This document shows, piece after piece, positions 1 to 46,156 of a stretch of DNA of 46,156 nt. The notes below the pieces were generated by a model. That model saw only the letters and a list, made by a program, of their open reading frames with translations. It did no database searches and was not told the origin of the DNA. The first letter of the stretch is position 1. Each line of letters opens with the position of its first letter. Both the position numbers and the translations under genes were made by a program. Origin of the DNA: a virus; IMG/VR virus record IMGVR_UViG_3300044970_000402, positions 1 through 46,156 of that record. The stretch is one strand, 5' to 3'.

Positions 1-59
1 CCCGGGGGGCTTTTTTGTGCCCAGGCATTTGATGCCAGTTATGTGTTCGCGCGAGCGTG
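1..59. repeat. Direct repeat copy 1 (terminator half plus conserved 3' segment)
   Basis: Bases 1-59 match 821-879 at 57 of 59 positions (differences at 23 and 45). The copy starts with the descending arm and T-run of the terminator seen whole at 802-836, so the window begins inside the terminator of an upstream gene that is not present. After the T-run, both copies carry a short palindrome around GGCATTTGATGCC and a CG-rich stretch, and then diverge. The two copies bracket the gene at 178-792. Confidence 0.9.
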
Positions 60-105
60 TACGCGGGCGAGCCTGCTAAGTAGCGATCCAGGACCCGGTG
101 AGAAC

Positions 106-134
106 TTGATTAGTGGCCCTGCATCAAGTAGAAC
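106..134 (+). promoter_or_regulatory. Candidate sigma70-type promoter with embedded palindrome
   Basis: TTGATT (106-111) and TAGAAC (129-134) are separated by 17 bases. Each hexamer matches the bacterial consensus at 4 of 6 positions. CTTGAT (105-110) and ATCAAG (123-128) form an inverted repeat over the -35 and spacer, which could bind a repressor. The start codon it would serve is about 45 bases downstream. This is weaker than the promoters at 1570 and 2461, and is accepted mainly for its position and spacing. Confidence 0.4.
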
Positions 135-177
135 AGCACTACCGGATGCATGGTGCATTCGGGTAACGGAGAAAGCG

Positions 178-792
178 ATGAGCAAAAAGGTTACTCATTC
201 CGACCCTGCATCCCTGCAGGACGCCGCCTACCGCTTTGCCCTGACGGGTGAGACGACACGGTCCCTTGCCCAGTACGTGATGGCCACATGCCCCACGTTC
301 CTGGACGACGTCCCCAAGGACGTCAAGGCTCAGTTGTTTGCAGGGTTCCAGACCCGCAAGCATGAGATTACGCCGGTCGTTCACTACAAGCTGGCGGACG
401 GTGGCCGGGTGTTCGTCGAAGTCCCGGCAGGGACGGAAGGCGCCACGGTGATCTCGATCAATGTGGCAATGTCCTACACAGGGCAGGAGTTCGGGGCCAT
501 GCGGGAGCGGGACCCGGCACTACACGCGGTCATCAAGCCCATGCGGGACAAGTTCAGCACCTACGCGTCGTCGAACATGAAAACGCTGACGGGTGCAATC
601 CGCGCCCTGGTGAACGAAGGCAAGACGCGGGAGCGTGCTGCAAACAAGGCATTCCGGGAGGCGGTCAACCAAGCCCTGGACGCCCTGGACAAGCGGGTCA
701 GGACGGCAAAGGATAGGGGAGACACTGAAGCGGACCCGGTCAGGTTCCGCCTTGCACGGGACGCCTTCTGGCGGACCTACGACGCATCCTGA
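178..792 (+). CDS. Hypothetical phage protein, 204 aa
   Basis: I do not recognise a named family. The ATG at 178 is chosen because GGAGAAAG sits 4-9 bases upstream; the open frame extends left to 43, but that part contains a promoter-like element and has no ribosome site. The protein starts MSKKVTHSDP. It has a mixed central region and a Lys/Arg/Ala-rich helical C-terminal third (about residues 130-190) that could be a short coiled coil or bind nucleic acid. No signal peptide or membrane segment is visible. It is the only gene between the two direct repeats and is closed by its own strong terminator, so it is a self-contained transcription unit, possibly a moron or early host-takeover gene. 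Its function is unknown. Confidence 0.8.
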   Translation: MSKKVTHSDPASLQDAAYRFALTGETTRSLAQYVMATCPTFLDDVPKDVKAQLFAGFQTRKHEITPVVHYKLADGGRVFVEVPAGTEGATVISINVAMSYTGQEFGAMRERDPALHAVIKPMRDKFSTYASSNMKTLTGAIRALVNEGKTRERAANKAFREAVNQALDALDKRVRTAKDRGDTEADPVRFRLARDAFWRTYDAS

Positions 793-801
793 TGCGTGAC
801 T

Positions 802-836
802 AGCCCCCCGGGCCGCGAGGCCCGGGGGGCTTTTTT
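802..836 (+). terminator. Strong intrinsic terminator
   Basis: AGCCCCCCGGGCC (802-814) pairs perfectly with 819-831 across a GCGA tetraloop, followed by a T-run (831-836). The stem is 13 bp and almost all G-C. It ends the transcript of the gene at 178-792 and isolates the repeat-rich region to its right. Confidence 0.95.
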
Positions 837-879
837 GTGCCCTGGCATTTGATGCCAGTTATGTATTCGCGCGAGCGTG
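821..879. repeat. Direct repeat copy 2
   Basis: This is the partner of bases 1-59 (57/59 identical), offset by exactly 820 bases. It includes the right arm and T-run of the 802-836 terminator and the palindrome TGGCAT-TTG-ATGCCA (843-857). Recombination between the copies would excise the 178-792 gene cleanly and leave one terminator. Confidence 0.9.
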
Positions 880-1565
880 CTCGGGCGAGTGTCACTTTCA
901 CACGACATGCGCCGAGTGTCAATCCCGCGTGTCAGGCCAGCCTGACACATGGAGTATGTCGTGTAAAAGTGACACTGCAGGATGGCTATTTAGCAGTCCA
1001 GCCCAGCCTTGAACGCTAAATAACAGCCCAGCCAGACCTGTTTCTGCGATTCCAGACACCTGGAAAACGTTCCGGAACGCTGGAAAAAGGCTCGAAAGAG
1101 CTACAGGTTGACACTTCCAGGTCAGTTCCATTCCAATTTTCCAGATGCGTTCCAGTCGCGTTCCGACACCTAAGTTGTTGATTTGATTCAGGAAATTGAC
1201 CAAATAGTGTCAAGTTTCTGATTTTCTGGCCGAAATCGGGGGGACCCCCCGGAGCACATCTTTTTCGTTCGCCGAGGTGGATCGGCGGATGCAAGACAAC
1301 ACTAGACCTGGGGCGAGCAAAGTTGGACCCGAGACAGGCAAAGTTGGTGCAAGAGCCCCAAAAGCCCAAAAAACACTCCAACAGCCGACCGTTCCAGAAA
1401 TTCCTGGAATGGCTGGAATACCGGAAAACGTGAACCCGCACAACAACTTACCGCTACTACTACTTAGAATTTATTCCAATTCTCTCTTCTCTTCTCTTCC
1501 AACTCGTTGTTTTCATTCATCTTTTCGCGTTCCAAGTAACTCCGCTCTCTATCTTTTTTACGTAA
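837..1565. other. Gene-free, repeat-rich region; candidate replication origin/control region
   Basis: I find no convincing gene in this stretch. It holds seven GTGTCA/TGACAC hexamers (889, 916, 929, 943, 970, 1109, 1207). It also holds nine TTCCAG/CTGGAA hexamers in two clusters: 1050, 1060, 1080, 1115, 1139, 1150, then 1392, 1404, 1413. There is a 12-bp palindrome CGTTCCGGAACG (1068-1079) and a G6/C6 palindrome (1237-1251, centre 1244). From about 1436 to 1565 the sequence becomes pyrimidine-rich and much lower in GC than its surroundings. Iterons beside an AT-richer tract are typical of replication origins in general; that this is one is inference. A regulatory or packaging region is the alternative. 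Confidence 0.5.
888..976. repeat. Nested inverted repeats (21-bp arms around an 8-bp hairpin)
   Basis: Bases 888-908 are complementary to 956-976 at 20 of 21 positions. Inside, GTGTCAGG (929-936) pairs perfectly with CCTGACAC (941-948) around the loop CCAG. The arms carry the GTGTCA hexamer that recurs further right. The arrangement could fold as a cruciform in DNA or as a branched hairpin in RNA. There is no T-run after it, so it is not a simple terminator. Confidence 0.8.
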
Positions 1566-1569
1566 CCGC

Positions 1570-1598
1570 TTGCACTAACCCCACCCATAGGGTATAAT
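1570..1598 (+). promoter_or_regulatory. Sigma70-type promoter P1 with palindromic spacer
   Basis: TTGCAC (1570-1575), a 17-base spacer and a perfect TATAAT (1593-1598). The spacer contains ACCCCA-CCCA-TAGGGT (1578-1593), an inverted repeat with one mismatch that is perfect in the sister promoter at 2461. A palindrome between -35 and -10 is a classic repressor position. Transcription would start near 1605, about 85 bases before the first gene. The match to consensus suggests recognition by host RNA polymerase early in infection. Confidence 0.9.
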
Positions 1599-1605
1599 GC
1601 AATCA

Positions 1606-1625
1606 CGTCGGGAAGCATCCCGGCG
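1606..1625 (+). promoter_or_regulatory. Hairpin at the 5' end of the P1 transcript
   Basis: CGTCGGGA (1606-1613) pairs with TCCCGGCG (1618-1625) around AGCA with one non-Watson-Crick position. It lies exactly where the P1 transcript should begin. A similar CGTCGGG-based hairpin starts the P2 transcript at 2496, so a protective 5' stem or a regulatory leader is plausible. Confidence 0.5.
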
Positions 1626-1689
1626 CACAGTCCGGATAGCACTCCAGCCCTGCCTGGACCGCTATTCATCATTCAGTTCGGAGTCAGTC

Positions 1690-2034
1690 ATGAAAACGCG
1701 TTTCGTCGTCAGTCCCCAACGCCTCGACCACCTGCCCCGCCCCCTGCGGGTCGCCCTGCGCAAAGAGTGGTACCACGCCCCTGCGCCGAAGGTGCAGCCC
1801 GCCCCGAGGAACAACGCGGATGTGGATGCGTCCATCCGCTCCTGGGACGCAATTGACGACCCCTGCGGAGACTCTGCCTACCTGTCCACGAACACCGTGG
1901 ACCCCGACTTCGACATCGACAGCAGCGTCGAGTTCGGTGACTCCACCGAGGAAGACAACCTGCACGGGCTCACCATCGTCGAGCCCGGGTTCGGCAACAT
2001 CCGTCGCTGGCTGCGTGGCCGCGACATCCTGTGA
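1690..2034 (+). CDS. Hypothetical early protein, 114 aa
   Basis: First gene after promoter P1. The ATG at 1690 is preceded by TTCGGAG (1677-1683), inside a 16-base segment (1668-1683) that recurs before the next gene (2045-2060). The first 45 residues are basic and proline-rich (MKTRFVVSPQ...). The rest is strongly acidic (Asp/Glu-rich, about 50-95), ending in a short basic tail with Arg-Trp. Such small, acidic, promoter-proximal phage proteins are often host-takeover or DNA-mimic factors, but no motif supports a particular role. Confidence 0.7.
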   Translation: MKTRFVVSPQRLDHLPRPLRVALRKEWYHAPAPKVQPAPRNNADVDASIRSWDAIDDPCGDSAYLSTNTVDPDFDIDSSVEFGDSTEEDNLHGLTIVEPGFGNIRRWLRGRDIL

Positions 2035-2066
2035 CTTGTTCTAGATCATTCAGTTCGGAGAGAACC

Positions 2067-2348
2067 ATGGGCATTCAAGCCTTCGTCAAGATCAGCGACC
2101 TGGAAGCCGCAGGCGCCAAGGTCACCCCTATGTTCCGTCCCATCCCCACCTGGGATGAAAGCGGCGAGCCGAGCGCGCCGTTCATCCTGCGTGAGGCGCA
2201 GGTCCTCCTGCCTACGGGCAAGGAGTTGTGGTTCCACCTGTCGCTCAACGAGCGCGAGGTGTGGATCGACGCGAACGACTGGGGCATGAACCGGATCACG
2301 CATCTGGCCCCGCTCGAAGAACTCTGCATCTACTGGGAGGAGTTCTGA
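2067..2348 (+). CDS. Hypothetical early protein, 93 aa
   Basis: Second gene of the P1 unit. The start at 2067 is set by TTCGGAGAG (2054-2062), part of a 16-base segment copied from in front of the preceding gene. The protein begins MGIQAFVKIS and reads as a compact alpha/beta domain with a Trp-rich C-terminus; there are no cysteines of note and no membrane segment. It ends at an ATGA junction with the next gene, so the two are translationally coupled. I recognise no family. Confidence 0.75.
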   Translation: MGIQAFVKISDLEAAGAKVTPMFRPIPTWDESGEPSAPFILREAQVLLPTGKELWFHLSLNEREVWIDANDWGMNRITHLAPLEELCIYWEEF

Positions 2349-2488
2349 TGCACGAGAACGACGACGAGTTCTCTGCGGCTCTTGCCGAACATGAGGACAT
2401 CGCTCACGCGCGTGAGCTGGAGGACTTCAGTCCTCTAGATAAAAAAGATCCGTACACCCATTGCGTTAACCCCACCCATGGGGTATAA
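2348..2488 (+). CDS. Small acidic protein, 46 aa, overlapping promoter P2
   Basis: Starts at the ATG at 2348, which shares its A with the stop codon of the preceding gene. It encodes a mostly acidic peptide (MHENDDEFSAALAEHED...). Its last nine codons are the -35 hexamer, spacer and -10 of promoter P2, and the TAA of TATAAT is its stop. The coding sequence and the promoter therefore share bases. It could be a real short gene or a by-product of promoter placement; the coupled start favours a real gene. Confidence 0.6.
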   Translation: MHENDDEFSAALAEHEDIAHARELEDFSPLDKKDPYTHCVNPTHGV

Positions 2489-2489
2489 T
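2461..2489 (+). promoter_or_regulatory. Sigma70-type promoter P2 with perfect palindromic spacer
   Basis: TTGCGT (2461-2466), a 17-base spacer and TATAAT (2484-2489). The spacer carries the perfect inverted repeat ACCCCA-CCCA-TGGGGT (2469-2484), the same element as in P1. From 2467 on, bases match P1 at nearly every position through the -10. This implies duplication and one shared regulator. It would drive the genes from 2589 onward. Confidence 0.9.
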
Positions 2490-2495
2490 GGCAAC

Positions 2496-2524
2496 GCGTC
2501 GGGAGTGGAGCCCTACACCGACGC
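2496..2524 (+). promoter_or_regulatory. Hairpin at the 5' end of the P2 transcript
   Basis: GCGTCGG (2496-2502) pairs perfectly with CCGACGC (2518-2524). A second stem, TCCAGC-CTAT-GCTGGA, follows at about 2534-2549. The first stem is the counterpart of the P1 leader hairpin at 1606-1625, so both transcripts start with related stems. Confidence 0.5.
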
Positions 2525-2588
2525 CAAATAGTTGTCCAGCCTATGCTGGACGTTTATTCAACAGTCAACAGTCAACATTCAGTCCATC

Positions 2589-2804
2589 ATGAAGTCAGCC
2601 CATTCCGTCCTTTCCACACGGTTCCACGCCGTGATGGAACACAACGCAATCACCGGGGACTGCGTCCCCGTCATGCTGTGCGGCAACGAGTTCGACGCGA
2701 ACGTCATCCGCGTCATGTACAGCGCAGAGCGCTTTCTCATCTCTGAGGAAGCAGGTGAGATCTACACCTACACAGTCGTCTCGGGCATCCCCTGCCTGGA
2801 CTGA
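2589..2804 (+). CDS. Hypothetical protein, 71 aa
   Basis: First gene after P2. The ATG at 2589 follows a CATTCAGT segment like that before the two P1 genes, but the GGAG element is missing, so the ribosome site is weak. The protein (MKSAHSVLST...) has a predicted beta-rich C-terminal half and no recognisable motif. It ends one base before the next gene's start. Function unknown. Confidence 0.6.
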   Translation: MKSAHSVLSTRFHAVMEHNAITGDCVPVMLCGNEFDANVIRVMYSAERFLISEEAGEIYTYTVVSGIPCLD

Positions 2805-2805
2805 G

Positions 2806-3021
2806 ATGACCGCCTCTACCCCCCTGTGCGCCGTGTGCGCGGACGAGTACTCCCCGGCTCGCCGCGTGCTGGGCTACAGCACATGCCTGCCCTGTGGGGA
2901 GAAGAACGCGCGTGAGGTGCGTCACACCATCGCACCCATGCCGAAGAGCAACTACATGGTGTTCACCGACATGTCCCTGCTCAAGGGGCTCAACACGTCC
3001 CACAAGGGCGGCATTCAGTAA
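2806..3021 (+). CDS. Small zinc-ribbon-like protein, 71 aa
   Basis: Two CxxC knuckles are visible: C8/C11 and C27/C30, spaced as in small zinc ribbons, with a basic stretch between and after them. This is a common phage architecture for proteins that bind nucleic acid or a host protein. No catalytic residues are present. The start at 2806 lies one base after the preceding stop, indicating coupled translation. Zinc binding is inferred from the cysteine spacing only. Confidence 0.75.
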   Translation: MTASTPLCAVCADEYSPARRVLGYSTCLPCGEKNAREVRHTIAPMPKSNYMVFTDMSLLKGLNTSHKGGIQ

Positions 3022-3046
3022 TCCATTCACCACGGAGAAGCAAATC

Positions 3047-3973
3047 ATGCTGAACCTCGAACTCGCGCAACCCAAGCACCTCATCTCCCTGTCCACCAGC
3101 GCACATCTGGTCCACGTCCAGGTGAAGACCTGGACCGCCACGTCGCAGAACAAGGCGATCTCCCAGGAGGTCACCGCTGCCAAGAACGCGTCGTCGGACG
3201 CGGGCAGGTTCACGCAGAACCTGCTGAACAACGCGCCGCAGCACCGTGCGCTGATGAACCATCGGCAGACGGTCAATAACTGGCTTCAGCGCATCACGTA
3301 CGACTGGGCGGGAGACTGGCGGATCCTGCCTGCGTACCGCATCGAGGAGTTCGCTTGGGGCTACACCAAGATGGAGCAGGAGTACGACATGTTGAAGAAC
3401 GAGTTCTTCAACGTCTACCCGTCGCTGATCAGCGACGCTGCGTTCAAGCAGGGCGACATGTTCGACCGCACGCTGTACCCGGAGATCGAGGAGCTGATGC
3501 ATCGGTTCACGATGAAGAAGTTCATCACGGAGGTGCCGCAGTCCGACTTCCGGGCATCGATCAGCTCTGTCATTGCCGAGGACCTGAAGAACCACTACGA
3601 GTCGCAGGTCAATTCAGTCGTCCAGCAGATGATGGACGACATGAAAGGGCAGTTGGTCTCGCACGCCATGCGGCTGCGCAACTCCTGCGAGGAAGCGCAC
3701 AGCGACGAGGGCAAGAAGGTCAAGCGCAAGCGGATCTACGAGTCCACGTTCGACAACGTCCGGTCAATGGTGTCTCTGCTGGACAAGTTCAACATCACGA
3801 AGGACCCCGAGCTGGAGGACGCGCGTAGGAAGCTGGAGGCGACCCTGCAGGACATGAGCCTGGACGACCTGCGTGAGAGCGCTGCGGCCCGCGCCGAGGT
3901 GCGCGACGGCCTGGGGGACATCCTGGAGATGTTCGGCGCCCTGGGCGCTGCCACCGACGACGAGGAGGAGTGA
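3047..3973 (+). CDS. DUF3150-like protein, 308 aa (partner of MoxR/vWA)
   Basis: The start at 3047 is set by GGAGAAG about 10 bases upstream. The protein is mainly alpha-helical: an N-terminal strand motif with VHVQVKTW (residues 22-29), a helical middle (about 55-200), a basic patch KKVKRKR, and an acidic C-terminus ending DDEEE. Overall layout and its place just ahead of a MoxR-type ATPase and a vWA protein match the DUF3150 family, which occurs beside CobS/CobT-like AAA+/vWA pairs in phages and plasmids. The family's biochemical role is not known to me; a scaffold, adaptor or substrate of the AAA+/vWA machine is inference. Family assignment is by recall of its general pattern, so moderate. 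Confidence 0.65.
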   Translation: MLNLELAQPKHLISLSTSAHLVHVQVKTWTATSQNKAISQEVTAAKNASSDAGRFTQNLLNNAPQHRALMNHRQTVNNWLQRITYDWAGDWRILPAYRIEEFAWGYTKMEQEYDMLKNEFFNVYPSLISDAAFKQGDMFDRTLYPEIEELMHRFTMKKFITEVPQSDFRASISSVIAEDLKNHYESQVNSVVQQMMDDMKGQLVSHAMRLRNSCEEAHSDEGKKVKRKRIYESTFDNVRSMVSLLDKFNITKDPELEDARRKLEATLQDMSLDDLRESAAARAEVRDGLGDILEMFGALGAATDDEEE

Positions 3974-3975
3974 TC

Positions 3976-4161
3976 ATGCCGACCGAGATCAAGCTGAAGG
4001 CCGTGAACAACTACGGCCAATGGGTGTACTACCCGGACTGCGACAAGTCCAGGGTGTTCGCGCAGATTGCAGGGACGAAGACCCTGACTGCGCATGTGAT
4101 CTACCACATCAAGGCACTGGGGTATGTGGTGGACATTTCTACTGAGAGCCCACCCCTGTGA
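3976..4161 (+). CDS. Hypothetical protein, 61 aa
   Basis: Starts 3 bases after the DUF3150-like gene; a GTG at 3970 is a possible earlier start overlapping that gene's stop. The small basic alpha/beta protein (MPTEIKLKAV...) resembles many unassigned phage ORFs and shows no motif. The hairpin at 4164-4191 follows it directly and separates it from the AAA+ gene. Confidence 0.6.
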   Translation: MPTEIKLKAVNNYGQWVYYPDCDKSRVFAQIAGTKTLTAHVIYHIKALGYVVDISTESPPL

Positions 4162-4163
4162 AC

Positions 4164-4191
4164 TAGTGATCCACCACCCGGTGGGTCACTA
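4164..4191 (+). promoter_or_regulatory. Near-perfect 12-bp hairpin without T-run
   Basis: TAGTGATCCACC (4164-4175) pairs with 4180-4191 around ACCC with one G-T wobble. The next bases (TCTGTGTTTC) are not a T-run, so it is a poor intrinsic terminator. It lies about 30 bases ahead of the MoxR start and could be an RNA-processing or stability element that sets different dosage for the genes either side. Confidence 0.6.
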
Positions 4192-4221
4192 TCTGTGTTT
4201 CATCAACTGAGAGAGAAAGCC

Positions 4222-5307
4222 ATGAGCAAAGTCAACTTCCGCACGACCGTCTCCCTGGACGAGGCCAAGACCCTGATCAAGACGACGGGTCAGCACGTCA
4301 CGCACGTCATCATCTCCGAGCCCGGTGTGGGCAAGAGCAGCCTGCTGGGCATGCTGCAGGAGGAGATGGGCACCGACGAGTACGACTTCATCTACGTCGA
4401 TTGCCCTGTGAAAGACATGATGGACATCGCGGCGTCCATCCCGAACCACCACACCAAGACCCTGGAGTACTACGTGTCGTCCCTGCTCAAGGCGGGCAAC
4501 GGCAAGAAGAAGGTCATCATGCTCGACGAGCTGATGAAGGCCCCGAGGCTGATGCAGATCCTGTTCACCCGCCTGATGCTGGAGCGCACCTGGGGCGACG
4601 AGGCGCTGCCTGAGGGGTCCATCGTGTTCGCCACGTCGAACAACGCCACGGACGGTGTGGGCGACTCGATGCTCGACCACGCGGGCAATCGTGTGTGCAA
4701 GGTCTACCTGCGCAAAGCCTCCGGTGAGGAGTGGAACATGTGGGCCAGCGTCATGGTGGACGGCAAGCCGCGCGTGGCGCGTTCCATCCGAGCCTGGGCT
4801 GCGATGAATCCCCGCGCGTTCGCGTCGTACCTGGACGGTGATCAGGACGACAACCCGTACATCTTTCATCCACAGAAGGGTGGACGGCAATTCGTCTCGC
4901 TGCGCTCGCTGGCCAAGGCGTCCGTGTTCGTCGAGAGGCGGGCACAGCTCACGGACAACGCGCTGATGTGTGCCCTGTCCGGTGTGCTGGGCGAGGCCGC
5001 TGCGAAGAGTATGGCTGCGTTCATCGCGCTGGAGTCGAAGCTGATCCGTGCCACCGAGGTGCTGAAGGACCCGACCGGCGTGGATGTGCCCGACGATGTG
5101 TCGGCGCTGATCATGATGATGTTCGACGGTGTGGACGTCGTGAAGACTCAGGATGAACTTGTGGGCTTCATGCAGTTCGTCAGCCGTGTGCCGCAGGCCG
5201 AGGTGCAGAGCGTGTTCTTCACGATGATGATGCGGTCCAAGCCGCGCCTTGCCCGGTACAACGCAGCGATCCAGAAGTGGGCTGCGGACAACCACGTCCT
5301 GATGTGA
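4222..5307 (+). CDS. MoxR/CobS-type AAA+ ATPase, 361 aa
   Basis: AAA+ ATPase core: Walker A GVGKSS at residues 35-40 (lead-in SEPG), Walker B VIMLDEL at 98-104 (D102, E103), sensor-1 ATSNN at 137-141. Length and the lack of any helicase or protease domain fit MoxR/CobS-type ATPases, which act as ring-shaped chaperones together with a vWA protein. That partner lies 1.1 kb downstream (6408-7625). The start at 4222 follows GAGAGAAAG. The C-terminal helical part (about 200-361) would be the lid and partner-binding region. ATPase function is well supported; its target is unknown and may be a host complex or a phage assembly. Confidence 0.9.
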   Translation: MSKVNFRTTVSLDEAKTLIKTTGQHVTHVIISEPGVGKSSLLGMLQEEMGTDEYDFIYVDCPVKDMMDIAASIPNHHTKTLEYYVSSLLKAGNGKKKVIMLDELMKAPRLMQILFTRLMLERTWGDEALPEGSIVFATSNNATDGVGDSMLDHAGNRVCKVYLRKASGEEWNMWASVMVDGKPRVARSIRAWAAMNPRAFASYLDGDQDDNPYIFHPQKGGRQFVSLRSLAKASVFVERRAQLTDNALMCALSGVLGEAAAKSMAAFIALESKLIRATEVLKDPTGVDVPDDVSALIMMMFDGVDVVKTQDELVGFMQFVSRVPQAEVQSVFFTMMMRSKPRLARYNAAIQKWAADNHVLM

Positions 5308-5318
5308 GGAGAGGCCCC

Positions 5319-5633
5319 ATGCGAGCGAGTGACGTGAAGGAGGAGGCGTGGGGCGCGAGCCCCCACCCGATCCTGTACAAGGCGACGCCTGACTTCGAGG
5401 CGATGTACTACATGCTGGAGGCGAACGGCTGGCTCGTGCTGGAGCCGCACAGCCTGGACCACCGTCTCACTGCCAACGGTGCGATGGAGTCGAAGACCGT
5501 GAAGGACTTCAAGAATTGGATGCTCAACAACAAGCATCTGATGCTGAACACCAAGAGGCTGGGGCAGTACCGTTGGTATCTGACCATCGGTGCGCCGTAC
5601 AAGCGCAACCCAAGAAAAGGAGAGAAGGCATGA
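5319..5633 (+). CDS. Hypothetical protein, 104 aa
   Basis: The ATG at 5319 follows GAGGAGAGG closely. The protein (MRASDVKEEA...) is rich in Trp/Tyr and Lys with a probable alpha+beta fold and no known motif. It sits between the AAA+ ATPase and the NinX-like pair and overlaps the next gene by 4 bases (ATGA), so it belongs to the same operon. Function unknown. Confidence 0.65.
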   Translation: MRASDVKEEAWGASPHPILYKATPDFEAMYYMLEANGWLVLEPHSLDHRLTANGAMESKTVKDFKNWMLNNKHLMLNTKRLGQYRWYLTIGAPYKRNPRKGEKA

Positions 5634-5998
5634 AGATCAAGACAGAAGACCTCACCGGCCCCGCCCTGGACTGGGCTGTACATAAAGCCAAAGGCCGGGA
5701 CATTAAATTGCACATGTTCTGGGAGTACCGCACTCACAACAACATGTTCCACTACTCAACCGACTGGTCCCAGGGTGGGCCAATCATCGAGCGGGAGGGT
5801 ATCGAGCTGCTGTGCAACGTGACCGCCGAAGAAGCGAAGAACTTCATCGAAGGGTCTCACGCCGACTGGAGGGCAGCGAAGCGACCCATCAACCGCAACG
5901 CCCAAAGTTTCGGCCCCACGCCCCTCATCGCAGCGATGCGCTGCTATGTGGCGAGCCGACTCGGTGACGAGGTGGACATCCCGGAGGAACTGAAATGA
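5630..5998 (+). CDS. ninX: NinX-like protein (DUF2591 type), copy 1, 122 aa
   Basis: Carries the hallmark segments of the phage NinX/DUF2591 family: N-terminal LTGPALDWAV (8-17), central WSQGGPIIEREGIEL and C-terminal PTPLIAAMRCYVASRLGDEV. In lambdoid phages the family is encoded in the nin region and its biochemical function is unresolved. The gene is immediately followed by a diverged paralog whose first ten codons encode the same residues. GGAGAGAAGG supplies the ribosome site, and both ends overlap the neighbours by ATGA. Confidence 0.8.
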   Translation: MKIKTEDLTGPALDWAVHKAKGRDIKLHMFWEYRTHNNMFHYSTDWSQGGPIIEREGIELLCNVTAEEAKNFIEGSHADWRAAKRPINRNAQSFGPTPLIAAMRCYVASRLGDEVDIPEELK

Positions 5999-6411
5999 AG
6001 ATCAAGACAGAAGACCTCACCGGCCCCGCTTTGGACTGGGCGGTGGCGAAGTGTGCGGGCCTGTTGGGCTACGGCTGGAGAAAGGACAACTACGTCGCCG
6101 TGAAACTTTCAGACGGGAGATACGAACGGTTCACCCCCTCCTTCAATTGGAGCCACGGCGGTCCGATCATCGAGATCGAGGAGATCGGCATCCGTCGCAA
6201 CGCGCCCTGCTCTGATGGCAGGCAATGGGAGGCGTTCGGCAGCATCACTGCGAAGGGTGCGGGGTATCGGTGGGGCTACGGTCGCACTCCCCTCATCGCA
6301 GCGATGCGCTGCTTCGTAGCAAGCAAACTTGGGGAAGAGGTAGATATCCCAGACGATCTCTTGCCCAGAGACTACGGTTTACAAACAGAGTTCCACCGGG
6401 AGACAGCATGA
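5995..6411 (+). CDS. ninX: NinX-like protein, copy 2, 138 aa
   Basis: Tandem paralog of the preceding gene. The N-terminus MKIKTEDLTGPALDWAV is identical in both, and RTPLIAAMRCFVASKLGEEVD is nearly so. The middle differs: copy 2 has a longer insert with many aromatic residues and keeps GGPIIEIEEIGIR. Copy 2 also has a C-terminal extension of about 18 residues. Sharp conservation at both ends with divergence in the middle suggests duplication followed by specialisation of the central surface. Start and stop overlap neighbours (ATGA). Role unknown. Confidence 0.8.
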   Translation: MKIKTEDLTGPALDWAVAKCAGLLGYGWRKDNYVAVKLSDGRYERFTPSFNWSHGGPIIEIEEIGIRRNAPCSDGRQWEAFGSITAKGAGYRWGYGRTPLIAAMRCFVASKLGEEVDIPDDLLPRDYGLQTEFHRETA

Positions 6412-7625
6412 AACTTACCGCAGAACAGCGCATCATGCGCTCGCACATTCAGATGATGAAGCACCCAGAGACCGCGCTGTATTCCGGCGTGTTCATGCTG
6501 GGCACCACCGAGGTCATCGACGCAGCCGTCACTGCCTACACGGATGGTGTGAACAAGAAGTATGGGAAGACATTCCTCGAATCCCTCTCCGACATGGAGG
6601 TGAGCGGTCTCGTGCTGCACGAGAACCTGCACATCGTCTTCCGTCACCTCCTGCACAACCGTGACCTGTTCGAGGAGGACCAAGCGCTGGCGAACGCAGC
6701 GGCGGACTACGTGGTCAACGATGTGATCGTGAACCTGAAGGACAAGAACCTGTGCGACCTGCCGAAGGGTGCGCTTGTCGATGACAAGTACCACAACAAG
6801 AACATGCGTGAGGTGTATCGCCTGCTCAAGCAGGAGAAGGACCAGCGCAAGAAGCAGAGCCAAGGCCAAGGTCAAGGCCAAGGCCAGAACGGCAACGGAG
6901 CGTCCCAGGACCCCCTGGACGGCTATTCGTTCGACCAACACGACACCAAGGGACAGGCGCCGATGAACGCCGAGGAGGCCAAGGCGCTCGACACGAAGAT
7001 CGACCGGGCGCTGCGGGAGGGTGCGCTGCTGGCTGGCAGGCTCGGACACAAGATGCCCAGGGCGATCAAGGACCTGCTGGAGCCGAAGACACGGTGGCAG
7101 GACGAGCTGCGCGAGTTCATGACCTCCACGATGGTGGGCAAGGACGAGATGACGTGGAAGAAGTTCAACCGACGTCTTCTGCCCAACGACATCTACATGC
7201 CGTCCGTCGAGAACGAAGCCGTGGGTGAATTGATCTTGGCATGCGACACGTCGGGGTCGATCTCCAACGAGCAGATCACTGAGTTCGCCACGGAGATGTT
7301 GTCTATCTGTTCCACGGTGACACCGGAGTTGATCCGCGTCCTGTGGTGGGACACGTCTGTCCACTCCGAGCAGTTGTTCCGCTCAGACAAGTATCACGCC
7401 CTGGCTGAAATGCTCAAGCCAGAGGGCGGTGGAGGCACCCGAGTTGGGTGCGTTGCAGAGTACGTGAACGTGAGGAAACTCAGGCCCGAGTGTGTCATCG
7501 TGTTCACCGATGGCTACGTCGAGCCCGAAGTGAAGTGGGATCTCAATGTGCCCACGTTGTGGCTTGTGACTCGGAACAAGGGGTGGACACCCCCGACTGG
7601 GCGCAAGGTTGTGTTTGGCGACTGA
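6408..7625 (+). CDS. HExxH/vWA protein (DUF2201-type putative metallopeptidase), 405 aa
   Basis: Two-part protein. The N-terminal region has H71-E72-x-x-H75 (HENLH), the zinc signature of the putative metallopeptidase domain paired with vWA-like domains. A linker with four Gln-Gly repeats lies at about 151-160. The C-terminal region is a vWA fold with a complete MIDAS: DTSGS at 280-284, T344 after a Gly run, and TDG at 367-369. MoxR-family ATPases work with vWA proteins that bind metal through MIDAS, so this is the likely partner of the 4222-5307 ATPase. Whether it cleaves protein is inference: the HExxH is intact, but the third zinc ligand cannot be assigned. The start overlaps the NinX copy 2 stop. 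Confidence 0.85.
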   Translation: MKLTAEQRIMRSHIQMMKHPETALYSGVFMLGTTEVIDAAVTAYTDGVNKKYGKTFLESLSDMEVSGLVLHENLHIVFRHLLHNRDLFEEDQALANAAADYVVNDVIVNLKDKNLCDLPKGALVDDKYHNKNMREVYRLLKQEKDQRKKQSQGQGQGQGQNGNGASQDPLDGYSFDQHDTKGQAPMNAEEAKALDTKIDRALREGALLAGRLGHKMPRAIKDLLEPKTRWQDELREFMTSTMVGKDEMTWKKFNRRLLPNDIYMPSVENEAVGELILACDTSGSISNEQITEFATEMLSICSTVTPELIRVLWWDTSVHSEQLFRSDKYHALAEMLKPEGGGGTRVGCVAEYVNVRKLRPECVIVFTDGYVEPEVKWDLNVPTLWLVTRNKGWTPPTGRKVVFGD

Positions 7626-7640
7626 CCAAGGAGAAAGAAC

Positions 7641-8573
7641 ATGATCATGAAAAAGTACATCTCTCAGTACCAGAACGACAAGATAGGTTTCCAGGCGTTC
7701 CTGGACCAGAATCCAATCCTCGCCAAGGGCGCGGCGGAAATGTGTGCGCAGTTCAACCTCTACATGGGTGGGTGGCGACTGCATACCAGCAAGGGCGTGG
7801 TGTTCATCACCCCCGAGGGGTTTGAAGCAGGCACACTGGAATACGCTTACAGGTACGCTGGCCCCAACAAGGGCAAGCACTCCTTCCAGTACATAGGACC
7901 TTTCGTCAGCAAGGAGAAGGGTACGGGCGTAGCCAGGAGAACGCGCGAGGCGTCCAAGATAACTGGCATCATCTCTGCGATGACCAAGAACGGCGAAGTC
8001 CCGAACACGAACAGGATCCTCGAAAAGGAAAAGAGATCCTTGAGCTACGCATTCGGTGCCCTCAAGGCTGATCACGCGCCGCATTACGGCATTGAGATGT
8101 CTCAACGAATGATGGCGGGTCTTCTCGTGGCGGTCTTTGAGAAAAACTATGAGTCCATCGAAGCCGATAAAGACAAATATCTGTTGGAATACAACAAGTA
8201 TGTTGCCAAGGCCGCGAGTATCGCAGATAGTAAAAAGGCGTCTAAGCGCTTCTACGAAGGTTCGACAGCTATCGGCATCGCGCAAGACAATTTGAACCAA
8301 GGTGTGTGCTACTTCGTATGCACTGCGACCAAACTTAACGACACGATTGTCATGTCTGACGTGACCCGCTACAACTCGCTGCGAGACAGTCCGCTGGCTA
8401 GTGAGGCAGCGATCATCCGTACCTACATGCAGGGCAAGACCGAGAGCCCCTTCCTCGACAACGAGTTGAACATGCGTCTGGCAGACGAGTACCACGCAGA
8501 CATAGACGTCGCCTGTGGCTATTCGTCCGCTACCGAGGCGTTCTGGGTACTGATCCCTAATCATGCCGAGTGA
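7641..8573 (+). CDS. Hypothetical protein, 310 aa
   Basis: AAGGAGAAAG (7628-7637) sets the start; a second in-frame ATG two codons later is possible. I recognise no family. It has a mixed alpha/beta N-terminal half with many aromatic residues, a Lys-rich central segment (about 110-200) and a C-terminal domain with two cysteines in CYFVC. No membrane or signal segment is seen. It directly follows the vWA gene and precedes two small genes with overlapping ends, so it may belong to the MoxR-vWA transcription unit as an effector or target; that is guesswork from position. Confidence 0.75.
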   Translation: MIMKKYISQYQNDKIGFQAFLDQNPILAKGAAEMCAQFNLYMGGWRLHTSKGVVFITPEGFEAGTLEYAYRYAGPNKGKHSFQYIGPFVSKEKGTGVARRTREASKITGIISAMTKNGEVPNTNRILEKEKRSLSYAFGALKADHAPHYGIEMSQRMMAGLLVAVFEKNYESIEADKDKYLLEYNKYVAKAASIADSKKASKRFYEGSTAIGIAQDNLNQGVCYFVCTATKLNDTIVMSDVTRYNSLRDSPLASEAAIIRTYMQGKTESPFLDNELNMRLADEYHADIDVACGYSSATEAFWVLIPNHAE

Positions 8574-8919
8574 ACGCATCGACACGTTCGAGCCCGTTCC
8601 TATCTCTAACGAGAGTGGTGATGTACGCACGCCCGTACGTGTATGGGTGTTGGACCCGTACAGGTACTTGGTCACAGTAGGAGACTACCAGACGAAGTTT
8701 TTTAGTGATGAGACTGTGCCTCAGGAGATCAAGGCGCTGATCGCCATGGTCCGCGCGTTTCCTGAGGATGTCAGGATGAATCGCTCTTTCGGCCCGGGGA
8801 TTTACGTTCCACCCGATCCTAGACTCGCATGTATCGGCTGGGAACTTTCAACTAGTGCCAACTGGGATGCGTACATTCTCGTGTTGAGCAAAGAACTGTT
8901 CGAGAGGATACGGTGGTAG
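8563..8919 (+). CDS. Hypothetical protein, 118 aa
   Basis: Overlaps the preceding gene by 11 bases and the VRR-NUC gene by 7, so all three are coupled. The sequence (MPSERIDTFEPV...) looks like a small beta-rich domain with a conserved-looking GPGIYVPPDPR turn. No family is recognised. The ribosome site is weak, which fits dependence on upstream translation. Confidence 0.65.
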   Translation: MPSERIDTFEPVPISNESGDVRTPVRVWVLDPYRYLVTVGDYQTKFFSDETVPQEIKALIAMVRAFPEDVRMNRSFGPGIYVPPDPRLACIGWELSTSANWDAYILVLSKELFERIRW

Positions 8920-9224
8920 ACACACCAGAGAGAAAGGTAAAGAAGAAAGCGGTCGAGACCCTGAAGGCCATGGGCGCGTACTACACGATGCCCGTAGCCT
9001 CAGGGTTCGGCAACGCAGGTGTCCCGGACATCCTCTGCTGCTACAGAGGAAAGTTCTACGGCATCGAGTGCAAAGCAAATGGAGGCAAGCCTACACGCCT
9101 CCAGTTGTCCAACCTGAAAGCAATTCAAGATGCCGGAGGGTCCGCGTTCATCATCGATGAACACAATGTAGGAAGTCTCAAGGAACTGATGGAGAAAGAA
9201 TATGAATCGCAAGATCAAGAGTAA
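8913..9224 (+). CDS. VRR-NUC nuclease (PD-(D/E)XK), 103 aa
   Basis: Stand-alone VRR-NUC domain. GVPDIL (37-42) gives catalytic D39 and GIECK (50-54) gives E52 and K54; Q64 completes the usual motif. Phage VRR-NUC proteins of this size cut branched or Holliday-type DNA in the best-studied cases, and could help recombination or resolve concatemers before packaging. It starts with GTG at 8913 inside the previous gene, after GAGAGGA. Nuclease family is well supported; exact substrate is not. Confidence 0.9.
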   Translation: MVDTPERKVKKKAVETLKAMGAYYTMPVASGFGNAGVPDILCCYRGKFYGIECKANGGKPTRLQLSNLKAIQDAGGSAFIIDEHNVGSLKELMEKEYESQDQE

Positions 9225-9396
9225 CGAACTTCCCGTGCGTCTCACCCCCGAGGGGATGCGTAAAGAACAAGCTGCCAAGGACAAGGTCATCCTGTCCTGG
9301 GCCGCTGCTCGCGGCTGCGGCACCAAGCCGCCGACGTTCCCCGAGATCAGCACCGCTCCCGTGAAGAGCGAGAAGAACATCAAGAGGGCAGCATGA
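9202..9396 (+). CDS. Hypothetical small protein, 64 aa
   Basis: Begins 23 bases before the VRR-NUC stop, after GGAGAAAG, and shares an ATGA junction with the next gene. Basic and proline-containing (MNRKIKSNELPV...). No motif seen. First member of the tiny-gene train that runs to 13394. Confidence 0.65.
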   Translation: MNRKIKSNELPVRLTPEGMRKEQAAKDKVILSWAAARGCGTKPPTFPEISTAPVKSEKNIKRAA

Positions 9397-9668
9397 AGAT
9401 CGCGCACAAGATCGAAAAGGCGGGGCACTTCCGTGGTGACGCATGGTTGTTCCGTATGGATCCGCCATACATGGGGCACGACTACGTCATCGTGAGCGCC
9501 GTTGACCTGCATTTTGTCAGGTACGGCGGGTCGGAGACTTACATGTTCGCAGCCACCCCGCAAGGGGGTGTCAAGGACTGGATGCAACTCCCGGGCAGTT
9601 TCCAGGGGGATAAGGACATCCCCAGGGCGTTGCGCAACGCAGGGTACGAGATCGAGGAGGCGGTATGA
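9393..9668 (+). CDS. Hypothetical protein, 91 aa
   Basis: ATGA-coupled at both ends. The small protein (MKIAHKIEKA...) has predicted beta strands and a C-terminal amphipathic helix. A Gly-Gly motif occurs twice. I do not recognise it. Confidence 0.65.
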   Translation: MKIAHKIEKAGHFRGDAWLFRMDPPYMGHDYVIVSAVDLHFVRYGGSETYMFAATPQGGVKDWMQLPGSFQGDKDIPRALRNAGYEIEEAV

Positions 9669-9973
9669 CACAACATACACCGGGACCGTGGCGCCTATCT
9701 GTCAACGAACCCTACTGGATAACGCATCCGTACAGCATTGTTGTACGTAAGCGTGGCGTTCACCAAGTGGCAATCGCAAACATTCCATCGCGGGAGACTA
9801 TCTCTCCCCATGAGGCAAAAGCCAACGCCGTCCTGATCGCTGAAGCACCGGCCTTGCTCCAGTGTGTGGAGGAACTGCTCGCCGTGGTCCACGACCGAGA
9901 GCGGGACGACGCCACTGTCGCTGCCGTCAACGCAGCGGAGGGACTGATCGCACGGGTGCGAGGTGATGCATGA
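9665..9973 (+). CDS. Hypothetical phage protein of the HTPGPW type, 102 aa
   Basis: Starts MTQHTPGPWRL, a phrase that opens many short phage proteins of unknown function. A block around KANAVLIAEAPALL (60-73) is also typical: it is an Ala-rich helix that usually continues as here. Such proteins accumulate in early accessory regions of phages of Gram-negative bacteria. No catalytic motif. ATGA overlaps at both ends. Confidence 0.75.
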   Translation: MTQHTPGPWRLSVNEPYWITHPYSIVVRKRGVHQVAIANIPSRETISPHEAKANAVLIAEAPALLQCVEELLAVVHDRERDDATVAAVNAAEGLIARVRGDA

Positions 9974-10125
9974 AGACCAAGATGCTGACCATGTCTCGTC
10001 GCCTATGGAATACGGGTGACAGGCGCCTGGACAGGCGCAACCAACGGGCCTGGGTGCAGGCCATCCGCAGGCTGGGCGACAAGTGGCTGCTCGCCACGCA
10101 TGTGCCGAGGAAGGAGCAGGTATGA
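9970..10125 (+). CDS. Tiny basic protein, 51 aa
   Basis: Starts at an ATGA junction (9970) and ends at another with the next gene. Very basic (about a quarter Arg/Lys) with several Trp, suggesting nucleic-acid binding. Internal ATGs at 9982 and 9991 are alternative starts. Coding status rests on the tight stop-start chaining on both sides. Confidence 0.55.
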   Translation: MKTKMLTMSRRLWNTGDRRLDRRNQRAWVQAIRRLGDKWLLATHVPRKEQV

Positions 10126-10427
10126 CTGAAAAGAAACTACCCAAAGGGTGCGACCAGCAGGGTCGCTATCCTGAGGCGAACGAAGACGTTTGCAAGCCGT
10201 CCGAGAAGGGCACGCACGAGTGGCGGGCGTACATGTCTGGTGGGTACAAGTGTGTCTACTGTGGCACGGAGTGGCTCCCCGCCGAGCCCTGCGTCGATCC
10301 CGACGAGATCGAGGCGCACAAGTACATCGAGCCCCAGCCCGAGCCGCTGTGGCCGAAGGTTGTGGGCGTGGTCATTGCGATCATCCTGATCGGGTTGATT
10401 TTCGGACCTATGGGGGTGATCAAGTGA
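10122..10427 (+). CDS. Zinc-knuckle protein with C-terminal membrane segment, 101 aa
   Basis: The N-terminal soluble part has a CVYC knuckle (about 44-47) with further cysteines at about 10, 24 and 57. Residues 79-96 form one clear hydrophobic helix (VVGVVIAIILIGLIFG). A tail-anchored inner-membrane protein facing the cytoplasm is the simplest reading. It could act on a host membrane process such as superinfection exclusion; that is inference. Coupled at both ends. Confidence 0.7.
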   Translation: MTEKKLPKGCDQQGRYPEANEDVCKPSEKGTHEWRAYMSGGYKCVYCGTEWLPAEPCVDPDEIEAHKYIEPQPEPLWPKVVGVVIAIILIGLIFGPMGVIK

Positions 10428-10756
10428 GCACCATCACCGTACCCCGCGCAGTGCTGGAGCAGGCGCTGGAGGCGTTGGATGCCGGCGTATCCGTCAGTCC
10501 GAAATCAGTCCTGCACGACAGGCTTCGCGCCGCGCTGGCGCAGCAGGAGCCAACAGTGCGTTTCAAATGTACTGTGGTTGATAACCAGCATCCAAGCGGC
10601 GTACCTTTTGAGCAGTGGGTAAATGCACCCCGCCGCGAGTGGCAGTCGTTGACGGACGATGAGATAGACCATCTATGGCTGCTATACCCATGCAGCGTCA
10701 AAGAGATGGATGCGTATGCCCGCGCCATCGAGGCCAAACTGAAGGAGAAGACATGA
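10424..10756 (+). CDS. Hypothetical protein, 110 aa
   Basis: GTG start at 10424 overlapping the preceding TGA (GTGA). The N-terminus STITVPRAVLEQALEALDAG and an Arg-Glu-Trp-x-Ser-Leu-Thr-Asp-Asp-Glu-Ile segment near 73-84 are features often seen in short phage hypothetical proteins with swappable helical segments. It is probably alpha-helical. No enzymatic motif. Confidence 0.7.
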   Translation: MSTITVPRAVLEQALEALDAGVSVSPKSVLHDRLRAALAQQEPTVRFKCTVVDNQHPSGVPFEQWVNAPRREWQSLTDDEIDHLWLLYPCSVKEMDAYARAIEAKLKEKT

Positions 10757-10965
10757 AAGACACCGGAGAACAGGCGTTCCCCAATGAGGGCTTCAACGGC
10801 TGGGGCCAGCCGGAAAAAGGCATGACCCTGCGCGATTACTTCGCGGCGAAGGCGATGCAGGGGATGTTTGCTGGCCGACACGGTTCCGCACTTACACCAT
10901 CCGAGTGGGCGACGCAGGCATACGAATTGGCCGACGCCATGCTAGCAGAGAGGAACAAGCCATGA
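10753..10965 (+). CDS. Hypothetical phage protein with GMTLRDYFAAKAMQG helix, 70 aa
   Basis: Residues 23-37 contain GMTLRDYFAAKAMQG, a short helix module frequent in small phage proteins, followed by a YELADAMLAER helix. The module is widespread but functionally undefined. Good ribosome site (AAGGAGAAG) and ATGA coupling to the next tiny gene. Confidence 0.75.
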   Translation: MKDTGEQAFPNEGFNGWGQPEKGMTLRDYFAAKAMQGMFAGRHGSALTPSEWATQAYELADAMLAERNKP

Positions 10966-11045
10966 AACTCCGCGCCTTCCTGCGCGGCTTCGTCAACGGA
11001 CTAGCACTGCTTCCGCTGTGGCGGTGGATTAGGAGGAAGACATGA
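10962..11045 (+). CDS. Tiny basic peptide, 27 aa
   Basis: MKLRAFLRGFVNGLALLPLW, then a basic tail. It could be a short amphipathic, membrane-associating peptide: a basic N-terminus, about 12 hydrophobic residues, then Arg/Lys. Supported only by ATGA overlaps on both sides. The end region supplies the next gene's ribosome site (AGGAGGAAG). Confidence 0.45.
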   Translation: MKLRAFLRGFVNGLALLPLWRWIRRKT

Positions 11046-11269
11046 CCACATGGCACAAAGGCCCGCCGCCTAGCATCGGCTGGTGGCCGGCGAGTAGACG
11101 CGGAAACCCAGATACCTTACGGTGGTGGGATGGTAAAACGTGGAGCCTGCCTGTGGATAGCACTTGGACAGCCTCACTTGCAGCAGAAGCCGCAAAGGCA
11201 GAAACTGCTATGAGCGACATCGAATGGACCGACAGGCCCGCATCGTGGCCGGAGAGGAGCAGGACATGA
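11042..11269 (+). CDS. Hypothetical protein, 75 aa
   Basis: Strong AGGAGGAAG ribosome site upstream. Trp-rich N-terminal half (MTTWHKGPPPSIGWWPAS...) with the look of a small phage domain in which a Trp-Trp-Asp-Gly turn (28-31) repeats the pattern; the C-terminal half is Ala/Glu helical. An internal in-frame ATG at 11210 could initiate a shorter product. No known family. Confidence 0.65.
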   Translation: MTTWHKGPPPSIGWWPASRRGNPDTLRWWDGKTWSLPVDSTWTASLAAEAAKAETAMSDIEWTDRPASWPERSRT

Positions 11270-11394
11270 GGCCAGTCTACAAAGAGTACATCTTGGTGTT
11301 TGACACTTCTGGCGGCTCGTCGGCAATCGGCAGACTGCTGCGCTTGGTGGCGTTCCCGATCCGCTGGGTGCTGACCGGGAGGGCGGAGTTGTGA
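11266..11394 (+). CDS. Tiny protein, 42 aa
   Basis: Starts at an ATGA junction after GGAGAGGAGCAGG. MRPVYKEYILVFDTSG, a Gly/Ser turn, then a moderately hydrophobic helix LLRLVAFPIRWVL that may associate with membrane. Coupled by GTGA to the next gene. Confidence 0.5.
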   Translation: MRPVYKEYILVFDTSGGSSAIGRLLRLVAFPIRWVLTGRAEL

Positions 11395-11708
11395 AAGAAC
11401 AAGACACCATGTGGTTCCAAGCGCAGCACGACGCCATCAAGGCGGGTGAGGACTTCACGCGGTATCGTTTTGCCGCCCTTGTCGCCGCAGCAGAGCGTGA
11501 GAAAGTCGCCGCATGGATGCGCAGCATGGGCTACGCCACCGGGCACGGCGACACGATAGAGGATCTGCTAGACCACCTCGGCACGCAGATTGCCGAGGGG
11601 CTGTTGATGGAGCGCGCCGCCTGCGCCGACATTTGCGACCAGCACGCCAGCATCGAGGGCGTCGCGCAGCGGTGCGCAGCGGAGATCAGGGAGAGGGGGA
11701 ACAAATGA
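11391..11708 (+). CDS. Hypothetical helical protein, 105 aa
   Basis: GTG start overlapping the previous TGA. Mostly alpha-helical, Ala-rich. It carries a FAALVAAAEREKVAAWM helix, a phrase common in small phage hypothetical proteins, and a C-terminal segment with three cysteines (MERAACADICDQH...C) that could bind metal. No enzyme motif recognised. Confidence 0.7.
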   Translation: MKEQDTMWFQAQHDAIKAGEDFTRYRFAALVAAAEREKVAAWMRSMGYATGHGDTIEDLLDHLGTQIAEGLLMERAACADICDQHASIEGVAQRCAAEIRERGNK

Positions 11709-11944
11709 CCTGCCCGTACTGTGAAATTCACAAGCTCAGCGCTGCCATGTGGAGAAACAAGGCGTATGAACTCGGCGGTACACCGTTGCCTTGGGACGCG
11801 GACAAGAAGATTGAAGAGGCGATAGCGGCTGAACGTAAGCGACTCGCTGACACCCTGCATCGCCAAGCCGACATCATGTCTGACCACTTCGAGGTGAGAT
11901 GGCTGATGGAGTTGGCAACGGCACTCCGAAGGAGTGCCAAATGA
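11705..11944 (+). CDS. Hypothetical protein with N-terminal CPYC, 79 aa
   Basis: Starts MTCPYCEIHK: a single CxxC near the N-terminus followed by long helices. One CxxC alone could mean thiol chemistry or half of a zinc site completed by dimerisation. ATGA overlap with both neighbours. Function unknown. Confidence 0.65.
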   Translation: MTCPYCEIHKLSAAMWRNKAYELGGTPLPWDADKKIEEAIAAERKRLADTLHRQADIMSDHFEVRWLMELATALRRSAK

Positions 11945-12105
11945 GACGCCGCATCCGCAAGATCAAAAACCACCTGTATCCCTGGTACATCTACGCCGCA
12001 AGACAGCGCAGGAGGTGGGGAACTGTGCGGGCCAACATGAAGCGCATGAGTGACGCGATACGCGAAGCATATGCCAAGGCGCGGGCAGGGCTGGAGCAGC
12101 CATGA
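11941..12105 (+). CDS. Small Arg-rich protein, 54 aa
   Basis: ATGA start after AAGGAG. Highly basic (MRRRIRKIKNHL...), Tyr/Trp in the centre, C-terminal helix. It resembles nucleic-acid-binding peptides. Supported by coupling at both ends only. Confidence 0.55.
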   Translation: MRRRIRKIKNHLYPWYIYAARQRRRWGTVRANMKRMSDAIREAYAKARAGLEQP

Positions 12106-12197
12106 CCACCATCCACTACTGGTGCCCGCTGCATCGGGCGTATGTGCAACGTATGGTGCCAACAGCGTTGGCGTTCAAACTGGCGGGGTTGACATGA
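12102..12197 (+). CDS. Tiny peptide, 31 aa
   Basis: MTTIHYWCPLHRAYVQRMVP..., one Cys-Pro-Leu-His that could be part of a zinc knuckle. ATGA junctions on both sides are the only coding evidence. It may mainly serve to couple translation of its neighbours. Confidence 0.45.
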   Translation: MTTIHYWCPLHRAYVQRMVPTALAFKLAGLT

Positions 12198-12550
12198 CAG
12201 ACAGAGAGCTACTGGAACTCGCTGCGAAGGCGGCAGGCGGGCTCGCCCGCTTTGACATCTCTCCGGATAAATGGCCGTGGCTGCAAGCCGTGGTGGATGG
12301 GAAGCCTCAGCCCTACCCCGTGCGTTGGAACCCCCTCACCGACGACGGCGATGCGCTGCGGCTGGCGTGTCATCTGCGGATCAACATTGAACACATCGAA
12401 AACTCAGGTCGTCGGCCGTTTGGCGTGAACTGCTGGCCCCTTGGTCGTGGCGACTGCGGTCACACCGAGACTGATGTTACGGATTACAACGCCGCCACCC
12501 GCCGCGCCATCGTCAGGGCTGCGGCTGAGATTGGGAGGGGAATGGAATGA
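12194..12550 (+). CDS. Hypothetical phage protein, 118 aa
   Basis: N-terminal helix MTDRELLELAAKAAGG, then WNPLTDDGDALRLACHLRI (about 50-68) and a C-terminal ATRRAIVRAAAEIGR helix. This three-block layout is common among short phage hypothetical proteins in betaproteobacterial and enterobacterial phages. No catalytic motif. Coupled to both neighbours by ATGA. Confidence 0.75.
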   Translation: MTDRELLELAAKAAGGLARFDISPDKWPWLQAVVDGKPQPYPVRWNPLTDDGDALRLACHLRINIEHIENSGRRPFGVNCWPLGRGDCGHTETDVTDYNAATRRAIVRAAAEIGRGME

Positions 12551-12726
12551 CCTACCTCCCCAATGACGTAGCCCGGTGCGCCGGGGCACACAAGCCCGAG
12601 TGCGAGGACTGCCTGAGAAACATCAAGGTCAGCCCGCTGCATCCTGCAGCCACACGCACCGTGTGGATCGGCCCGTGGGTACTTGACGAACCCTGTATTT
12701 CCAAGCTGACCAAGGAGAAGAAATGA
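12547..12726 (+). CDS. Small Cys-containing protein, 59 aa
   Basis: MTYLPNDVARCAGAHKPECEDCLRN gives C11, C19 and C22, with H15 and C50, enough ligands for one zinc ion. The pattern of MTYLPNDVARCxG... is familiar from small phage ORFs. It ends in AAGGAGAAGAA, which is the next gene's ribosome site, with ATGA overlap. Confidence 0.65.
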   Translation: MTYLPNDVARCAGAHKPECEDCLRNIKVSPLHPAATRTVWIGPWVLDEPCISKLTKEKK

Positions 12727-12869
12727 ACGAACCCATGCACCCCTCGGGCCTGACGCTTGCTCGCTGGCTGTGGCCTTTCAAGACGGACGAGGAGCGTGCT
12801 ATCGTCGCCCGGTGGTTCGCCAAGCAGGCCCGCGCTGAGCGGGGGCAAGGCGAGGAAGCGCTCTTCTGA
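12723..12869 (+). CDS. Tiny protein, 48 aa
   Basis: Excellent AAGGAGAAG ribosome site. MNEPMHPSGLTLARWLWPFKTDEER..., then a basic/Ala helix. TGATG junction with the next gene. No recognisable family. Confidence 0.6.
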   Translation: MNEPMHPSGLTLARWLWPFKTDEERAIVARWFAKQARAERGQGEEALF

Positions 12870-13186
12870 TGGCTTTAAACACGCACCTCAGCAACACCAC
12901 AGCCTACGCGGCGGTGGTCGAGGCCCTGGTCCACACGGGCGGTACGTTGAAAGAGCTTCACGAGACCTCGGGATTGGCGACCAACACCACGCGCAAGTTC
13001 ATCCGCGCCCTTCGTAACCGGGGGTTGGTGCGTGTGGCGCTGTGGCGCCAGGACACCATGGGCCGTTACACAATCGCTGTCTGGGGGTGGGGCAGTGCGC
13101 CTGATACCAAGCGCCCACCGAGGATGACTTCGACCGAGAGGTCTGCACGACGAAGGATGAAAAAACGTGAGATGTCCACACTGTGA
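12869..13186 (+). CDS. Winged-helix DNA-binding protein, 105 aa
   Basis: Residues about 12-70 read as a winged helix-turn-helix: helix AVVEALVHTG, then TLKELHETSGLATNTTRKFIRALRNRGLVRV (helix 2, turn, recognition helix, start of wing). This is the pattern of IclR/MarR-like small regulators and of HTH domains in phage replication genes. The tail (78-105) is very basic. As the only clear transcription-factor-like fold in the train it is a candidate for the factor that binds the palindromic promoters, but nothing shows that directly. TGATG start. Confidence 0.75.
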   Translation: MALNTHLSNTTAYAAVVEALVHTGGTLKELHETSGLATNTTRKFIRALRNRGLVRVALWRQDTMGRYTIAVWGWGSAPDTKRPPRMTSTERSARRRMKKREMSTL

Positions 13187-13394
13187 TAGGGACAGCAGCG
13201 GCAATGTGCTAGAGAGCAGACCGGCTGGTGGCAAAGTTTGGCGTAGACGGATGTGTAAACTATGTCATATAGTCTACGTTTCGTGCGAGACTGCCGAGCG
13301 CGAGATGAGGATGCCCGCCGAGACGCAGTCCAAGAACCGCAAGCTCAAGCCTTTGGATGAACTCAAGAACCAACTCGACTGGAGGAAGTCATGA
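13167..13394 (+). CDS. NrdR-like zinc ribbon lacking an ATP-cone, 75 aa
   Basis: GTG start overlapping the previous gene by 20 bases. Four cysteines in two pairs: C3/C6 and C30/C33, with VLESRP (14-19) and VWRRRMCKLC (24-33) between and at the second pair. This spacing and the ESR...RRR pattern are those of the zinc ribbon of the NrdR repressor of ribonucleotide reductase genes. NrdR also has a C-terminal ATP-cone of about 90 residues, absent here. It could be a DNA-binding mimic of NrdR or simply a generic zinc ribbon. The resemblance is by eye. Confidence 0.65.
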   Translation: MRCPHCDRDSSGNVLESRPAGGKVWRRRMCKLCHIVYVSCETAEREMRMPAETQSKNRKLKPLDELKNQLDWRKS

Positions 13395-13448
13395 CGTAGT
13401 CGCGTAGTGTGTGCAGTAAAAAACAAATCTCTCAACCAGGAATCAATC

Positions 13449-13877
13449 ATGGCAAAAAGCATCAACCAACTCATCCGTGAGTACCTCACCAAGCATCCCG
13501 ATGCTGTCCCCAAGGACGTTGCGCTCAAGCTGAACTGCAATCCGCAGTACGTCTACGTTGTCCGCAGTCAGATGAAGAAGGCGGGCAAGATCGAAGCGGC
13601 TCCTGTCATCGAGCCTGCTGCCGAGCCCGTCGTTGAGCCCACTGGCGATGTCGCGCCTCAGGGATACCTCATGGACCTGATCAACAACCCGCCGCACTAC
13701 ACCGACGGTGGCATCGAAGTCATCGACTTCATCGAGGCCAAGCGTCTCGACTACCACCTGGGCAGCGTGGTGGCATACGTCTCCAGGGCAGGCAAGAAGG
13801 ATGATGAGCTGGCAGACCTGAAGAAGGCCCGCTGGTATCTCGACCGCGCGATCAGCCTGCGCACCGGAGCCGTCTGA
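13449..13877 (+). CDS. DUF3310 protein with N-terminal HTH-like region, 142 aa
   Basis: The C-terminal half (about 79-136) has the DUF3310 signature: NPPHYTDGGIEVIDFIEAK, then SVVAYVSRAGKK and LKKARWYLDRAI. To my knowledge, phage T7 gp1.7, a nucleotide kinase, belongs to this family; kinase activity for this protein is inference. The N-terminal 47 residues look like a helix-turn-helix (VALKLNCNPQYVYVVRSQMKKAG), joined by a Pro/Glu/Val linker. ATG 13449 follows CCAGGAA. It sits just ahead of the DNA polymerase, a fitting place for a nucleotide-metabolism gene. Confidence 0.85.
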   Translation: MAKSINQLIREYLTKHPDAVPKDVALKLNCNPQYVYVVRSQMKKAGKIEAAPVIEPAAEPVVEPTGDVAPQGYLMDLINNPPHYTDGGIEVIDFIEAKRLDYHLGSVVAYVSRAGKKDDELADLKKARWYLDRAISLRTGAV

Positions 13878-13878
13878 C

Positions 13879-15744
13879 ATGCTGATCACCTTCGACTTCG
13901 AGACGTTCTACAGTGACGCATTCAGTCTGTCCCGTATCACAACCGAGGAATACATCCGAGATGTGCAGTTTGAAGTGATCGGTGTAGGCGTCCAAGTCGA
14001 TGGTGGTCAGCCTCAATGGTTCAGCGGTACGCGCGAGGAGACCCGCAAGTGGTTGCGTCAGTTCGACTGGAAGAACAGCATGGCGTTGGCGCACAACACC
14101 ATGTTCGACGGCGCGATCCTTCACTGGGTGTTCGGCATAACGCCGATGATTTTCCTGGACACACTGTCCATGGCGCGAGCGCTCCATGGCATGGAGGCAG
14201 GAGGATCATTGAAGGCGCTGGCTGAGCGCTATCAGATCGGCGTCAAGGGCACAGAGGTGGTAGCAGCCAAGGGCAAGACACGTATGGACTTCGCGCCAGA
14301 CGACCTTGCCCGGTATGGCGAGTACTGCAAGAACGATGTGCGCTTGACGTACGACCTGTTCCACATCATGTCGAAGAACTTCCCCATCGAAGAGCTTCGA
14401 CTCATAGACATCACCCTGCGGATGTTCACTCACCCGCAGTTGTACGCTGACGAGCCCGCGCTGCAGGACCGGCTCGACGACCTGAGGACCGAGCGGTCTC
14501 AGTTGCTGTTGTCGTTGAAAGATACGCTGCACGCAGCGAACGAAGAAGAGGTGCGCAAGAAGCTGTCCAGCAACAAGCAGTTCGCTGATGTGCTGCGCAC
14601 GTTCGACCTCGAAGTGCCGATGAAGATCAGCCCTACGACAGGCAAGGAGACGTACGCCCTGGCCAAGAAGGACGAGGGCTTCATCGCGCTGACTGAACAC
14701 GAGAACCCCGTCGTGCAGCAGCTCTGCGCTGTGCGCCTGGGGACCAAGTCCACGCTGGAGGAGAAGCGCATCGAGCGCTTCATCGAGGTCAGCAGACGCA
14801 ACCGGGGCAGTATCCCTGTCCCGTTGAAATACTACGGAGCACACACCGGGCGCTGGTCGGGCGTGGACAAGGTGAACTTCCAGAACCTGCCGAGCCGTGA
14901 CCCGAAAAAGAAGGCGCTGAAGAAGGCCATCGTCCCGCCCGAGGGCTACGTCGTCATCAACTCAGACTCCTCGCAGATCGAGGCGCGAGTGCTGGCATGG
15001 CTGGCAGGGCAGGAGGATGTGGTCCAGCAGTTCGCCAACAAGAAGGACGTGTACTCGATCTTTGCCTCATCCGTCTACGGACGGACGATCACCAAGGCCA
15101 ACGAGGCAGAGCGCTTCGTGGGGAAGACCTGCGTCCTGGGCCTGGGCTATGGCACTGGGGCGTTGAAACTCCAGCACACTCTGGCTACTTCGCAGCCGAT
15201 CAGCGTCAAGCTCGACGAAGACGAGTGCAAGCGTATCGTCAGCGTGTACCGGAGCACGAACTACAAGATCGTCGAGTTGTGGGGAGCCTCTGACTCTATG
15301 TTGTCTTCCATGCTCAACGGAAACATCAGGAACGCGATGCCGCTCGGAGAACATGGCTGTCTCTGGTTCGACGAGGACGGCATTCGCCTGCCGAACAACC
15401 TGTACATCCGCTACCCGAAGCTGCGTAGAGAGACACTCGACGGCAAATCGAAAGTTGTCTACGACTCTCGCAAGGGTCTTGTCTCTCTCTGGGGTGGGGC
15501 TGTCGTAGAGAACGTCGTGCAGGCTCTGGCGCGGATCATCGTCGGTGAGCAGATGGTCAAGATCAACGAGTTCTACCGCCCTGCCCTGACTGTTCATGAC
15601 GCTGTGGTGCTTGTCGTGCCTGAGGACGAGCAGGACGCAGCGGTCAAGTGTCTGACTGAGATCATGTCGTGCGCCCCTGACTGGGCGCCGGGGCTCCCGG
15701 TTGCCTGTGAAGCAAAGGTCGGCGCCACGTACGGCGACTGCTAA
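13879..15744 (+). CDS. Family A DNA polymerase with 3'-5' exonuclease, 621 aa
   Basis: Replicative DNA polymerase of the Pol I type. Exonuclease: DFET at 6-9 (D6, E8; ExoI), HNTMFD at 72-77 (D77; ExoII) and YCKND at 149-153 (D153; ExoIII), so proofreading should be intact. Polymerase: motif A DSSQIEAR starting at D363, motif B around RFVGKTCVLGLGYG, motif C VHDAVV with H573-D574. No 5'-3' exonuclease domain, as usual for phage replicases. ATG 13879 lies one base after the DUF3310 stop. With the primase-helicase (20334), SNF2 helicase and ssDNA-binding-like protein it forms the phage's own replisome. Confidence 0.97.
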   Translation: MLITFDFETFYSDAFSLSRITTEEYIRDVQFEVIGVGVQVDGGQPQWFSGTREETRKWLRQFDWKNSMALAHNTMFDGAILHWVFGITPMIFLDTLSMARALHGMEAGGSLKALAERYQIGVKGTEVVAAKGKTRMDFAPDDLARYGEYCKNDVRLTYDLFHIMSKNFPIEELRLIDITLRMFTHPQLYADEPALQDRLDDLRTERSQLLLSLKDTLHAANEEEVRKKLSSNKQFADVLRTFDLEVPMKISPTTGKETYALAKKDEGFIALTEHENPVVQQLCAVRLGTKSTLEEKRIERFIEVSRRNRGSIPVPLKYYGAHTGRWSGVDKVNFQNLPSRDPKKKALKKAIVPPEGYVVINSDSSQIEARVLAWLAGQEDVVQQFANKKDVYSIFASSVYGRTITKANEAERFVGKTCVLGLGYGTGALKLQHTLATSQPISVKLDEDECKRIVSVYRSTNYKIVELWGASDSMLSSMLNGNIRNAMPLGEHGCLWFDEDGIRLPNNLYIRYPKLRRETLDGKSKVVYDSRKGLVSLWGGAVVENVVQALARIIVGEQMVKINEFYRPALTVHDAVVLVVPEDEQDAAVKCLTEIMSCAPDWAPGLPVACEAKVGATYGDC

Positions 15745-15775
15745 GATCAGTGCCCCACAATCACAGCCAGTAATC

Positions 15776-16432
15776 ATGCAGCCGATCAAGTGGTCCTACT
15801 CCAGTATGAAAGACTACGTGAACTGCCCGAGGCAGTACCACGAGGTCAAAGTGCTGAAGCGCTTCACCAAGGCCCCGACGCAGCAGATGCTGTACGGCAC
15901 AGCGGTCCACACGGCGCTGGAGAACTACGTCAAGGACGGCACGCCGCTCGCCAAAAACTACCAGCAGTACGCCAAGCAGCTCGACCCACTGCGTGAGATG
16001 CCCGGAGAGAAATATCCTGAGCATCGCATGGCGCTGACCATCAACCGCGAGCCCTGCACGTTCGGAGCGGCAGACTACTGGGTCCGGGGGATCGCGGACC
16101 TGCTGGTGGTGGACGGTGCGCAGGGCTACATCGTGGACTACAAGACCGGCAGCAGTAGGTATCCGGACCCGAAGCAGTTGCAGTTGATGGCGCTGATGAC
16201 CTTCGCGCACTTCCCTGAAGTTGAGCACATCAAGGCTGGGCTGTTGTTCGTGGTACACGAACACTTCGTGACGTCAGAGTATCAGCGTGACAAGATCGAT
16301 GACCTGTGGCGCGACTTCGCTTCCCCGCTGGAGCGGATGCGCCTGTCCCATGAACGCAACGAATGGCAGGCCAACCCGTCGCCGCTGTGCCGCTGGTGCC
16401 CTGTGACCTCCTGCGAATTCCACAAAGAATGA
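15776..16432 (+). CDS. PD-(D/E)XK nuclease with Fe-S cysteines (RecB/Cas4-like), 218 aa
   Basis: RecB/Cas4-type nuclease core: GTAVH (H45), GIADLL (D108), VDYKTG (D121, K123) and the following QLQLMAL helix. C17 (in NCPRQY) plus C205, C208 and C213 match the split cysteine set that holds a 4Fe-4S cluster in AddB/Cas4 nucleases. Such phage enzymes are thought to process DNA ends in recombination-dependent replication. The ATG at 15776 is preferred over an upstream frame extension because the polymerase occupies that stretch, but no strong ribosome site is visible. Confidence 0.92.
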   Translation: MQPIKWSYSSMKDYVNCPRQYHEVKVLKRFTKAPTQQMLYGTAVHTALENYVKDGTPLAKNYQQYAKQLDPLREMPGEKYPEHRMALTINREPCTFGAADYWVRGIADLLVVDGAQGYIVDYKTGSSRYPDPKQLQLMALMTFAHFPEVEHIKAGLLFVVHEHFVTSEYQRDKIDDLWRDFASPLERMRLSHERNEWQANPSPLCRWCPVTSCEFHKE

Positions 16433-16463
16433 ACATCCTGAGAATTCCACAAAGAGTGAACAT
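16415..16463. repeat. 27-base-period direct repeat at a gene junction
   Basis: Bases 16415-16436 and 16442-16463 are 22-base copies differing at one position (A/G), separated by 5 bases. The first spans the nuclease stop codon; the second supplies the region up to the next gene's ATG. In copy 1, AATGAA gives the stop; in copy 2, the A-to-G change gives GTGAACATG. It looks like a recent duplication that created the spacing between the two genes. Confidence 0.85.
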
Positions 16464-16662
16464 GACTGAACCCTTGAACGACTACGCGTACCCGTGCATG
16501 ATGGCCGAGAACGCACTCAAGAAAGTCCATCTGGCGATGCTCGACAACGCCCCGACCAAGGCGCTGTTCTATGCAGTGGAGGCACTCGTCGAGACGGTGC
16601 GGATGGTGGACGCGATCAAGCACGCGAAGGAGCGGGAAGATGCCCTACGTAAACAAGCCTAG
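16462..16662 (+). CDS. Hypothetical protein, 66 aa
   Basis: Starts at 16462 within the second copy of the direct repeat. Helical throughout (MTEPLNDYAYPC..., then long Ala/Val/Lys helices), no motif. It overlaps the next gene by 23 bases. Confidence 0.65.
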   Translation: MTEPLNDYAYPCMMAENALKKVHLAMLDNAPTKALFYAVEALVETVRMVDAIKHAKEREDALRKQA

Positions 16663-16951
16663 GCCGTACAAGAAGGAATACCAGCAGCAGGTGTCCCGAG
16701 GCGAGCACGAGAACCGCATGGAGCGGCAGCGGGCTCGACGTACGGTGGACAAGAAGCACAAGGACGGTGACGGCGACGGCACTGCCGACATCCGCGAGGG
16801 CAAGGACATCGCGCACAAGCGTGCCCTGAGCCGTGGTGGATCGAACTCAGATGGTGTGGAAATTGTTCCAGTCAGTGCCAACCGTTCGTTTAGGCGCAAC
16901 TCCAAGGGCGCCCTGGTCTCCGAGACGAGCAAACGAGAAAGATCTAGGTAG
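16640..16951 (+). CDS. HNH-like phage protein, 103 aa
   Basis: GGAAG precedes the ATG at 16640. A basic N-terminal half (KPRPYKKEYQQQ...) leads to GKDIAHKRALSRGGSNSDG and then ANRSFRRN. This order (D-[IV]-x-H, Gly-Gly, Asn, then S-x-NRS-basic) is that of short HNH-like proteins of phages. The first His of a typical HNH is replaced by Ile-Ala-His, so activity is uncertain. A GDGDGTAD run resembles a Ca-binding loop. The last gene before the promoter at 16967. Confidence 0.6.
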   Translation: MPYVNKPRPYKKEYQQQVSRGEHENRMERQRARRTVDKKHKDGDGDGTADIREGKDIAHKRALSRGGSNSDGVEIVPVSANRSFRRNSKGALVSETSKRERSR

Positions 16952-16966
16952 TTTCCCTAGTCTAAC

Positions 16967-16994
16967 TTGACACGATGGCGCGATGCGCCATAAT
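16967..16994 (+). promoter_or_regulatory. Sigma70-type promoter P3 with palindromic spacer
   Basis: Perfect TTGACA (16967-16972), 16-base spacer, CATAAT (16989-16994; a 17-base spacing with ATAATG is the alternative). The spacer contains ATGGCGC-GAT-GCGCCAT (16975-16991), a perfect 7-bp inverted repeat with a different sequence from that in P1/P2. It opens the SNF2/ssDNA-binding transcription unit. A repressor bound here would block RNA polymerase directly. Confidence 0.9.
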
Positions 16995-17024
16995 GACTTC
17001 AGGCCGTTAGGTGTGAGTGAGCCT

Positions 17025-17140
17025 TGACCTTCGCCGGTCAGAAGGAGTGTCGTTGCGCTCCAAACCGCATCAGCCAGCCGGTGACAGCTTTCTCCTCTCC
17101 ATGTTAGGCATGGGGCTTTTCCGGTCACGTCAGGGCTGGC
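17025..17140 (+). promoter_or_regulatory. Structured leader upstream of the SNF2 helicase gene
   Basis: Three nested elements are visible. TGACC/GGTCA (17025-17029, 17036-17040) forms a small hairpin. GCCAGCC (17073-17079) pairs with GGCTGGC (17134-17140), then GTGAC (17081-17085) with GTCAC (17124-17128), AGC (17086-17088) with GCT (17115-17117), and CCATG (17099-17103) with CATGG (17109-17113). Together 17073-17140 fold into one long interrupted stem. No T-run follows, so this is not a simple terminator. A regulatory 5' leader is inferred. Confidence 0.55.
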
Positions 17141-17169
17141 ACCCTCAACAGAGACAAGTATGCAAGTAG
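17053..17169 (+). CDS. Possible leader peptide, 38 aa
   Basis: A TTG start (17053) follows AAGGAG at 5-base spacing and opens a frame with no stop until TAG at 17167, inside the first codons of the SNF2 gene (ATG at 17160). The SNF2 gene has no obvious ribosome site of its own, so translation of this frame through the leader hairpin could be needed to start it. The peptide is basic and has no motif. The TTG start and short length make this tentative. Confidence 0.3.
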   Translation: MRSKPHQPAGDSFLLSMLGMGLFRSRQGWHPQQRQVCK

Positions 17170-18737
17170 TCGAAAACACAGTCGTTCAGTTCACATGTCC
17201 TACTGCCACAGCCAGTCTCATCAAGGACTACATCGACCGGGCCGAGATCCTCAGCACACGGGGGGAGCTGTCTGACGTAGTCGTCTACTGGGGGCTGGAC
17301 GAGATGCGGCAGTTGGCGCGGGTGGCGCCGCCATCTATCAAGGTCCCGTCACCGATTGAACGGGACTATGACTGGCCAGGGATGTTCACTCCCTTCGAGC
17401 ATCAGCGCGACACGGCACGATTCCTTACCCTGCACCAACGCGCCTTCTGCTTCAACGAAGCAGGCACGGGCAAGACTTCTGCGGCTATCTGGGCTGCTGA
17501 CTACCTGATGAACCAAGGGCTCGTGCGCCGAGCCCTGGTGATCTGTCCGCTCTCGATCATGCAAAGCGCATGGCAAGCAGACCTGTTCAAGACAGCGATG
17601 CACCGTAGCTGTGGCATTGCGCACGGTTCAGAGAAAAAGCGTAGGAAGGTCATCAAAGGCGACTACGCGTTCGTCGTGATCAACTTCGACGGTGTGGGTG
17701 TCGTGGCTGATGCCATCCGTGCAGGCGGGTTCGATCTCATCATCGTCGATGAGGCTAACGCGTACAAGAACACCAGCACAGTGCGGTGGAAGACGCTGGC
17801 CAAACTCGTGACCAAGGACACGCACCTGTGGATGATGACCGGCACCCCGGCATCGCAGTCGCCCCTCGATGCGTTCGGTCTGGCAAAGATGATCAACCCG
17901 GAGGGTGTGCCCAAGTATTCGACGGCATGGCGCGACAAGGTCATGACGCAGGTGAGCAAGTTCAAGTGGGCACCCAAGCCGACGTCTCAGGTCACCGTCT
18001 TCAACGCGCTGCAGCCTGCCATCAGGTATGAGAAAGCGCAATGCCTTGACCTGCCCGAGGTGACGTATCAGACCAGAGAAGTACCCCTGTCCCCTCAGGC
18101 AAACAAGTACTACCGCGAGCTGCTCAAGGAGATGCAGATCATCGCGGCGGGCGAGACTATTAGCACAGTCAACGCCGCTGCTGCGCTATCCCGACTACTT
18201 CAGTTGTCCGGTGGCGCGGTTTACACGGATGATGGCAACATCGTGGAGTTCGACGTTCAGCCGCGCCTGAAGGTGCTGGAGGAAGTGTTCGACGAAGCTG
18301 CCAACAAGGTGCTGGTGTTCGTGCCGTACCGGCACACACTTGCCTTGGTGAAGAAGCACATGGACTCCATCGGGATCACGAGCGAAGTCATCGAAGGCGA
18401 CGTGACCCCCAATCAGCGATCCATGATCTTCAGGAACTTTCAACAGAACACCGACCCTCGCGTGCTGCTCATTCAACCGCAGGCTGCGTCCCATGGCGTG
18501 ACCTTGACCGCTGCCGACACTGTCGTCTTCTGGTCCCCAGTCATGTCAGTGGAGACTTACTTGCAGTGCATCGCGCGGATCGACCGTGTCGGGCAAAAGA
18601 ACAAGATGACCGTGATCCACCTTCAGGGGTCAGAGGTGGAGCGCCGGATGTATTCCATGTTGCAAAACAAGGTGGACATGCATGAGCGTCTAGTGGACCT
18701 TTTCATTGATGAAGTCGAAGGAGATAGTGATGAATGA
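17160..18737 (+). CDS. SNF2/DEXH-type helicase, 525 aa
   Basis: Superfamily 2 ATPase of the SNF2 branch. Motif I EAGTGKT (100-106), motif II DEAN near 197-200, motif III MTGTP near 226-230, motif VI CIARIDRVGQ near 470-479. Phage SNF2-like proteins typically remodel protein-DNA complexes or move DNA branches rather than unwind long duplex; with no nuclease or methylase fused, a role in replication or recombination is likely. First gene after P3; the start codon overlaps the stop of a possible leader peptide. The gene overlaps the next by 8 bases. Confidence 0.93.
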   Translation: MQVVENTVVQFTCPTATASLIKDYIDRAEILSTRGELSDVVVYWGLDEMRQLARVAPPSIKVPSPIERDYDWPGMFTPFEHQRDTARFLTLHQRAFCFNEAGTGKTSAAIWAADYLMNQGLVRRALVICPLSIMQSAWQADLFKTAMHRSCGIAHGSEKKRRKVIKGDYAFVVINFDGVGVVADAIRAGGFDLIIVDEANAYKNTSTVRWKTLAKLVTKDTHLWMMTGTPASQSPLDAFGLAKMINPEGVPKYSTAWRDKVMTQVSKFKWAPKPTSQVTVFNALQPAIRYEKAQCLDLPEVTYQTREVPLSPQANKYYRELLKEMQIIAAGETISTVNAAAALSRLLQLSGGAVYTDDGNIVEFDVQPRLKVLEEVFDEAANKVLVFVPYRHTLALVKKHMDSIGITSEVIEGDVTPNQRSMIFRNFQQNTDPRVLLIQPQAASHGVTLTAADTVVFWSPVMSVETYLQCIARIDRVGQKNKMTVIHLQGSEVERRMYSMLQNKVDMHERLVDLFIDEVEGDSDE

Positions 18738-19143
18738 CGCAGAAGCACTAGTGCAGACCTACCTCACCTTGCGCCGTCAGCGCGAGGCGCTCAAGGCCGA
18801 GTACGAGAAGGAAGACCAGAAATATCTGGAGGACATGGAAGCTATCGAGGCAGCGTTGCTCAACATGTGCAACGAGGCCAACGTCAGCGGGCTGCGCACG
18901 GCGCACGGTACGGTGACCAAGCAAGTGAAGGAGCGGTTCTTCTGCACCGACTGGGACCACTTCAAGAAGTTCGTCGAGACTGAGGGCAGTATCGATCTCT
19001 TGGAGCGCCGCATCCACCAACGCAACTTCAAAGAATTCATGGCTGGGAGGGCCAAGGAAGGTTTCCCTCCCGGTGTGAATGCCCTGCGCGAATTCGACAT
19101 CGTCGTCCGCAAGGCTTCCTCTAACAGTGACGCTACAGTCTAA
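18730..19143 (+). CDS. Hypothetical coiled-coil protein, 137 aa
   Basis: GAAGGAGATAG ahead of the ATG at 18730 sets the start within the SNF2 gene's last codons. Residues about 12-50 are a charged heptad-like helix (coiled coil); the rest contains GTVTKQVKERFFCTDWDHFKKFV and LLERRIHQRNFKEFM, which resemble phage proteins encoded next to ssDNA-binding proteins. I do not know its function. Position between helicase and ssDNA-binding-like genes suggests a replication or recombination accessory role. Confidence 0.7.
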   Translation: MNDAEALVQTYLTLRRQREALKAEYEKEDQKYLEDMEAIEAALLNMCNEANVSGLRTAHGTVTKQVKERFFCTDWDHFKKFVETEGSIDLLERRIHQRNFKEFMAGRAKEGFPPGVNALREFDIVVRKASSNSDATV

Positions 19144-19153
19144 GGAAAGATCC

Positions 19154-19987
19154 ATGGCAAACGAACTCGCAACCATCTTTGGCAACAACCCCGTCGAACT
19201 CGGGCTCGACGAAGACACTCTCGCAGTCGCGGGCGGTGCAGTACGTGGAAACAAGCGCATCTCCATCGAGGGGCGTGTGTTCCGCAAGATCGTTGGCGGC
19301 AAGGAGCAGTCCGTCAACACCAGCAACGACATGAACGTCATCATCGTCAAGATGGCCCATGACGCTTCGCGTACGTTCTACGCGTCTTCGTACAAGCGCG
19401 GGGTGAAGGTCGCTCCGGTGTGCTGGTCATCCGACTCCAAGACCCCCGACGAGGCGGTGCCGAACCCCGTGGCGTCGTCGTGCGCTGAGTGCCCGAACTC
19501 GGTCAAGGGCTCGGGGCAAGGCGGGCAAGGCACAGCGTGCCGCCTTCAATGGCGCACTGCGGTGATCCTGCCGCATGACCCGGCTGGTGATGTCTATCAG
19601 TTGGTGCTGCCGCCTACGTCGGCCTTCGGTAAGGAGGAGAACGGCAAGTGGCCGTTCCGCGCGTACGTCCAGATGCTGGCGAACAACAACGTCTCTGCGG
19701 GGCGTGTCATCACCAAGATGCAGTTCGACATCAACTCCCCCGTGCCGCGCCTGCTGTTCTCGCCGGAGGCTGCAGTGCCCCCGGAGATGCGCGACATCGT
19801 GACGCGGCAGAGCAAAAGCCCTGCTGCAGAGAACGCGGTGAAGCTCACCGTGTTCAAGATGGACGAAACTACCGAGCCCGAGCAGCCTGCGGCTGCTGAG
19901 CCCACGGTGCGCAAGACCGAGCGCCGTGCCCCCGAGACCGTCGAGGACGTGTCCGACATCGTCAAGAAGTGGACGAATAAGAAATGA
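19154..19987 (+). CDS. ssDNA-binding-like protein with zinc site, 277 aa
   Basis: Central beta-rich region with C90, C110, C113 and C129 (PVASSCAECPNS...GTAC), a four-cysteine set resembling the zinc motif of phage proteins usually annotated as ssDNA-binding. An OB-like fold is plausible but cannot be proved by eye. The tail (about 230-277) is Pro/Glu-rich and charged, as in SSB-type proteins whose C-terminus recruits partners. AAGGAAAGATCC precedes the ATG. ATGA overlap with the HTH gene downstream. Confidence 0.65.
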   Translation: MANELATIFGNNPVELGLDEDTLAVAGGAVRGNKRISIEGRVFRKIVGGKEQSVNTSNDMNVIIVKMAHDASRTFYASSYKRGVKVAPVCWSSDSKTPDEAVPNPVASSCAECPNSVKGSGQGGQGTACRLQWRTAVILPHDPAGDVYQLVLPPTSAFGKEENGKWPFRAYVQMLANNNVSAGRVITKMQFDINSPVPRLLFSPEAAVPPEMRDIVTRQSKSPAAENAVKLTVFKMDETTEPEQPAAAEPTVRKTERRAPETVEDVSDIVKKWTNKK

Positions 19988-20280
19988 ACACCGAACGTAC
20001 CATCGGGCAGGAGCTTGCCCTTGTTTGCGCAGAGGCGAACCTGCCCGTTGTGTACGTCTCTCAAGTGCTTTGCGTCTCCAGGATGACCATATACGTATGG
20101 TCTAAGGGAGGAGCAATAAGGAGACCAAAGCACAACAAGATACGCGCGTTCATACGAACGGTGAAAGGAGATCTGGAGTCAGGCAGATTGCCTGCTACAT
20201 CAGTGCGCGAAGCTCGGTCGTATCTTCAGCCAATGTGCGAGGACACACTCAAGTCGGCCACTGGAAAAACCTGGGGCTAA
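19984..20280 (+). CDS. Small HTH-like protein, 98 aa
   Basis: Residues about 8-50 (ALVCAEANLPVVYVSQVLCVSRMTIYVWSKG) fit a helix-turn-helix: VVYVSQVL, turn, SRMTIYVWSKG as recognition helix. A basic stretch follows. Coupled by ATGA to the ssDNA-binding-like gene and ending 17 bases before the 20298 terminator. It could be the regulator of promoter P3 or of the terminator-primase junction. DNA binding is likely, target unknown. Confidence 0.7.
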   Translation: MNTERTIGQELALVCAEANLPVVYVSQVLCVSRMTIYVWSKGGAIRRPKHNKIRAFIRTVKGDLESGRLPATSVREARSYLQPMCEDTLKSATGKTWG

Positions 20281-20297
20281 CCAGCCCAAACACAGCC

Positions 20298-20321
20298 AGC
20301 GGAGTACTACTCCGCTTTTTT
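20298..20321 (+). terminator. Intrinsic terminator directly upstream of the primase gene
   Basis: AGCGGAGT (20298-20305) pairs with ACTCCGCT (20309-20316) around ACT, followed by TTTTTT (20316-20321). It ends the P3 unit, but the primase start codon is only 13 bases beyond the T-run and no promoter lies between, so primase expression must depend on readthrough, antitermination or an unseen promoter further up. Confidence 0.92.
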
Positions 20322-20333
20322 GTCTCTGCGAAC

Positions 20334-23159
20334 ATGAACAAAGAGTTCTTCCAGAAAATTATTCCTTCACAGGGATATGTTTGCGTAGCCAGTCTAAAGG
20401 GCCAAGTCATCAATCGGTTCACGGACTCGGCAGACAAAGCGATGAATCTGATCCAGTCTTTCATGGATCAGGACACAGATGTTCACTTCTCCCCCGGTAC
20501 GTTCGAGGGGATGCGTCGCAAGAAGGAGGACTGCACCTGGGTCAAATCGTTCTTTTTGGACCTTGACGTTGAGCACGGCAACTGCTACCCAAGCAGGGAC
20601 GCAGCGCTTTCCGACCTGGAGCGCTTCAGGCAGTCGATAGGCTGGCCCGAGCCTGTCCTCGTCGATTCTGGGGGCGGGATACACGCCTACTGGATCTTCA
20701 ACGACGAGATCCCAGCGGACGAGTGGGTGGTCCATGCCACCAAGTTCAAGGCGCTGCTCCTCGCGCACAACATGATCATCGATGAGGACGTGCCCGCCAT
20801 GCCCTCGCACATGATGCGCGTGCCGGGGTCAGTAAATTACCGCTACGACCCACCACGTACGTCAACCTTCCTCACAGACATATATACGTATGACTTCGAT
20901 CTGTTGGCGCCAGCGTTGGACAGCGCCCCACAACAGTTCGATCTTGCCCGTGTCGAGAAGGGGCTGGACCCTGACACGCAAGCCATATACGACAAGAGGC
21001 GGGGCAACTTCGAGTACGACTTCGGGAAGATCGCAGAAGCAAGTCTGGAGGGTAGTGGGTGTGAACAAATCAAATGGATCATCGAGAACGCGGCTTCTTG
21101 TCCGGAGCCACTCTGGTACGCTGGACTTTCTGTTGCCGTACGTTGCAGAGACGGATCCGACGCCATCCACAAACTCTCTGAAGACCACCCCAACTACACC
21201 AGAGAAGAGACAGAACAGAAAGCTGCACAGTCCCTACGAGAAGCAACCTGGGCACACGGATGTGATGCCTTCCGCAAGGAGAACTCCGAGCGCTGTGCCG
21301 GGTGTTCCTACGCAGGGCGCATCGCAGGACCCATCGAGATCGGACGCATCGTCAAGGTCGATGCCGCAGCCGAGCAAAGAGAAGATGCGAAGGAGCCAGT
21401 ACGGGATACGAAGAATCCCGAAAAGGTTCTCGTGTTCCCCGACTTTCTGCACCCCTACCAACGTGGGATCAACGGAGGCATCTACTACGTCCCGCCACCC
21501 CGGCGAGACAAGAAGGGAAAAGTGATTCAGGATGACCCTGAACTGCTGACGCCTAACGACGTGTACCCTATAAAACGGGTGTACAGCCCTCATGACGGGG
21601 AGTGTCTGGTGATGAAGCTGTTTCTTCCACTGGACAAGGCGAGAGAGTTCCTGTTGCCGTTGAAGGACGTGGCGGCACTGGACCGGCTGAGGAGCGTTCT
21701 AGCCAGCAATGGAGTCGTATTTGACCTCCCCAACGCTCCACGTCTAGCAAACTACCTGATGCGGTGGTCTGCCTATCTCATCGAGACACAGAAAGCAGAG
21801 ATCATGCGTATCCAGCAAGGATGGACTGAGGACTGCGCGAGCTTCGTGATCGGCACAACAGAGATCACACCGAACGCTGAGCTGTACTGCCCGCCGTCTC
21901 CCATGGCGAAGAACGTGGTCAACAACTTGTTCCAGTTCGGCAGTTACGAGAAGTGGAAGCGGGCGGCACAGATGTTCAACGACCCGGGCTACGAACTGCA
22001 TGCGTTCACCATGCTGTGTGGATTTGCTTCACCATTGATGGAACTGACCAATGTCAACGGCGTGACGCTGTCCCTGTATGGCAATGACCCGGGCTCAGGC
22101 AAGACTGGTGCGCTGAACGGCGCAGTGAGTGTCTGGGGCAAGCCCCAGACTCTGGCGATCTTCGACTCTACCCCTAACGCGCTGATCAGCCGGATGATCA
22201 CGTCGAAGAACATCCCGTTCGCATTGGACGAGCAGGGCAACCTGGAGCCCAAGACTGTCTCAAGCCTGATCTACAACATCAGCTCTGGCATGCCGAAGCT
22301 GCGGATGATGTCCTCAGCAAACCAGGAGCGCGAGCTGGCGTTCATGACGAAGCTCATCGCCATCATCACGACGAACTACTCTCTGCGGACTCTGCTGTAC
22401 GAACACCGGGCCAACGCCACTGCAGAGAACGTCCGTATCTTGGAGCCCGTCTTCGTGCGTCCGACGACGCCCGGGTACGAGTTGACGCAGGAGCGCGGCC
22501 TGGAGATGTTCGAGCCGTTCAAGACCAACTTCGGCCATGCAGGCCCGGACTACATCCGATGCCTGTACGAGATCGGCCTCGACGAAGTCAGGCGCCGGGT
22601 CACCGAGGAGTACCTCAAGGTAGCCAACAAGTACTCCAGAAGTTCTGAGTACCGCTTTCTGTCGAACCTGATCTCTGTCACGCGTGTGGCAGGGCAGATC
22701 TGCAACGCGCGTCAAATCCTCGATTTCGATCTGGAACGGATCTTCAGGGTTGTGGGCAGCGAGTTCGACGGTGTCATCGCAGGCAAGAAGAACGAGGACG
22801 ACACTGGCCACCTGGACATAATCGGTGACTTCATCAATGACAACATCCAGAACTGCCTTGTTGTGCGCGATGGCAGGGTAACGACAGAACCTCGGCACGC
22901 GCTGCACATCCGTGCAGAAGTGGACAACGGCTACATCTACATCTCCACCTCAGCGATGAAGAACTACCTGAAGGAGATGCGCGTCGATATCCGGAACTTT
23001 GAGGCCAAGCTCAAGGCCAGCGGAGTCATGCGGGCCAAGGTCAAGAAGCAGATGGCGACGGGATGGAAGGACGCGTTCGGCTCGACCAACGTCAACGCCT
23101 ACGAACTGAAACTCAGCATCACCCACCTGTTCGATGGACAACAAGCAAGCACCACCTGA
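20334..23159 (+). CDS. Primase-helicase (AEP-like N-terminus, DUF927-like helicase), 941 aa
   Basis: N-terminal primase-polymerase-like part: FFLDLDVEHG with D76 and D78, and SGGGIHAYW with H117, the metal and nucleotide residues of archaeo-eukaryotic-type primases used by phages and plasmids. A Cys cluster (CDAF...CAGCSYAG, about 311-326) is probably a zinc site. The C-terminal half is a DUF927-like ATPase with Walker A GNDPGSGKT at 583-591 (K590). A fused primase-helicase would start and unwind the phage replication fork. ATG 20334 has no clear ribosome site, the upstream bases being the terminator T-run. Overlaps the next gene by 26 bases. Confidence 0.85.
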   Translation: MNKEFFQKIIPSQGYVCVASLKGQVINRFTDSADKAMNLIQSFMDQDTDVHFSPGTFEGMRRKKEDCTWVKSFFLDLDVEHGNCYPSRDAALSDLERFRQSIGWPEPVLVDSGGGIHAYWIFNDEIPADEWVVHATKFKALLLAHNMIIDEDVPAMPSHMMRVPGSVNYRYDPPRTSTFLTDIYTYDFDLLAPALDSAPQQFDLARVEKGLDPDTQAIYDKRRGNFEYDFGKIAEASLEGSGCEQIKWIIENAASCPEPLWYAGLSVAVRCRDGSDAIHKLSEDHPNYTREETEQKAAQSLREATWAHGCDAFRKENSERCAGCSYAGRIAGPIEIGRIVKVDAAAEQREDAKEPVRDTKNPEKVLVFPDFLHPYQRGINGGIYYVPPPRRDKKGKVIQDDPELLTPNDVYPIKRVYSPHDGECLVMKLFLPLDKAREFLLPLKDVAALDRLRSVLASNGVVFDLPNAPRLANYLMRWSAYLIETQKAEIMRIQQGWTEDCASFVIGTTEITPNAELYCPPSPMAKNVVNNLFQFGSYEKWKRAAQMFNDPGYELHAFTMLCGFASPLMELTNVNGVTLSLYGNDPGSGKTGALNGAVSVWGKPQTLAIFDSTPNALISRMITSKNIPFALDEQGNLEPKTVSSLIYNISSGMPKLRMMSSANQERELAFMTKLIAIITTNYSLRTLLYEHRANATAENVRILEPVFVRPTTPGYELTQERGLEMFEPFKTNFGHAGPDYIRCLYEIGLDEVRRRVTEEYLKVANKYSRSSEYRFLSNLISVTRVAGQICNARQILDFDLERIFRVVGSEFDGVIAGKKNEDDTGHLDIIGDFINDNIQNCLVVRDGRVTTEPRHALHIRAEVDNGYIYISTSAMKNYLKEMRVDIRNFEAKLKASGVMRAKVKKQMATGWKDAFGSTNVNAYELKLSITHLFDGQQASTT

Positions 23160-23358
23160 GAACCTGCTCGATGAACCAGAGTGGTTCTTCCCCTACTCTG
23201 GCATGGGCATCGGTGATAGCTTCTTCGTACCAACGATGAAGCCCGCCTACCTCACCTATATCATCGACACCACTGCCAAGCGGTTCGGGATACGGGTGAG
23301 GTGCTTCACCACCTCCAACAAGGGAGTGCTGGGGGTACGAGCATGGCGCGTCAAGTGA
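23134..23358 (+). CDS. Hypothetical phage protein, 74 aa
   Basis: Overlaps the primase end. GMGIGDSFFVPT, then a helix (PAYLTYIIDTTAKRFGIRVR) and FTTSNKGVLGVRAWRVK: this layout recurs in short unannotated phage proteins. Small alpha/beta fold with a basic C-terminus. Last gene of the rightward arm; its TGA forms half of the TGATCA at which the leftward arm ends. Confidence 0.7.
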   Translation: MDNKQAPPENLLDEPEWFFPYSGMGIGDSFFVPTMKPAYLTYIIDTTAKRFGIRVRCFTTSNKGVLGVRAWRVK

Positions 23359-26300
23359 TCACGGGACGGACTGACCTGCAATCGTCTCGAACCCGTACAT
23401 GATCTGGCGCTTCACGGCATTCTGCATGTTGACCGCCTGCTCGACCTTGGCCTGACGTTCAGCAGTGGACATCTTGGTGTCGGCACGCAGCATGTTGGCG
23501 TACTGACGGAGGTCCCGCAGCGTGCCGTTGACCTGCTTGTTGTAGTACTGCACAAGCGCATACTCCTCCGGGTACTGCCGCAGGTAGCGCGAGAACCCTT
23601 CGGGGTTCGTCGTCTTCAGCGAGTTGATGCGCTTCTCGATGTTCTCGATGTACTTCTCAGCTTTGCTGAACTCCCGTGCATCGACGTTGGACTTCTTGCC
23701 GACGAAGCTGCTCAGGATCAGCGCGTCACCCTTCGGGTCAAACTCTTTGTCGCCCGTCAAGGTCAACGAGAGGTTGTACCCAGAAGTGAACACCCGGAAC
23801 ACCCCGTCCAGGTAGCTGTTGGCAAAGAAATACAACGTGTTCGGGCTCCAGTCCACAGCGCCGTCTGTCTTCTTGGACAGATTGCGAGTGATGTCCTTGT
23901 ACAGCTCGGGGATGTTGTCGCCACCTGTGTAAGCGTCGCCGTACCGAGACTGCCGGTTGTTGTAGATCTCACGGCCCAACCCGTCCAGGTTCATCACGTA
24001 CTCGACGAACGGACGCGCCACGCTGGGCAGCAGCGAGTCGATGGCGAACGCGAAGAAGTTGTCTGTTGGGCTGATGCGCGAGATCGGCAGAGGCAGGAAG
24101 GAGTCCAGGCCGATGGTGGCGATGTTCGACAGCGCATCGCCTGCCGACACCCGAGACCCTGAGGCCAGCGCAGCGATCTGCGCCCCGGCTGCTGCGAACG
24201 CGCCCGGACCAAAGCCCCACGGGATCTGCACCGGGTTCTCGAACCCGGGCACGAAGATCCGAGCGTAGCGTGTCCACCGAGCCATGTCGTCGGTCAGCAG
24301 GCGGTTACGCCCTTCATCGTCATCGCCCGACAGCATCATGGCAATCATGAACATGCCGAACCCGGCGCCCGCCAGACCGGCTGACATGATCTGGCCGTTC
24401 CTGCGCTGCTCCCGCAGGCTCTTGACAATCGACGCAACCTCGGAGTCCGTGTACTTGCGGTTGCCTTTGTTGTCCTTCTGCGCCTCCAGCTCCTGCGCGA
24501 TTTTCTCGTCGTCGAACTTGATCTTGAACGCGGGGGCCAGGGCGTCGATGGCCCGCACAGCGCCGGTTGCCGCAGGACGGAAGAACATGAACAGAGCGCC
24601 CATCTCCTTGCCGTAGCGCCCAACCTGCTCAAAGTTGGCAAGGTTCTTCGTCGCCTCTACAGAGTGGACTGCAGCCGACTCCGGGTCCTCGCCACGCGCT
24701 ACGTATTCGTCCCGCATCGTACGGAACGCGCTCAGTCGAGACGCCAGCTCAAACACGTCGTTGTAGATGTCGAAGAACTTATCGACCTGATCCTTCTTCT
24801 GCATGATCTTGGATCGACCGATGTCCTTCATCAACGTGTCGAGCGCACCCTTGGCAGCGATGCCTTGCAGATAGGACACCTTGCCGCCCTTCTGCACGTA
24901 GTCCAGCATGTCCCTGTAGTACTTCTGGCTAAAGTTCAGAGTGCTGTACGGAGCATTTCCACCAGCAAGTCGATTGATGTCGGCAAGCTTACCGTTCGTG
25001 TACAGGGTCACGAACCTCCATGAGCGATACAGGCCCCCGCTGGCAACCTCCGCAGCCATGGCCTTGAGTACCCGTCCAGCCACCCCTGGACCGAGTTCTG
25101 CCCCAAGAGTGAACGCGTTCGTGAACACGTTACGGATGAAGTCCATGGGCGCGAACGCGGGGTTGTACCGCGTGTGCATCTGCCCGATGCTGCTCGTGGT
25201 CAGGTTCGCAATATCGGTCAGCGGGTTCGACGTGCGGTACGAACGCCGGATAGCCTCGCGCTCCTGCTCGTTCTTCAACTCGACAATCGTGATGGAGCCA
25301 TCGTCCTCGTAGTGGAAGATCTTGTTCTCTCCACCAAGTTTTTTCAGATCAACGTTACCAAGGAAGAGATCTTCAAACTTGATCTTGTCCGGAAGAATCT
25401 TTCCGTCAAGAATGCCTTGCGACACAGCGTTCTTGATCGCAAGGGTCAGGTCTTTGCGGCCAGCACGCATCGAGGCTTGGTGAGCTTCTGCAATCACCTG
25501 AATAACCGCGTTCTCGGCTTCGGACAGACGGCCACCAAAAGCAACCTGCCCTTCCTGCAGGTCCCCACCCAACTTCCTGGTGTTGAACTCCAGATCCTCG
25601 TCGTAGACAGTCTTACCCGGCTTGCCCTTGTACGGTACGTAGCTCTCCCACCCGTAGAGGTTCTTGATGTTCTCGGTCGGTGTGGACCAGTAGTTGGCTT
25701 CCTTGTTGAGTTCGATGGTCTTGTTGGTGAGGTCATACATCAGGCCCAGGATGCCGTCCATCCGGTCCTTGTGCGTGTCGGTGTCGAACAGACGCAGCAG
25801 GCGTTCCACTTCATCCGGCGTACGCCCAGCCCAGACCGCGTACTGTGCATTAGCCCTATCGAAGACAGAGTTCTTCAGTCCGTCAGGAGTTGCTTTGGCC
25901 TTGGCAAGTTCAAGCTGGTCGAAGAATTTCTCGTCAGACGTGAACGCGTTCAACACTTGGCGCAGGTAGGCCGCGCGACTCTCTCGCTCCTTTGCCGTAG
26001 GGGCCAGATCAGGGTTGGCAACTTCCTTCAGGATGTACTCACGCCACGCCGCAGGGCTCATCTTGAGCGGAGCACCCTTGCTGTCGTTGAAGCCAGTTAC
26101 CTTGTACTTCTGAGACGTATCGAGCGGCACCTTCTTGATGAACTTGACTTCTCGCCGTTCTGACTCGTGGCGGGCCTTGCCAACGATGTCGATGCGCGAC
26201 AACGCCTCCGACACAGAGACACCCAACTCCTCGGCAAACGCAGCAATCTGCTCGTGAAGCCGCAACTCCAGAGGCTTGACGTGCGTGTTGTCCAGATCAA

Positions 26301-29300
26301 GCGCCATACCAATGGAGCGTGTGATCTGCCCCCAGACATCATTCAAGTCTTTGCCAGTACGCTTGAGACGCCCAGCACGTTCTTCTCGCTCGAAGATTGT
26401 CTTGACAACTCGGCGTTCGTTCTGCAGGTTCGTGACAACCTTCTCGAAGTTGAGGTTCCTCAGCTTCTTCGTGCGGCTGCGATCCTTCAGAGCGAACTTC
26501 TCTAGCGTCTCGCTCTCAAATTCTTCGTCAGTCAGTTGTGACGAGGGCTTGGACCGTGGGACCCTCTGCGTAGTAGGCTTGGTAGTCTTCGCCTTGGCAG
26601 GCAGCGGTTCGAGGTCGATGCCAGCCTCCGGCACCGCCATGATCTTCTCAAATGCGTTGAAGACCTCGGCCAGCGCATCGGTCTGGTCGGGCTTCAGAAC
26701 ACCTTTCTTGTCGAAGAGACTGCTGACCGAGGGGAAGAGCCTCGCCACCGCCTTCATGAAGCTCGTCCACAAAGACTTCTCTATCGGGAGTTCGATGTAC
26801 TCCAGTCGCTTGGTGTTGACATCAGAGAGGGCACTCTGAAACGCCCTGTCAGTCATAGCGTACGAGACGAACTCGTACAGATCCTTGAATGCGTTCTCGT
26901 ACTTATCACCAAGAGACTTCTTGGCAAGCTTCATCACATCATTGAGCTGATACGCTGCATCGTATTCTTCGTCCGTTAATAATTTATCATTCGTGAGGTA
27001 TTTGTTGATCGCCTTGACGGTGACGGCGTGAACACCTTCATGCAACAGGTACGTGCCCGTCATCCCGGCGGGGGTGACTTTGATCAGATCTTGTCTTGGG
27101 TCGTACTGTGCAAGGGCGTTCTTCGGCAAGGAATCGACGACGACGATCTTGGTCTTCAGTCCTTGCCCGAGCTTCAGGATACGTTGCGCGACATGACGCA
27201 GAACAGGGTTCGTGCTCTGCGCCATGATGACGTTCAAAACGCGCTTGTAGTCCCCGCTCTCAGCAGCCTTGGTCAGTTCGCCGCGCTGTTTCTCTTCGGC
27301 TTCCTTGCGCTGTTTTTCTCGGGCCTCCCGGCGTTGCGCTTCTTGTTCTACTCTACGCAGCGCTGCCTCTTCTTCCCTGCGTTGTCGATCTGTGATCTCA
27401 AGCTGCGCCTTGGTGTAGCTAGAAGGACCAGCTTGCTGTTTCTTTGCCGCCCTCTTCTCAGCAGACTTGATGGCGGTTGCTACAGACTTGAAGGCAAGAT
27501 CCTGCTGCACCGCAGCCGTACGCGCCGCCTTGTCCCCAGGAGCATACTTCTGCAACATGTCTATGAACAGGTTGCGCAGCGCTTCGGACAAGTTGTTCCA
27601 CGTAGGCAGTTTGACTTGTTCGAGTTTCTCGTACTGTCTCCGGTTCAGCTCATAGATGCGAGCCTCAGGAGCAGCCAAAGTCTGGGTACGGTTCGTGCCC
27701 TGCGCTTCTGAGACACGGTCCAGATACGTCCGCAACTGCCGTCGTGCAATTGCGCGTTGCTCCGGTGTGTTCTCCGTCATGCTTGCAAGGTAGACGTCCT
27801 TGCCATCACGCCTCAGTTCTTCCCACTTCGGAATTTCAGCGCGTTTGAACCGGAGATTTTCCAACGCAGCGTAGATGTCCTTAGCGACTTTTTGGGTGGC
27901 AGCTTCTCTTTCCTCAGCGGGAGAAGAGTTATCAATCTCGTCAGGAAGTACAAAGTCTCCAGGATCAAGACCGTTGGCACGAAGCGTCTGTTCAAGTCTG
28001 CGTGAGCCCAACGGCTGACTGTCAGGCAGTTTTCCTTCTTCGGTAGCAGCAGATAGGGCGGCAGTGTTCTCGTCCTCAAAACTGGACAGTAACCGTTCCT
28101 TGTCGTACCACTGTCCGATCACGCCTTCCTGTTCGTTGATCTCGTTCTTGATCTTCTTGAACCAAGCCTTTTCTTCCGGTGTCTTTCCTTCCGGCTTTTT
28201 GTCCGCAGCAGCTTTGGCTTCTGCAGACGGCTCAGGGAATTGCTGGGAAAATTTCAAAATTTTCTCGATTGCCTTAACAGCAATCCTTACTCTCTCCTGG
28301 TAGTTTTCAAATTCCTCGTCAGCGCGCTGGACAACACCATACTTTTTTCCAATCGCTTGAATCTTGGTCCGCTTCGCAAGCTGTTCTTCGGAAAGAGCTG
28401 CTGGACCAACAGCAAAATGCACGTCATCGTCATCACTGCGACTACCAATAAGAGCATCGAGTTCTTCTGCGTCTTCGATAGCCGTCGAACGGGTAGGCTT
28501 GGTAGCCTTGGTGGGCTTTGTAGTTTCTGCAGCAGGAGTCTCAGCAACAGTAGTCTTGACGGCGGCGGTCTCAACCGGAGGCTTTGCAGTTACAACAGGC
28601 TCAGCCGTTTTGCGCAGTGGGCTAGACGCAGGAAGCGTGTTGACATCGAAATCCCCAAGCTCATCAAGCGCGTTTGCTGCGGCCAAAGAAGAACGTTCTT
28701 CTTCCTCGTCTTCAGTCAGCTCCCGAGTTTCTCTGGCTTTGTCGAGTTCATTGAGGCGGAGTTCTCGTGGATCAGCAGCCGTCTCAGCAGTGGGAGTCTT
28801 GACAGCGGGCGTTTCGGCAGTGGGAGTCTTGACAGCGGGCGTTTCGGCAGGAGGAGTACCAAGCGCTTTCGCCAGCTCGCTCTTCTTGGACTCGATCAGC
28901 TTCTCCGTATCGACGAACTTCTTCTGCCGATTGGCAATCTTGGTCTTGTTGTCGCCAGCAGCGATGTTCTTTTCGAGTTCGATCTTCCGCGCGGCGTTCT
29001 CCGTCTCAAGGGCGGCGATCTCTTTCTTCAGGCGCTCGGTCAGTGCAGCGGGCTGTTCTCCTTCTCCTGCAGGAGGTTTTGCAGAAGGCGTTCCAGCAGC
29101 ATCCACTCCAGGGGGTTTAGCTGCTGCAGCTCCGGAGGTATCTGGACCTTCAGGGGTGATTGCAGAAATGTCAACGCCCGCTCCAGTTGGAGGAGGCTGA
29201 GTTCTTGTACCACTTGGTGCTCCTTGTGTGGCTGTTGGGCGCGGCGGCACGGGAGGCGCGACAGGGCGCGGACCAGCTCCCCCGCCCGTCACGGCGCCTA

Positions 29301-30234
29301 GGCCAAGACCGGCCAACCCTTCAAGCGTGCCTGCGCCCACAGCGCCCCGGTACGTCGGGGTATCAAACCCTTCGCGCTGCAGCGCGATGTTCTGTGCAAC
29401 TTGCTCCTGGAAGGCTTGCCCGAATTCAGGCAGAGCTTCGGTCACACCCGCCTCAGCACGACGCCGGATAGCGCCCTTGGCAGCTTTCTCAGAAATCGAC
29501 TCGGCGGCTTCCTTGGTCGCCGCGTTCTTCTGGATCGTTCGCGCGAGTAGTGCTGCAGCGCCCTTCTCCAACGGACCTGCAGCGGCAGCACCGCCCAGCA
29601 CTACGCCGAGTAGGATCTGATCCAGGTTCTTACCGTTGGTACGTTGCGCAATTTCCGCGCGACGCTCGGCTTCCTCAGGAGCAGCCCCAGCTTCGATAAG
29701 TGCGTCCTTGGTGGCTTCGTAGATGGACCCCTTCACGGTGCCCGCACCCATGACGCCGCCAGTCAGAACTGACGCACCAGTAGCAACCAGCGCCCCCGCA
29801 CCGAGGATCTTGACCCCCAGAGCAGCAAGAATCGACGGGACTGCAGTGCCGAACGCACTGGTCAGCATGTCAACAGGCGCAACAGAAAACGCCTGGAATG
29901 CCGCCTTGACTTGGTCCGTCGCCCCAGCGTCCTCAGCCTTCTTCATGATCCTGGCGATCTCTGCCTGATCATTCTTGGCCTGTGCGGACATCAGGTCAGC
30001 GACGTACTCCTCAGCACCCCGAAGCGCTTTGGACGTGTCAGACCCAGCACCGAACGCGTCCGCAATCATGCGGACACCTGAGACAGCGCCCTTGACGAAC
30101 CCTACAGGGACGTCAGCAACCTGACGGAATACGCTCTGCCGTTCAGGCGTAGGGAATTGATCAACCAGTCGGAACCCGGGAGGGACATTGACCGGCTCTG
30201 ATCCGACAAGAGTGAATCCAGGTGGAAGTGCCAT
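23359..30234 (-). CDS. Giant polyvalent virion/ejection protein, 2291 aa
   Basis: Largest gene. N-terminus: hydrophobic Gly/Ala-rich segments (about 115-170, 210-230), then Pro/Thr/Ala-rich linkers with exact repeats (about 470-490) and charged coiled coils (about 400-460, 870-1010). At 1065-1069 HEGVH forms an HExxH in YLLHEGVHAV, typical of a metallopeptidase-like domain in large polyvalent phage proteins. A helical C-terminal half follows, with a hydrophobic helix near 1950-1970. Such giant proteins at the end of the structural operon are usually packaged in the head and ejected with the DNA, comparable in role to T7 gp14-16; this is inference. No lysozyme motif is seen. No clear ribosome site precedes the ATG (A-rich leader). 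Confidence 0.85.
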   Translation of the reverse strand: MALPPGFTLVGSEPVNVPPGFRLVDQFPTPERQSVFRQVADVPVGFVKGAVSGVRMIADAFGAGSDTSKALRGAEEYVADLMSAQAKNDQAEIARIMKKAEDAGATDQVKAAFQAFSVAPVDMLTSAFGTAVPSILAALGVKILGAGALVATGASVLTGGVMGAGTVKGSIYEATKDALIEAGAAPEEAERRAEIAQRTNGKNLDQILLGVVLGGAAAAGPLEKGAAALLARTIQKNAATKEAAESISEKAAKGAIRRRAEAGVTEALPEFGQAFQEQVAQNIALQREGFDTPTYRGAVGAGTLEGLAGLGLGAVTGGGAGPRPVAPPVPPRPTATQGAPSGTRTQPPPTGAGVDISAITPEGPDTSGAAAAKPPGVDAAGTPSAKPPAGEGEQPAALTERLKKEIAALETENAARKIELEKNIAAGDNKTKIANRQKKFVDTEKLIESKKSELAKALGTPPAETPAVKTPTAETPAVKTPTAETAADPRELRLNELDKARETRELTEDEEEERSSLAAANALDELGDFDVNTLPASSPLRKTAEPVVTAKPPVETAAVKTTVAETPAAETTKPTKATKPTRSTAIEDAEELDALIGSRSDDDDVHFAVGPAALSEEQLAKRTKIQAIGKKYGVVQRADEEFENYQERVRIAVKAIEKILKFSQQFPEPSAEAKAAADKKPEGKTPEEKAWFKKIKNEINEQEGVIGQWYDKERLLSSFEDENTAALSAATEEGKLPDSQPLGSRRLEQTLRANGLDPGDFVLPDEIDNSSPAEEREAATQKVAKDIYAALENLRFKRAEIPKWEELRRDGKDVYLASMTENTPEQRAIARRQLRTYLDRVSEAQGTNRTQTLAAPEARIYELNRRQYEKLEQVKLPTWNNLSEALRNLFIDMLQKYAPGDKAARTAAVQQDLAFKSVATAIKSAEKRAAKKQQAGPSSYTKAQLEITDRQRREEEAALRRVEQEAQRREAREKQRKEAEEKQRGELTKAAESGDYKRVLNVIMAQSTNPVLRHVAQRILKLGQGLKTKIVVVDSLPKNALAQYDPRQDLIKVTPAGMTGTYLLHEGVHAVTVKAINKYLTNDKLLTDEEYDAAYQLNDVMKLAKKSLGDKYENAFKDLYEFVSYAMTDRAFQSALSDVNTKRLEYIELPIEKSLWTSFMKAVARLFPSVSSLFDKKGVLKPDQTDALAEVFNAFEKIMAVPEAGIDLEPLPAKAKTTKPTTQRVPRSKPSSQLTDEEFESETLEKFALKDRSRTKKLRNLNFEKVVTNLQNERRVVKTIFEREERAGRLKRTGKDLNDVWGQITRSIGMALDLDNTHVKPLELRLHEQIAAFAEELGVSVSEALSRIDIVGKARHESERREVKFIKKVPLDTSQKYKVTGFNDSKGAPLKMSPAAWREYILKEVANPDLAPTAKERESRAAYLRQVLNAFTSDEKFFDQLELAKAKATPDGLKNSVFDRANAQYAVWAGRTPDEVERLLRLFDTDTHKDRMDGILGLMYDLTNKTIELNKEANYWSTPTENIKNLYGWESYVPYKGKPGKTVYDEDLEFNTRKLGGDLQEGQVAFGGRLSEAENAVIQVIAEAHQASMRAGRKDLTLAIKNAVSQGILDGKILPDKIKFEDLFLGNVDLKKLGGENKIFHYEDDGSITIVELKNEQEREAIRRSYRTSNPLTDIANLTTSSIGQMHTRYNPAFAPMDFIRNVFTNAFTLGAELGPGVAGRVLKAMAAEVASGGLYRSWRFVTLYTNGKLADINRLAGGNAPYSTLNFSQKYYRDMLDYVQKGGKVSYLQGIAAKGALDTLMKDIGRSKIMQKKDQVDKFFDIYNDVFELASRLSAFRTMRDEYVARGEDPESAAVHSVEATKNLANFEQVGRYGKEMGALFMFFRPAATGAVRAIDALAPAFKIKFDDEKIAQELEAQKDNKGNRKYTDSEVASIVKSLREQRRNGQIMSAGLAGAGFGMFMIAMMLSGDDDEGRNRLLTDDMARWTRYARIFVPGFENPVQIPWGFGPGAFAAAGAQIAALASGSRVSAGDALSNIATIGLDSFLPLPISRISPTDNFFAFAIDSLLPSVARPFVEYVMNLDGLGREIYNNRQSRYGDAYTGGDNIPELYKDITRNLSKKTDGAVDWSPNTLYFFANSYLDGVFRVFTSGYNLSLTLTGDKEFDPKGDALILSSFVGKKSNVDAREFSKAEKYIENIEKRINSLKTTNPEGFSRYLRQYPEEYALVQYYNKQVNGTLRDLRQYANMLRADTKMSTAERQAKVEQAVNMQNAVKRQIMYGFETIAGQSVP
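28787..28846. repeat. Two perfect 30-bp tandem repeats inside the giant gene
   Basis: 28787-28816 and 28817-28846 are identical. On the minus strand they encode two copies of a 10-residue Pro/Thr/Val unit (AETPAVKTPT). Perfect identity suggests recent slippage in a flexible linker. Confidence 0.95.
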
Positions 30235-30236
30235 GA

Positions 30237-32600
30237 TTATTTTTTTACTACGACAGGATTACCAGTATTCGCATCTTTCCAAGTATTGCCTCCATCTTCA
30301 GAAATGATTTGCTGCCCAGTCTCATTGTGGACAGCTCTTCTTATTTCCTTGGGTGGAGTAATTCCAGCAAGCCCTGCAAGCAGCTTGTTCATTTCACTTA
30401 GTTGCCTGAGGTACTCTCCTTTTTGCGTCAGATCAACAGTTTCCCCAGCTAGTTTGATGAGGTTGGTGGACATCGTTCTGATCGCGTCCAACGCGGAAGT
30501 CCTCTGATCAGGTGTCGGGAAGAGTCTGTTGAACAGCGCTGGATTCTGAGCTGCAAGATTGATCTTCTCCTGGAGATCAGACGGTTTGTCGATCTGCGCT
30601 TGCCGCAGCCGGATATCCGCTTGGGCCTTCAGTGCGTCAATGTCTTGACCAGCAATCTTATCGCGCAGTTCAGCGATCTGATCTTCGATCCTGTTCGCGT
30701 CATCGTAGCGCTTCTCGCGGATGGCCTGTACGCGTTGTGCCTCCAGCACGCGCATTTTCAGGATGTTGCGGCCAGCTTCCTCCGACTCGCGTTGAGCAGC
30801 GGTCAGTTCCTTACGAGCCTCTTCCTTGCCCGTGCGGACACGCTGTTCTTCCCTGGTGGTCTCATCCCCCAGCGATGTGAACAACTCACCCGGCTTGGAG
30901 CTGATGCTCCTGAGGATACGGGCAATGTCGGGCTTCAATTCACCTTGCCGAGCCTCATACATCCTGCGAGCTTCAGCCATGCGCTCATCGCGCATACGCT
31001 GTTCATTGGCAATCTGCTCAGCCATGAGACGCTCGATGCCCGCCTGTCCACTGAGGATCTCTTCCGGGACGCCTTGACGCGTACGCAGCGCAGAGAGTCT
31101 GTTCTGCAGTTCTGTGCCCCGAGAAGTTTCCCTGGCAGCGATTTGATCGATGAGGGTCTCGATGGCACTCTTCTGCGGACGTGCTTGGGTTGCGGGACCA
31201 GCAGCAGGCCCGGCAGCGGCAGCGGTGGTGGAAGCAGCAGCGGGACTAGTAGCAGCGGCAGCGGGACTAGTAGCAGTGGGACCAGCAGCGGTAGCGGGAC
31301 CAGCAGCGGCAGTAGTGGGGACAACAGCAGGAGTAGCGACAGCTTGAGTAGCCGCATTCGCTATCCCGGTATCCATACCAAAACCCGCGACATTTGAAGG
31401 CGCCCTGGTAGGTTGTCCTGCTCCGGCGAACATCTCTGTCGTCTGCACAGGCTCTACTGCATTCATCGCATCCCGTGCGATTTGCAGTGCTCGATCTGCT
31501 CGTTCAACCGCAGCGACTGCAGCTTGATAGTCTTGCGGTTTTCGGCGCTTCAGATCCTCACCTGCTATCCCCGAAAATCTTGCCAGATTTTCTCGTGCCC
31601 GTTCTGCCGCAATACGGGCCTGACTGGCTGCTTCTCTAAGTTGAGGAAGCCCTGTGGGTGGAATAAGCGTGGCTGCATCCGGCAGCGCTTCGCCAGGAGT
31701 TCTCGGAGCGGCAGGAATTGCATCCGTGAGCAACCGCTCTTGCCGACCAAGAGCTTCGTTAGGTAAATCGCTGACCGGCGAAGTTGAGACTTCAACAGGT
31801 CTCTGTGCTTGGCTTGCGCGTTGGGCGGAACTCAGAGCAGCCTCTGCGGCCCGTACTTTGCCCACATAGAGGTTGACCGAATTAGGGTCTCCGGACCTAT
31901 TAGCTGCTGCTAGCTGTTGCCGCAGCGATTGAAGTTCATCCGAGAGCTGCTTTATCCGGGCACCGTCCGGGGCAGCAGCGGCTGGGGCAGCATTGGTAGC
32001 AGGAGTCGTGACTGGAGCAGCGTTGGCTGAGGGGATGACCGCCTCGGCTCCTCTACGAGCCAGATTTGCCAGCCCTCCCGATTCGAGGATGTTGAGGGCT
32101 CTTGCAGCGAGCCTCCGCTCCGTCATGAGGATGGCGCGCCTATCACCCTGCGAGTTCCGGATCTCCGCGTCGAGCTGCCTCAGGTTGTCCCGTGCAATCT
32201 CCGGCGTCTTGTACTCCTGAGCACGAATCTTGGCAGCGATCTCGTCGCGCCGAGCCTGCACTGCGGGATCGACAACCCTTTCCCCGTCCTTAAACGCCAC
32301 GATCCCGCCCTGTGCAAGCTGGGCAACGGGTGGCTGGACCATGTCAGCCTCGCGTCGGACCTGTTGTGCAAGCGAGCCGATACCCTGTGCCTGCGCGTTC
32401 TGCTGCATCGCAGCCATGTCCTGCTGCGCCTTGGCCATCTTGATAGCTTCGGTCTTGCTCCGGATAGCAGACAGCAACGCGTACGGGTCGAACTGAGTGT
32501 CGCCCCCCGGCTGCATCGAGCGGTCGAACAGGGCCTTCAGTTGATCCAACCCCATCCGACCAAGGACGGGAGTCTGCCCGGAACTCTGACTCGAAAACAT
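30237..32600 (-). CDS. Ala/Pro/Thr-rich virion protein, 787 aa
   Basis: Start at 32600 is chosen because GGGAGGC lies about 6 bases upstream; a frame extension to 32627 has none. N-terminal region contains QLAQGGIVAFKDGERVV (about 95-111); AQGGIVAF is a common marker of aquatic-phage virion proteins. Residues about 415-480 are nearly pure Ala/Pro/Thr/Gly. The rest is highly charged and coiled-coil-like. No enzyme motif. Its place between the giant protein and smaller virion proteins suggests an internal-core or tail-associated part that leaves with the DNA; role inferred. Confidence 0.75.
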   Translation of the reverse strand: MFSSQSSGQTPVLGRMGLDQLKALFDRSMQPGGDTQFDPYALLSAIRSKTEAIKMAKAQQDMAAMQQNAQAQGIGSLAQQVRREADMVQPPVAQLAQGGIVAFKDGERVVDPAVQARRDEIAAKIRAQEYKTPEIARDNLRQLDAEIRNSQGDRRAILMTERRLAARALNILESGGLANLARRGAEAVIPSANAAPVTTPATNAAPAAAAPDGARIKQLSDELQSLRQQLAAANRSGDPNSVNLYVGKVRAAEAALSSAQRASQAQRPVEVSTSPVSDLPNEALGRQERLLTDAIPAAPRTPGEALPDAATLIPPTGLPQLREAASQARIAAERARENLARFSGIAGEDLKRRKPQDYQAAVAAVERADRALQIARDAMNAVEPVQTTEMFAGAGQPTRAPSNVAGFGMDTGIANAATQAVATPAVVPTTAAAGPATAAGPTATSPAAAATSPAAASTTAAAAGPAAGPATQARPQKSAIETLIDQIAARETSRGTELQNRLSALRTRQGVPEEILSGQAGIERLMAEQIANEQRMRDERMAEARRMYEARQGELKPDIARILRSISSKPGELFTSLGDETTREEQRVRTGKEEARKELTAAQRESEEAGRNILKMRVLEAQRVQAIREKRYDDANRIEDQIAELRDKIAGQDIDALKAQADIRLRQAQIDKPSDLQEKINLAAQNPALFNRLFPTPDQRTSALDAIRTMSTNLIKLAGETVDLTQKGEYLRQLSEMNKLLAGLAGITPPKEIRRAVHNETGQQIISEDGGNTWKDANTGNPVVVKK
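31190..31350. repeat. Low-complexity Ala/Pro/Thr-coding tract
   Basis: Imprecise tandem GCAGCGG/GCAGTAGT-like units over about 160 bp. Minus-strand reading gives an Ala-, Pro-, Thr- and Ser-only linker, while the plus strand reads as Ser/Gly. The units include two copies of GCAGCGGGACTAGTAGCAG (31236-31275 region). Prone to slippage; length probably varies between relatives. Confidence 0.8.
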
Positions 32601-32602
32601 TA

Positions 32603-33568
32603 TCAGCCTCCCGAAAGGCCAAGCCAATCACCAAAAGTCTTGCCTAGCCCTGCGCCTTGAAGCATGGTAGCAATCGCTGACAGCCCTGGAGAATACTGCG
32701 GAGCCGTGAGGGGGAGCCCCTGCAGAAGACTCTGCATATACGTGGCTTGTTGGTACGGGTACTTCTGCGACTCCTGGAACTGCTGATAGCCGAAGTCCAG
32801 AGGCTGTTGCGCGATGCCCCGCTCTTCCCGACCTGCAGCCATTTGATCAGCCAGAGATCTGAGACCGTAGTTGGCTCCGAACTGATTTGCCGTTTCACCC
32901 AAGCGCTGAGCTTCGAGACCGAGGGTTGACTCCCCAAGACGCTGCTTCAGCGCTAGGTCGTACGCGGACTGAAGTCCCTTGGCCTGGATATCTCCAATCT
33001 GAGTCTGCAGATTCCTCTCGCGCTCCGACCGCATGATCGCATCACGCGCCCCGCCGAACGCCCCAGCTTGAGCAAACTTGGCCTGCTCTGACTGTCCTGC
33101 GATGTTCGACTGCCTGCGGGCTTCCCGTGCCTGAGCGTCAACGACGTTCTGCATGTACGGGTTCATGTAGTCCTGAACAGAACCCAGTGCGCCAAGACCC
33201 GTGTTGAACTGCGTGGCTTGATACGGGCCCAGCCCTTCGTAGCCCTTGAACGCCCCCTTCTGCAAGGCCGTTGGATCAGCGTACCGCTGCCCCGTGAACG
33301 GCGTGTAAGGCAGGTTTGCCAGCCCCCAGCCACGGGAGAGCATGTCCATGACATATGGACCGAAGCTCGCAGAGAGGGAAGACTGCGACGGGTTGATGGC
33401 AGTAGTCGTACCAGTCGTAGTGCCCGTACTGGTGCCGGTGCCGGTATCGGTCGTCCCAGTGCTGGTGGTGCTGGTCGTATCAGTGCTAGTCGCCCCAGCA
33501 GGTGGGACATACGCTCCGGGATACGCAGTAGTCGTGTTCAAGTTGGTAGCGTCGGGTGACATATTCAT
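32603..33568 (-). CDS. Virion structural protein, 321 aa
   Basis: AAAGGAGAG sits 5-12 bases before the ATG. Residues 25-55 are a Thr/Ser/Gly-only spacer. Downstream YTPFTGQRYAD, NPYMQNVVDAQ and AQAGAFGGARDAI form a familiar pattern of helical proteins encoded in the late operon of podovirus-like aquatic phages. Mostly Gln/Ala/Arg-rich helices with no enzymatic motif. It overlaps the upstream gene by 4 bases and ends 2 bases before the next start. Exact virion position unknown. Confidence 0.75.
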   Translation of the reverse strand: MNMSPDATNLNTTTAYPGAYVPPAGATSTDTTSTTSTGTTDTGTGTSTGTTTGTTTAINPSQSSLSASFGPYVMDMLSRGWGLANLPYTPFTGQRYADPTALQKGAFKGYEGLGPYQATQFNTGLGALGSVQDYMNPYMQNVVDAQAREARRQSNIAGQSEQAKFAQAGAFGGARDAIMRSERERNLQTQIGDIQAKGLQSAYDLALKQRLGESTLGLEAQRLGETANQFGANYGLRSLADQMAAGREERGIAQQPLDFGYQQFQESQKYPYQQATYMQSLLQGLPLTAPQYSPGLSAIATMLQGAGLGKTFGDWLGLSGG

Positions 33569-34401
33569 CGCGCTCTCCTTTGAAGATCGTTCATCAGCGC
33601 ATAGAGCGTTCTGGCACCGCCCATCTCATCGACGCTTTCCTTGGGAACATACATCTCGCCAGCAGAAACGCGTGCCGGAGTCGTATCACCGATTCTGGCA
33701 TGGACTCGGTCATCAACACCACTGCCGTCGCCTTCGCCTGCGATCAACTTCGCCCCAGGGACCAACTGTGCAAGACCCATGGGACCCCCCGCACCGTCCA
33801 CAGCGCGTTTGGTCATCACGAACGCGCCGTCTTTCATCTGCAGCGGACGCTGCGGAGTGCCGGTGACAACACCGCCCGTGGCATATGCCTGGGCAAGCCC
33901 GCCGTTAGCGGAGTACTGAACAAGCGGCCCGTACTTGCCCTGGACCACTTCCTTGGTGTACTGCTTGGGAGCAGAAACTGCGTACCCGTACCCGCCGCCC
34001 CTAGGCTGTCCTTCAGCGGATTTTGCGTACCTGTTGCCGAGGTATCCGCCCAGAATGGCAGCGAGTCCTGCTGGACTCGTAGCGAAGTCGAGAGCTTTCG
34101 TGCCGACCTTCTTGGCAGCTTCAAGGGCTTTGGTCAGGTAGTCTTTACTGCCCGAAGGAAGAGTCCCGCTTGTATCAAGCGCTGCGATACCTTCTGTGAT
34201 CCCAAGACCTTCTGGCCACTTGATGGTATTGATGTCGGGAAGAGTAGTATCTAGCCAATACGAAGACGGGTTAGGCCCTGAGTCCCACCCGCTCATATTT
34301 ATAAAATCAGCGATATTGGAATCCCAGTCAGTGTCTGTAAAATCAATATCAGTATCCCAATCGGTGCTACCAAAAAGACCTTCAAACCAATTTCTAGACA
34401 T
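33565..34401 (-). CDS. Virion-associated protein, 278 aa
   Basis: N-terminus is Trp/Asp-rich (repeated D-W-D), the middle has a small hydrophobic Gly/Ala segment (GLAAILGGYLGNRYA, about 108-122), and the C-terminus has NGGLAQAYATGGVV followed by KDGAFVMTKRAVD and ARVSAGEMYVPKE. The latter phrases are typical of phage tail/internal virion proteins of the 'GGLA' type. No enzyme motif. ATGA overlap downstream and 8-base overlap upstream. Confidence 0.7.
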   Translation of the reverse strand: MSRNWFEGLFGSTDWDTDIDFTDTDWDSNIADFINMSGWDSGPNPSSYWLDTTLPDINTIKWPEGLGITEGIAALDTSGTLPSGSKDYLTKALEAAKKVGTKALDFATSPAGLAAILGGYLGNRYAKSAEGQPRGGGYGYAVSAPKQYTKEVVQGKYGPLVQYSANGGLAQAYATGGVVTGTPQRPLQMKDGAFVMTKRAVDGAGGPMGLAQLVPGAKLIAGEGDGSGVDDRVHARIGDTTPARVSAGEMYVPKESVDEMGGARTLYALMNDLQRRAR

Positions 34402-35653
34402 TTTGCTCTCCGTACAGCGTGCCGTAAGGTGTCATTGCAATACCGCGACGGACATCAGCGGCGTTTTTGTTTTCCTTGTCCTCGCTGCTCGAAGAACCGC
34501 CGAGCAATCCGGCCAGACCAAGGGGACCAAACATACTCCCGTCATCACTTGACGTAGTGCCGCTTGCTGCAGTGCCACTTGACGCATCGGTGTACGGTGT
34601 GGCGCCGCCTGCGTCCCCCATGGCAGTAGAGGACGGCTCTGTAGACGGCGTAGTCATCCCCACGGAGTCAAGCGTAGGTCCAAGCAGGTCAGGGCCTTTC
34701 AGATCAGACAGCGCCCCCGCAACCGACTTGCCGACTCCCGCAGCACCCAGACCCATGTTGACCAGCCCGGAAGGGACACCAATCTTGTCCCCTATCAGTC
34801 CCGCAAGACCCGATTGTGCAATGCCACCAGCAAGAGGTCCATACTGTCCGCTGAATGCCTGTTGCAGAGCGCTCTCTGGGATGTTTGTTTTCCCGCTGAG
34901 CAGGCCGAGACCGATCTGCGCAAGCGCTTGACCCGGGGTCAGGTATCCTTGATGCAGCCCCACGAGGGCCTTGGACACAGACGACAGCGTGCTGAAACCC
35001 GGGACCATTGCGTTGGCAAGACCAGGGAACGCGTAGTCCATTGCGTCCGACACATTGAACGCAGCAAGGGCCTGATCAACCGTCTGGTTGTCGGTTAAAT
35101 TAAGTTGTCCAAGCCCCGCATCTCTAGCTGCGGACAGAGTGCCACGGTCTAGTCCAGACGTACTGATCTGAGAAGAATCTCGGACACCAAACTCATCCCT
35201 GCCCGCAAGGGCCAGCAAAGCATCCAGAGATATGCCAAGTGTATTGGCAACTTGATTGAGCGCTTCCGGGTTTGCGGTGTTGGGGTTGGTCCCCGCGTAG
35301 GGGCCAATAGGACCATGCGTCGGGTCCAGTCCCATGGAGATGTTCATCCCCTGAGAGACAACTCCTCGTCCACTAGAGTCTGTCCAGCCTCCAGCAAGGT
35401 CACTTCCAAGGACGTTGGACGGCGCATTGAACCCAGCTAGATTGGCGGCAGCAAAAGCGTCAAGTGCGTCAAGTGCGTCGGATGGCGAGACAGAAGGCGC
35501 AGTAGACGGAGCAGTAGAAGAATTCAGTGCCGCATCAATAGAGGCATCAATGTTGGCATTAATATCAGCAGCACTGACTTCTCCTGAGCCGCCGCCTGCG
35601 TCAGAAAAATTACCGGAGAGATCTCCGATATTTCCAGATGCGTCACCGTACAT
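34394..35653 (-). CDS. Gly/Ser/Ala-rich virion-associated protein, 419 aa
   Basis: Low-complexity N-terminal region rich in Gly, Ser, Asp and Ala (first 90 residues), then helical segments and several Gly-rich hydrophobic stretches (about 225-290) that might insert into or line a channel. The C-terminus MTPYGTLYGEQNV follows a DKENKNAADVRRG segment. GAGGTAGAG provides the ribosome site. Probably an internal or tail-associated protein with its neighbours; not recognised as a defined family. Confidence 0.7.
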   Translation of the reverse strand: MYGDASGNIGDLSGNFSDAGGGSGEVSAADINANIDASIDAALNSSTAPSTAPSVSPSDALDALDAFAAANLAGFNAPSNVLGSDLAGGWTDSSGRGVVSQGMNISMGLDPTHGPIGPYAGTNPNTANPEALNQVANTLGISLDALLALAGRDEFGVRDSSQISTSGLDRGTLSAARDAGLGQLNLTDNQTVDQALAAFNVSDAMDYAFPGLANAMVPGFSTLSSVSKALVGLHQGYLTPGQALAQIGLGLLSGKTNIPESALQQAFSGQYGPLAGGIAQSGLAGLIGDKIGVPSGLVNMGLGAAGVGKSVAGALSDLKGPDLLGPTLDSVGMTTPSTEPSSTAMGDAGGATPYTDASSGTAASGTTSSDDGSMFGPLGLAGLLGGSSSSEDKENKNAADVRRGIAMTPYGTLYGEQNV

Positions 35654-35686
35654 CTCTACCTCACTGAGTCAAGTCTCAGAACGCCA

Positions 35687-37060
35687 TCACTGCGTCAGAT
35701 CGTAGAAGGTCAAAGACCCGATGGCTGCGCCAGAGGAGCCCGACAGCACCCGGATGCCCAGCGTATAGCTATCACTCGTCCCAGTCAAGGAGGAACCCAA
35801 CTGAAGATCCCAGTTGTACGCCGCAGGCTGGTTGATCGTCCCACTGGACTGGTTGGTGGACTTCACGTATTGGATATCTACGATGGTGCCTACCGTCATG
35901 GCCGTGGCAGAAGTGTCCATCTCCACGTTGGCATCACTTGCCACCGCAGCCCAAGAGGCCGAGGTCAGCCCGGTGCTGTTCTTTGTCAGAATAACCTCAA
36001 AGTCATCCCCCGTCGAGGTTGGCATCACGTTAAATTTTACAGGCAGCACCACTGCGTTCAGCGCCGTAGAAGCAAGCCGGATAGAAACCAGCGGGACGAA
36101 TGTCGTGCTGATTGAAGTTCTGGTCGCTGTCCTTCGGGCAATGTGTTCAATGGAAGTCTGCTCGTACCCACCTTCAGAAACCACCGAGGAGCAAATTTGC
36201 TTCAGGGACGAAGCGCTTGCCGTCGCTCCGGTGTTGGTGATCTCATACCTGACCGGCAAAATTGCCGTGGTCATGTAAACAGAAGTGATGTCGTTTGCAT
36301 TGTTGAACGTGTGGCAGACGATGTACTCACCGTTGATGATGAAGCCGCACCGAACGGAACCTACGCCCAACCACTCGAAGTCCATCCAGAGGATCTGCGC
36401 TTTGGTCAGATCAAGGGTATACCCTGAGTCTCCAGTGCCGTTAAGTTTGTCGCCGTTCCAGTTCGCTTGGTTGACCGCCCGCGAGGTGTCGTCAACGGAG
36501 CCTGAGATGTACGATCTCAGGACAAACGAGACGGTGCTGTCTGCTTGCTGGAGGAACACGCCGTTCTGGGTTCCAAAGTACCCCACCCGCTGGCGAAGCC
36601 CGGTCTTGGCGGTGTTCATGACGAACGTAGCCAAACACAACAAGCCTTTGCCGGGTTGGTATGGCATGCACCTGTAAGACTGCCTGACAACTTCAGACCC
36701 GCTTGAGGTGGTGACATCCATCCGCACCGAGGCTTCGTTGGGTAGGTACGTGGTTGAGCCACCTGTAGCCGTGCTGGTGTCGAACTGATTGTCAATTGCG
36801 TAGCGGTTCTGGCTGTCAAAAATGGTGTAGGGCTGGCTGACACGAATCCGGCCAAACGCATCGACGTTGGTGCCGCCGATTGATACCGGAATAGGGTTTG
36901 CAGTGGTTGCCACGATTTGATTCAGCAGGTTGTCTAGCTGGTTGAAGTAGATCCGCAGAATGCTCAGTAGCTGGTTGAAGTAGTCCGGATCGTAGCCTCT
37001 TGTAGGGAACGGAAGCGCAGGGGCTTTGAACCGCTTGATGATCGTGCTGATGATGCTCAC
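35687..37060 (-). CDS. Tail/virion structural protein, 457 aa
   Basis: N-terminal helix YFNQLLSILRIYFNQLDNLL, then DAFGRIRVSQPYTIFDSQNRY and a beta-rich body. The FGR-[IL]-RVS-x-PYT-[IL]-FDS phrase is characteristic of a conserved tail protein in podovirus-like marine and freshwater phages. It probably forms a trimeric beta-structured tail component or fibre base. Start overlaps the preceding gene by 4 bases (ATGA). Confidence 0.8.
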   Translation of the reverse strand: MSIISTIIKRFKAPALPFPTRGYDPDYFNQLLSILRIYFNQLDNLLNQIVATTANPIPVSIGGTNVDAFGRIRVSQPYTIFDSQNRYAIDNQFDTSTATGGSTTYLPNEASVRMDVTTSSGSEVVRQSYRCMPYQPGKGLLCLATFVMNTAKTGLRQRVGYFGTQNGVFLQQADSTVSFVLRSYISGSVDDTSRAVNQANWNGDKLNGTGDSGYTLDLTKAQILWMDFEWLGVGSVRCGFIINGEYIVCHTFNNANDITSVYMTTAILPVRYEITNTGATASASSLKQICSSVVSEGGYEQTSIEHIARRTATRTSISTTFVPLVSIRLASTALNAVVLPVKFNVMPTSTGDDFEVILTKNSTGLTSASWAAVASDANVEMDTSATAMTVGTIVDIQYVKSTNQSSGTINQPAAYNWDLQLGSSLTGTSDSYTLGIRVLSGSSGAAIGSLTFYDLTQ

Positions 37061-39225
37061 GATTTACGCCCGTCCTGACGCACATCGATTCTCGGCACCC
37101 CCAGTTGCCACTGCACGCCCTTGCCGTCAGAAGACACCTTGATCGCCATCTGGCGTGCCCGAATGCGAATGTTGACCTGCTCGGTGAAACGCTCGACTGT
37201 GGTCGTGGCCACCCTGGCGACGGGGAAGGCATTGCTCCCCGCAACGGACATGTTGGAAATGTCTGTAGCCACCGGGTCCACGCCGCGCGTGTAGCCGGAA
37301 CCCGAGTTCTGCAGGGTCAGGAGGGAAAGCTCAACGCTGGGTTGTGCGGGTAGTGCCGTTGTAGAGCCGCTGAACGTGATGTCCGGGATCACGCGCCAGA
37401 CGAAGCCGAAGTTGTGGCCGTCGTCGATGTCGAACTCAGCCGAGGTGATGTAGGACTCAAACCCAACGGGAGATGTAGTGGAACCGTCATCACAGCCTGT
37501 CTCTTGCAAGAGAAGTCTGCGGTTGTAGTCTGCGGCGATGGGGACGTCCTGAACAACGCTGGCATCGACCCACGCAGTGCGCGCCATCGTGCCGTAGTAC
37601 CAGATTTTTTCTGCGTAGTTGTACACCACGTAGCGGTCTATAGTCGTGGACCCTGCAGAGCAGTAGAACCACCACACTTCGCTGAACTGCTCTACGGTAG
37701 ACGCAAAAACCTGCAGTGGTTGGCCGTAGTTGAAGTCGTTGAAGATGTACTGGCGCAGGTCGCAGTTGAGCGTTTGCACGCGCCCGTCGAACATGTAGAA
37801 CTTCTCGTAGCCCATCCAGTAGGTGACTCCCGCAGCTTGCGCCCAAGCTCTGTCACTGACGATGGAGACGTTATCCGCAAGAATCTGCGAGCCCCACACA
37901 ACGGGCGGGCCGAGGTACTGGAGCGAGTACAGCGATGTGTCTGTCCAGACCAGAATCTCCTGGCGCACTTGCGCGACTGCCTCGATAGCCGAACCGTGGG
38001 ACAGGCGCAGGCTACCCGCTTGACCTGTAGCCGCTGGGGTCCAATTCGCTGCCGTCTCCTGATCCGACCACCGGATCAGCATGGGGTCGAGGCTGGATGA
38101 GCCGTAGTCCGTCGTGCCAAAGGCCAGAACAAAGCGTGAAGCATCAGAGACAACGATGAAGTTTGCCTTACTGGGCGTGTTGCTGGCCCCTGTGAGCGTC
38201 GAGATGTTGACCGCCCGCGTGCCCGTGCCAATCGTGGTCGCCGTCCAGTAGTAGATGCCCCCGCCCTTGGGGTTGATCAGCAGGTCGTTGCCGAAGTTGT
38301 AGGCGGTCCAGATGCCGATGTTCAACGGAACAAAAGGCGTCGAGCTACCACCCCAAACACCGGAACCCCAAGTTCCCGAACCCCATGTTGTGCCAAAAGC
38401 GGAGGCGGGGTATTGAATTTCCGAACCCACAGTGATTTGATACGCGGAACCTGTCCCTGCACCGCCAGTAATCCCTGTTGATGCGGTAGAAGTGGCTTGT
38501 ATAAAGTATGTATGTACTATATTCTCTATTTCTAAAACTGTACCGGCGGGGATAGGTGTAGAAAACGGCGTAGCGACAACGCCAACAAAAAGACGGTAGT
38601 CGCCTACGCCCCCGGTGCCTTGACCAGAAACCCAAGCTATTGTTCTGGTTTCTCCGTTAAATACGATAACTGCGCCGGGAGTGACTATTCCAGAATTTAG
38701 CGCGCTTACTGAAAGCGTGATGCCGGAAGATGAGCAAGTTATAGACGCGGTATTAGATTGAATACTGTATTCTGCAGTCCCATTGACTCCAGAAGTCGCT
38801 ATGTTTATCCCGCCAAGAGTTGGTGCACCAGTGTATGTTACGTACGACCCAACCTTAAGCTCCCCGCTGGTAAAAGTACCGACACCAACTGAAGTATCCT
38901 GTACACCGATAAGGTCAAAACCGCTAAATACTCTGAAATTTGTTACAGTTCCCGTAACTCTTATAGGAGTAACGTCGTAGTACGCGCCGTACTGGATGTA
39001 GTACTTGAGGTTCGTACCGACACCGACGTACTGCGTCCAGGGCCACAGGGAGCGGCAGATGCCGAGGAATTGGTTGTCATTGATCTGCTGCCATCCGCCG
39101 ATTTTTTCAGGCTGGCCTGAGCGAAAGCGCACCTTCTCACAGAAGTACCATCCACGGTCTTCCGAGGCATAGCGGGTGTTCTCGCGGAACACTCCCGGAC
39201 GAATGCGAACGGCCTTCAGCGGCAT
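37057..39225 (-). CDS. Large tail structural protein, 722 aa
   Basis: N-terminal VRFRSGQPEKIGGWQQ (about 32-47) and a mid-protein run of aromatic blocks (about 295-520: WTAYNFGNDLLINPKGG, WSDQETAANWTPAATGQAG, then WVDASVVQD) mark a widely conserved tail protein of podovirus-like phages that plausibly forms the nozzle or a stabilising collar. Residues about 88-275 are a Ser/Thr/Gly-rich beta domain encoded by DNA of lower GC than the flanks, and end in repeated WGSG/WGG units; it looks inserted. GAGGTAA ribosome site lies in the end of the lysozyme gene, 4 bases upstream. Confidence 0.8.
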   Translation of the reverse strand: MPLKAVRIRPGVFRENTRYASEDRGWYFCEKVRFRSGQPEKIGGWQQINDNQFLGICRSLWPWTQYVGVGTNLKYYIQYGAYYDVTPIRVTGTVTNFRVFSGFDLIGVQDTSVGVGTFTSGELKVGSYVTYTGAPTLGGINIATSGVNGTAEYSIQSNTASITCSSSGITLSVSALNSGIVTPGAVIVFNGETRTIAWVSGQGTGGVGDYRLFVGVVATPFSTPIPAGTVLEIENIVHTYFIQATSTASTGITGGAGTGSAYQITVGSEIQYPASAFGTTWGSGTWGSGVWGGSSTPFVPLNIGIWTAYNFGNDLLINPKGGGIYYWTATTIGTGTRAVNISTLTGASNTPSKANFIVVSDASRFVLAFGTTDYGSSSLDPMLIRWSDQETAANWTPAATGQAGSLRLSHGSAIEAVAQVRQEILVWTDTSLYSLQYLGPPVVWGSQILADNVSIVSDRAWAQAAGVTYWMGYEKFYMFDGRVQTLNCDLRQYIFNDFNYGQPLQVFASTVEQFSEVWWFYCSAGSTTIDRYVVYNYAEKIWYYGTMARTAWVDASVVQDVPIAADYNRRLLLQETGCDDGSTTSPVGFESYITSAEFDIDDGHNFGFVWRVIPDITFSGSTTALPAQPSVELSLLTLQNSGSGYTRGVDPVATDISNMSVAGSNAFPVARVATTTVERFTEQVNIRIRARQMAIKVSSDGKGVQWQLGVPRIDVRQDGRKS

Positions 39226-39229
39226 ACGG

Positions 39230-39745
39230 TTACCTCAGGAACAGCGCACGCTCATCTCTGCGCCGCTTGACAAGACCCGGGAGTTCTTTGCCGCCAGCCT
39301 TGGTCCACTGCATGAACGCATCTGCGGCCCCCTCGATGTCATCACGGTTGGCCTTCATGCGGATCTGACTGCGCTGGAGATTCCCTAGCCCTGCGTTGTA
39401 CGCAAAAGAGACCAGAGCGTCGAAGCGCCCTTGATGACCAGCACAGCCGGGAACCAGACGAAGAACACCTCGTTCAAAAGCAGCGACGTCAGCGTCGAAA
39501 AGCGCATCGATCTCTTTCTTGGACCAGACACAGTTGTGCTCCGGACGTAGCGGGTAGTTCATGCGGACGAACCCAGTGTAGCCCTCTTTGCGAACCATGG
39601 GCAGTTGGATCTGGTCCTGATACAGGACGTGCCCGTACCCGACGGTCCAGATGTGCGCAGGGCACAGATAGGGCCGGGTTCTGTAGCCCTCATACCTGTG
39701 CATCAGCGCAGCGCCCTCGGGGCTGAGCTTCACTTCTTGCTCCAC
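39230..39745 (-). CDS. Endolysin, GH24 lysozyme, 171 aa
   Basis: Peptidoglycan-cleaving muramidase. E19, C28 and T34 align with the T4 lysozyme E11-D20-T26 triad at identical spacing, so the middle residue is Cys instead of Asp, as in P1-type endolysins. WTVGYGH (33-39), FDALVSFAYNAGLG and C-terminal GLVKRRRDE are further GH24 hallmarks. There is no N-terminal signal or SAR segment, so release should need the holin encoded immediately before it. GTG start at 39745 inside the holin gene's end. Confidence 0.95.
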   Translation of the reverse strand: MEQEVKLSPEGAALMHRYEGYRTRPYLCPAHIWTVGYGHVLYQDQIQLPMVRKEGYTGFVRMNYPLRPEHNCVWSKKEIDALFDADVAAFERGVLRLVPGCAGHQGRFDALVSFAYNAGLGNLQRSQIRMKANRDDIEGAADAFMQWTKAGGKELPGLVKRRRDERALFLR

Positions 39746-40233
39746 TGCCTGCTGCCGAACCAGAACCCAATGATCCCGCCCAGCATGGCCATTTCGTCTT
39801 CGCTGAAGATGATCGCGGTAACACGGATCAGGTCGTCCACCGACTGAATCAGACCCGGATGCTTCCAGACGTACAGCGTCAGCGCAGCGTTGATCAGCAC
39901 CAACTCGATGATGAAAATATAGGTCACCGTCGGGCGCACCGTGCCGACGTAGTTTGCAACCCAGCGGCTGGCCTTCTCCAGCACCTTCTCATCGTGCCTG
40001 AGCGCAGCCTCGGTCATCTGCGCCTCGGTCTGCATCGCCACCTGCTCGACGCGGATCTCCTCCATCTTGGCCTGGGAGGCGTATCCCTGGGCCGCAAGTT
40101 GGAGTTCACGCTCGGTCTGAAGCCGTGCCAGGGCAATCTCGTGCTTCTGATCAGATTTGTTCTGGAAGAACTCCAGCAGCTTGGGCAGGCCGCTGATCAG
40201 CAGACCACCGAGGGTAGACAGCAGCGACAGCAT
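39730..40233 (-). CDS. Holin-like protein, GTA 3TM type, 167 aa
   Basis: Hydrophobic N-terminus (3-16), charged coiled coil (about 22-95), then a helix VTYIFIIELVLINAALTLYVW (about 102-122) and a final GGIIGFWFGSRQW. The last phrase and layout resemble the 3TM holin family first named from gene transfer agents. It should form membrane lesions that let the lysozyme reach the wall. Overlaps the spanin-like gene by one base (TAATG) and the lysozyme by 16. Confidence 0.85.
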   Translation of the reverse strand: MLSLLSTLGGLLISGLPKLLEFFQNKSDQKHEIALARLQTERELQLAAQGYASQAKMEEIRVEQVAMQTEAQMTEAALRHDEKVLEKASRWVANYVGTVRPTVTYIFIIELVLINAALTLYVWKHPGLIQSVDDLIRVTAIIFSEDEMAMLGGIIGFWFGSRQWSKK

Positions 40234-40508
40234 TACTTGGTCCCCTTTGCGAACTTCTCGCGCTCCTCAAGGAGCTTGACCTTGACCTGAAGGTCATTGA
40301 TGTGCAGCATCAACTGCTCCTTCAACAGAGCCCTGCGCTCAGCAGAGATTGGACTGTCGGTCGGGGTGCCCTCTTTGGTGATCAAAGCGGGCATGTGCCC
40401 TTCGATCTTGGTCAGACGTTCAGAGAAGGAGTTGACCTGCCCCAGCAGCCATGCGAGGCACATGACGACGATAGGGATGACCGCTTTGAGAACGTCTGTC
40501 CAGGCCAT
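40233..40508 (-). CDS. Spanin-like (Rz-type) membrane protein, 91 aa
   Basis: One N-terminal transmembrane helix (about 7-23), then a periplasmic helical/coiled-coil region (about 28-90) rich in Lys/Glu/Leu. This is the topology of an inner-membrane spanin, and it sits in the lysis cassette. No outer-membrane lipoprotein partner (Rz1) was found in another frame. It could alternatively be a small accessory holin. AAGGGG ribosome site. Confidence 0.6.
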   Translation of the reverse strand: MAWTDVLKAVIPIVVMCLAWLLGQVNSFSERLTKIEGHMPALITKEGTPTDSPISAERRALLKEQLMLHINDLQVKVKLLEEREKFAKGTK

Positions 40509-40510
40509 GT

Positions 40511-40921
40511 TTACCCCTTGGTGGAGATGACATCATCACCGCGTTGGACGGTGACCTTGTCGCCTTCGACACTGACCTTCATGGACGCTTCCTGACGCTC
40601 AGGCTTGTCCAGGCGCCCGATCAACTCCTTGATGATCGTGATCTCGGGCTTCTCTTCCTTCTTGGTCTCGTTGACGATGCCGTTGACCATCTGGATCAGA
40701 GCCATCGTGGCGGTTGCCACCAGACCGATGACAGCAGGAAGCGCTTCGGTGTTCAGGAAAGCCGACGACACAACACCCACCAGCACCAGCAGGAAGATCC
40801 AGACGATGGCCGTCTTGCCGATGGCCTTGGCAGCGACTTCCTTGGCGGTGGCCTGAGCCTCCAGCCGCTTGAGTTCAACTGCGGCCTGGGCCTTCAGGGT
40901 GTTCAGGTCAATCGGTTCCAT
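40511..40921 (-). CDS. Two-helix membrane protein, holin or antiholin candidate, 136 aa
   Basis: Charged N-terminal helix, two hydrophobic helices (about 37-55 and 61-84), then a charged C-terminus with a beta-looking end. First gene of the lysis block in transcription order. Two-TM layout with charged ends would suit a class II holin or an antiholin that tunes the 3TM holin downstream. AAGGAG ribosome site. Confidence 0.6.
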   Translation of the reverse strand: MEPIDLNTLKAQAAVELKRLEAQATAKEVAAKAIGKTAIVWIFLLVLVGVVSSAFLNTEALPAVIGLVATATMALIQMVNGIVNETKKEEKPEITIIKELIGRLDKPERQEASMKVSVEGDKVTVQRGDDVISTKG

Positions 40922-40935
40922 GATGACTCCTTGCC

Positions 40936-41133
40936 TTATGCTTCACTCATTGACGGAGTACCGGCCACAGGGCCAAAAGTCCCCGCAACGGCCTGCTCAT
41001 ACAAGGCACGTCCGTGTGGCTCAACATCATTAGGTGATGCTGTAAACCAGATCCAACCTGCCACCGGATGGTTGATCTCGATGTCGATACTGCCGACAGC
41101 GTTGTATTTCGGGTTGCGGACTTCAAGTTGCAT
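40936..41133 (-). CDS. Tail-fibre-assembly-like small protein, 65 aa
   Basis: Segment GWIWFTASPNDVEPHGRALYEQA (split here around residue 39) resembles the C-terminal part of phage tail-fibre assembly proteins and lies directly after the tail-fibre gene, the usual place for such a chaperone. It is shorter than typical members, so it could be a minimal or virion-attached version. GAGGTGAG ribosome site. Confidence 0.55.
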   Translation of the reverse strand: MQLEVRNPKYNAVGSIDIEINHPVAGWIWFTASPNDVEPHGRALYEQAVAGTFGPVAGTPSMSEA

Positions 41134-41141
41134 AGCTCACC

Positions 41142-42296
41142 TCAAGCATAGCGAAGCCAAAGGGTTATAGTAAAACTATAACTGCCGTTAGTCGGCCCCA
41201 TAGCACGCCAATTCCCAGATGGAGCCGAGCCAAGCACAGGGCCTGTATTTCCAGACCCATCGGTATAGGTGCCTGCAAAACGCAAGTTGCTGCCCGCAGT
41301 CTGATCGCCGACAGCAAACGTGGCATTGGGTACAGGAATCATAAGCGCATATGTTCCTACCGCACCGGCGCTCGCTGCGGCTATGGTCCCCAAAATATCT
41401 ACCGTTGCCCAAGACGTATTTGTTCCGTCCGTTTGTAGGAACTTGTTGTTGTTTGACGTTTGGCTCGGCAGAAGGGCATTCAACGCCGCGTTAGACGTTG
41501 TTTGGCCCGTACCCCCGTTTGCGACCGGTAGCGTACCTGTGATGTCTGTCGTCAGATCAGCTTTCCCCCAGGCCGGGGCCACTCCCACGCCACCCGAGCG
41601 CAGTACGTTTCCCGTAGCAACGTCAGCTAGCTTGGCAAGCGTCGTGGTTGTATTGGCGTACAGCAGATCTCCAACCGCGAAGCTGGACTGCCCCGTACCG
41701 CCCGAAACTGCGCTGAGCGTAGGTGTCCACGAAGGAATGCCCGCAGCGACCGTCAGGACAGCGTTGGTTGCGCCCACCGTCAGCTTGCTGATCGCCGTGG
41801 TGCTGGAGGCATACAGCAAATCACCAACCGCGTAGCTGGACTGCCCAGTGCCACCAGAAGTTGCAGCGAGTGCAAAAGACAAATTCAGCGACTGCAGTCG
41901 GTCTATTGCAATTTCTACGTTAGTACTAACGGCATCTACGCGAACAACCGTTCGCTCTCCAGCGAGTAAAATAACCGCCGCACCCGTAGCGGTTTTAATC
42001 TGAATCGGCCCCGCGCCTTCATTGATGACAAAATAAATCTTATTAAGCGTCGGAACAATTACATTTCTTGCGGAGACCGGGCCGTTAATAACGCGCAGAC
42101 ACATATACCGCGCCTGATCCGAAGCCCCGCTGGCTGTAGTCAGCGTCACATTGCCTGCAGACACATCGACGTCTACGATCCCGGCAATCGAGTTGTCGAT
42201 CAACTCAAACGTGCCGTTGTTGACAAGTGTTCCCCATCCCGCCGTAGTGAGTCCGGGCTTGGTCAAGCGAAGAAGCGGGGTGTAGGTGTCTGCCAT
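41142..42296 (-). CDS. Tail fibre with GGTGQSS repeats, 384 aa
   Basis: Two copies of SGGTGQSS-[YF]-AVGDLLYA (about 147-162 and 199-214) and a third, shorter GGTGQTT (about 262-268): the collagen-free repeat common in phage tail fibres. The first 120 residues are a beta-rich attachment domain that starts with TPLLRLTKPGLTTAGWG, a frequent fibre N-terminus. The C-terminal 90 residues, including the ending SFTITLWLRYA, are the likely receptor-binding tip. Repeats are visible at DNA level, so copy number could vary by recombination. Confidence 0.88.
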   Translation of the reverse strand: MADTYTPLLRLTKPGLTTAGWGTLVNNGTFELIDNSIAGIVDVDVSAGNVTLTTASGASDQARYMCLRVINGPVSARNVIVPTLNKIYFVINEGAGPIQIKTATGAAVILLAGERTVVRVDAVSTNVEIAIDRLQSLNLSFALAATSGGTGQSSYAVGDLLYASSTTAISKLTVGATNAVLTVAAGIPSWTPTLSAVSGGTGQSSFAVGDLLYANTTTTLAKLADVATGNVLRSGGVGVAPAWGKADLTTDITGTLPVANGGTGQTTSNAALNALLPSQTSNNNKFLQTDGTNTSWATVDILGTIAAASAGAVGTYALMIPVPNATFAVGDQTAGSNLRFAGTYTDGSGNTGPVLGSAPSGNWRAMGPTNGSYSFTITLWLRYA

Positions 42297-42303
42297 GATG
42301 TTC

Positions 42304-42504
42304 TCAAATAGGTGTCCAGGGACTCGGTGCTGGCGTTGTGATTTCAGGCCACGTAGGCTTCACATACGCGGTGACTATCTTTGAGGAATCTTCTTGGAGG
42401 AGAAACGCCCCATCCTCTTGAAGCAGATAGTACGTGTAAAAAACATCTGTGTTCACCCCCGGCCACGCGGCGGGGGCAGATGTGTTTACAGGGGTCCACG
42501 ACAT
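42304..42504 (-). CDS. Small virion-type protein with LLQED repeat, 66 aa
   Basis: The ATG at 42504 is preferred; the frame extends further into the upstream gene without a ribosome site. MSWTPVNTSAPAAWPGVN, then YYLLQEDGAFLLQEDSSK with LLQED repeated. This repeated phrase is frequent in short phage structural proteins near tail fibres. Likely a small tail component. Confidence 0.65.
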   Translation of the reverse strand: MSWTPVNTSAPAAWPGVNTDVFYTYYLLQEDGAFLLQEDSSKIVTAYVKPTWPEITTPAPSPWTPI

Positions 42505-42505
42505 G

Positions 42506-42922
42506 CTAAGCGAAGCGCAGCAGCGCCGTCGTTGCAGAAGCTGCGGGCATCTGAATCGTGAACGTGCCCGAAGCCGTCTTGTCAGCACCAAAGTCCAGCA
42601 CAGCGATAGCGCGGTTGGCCTCGGACGCGTTGTAGATCAAACCGCCCCGGCAGGTGAAAGACGCGCCGGTAAATACCGGCGTGTTGAACGTCACGTAGGC
42701 AGTGGTGCCGGAGAGCAAGACCTGCACTCCAGTAAGTGGGATCCCACCCGGGAGGTAGCCCGTACCAACAACTTCACCTGTTTGTGTGTAAACCGTCGTA
42801 GCCTGACTGAGGTCTGCTGACGCGGTGTAGAGCGCCAACTTCAGTGTGTCGGTGTCCAGATCATGGATACCTAGCCAAGACTCCTGCTTGAACGAGGAGC
42901 ACATTCCCTGGAGGATTGCCAT
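42506..42922 (-). CDS. Small tail structural protein, 138 aa
   Basis: Beta-rich protein with DTLKLALYTASADL (24-37) and NRAIAVLDFGADKTASG (103-119), a pattern that recurs in virion proteins encoded between adaptor and fibre genes. Starts directly after the adaptor's stop (TAAATG). Likely a tail or neck component. No enzymatic motif. Confidence 0.75.
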   Translation of the reverse strand: MAILQGMCSSFKQESWLGIHDLDTDTLKLALYTASADLSQATTVYTQTGEVVGTGYLPGGIPLTGVQVLLSGTTAYVTFNTPVFTGASFTCRGGLIYNASEANRAIAVLDFGADKTASGTFTIQMPAASATTALLRFA

Positions 42923-43573
42923 TTACTTCACCGGATTCCTGACCTGACCACTACGGTAGGCGTCTTGGCGGTCCTTGCCGTCGCCCAGGTTCTTCAGCAG
43001 CAGGATCGAATCGTTGAACTGGCTGGTGTACAACTGAACAATGTCCTGCTCAGCCTTCATGAACCGAGCAGCTTCTACCATGACAGCATTGAACAGAACG
43101 CTATCAAAGTTGTTGCCGAGCCATGTAGTGCCTGCCGTGACGATGCTTTGCGGGTAGCCAAAATAGTGCAGTTCCAGCGTAAGGGCTGCACTAGGCGTTG
43201 GGCCGAACATGAACGTCAAGTTCTTAGGGTCTGCACTATCTGTACCAAACAACGCGTAGTACTTAGGCGTTCCCGTCGAAGCAGGATTGGGGTACGCTTC
43301 TCGGATGAAGTTGACGTCCTTGTTCAGCAAGTACTCATACGCCCCGAGAGTCGTGATCACTGCCAAGCTGAAAGCCGAGAGAAAATCAGATGGTGCCGGC
43401 AAGTATGGCGTGCCGGAGACCAACGGCGTAGTGACATTCTTCCGCAGGTTGGGAAGCTGCACCGTGTTGTAGATTTTCTGCTCCGCCAGCTTGGTGAGCG
43501 TGGCGAAGTCCGTCGCGGAGAACGTGTTCTCGGTGCTATCCTCGACGGCGGTTTTCAGCTCGGTGTAGTTCAC
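42923..43573 (-). CDS. Head-tail adaptor, SU10-type, 216 aa
   Basis: N-terminal helix MNYTELKTAVEDSTEN, central LRKNVTTPLVSGTPYLPAPSDFL, and C-terminal NNFDSVLFNAVMVEAARFM match the phage adaptor protein first named from phage SU10 (podovirus with elongated head). It joins portal and tail. GTG start at 43573 overlaps the previous TGA (GTGA). This gene is the best sign of podovirus-like neck architecture; portal and terminase must lie further right. Confidence 0.82.
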   Translation of the reverse strand: MNYTELKTAVEDSTENTFSATDFATLTKLAEQKIYNTVQLPNLRKNVTTPLVSGTPYLPAPSDFLSAFSLAVITTLGAYEYLLNKDVNFIREAYPNPASTGTPKYYALFGTDSADPKNLTFMFGPTPSAALTLELHYFGYPQSIVTAGTTWLGNNFDSVLFNAVMVEAARFMKAEQDIVQLYTSQFNDSILLLKNLGDGKDRQDAYRSGQVRNPVK

Positions 43574-43746
43574 GCCATCGGTCCCCGAGCCATGAAGCCC
43601 TTGGTCTGCGCCTTGCCACCACGAACCTTGATGCCCGAGGTCTTGGCCGGGGGCGTCGCAGCGGAGGCGATGTTGCCCACCACCATGCGCGGCATGGGCG
43701 CGTCAGCGTTCACGACCGGAGTCGGGACAGGCTTGGCCTTCATCAT
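43570..43746 (-). CDS. Tiny basic protein, 58 aa
   Basis: Reads MMKAKPVPTPVVNADAPMPR..., then GGKAQTKGFMARGPMA: basic, Pro/Ala/Gly-rich, without predicted fold. Start after AGGGGAAG; a second ATG one codon later is possible. GTGA-coupled to the adaptor gene. Short disordered basic proteins like this often lie next to the adaptor in related phages; it could be a virion plug or neutralise packaged DNA. Confidence 0.65.
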   Translation of the reverse strand: MMKAKPVPTPVVNADAPMPRMVVGNIASAATPPAKTSGIKVRGGKAQTKGFMARGPMA

Positions 43747-43747
43747 G

Positions 43748-43921
43748 TCACTTCCCCTTGCGCCCGACCGGGCCTTGGTTCGCCACGCGGGCCATGTTGC
43801 GGCCCATCTTCTGGGACATTTCGGTGGTCACGCCACCCTTGGCGAGCTTGGCGCCGGGGCCGTGCGCCACACTGGCGGGCTTCTTGGCATGTGCCCGGAG
43901 GGCCTTCATTGCGTCTTTCAT
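43748..43921 (-). CDS. Tiny basic protein, 57 aa
   Basis: AAGGAG 7 bases before the ATG at 43921. MKDAMKALRAHAKKPASVAH..., GAKLAKGG, then NMARVANQGPVGRKGK. Basic and Gly/Ala-rich, similar in style to its neighbour. It ends one base before that gene's start. Function unknown. Confidence 0.65.
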   Translation of the reverse strand: MKDAMKALRAHAKKPASVAHGPGAKLAKGGVTTEMSQKMGRNMARVANQGPVGRKGK

Positions 43922-43972
43922 GTCGAACTCCTTCGGGCCGCGCCCGTCTGAATGATACCGCCGACCGGCGAG
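43922..43972. promoter_or_regulatory. Short intergenic gap with CGCCG/CGGCG palindrome
   Basis: The only late-arm gap of this size. CGCCG-AC-CGGCG (about 43960-43971) lies next to the stop codon of the glycine-rich gene (leftward reading). No T-run on the minus strand, so it is at best a weak attenuator or RNA-stability element between the adhesin-like gene and the tiny genes. Confidence 0.35.
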
Positions 43973-45241
43973 TTAAGGAATGGGTTGCCAGTAGGCAATC
44001 TTGACTGCGCCGTTCGCGCCGCTTCCGCCTGTAACCACTACACCGCCCGCACCGACAACTACGGTGTACGTCGCTCCCAAAGTTGTGGTTACAAACGTCC
44101 AACGAAGAGCGCCACCACCACCGGCACCAGAGTTAAATCTTACGCTCCCGCCGCCTCCGCCGCCATAAAGACCACCTGTGGCGCCATATGCAGGAAACCC
44201 GTTAACGGCTGTACCGTTTGCTCCGCCAGAACCGCCGCCGCCACTGGGGCTGTAAGCGGTAATATCGGTTGGTGACCTGAAGCCCCCTGCACCGTTTGCA
44301 CCGAGCCCAGATAAGCCCACTCCGCCGCCACCAGCAGCACCCATCTCAAAGTCAAACCACCCGTACCCGCCGCCGCCCGCACCGCCAGTGCCCGCCTGCC
44401 CCGGAATACGTGTTACAAAATCTATTCCGCCTGCACCCCCGGCACCTGCGTATCCACCTGCACCGCCGCCACCTCCGCCCGCGAAAGGAGTGCCTGTGCC
44501 ACCCGCTCCGCCATCACCGCCAAAAATTGTTGCGCTTAGTGCCGTGCCTACCCCGCCTGCCCCGCCATCGCCAAACCCCGTAAACGGGTCTGGGGGTTTT
44601 CCGCCTTTTCCGCCGCCAGCCGTCAACGCCGCTCCAAAAACGGAATCAATTCCGTCTACTCCGTCCGTATCAACGCCCGACACCGAATGTGCACTGGACC
44701 CACCGCCACCTACGCACAACACGTAGATTTGATTGGTACTCGTAGGCGCAGTCCAAAAGTACGTTCCCGGCGTCGTGTACAGAACTTCGACAAGCGTGAA
44801 CTGAGGGGTTCCGGTATTGCCGGTAGTCACCTGACCAACTTCACCCACACCAACCAAAGTGTTTGGCGTGAGCACAGCGTCAAAGTCCCTGGCGCCACCG
44901 ATAGGGTTCCACCCCCACTGGATGACCAACATGCCCTCGCCAGGGTAGCCCTCTTGCAGCGGGCCAGTGCCTGATGTCGGGCTTGTCTGCAGGCCGTTCG
45001 TACCGGACTGATACCACGTATTTGTGTCCGGGCGGGGGTCACGAATGGCCTGGGGGTCACTTACGGGGAACATCCCAAGCTGTAGTTGCGGCTGGTCCGG
45101 AGTCCAGCACTGAGGGCACGCCTTGATCTGCGTCTGCTTGGTCTTGACGACGAGATTCTTGAGCTTCTTCAGGTCGTATCTAAAAGAACACAGATCACAG
45201 AACCCAAAACTTTTACGCCCATTAGCGAAACGGTTAGCCAT
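43973..45241 (-). CDS. Zinc ribbon fused to glycine-rich adhesin domain, 422 aa
   Basis: Residues 1-70: FCDLC (C15, C18), basic KKLKNLVVKTK, and CPQC (C42, C45), then DQPQLQLGMFPVSDPQAIRDPRP. This module is familiar to me as a free-standing small phage protein. From about 150 it continues into a beta strand region and, at about 176-405, a very Gly-rich domain (many GGGG and GAGG runs) ending KIAYWQPIP, like tail-tip adhesins that fold as polyglycine helices. A zinc-ribbon-to-adhesin fusion is unusual. Likely a virion receptor-binding or neck-attached protein. Overlaps the upstream gene by 8 bases. Confidence 0.75.
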   Translation of the reverse strand: MANRFANGRKSFGFCDLCSFRYDLKKLKNLVVKTKQTQIKACPQCWTPDQPQLQLGMFPVSDPQAIRDPRPDTNTWYQSGTNGLQTSPTSGTGPLQEGYPGEGMLVIQWGWNPIGGARDFDAVLTPNTLVGVGEVGQVTTGNTGTPQFTLVEVLYTTPGTYFWTAPTSTNQIYVLCVGGGGSSAHSVSGVDTDGVDGIDSVFGAALTAGGGKGGKPPDPFTGFGDGGAGGVGTALSATIFGGDGGAGGTGTPFAGGGGGGAGGYAGAGGAGGIDFVTRIPGQAGTGGAGGGGYGWFDFEMGAAGGGGVGLSGLGANGAGGFRSPTDITAYSPSGGGGSGGANGTAVNGFPAYGATGGLYGGGGGGSVRFNSGAGGGGALRWTFVTTTLGATYTVVVGAGGVVVTGGSGANGAVKIAYWQPIP

Positions 45242-45830
45242 TTACATCCTCCGCATGCTCAGGGTAGCGACGGATGTACTCTTCTTTCCAGCTAGCGCCA
45301 TAATTGCGCTTCATGTTAGAAAGTCTTGCAGCGCGTTTGCGGTTTTCTACCTGCTCAGGCGTACACTTATGCCCGAATGCAAAGGAATTGCCGCGTCTTG
45401 CTGCAGATGCTTTTGCGTGGTATTCAGGCGTTTTCCACAACGCTGCTACGGCGGCTGATTTTTTCTGTCTTACGTCGGCAGAATACACTTCTCTACCGTC
45501 TGTACAAACGTACAGATTCTCAGTAGGTTGTAGCCTTTCAATCCACTGTTTTTCGAGCGCCAACAGCTCTTCCGGCGCACATTGTTGGAGAAGTCTTGCC
45601 GTGAATGCTTTTGCACCGTGTTCTTGGAACGTAACGCGCATACGCCGATAAGTCTGCTGCTTCGGCTTTCTCCGCATGTCATGGAAGTGGATACTTATCC
45701 TAGTGCGGATACGCTTAGAAGCCCCGACGTAGGTTCCGCCCGTTACAGTATCCGTCAACAGATACACTCCACAGACATTTGGCATGTCGATGTGGGAAAG
45801 ATTGTTTTCAGAAAACTGATTCACGCCCAT
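45234..45830 (-). CDS. GIY-YIG homing endonuclease, 198 aa
   Basis: GIY-YIG nuclease: GVY (21-23), TYVG (33-36), catalytic-type Arg at 41/43 and Glu at about 93 in ALEKQW. The C-terminal part (about 130-185) has WKTPEYHAKASAARRG and FGHKCTPEQVENRKRAA, repeated NUMOD3-like DNA-binding pieces. The start at 45830 follows AGGAG; a GTG at 45905 would couple to the previous gene's stop. AT-richer DNA than the flanks, and position between structural genes, fit a free-standing mobile endonuclease that spreads by cutting relatives lacking it. Confidence 0.9.
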   Translation of the reverse strand: MGVNQFSENNLSHIDMPNVCGVYLLTDTVTGGTYVGASKRIRTRISIHFHDMRRKPKQQTYRRMRVTFQEHGAKAFTARLLQQCAPEELLALEKQWIERLQPTENLYVCTDGREVYSADVRQKKSAAVAALWKTPEYHAKASAARRGNSFAFGHKCTPEQVENRKRAARLSNMKRNYGASWKEEYIRRYPEHAEDVNG

Positions 45831-45901
45831 GCGAACTCCTGGCTGGAAAGCCAAGATTCTCGCAGATGTCGCTGCGAAACGCAAGGAAGCGTGGTCGAGG
45901 T

Positions 45902-46156
45902 TCACGATATGAACATCCGCCGAGGTACGAACCGTACCGCAGCCTTTTCACGGTCTTCACTTGACGCACGGTCCCAGTCTTCGTCGTACTGAGCCTTCAA
46001 CGCCTGCATACGCTCCATGGCGTTGGGGATCTTCATGGACAGGTAGTACGCCAGACCGGAAACAAGGCATGGCATGAAGCGGAAGGGGATGTCCTGAGTA
46101 GCTTCTCCACCAGACCCAGCATCCTGGATACGCCGCAAGTACCAGTACACGAACTG
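45902..46156 (-). CDS. Virion structural protein, C-terminal fragment (cut by window edge)
   Basis: The frame is open to the edge, so the true start lies outside. The visible 84 residues read QFVYWYLRRIQDAGSGG..., FRFMPCLVSGLAYYLSMK, then KAQYDEDWDRASSEDREK and FVPRR. That order of phrases is common to a C-terminal tail/neck protein in podovirus-like phages, annotated variably. GTGA junction with the possible extended start of the endonuclease gene. Confidence 0.7.
   Translation of the reverse strand, partial: QFVYWYLRRIQDAGSGGEATQDIPFRFMPCLVSGLAYYLSMKIPNAMERMQALKAQYDEDWDRASSEDREKAAVRFVPRRMFIS

Follow-up and report, generated by a model that had tools for sequence, protein, structure and literature searches.

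A DUF3150-like protein encoded together with a MoxR-type ATPase and an HExxH-vWA protein in phages and conjugative plasmids: a candidate three-part protein-remodelling machine

Results

Gene content of the locus

The window analysed here spans the full 46,156 bases of a virus record in IMG/VR. On its + strand, the genes between about 1 and 23 kb form an early/replication arm that encodes a DNA polymerase I as well as a Cas4-like exonuclease, a helicase, and a primase-helicase, while the virion genes lie on the – strand from 23.4 kb on. Intact genes for a DUF3150-like protein, an AAA+ ATPase, and a protein joining an HExxH motif to a vWA domain (together, the triad) are all found on the + strand within positions 3047–7625, in the following arrangement.

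3047..3973, + strand: DUF3150-like gene, 308 aa (PF11348 weak on its own; homologs, model, and triad synteny)
3976..4161, + strand: small ORF, about 61 aa, between the DUF3150-like gene and the ATPase gene (ORF list, sequence)
4164..4191, + strand: perfect 12-bp inverted repeat, candidate terminator- or operator-like element (pattern scan)
4222..5307, + strand: MoxR/midasin-type AAA+ ATPase, 361 aa, N4 gp24 homolog (phrog_1297, profile, residues)
5319..5633, + strand: small ORF, 104 aa, belonging to the inserted cargo (weak phrog_21328 match, 0.0028)
5630..5998, + strand: NinX-like paralog 1 (PF10765, 5e-19)
5995..6411, + strand: NinX-like paralog 2 (PF10765, 2.3e-16)
6408..7625, + strand: HExxH (DUF2201_N) and vWA MIDAS (DUF2201) protein, 405 aa, N4 gp25 homolog (Pfam, PHROG, tblastn, model, conserved residues)
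13879..15744, + strand: DNA polymerase I, early/replication arm

The domains that an initial annotation had read in the three proteins were upheld by Pfam and PHROG matches and by conserved residues. Its placement of the set in the early arm was also correct, as polymerase, exonuclease, and helicase genes share that arm; any machine that the three proteins form is produced from the early/replication gene block of the phage. The inverted repeat lies directly ahead of the ATPase gene, and the number of terminator-like sites was not clearly greater than in shuffled sequences. Downstream of the ATPase gene, the small ORF and the two NinX-like genes each overlap the next gene by a few bases, suggesting one translated operon. 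The two NinX paralogs, 43% identical to each other, do sit between the ATPase and its partner, as had been annotated, but they are a local insertion that lies outside the machine. The gap from the ATPase to the vWA gene is 912 nt in the window, whereas 66 relatives that share its gene order have a median gap of 65 nt. This difference led us to reject NinX as a machine part, and NinX genes occupied this position in only two other loci. Because the wide gap is local and the intervening position so rare, we regard the NinX genes as passengers.

The ATPase and the HExxH-vWA protein

The ATPase matches phrog_1297 (“ATPase,” 3.4e-40). Its Walker A motif is SEPGVGKS, in which Ser replaces the first Gly of GxxGxGKS, its Walker B motif is VIMLDE, and its sensor 1 residue is N140. 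Among 222 ATPase homologs, K38 and N140 were conserved in 100% and D102 in 99%. The AAA_5 family was matched by 8 of 11 homologs at E ≤ 0.001, whereas the ATPase of the window reached only 0.029; when a profile of the ATPase family was compared with the sequences of solved structures, midasin was the best match (1.5e-30). Judged by its Walker A, Walker B, and sensor 1 sequences, the protein belongs to the MoxR/AAA_5 type.

The partner protein matches DUF2201_N (3.2e-23) and DUF2201 (4.8e-18), scoring 83.1 bits for PF13203 (cut-off, 23.2) and 65.9 bits for PF09967 (cut-off, 26.4). It carries HENLH at residues 71–75 and a complete MIDAS-type pattern, DxSxS...T...D, formed by D280, S282, S284, T344, and D368. 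Across 228 vWA homologs, the MIDAS residues were 98–100% conserved, H71, E72, and H75 97–98%, and D100 98%. The intact Walker A, Walker B, and sensor 1 of the ATPase (residues 99–100% conserved) and the combination of HExxH with a complete MIDAS in one protein (97–100%), both of which had been read from the window, are thus features of the two families, and conservation of 97–100% at the HExxH, MIDAS, Walker, and sensor residues indicates that both active sites are kept. In a structural model of the vWA protein (pLDDT, 88.2), D100 is predicted to sit on the helix that follows HExxH and is a candidate third metal ligand. The best PDB fold match of this model was the MIDAS domain of human MDN1 (1.4e-4); the fold search matched the vWA part only and returned nothing assignable to the zincin part. 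The N-terminal HExxH domain is probably a zinc peptidase, although we know of no zinc binding or peptidase activity described for DUF2201_N, for which the Pfam term is putative. The protein also matches phrog_1314, and we dropped the PHROG label “HNH endonuclease” for this family, the protein being HExxH plus vWA. The ATPase profile and the vWA model are both closest to midasin, and the initial annotation was right to assign the pair to the MoxR-vWA kind of machine.

The DUF3150-like protein

The DUF3150-like protein of the window by itself matched PF11348 at E = 0.003 and 17.3 bits, below the Pfam cut-off of 24.9. PF11348 was nevertheless matched by 28 of 64 aligned homologs at E ≤ 0.01 (best, 5.1e-12), and a confident AlphaFold model (pLDDT, 92.3; pTM, 0.62) matched a viral protein annotated DUF3150 in a fold comparison (E = 1e-16), so that the DUF3150-like label first given to the protein can stand. 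A PDB fold search with the model matched no solved structure at E ≤ 0.001; the predicted fold is new and mostly alpha-helical, with short strands. Obvious catalytic residues were absent among the conserved positions, which would fit an adaptor role. Neither the reference phages nor the controls gave any match to PF11348 itself, and for the reference phages we therefore used a profile built from triad homologs. A profile combining the window protein with one cyanophage and five plasmid sequences found homologs at very low E-values, one per locus (broken genes aside). We found no mention of the DUF3150 family in the literature searched, and its link to the ATPase-vWA pair appears to be undescribed.

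Linkage of the three genes

Loci were collected by degenerate-pattern searches from alignment subsets A4, A5, and A7; such searches from the window proteins alone gave no loci. Eighty viral loci were taken by DUF3150 alone, and 229 were confirmed in all. All three genes lay on one strand in 74 of the 80 viral contigs that DUF3150 alone had recovered and in 55 of 77 genome loci. The same was true of 71 of 79 new viral loci found by vWA alone, a rate that holds for the window-like clade rather than for all vWA phages because the loci chosen were those most resembling the window vWA protein. Among the viral exceptions, L014 and L024 have DUF3150 at the contig end. Co-occurrence in other phages, on which the initial annotation had staked its reading beforehand, was therefore strongly borne out by both viral samples. 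The full triad was present in 207 fetched loci, 94 of them below 75% and 27 below 50% vWA identity, a recurrence that is not due to chance. The genes occur in three orders across 27 lineages at <50% vWA identity. When the order labels were mapped on a 100-row vWA tree, at least 8 changes were needed, where five labels by themselves force at least 4; the counts are approximate since this was a quick tree with some long branches. The window falls in a well supported clade with the order DUF3150-ATPase-vWA.

Among cultured phages, tblastn with the DUF3150-like protein returned only 3 records, all 65 kb genomes, and the one that was read has the ATPase, DUF3150, and vWA genes in one gene block; tblastn with the vWA protein returned 750 phage records. 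DUF3150 was also found in 36 plasmid records, mainly from Burkholderiaceae. Five of these plasmids were read, and each carries the triad on one strand; in four the genes lie side by side, and in Simplicispira they extend across about 7 kb. The triad is linked in Burkholderiaceae genomes as well.

Co-evolution and neighbouring genes

In 53 non-redundant viral loci, DUF3150 distances correlated with those of vWA (0.76) and the ATPase (0.73) more closely than with those of DNA polymerase (0.51). The partial correlations given polymerase were 0.62 for DUF3150-ATPase and 0.66 for DUF3150-vWA, and 0 of 500 permutations were as high for the latter pair. The frequent neighbours in 160 viral loci were a DUF3310 protein (107 loci), DNA polymerase I (101 loci, placed about 6 kb downstream), and an Hjc-like nuclease (91 loci), and a Cas4-like exonuclease was a neighbour in 57. 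The viral triad setting is thus early/replication.

Discussion

The ATPase-vWA pair is already known, and what we add is a conserved third component. N4 gp24 (AAA+ ATPase) and gp25 (vWA) are listed as core genes of the N4-like phages (Schitoviridae) with no function given (PMC4193335, PMC7650795), and they appear among the middle-gene transcripts of N4 (PMC4193335). The initial annotation knew of no described role for such a set in phage, but the pair itself was on record. The ATPase and vWA proteins of the window are homologous to gp24 and gp25 (alignments; phrog_1297, phrog_1314). In N4 as in the window, the two genes are neighbours, their order is the same, and helicase and polymerase genes follow them; gp25-type proteins share both the HExxH and the MIDAS. 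In contrast to the window, the N4 genome has no DUF3150, and within the range of our searches the virion genes of the window phage do not mark it as N4-like. Neither DUF3150 nor the ATPase has a homolog in DSL-LC04, the nearest phage when judged by one virion protein. An entire phage family thus counts gp24 and gp25 among its core genes with no function assigned to them; the linked third protein, conserved in uncultured phages and conjugative plasmids, and the intact peptidase-like and MIDAS sites make of the set a testable machine.

The closest solved relative is midasin (Rea1/MDN1), by sequence for the AAA domain and by fold for the vWA/MIDAS domain. Midasin differs in being one huge chain of six AAA modules, and it is not known to have an HExxH domain or DUF3150. 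To our knowledge, NorQ-NorD, CbbQ-CbbO, and RavA-ViaA have no HExxH domain and no DUF3150 partner either, nor is an HExxH domain a feature of CobT or NorD, which counts against reading the set as a chelatase. These three systems do share with the window set a MoxR-type ATPase and a vWA partner (PMC13036017, PMC3893208). Midasin acts in ribosome assembly (PMC8837202).

On balance we think that the products of the three genes work as a single ATP-driven machine for protein remodelling, of the MoxR-vWA (midasin-like) type, with DUF3150 as its adaptor. The ATPase would form a ring motor, on which the vWA protein would dock, gripping a target or adaptor through its MIDAS metal site. By analogy with NorQD and midasin, the vWA partner may be inserted in the pore of the ring, which would hold it and turn it; finger-in-pore action of an AAA+/vWA pair is described for NorQD, and a similar insertion is noted for midasin (PMC13036017). 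The HExxH domain, for which D100 may supply a third ligand, would bind the engaged client or cleave it, and DUF3150 would serve as a dedicated adaptor or scaffold coupling the motor to its substrate, a likely role that the linkage gives to this family. We consider it most likely that such a machine takes apart a protein complex, or matures one, at the stage of takeover or replication.

A conflict system carried on mobile elements, acting in defence or superinfection exclusion, seems to us unlikely. The triad is indeed carried by phages and conjugative plasmids, one ATPase homolog matches PF20030 bpMoxR (7.7e-4), and MoxR-vWA ternary conflict systems, with three components that include MoxR and vWA, provide a precedent (PMC7159879). 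In those systems, however, the third component is VMAP, iSTAND, or FtsH and the vWA protein carries variable effectors, whereas the third component here is DUF3150-like, the triad core is highly conserved, and the vWA protein of the window ends with its vWA domain and has no C-terminal effector. PADLOC left DUF3150 and vWA unmatched and gave only marginal matches for the ATPase, and the phage triads keep a conserved early/replication position rather than that of variable cargo.

Less probable again is that DUF3150 is an operon neighbour only, serving the same phage process as the ATPase-vWA pair but working apart from it. A profile search of the whole records of N4, EcP1, nACB1, phage G, and PA5oct found the ATPase but no recognisable DUF3150, so that in these N4-like and jumbo phages DUF3150 is dispensable to the pair, and the absence of gene fusions among the triad homologs likewise favours a mere neighbour. 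Against this, the DUF3150 linkage survives three gene orders, in phages and plasmids alike, and DUF3150 distances co-vary with those of its partners beyond the polymerase control. The most divergent DUF3150 proteins, moreover, adjoin a different AAA ATPase (PF00004) in 15 of 19 such loci (in the other 4, the fetched stretch begins at or close to DUF3150), indicating that DUF3150 recurs with AAA motors.

Least likely is a chelatase-like or cofactor-loading machine, in which motor and vWA protein would load an enzyme of the phage or host with a metal or cofactor, in the manner of CobST and NorQD: metal insertion is among the known MoxR-vWA roles (NorQD; PMC13036017) and there is a weak VWA_CoxE match (1.9e-4), but the window proteins matched neither CobS nor CobT families (CobS_N and CobT Pfam domains) at E ≤ 1, and no recurring metalloenzyme partner was seen among the neighbour clusters examined, several of which are DNA polymerase or nucleases.

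Returning to the remodelling machine, the presence of the same three genes together in many uncultured phages and in conjugative plasmids points to a shared job. On plasmids, the triad neighbours are PRTRC or type IV secretion genes, without a DNA polymerase, and this difference suggests that the substrate is probably common to incoming DNA elements or belongs to the host, rather than being a phage structure. We hold as possible, if doubtful, the broader proposal that conjugative plasmids and a large group of phages, most of them uncultured, use the triad as a standard takeover tool, a distinct three-part MoxR-vWA-metallopeptidase machine with a DUF3150 substrate adaptor that would, soon after entry, dismantle a nucleoprotein or defence complex of the host. 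The Burkholderiaceae plasmids (e.g., Cupriavidus pRK1-1 and pBVIE02) carry the same three families in one operon, but in the order ATPase-DUF3150-vWA and with DUF3150 proteins 22–29% identical to that of the window.

Triad homologs and related gene associations

Among 19 loci (L231-L249) encoding a DUF3150 protein with no match to the other two members of the triad (the MoxR/midasin-type AAA+ ATPase and the HExxH-vWA protein), 15 carried a different AAA ATPase (PF00004) upstream of the DUF3150 gene, and no vWA gene was present beside the pair in these 15 loci. These loci encode the most divergent of the cellular DUF3150 proteins, from Planctomycetes, delta-proteobacteria, and others. When one PF00004 ATPase was compared with PADLOC, it matched the IetA profiles at 6.8e-15. 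This gene pairing is a second DUF3150-AAA association.

On plasmids of Cupriavidus and Burkholderia (L009 and L012), the triad lay a few kb from a gene of either the PRTRC ThiF family or the UBA/ThiF type, with which it perhaps makes up one larger maintenance cassette. The triad ATPase homolog of phage PA5oct, EST35_0335 (L007 1-1102), may be virion-associated, since its database record bears an "ESI-MS/MS" note.

The HExxH-vWA family is labeled "HNH endonuclease" in PHROGs (phrog_1314), as it is in many RefSeq phage records, including NC_008720 gp25. The label looks like a misnomer that has since propagated.

Other features of the window

In relatives, a large terminase gene lies on the minus strand ~8 kb upstream of the triad (54 loci). 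Ahead of the triad the window has positions 1-3000. None of its genes that we scanned was a large terminase, so this record is likely incomplete. The window also contained the following features:

23359-30234, minus strand: 2291-aa open reading frame adjoining virion genes
4164-4191: perfect 12-bp inverted repeat, found by pattern scan, between the ATPase gene and the small ORF 3' of the DUF3150 gene

The open reading frame had no PHROG match. The inverted repeat is terminator- or operator-like.
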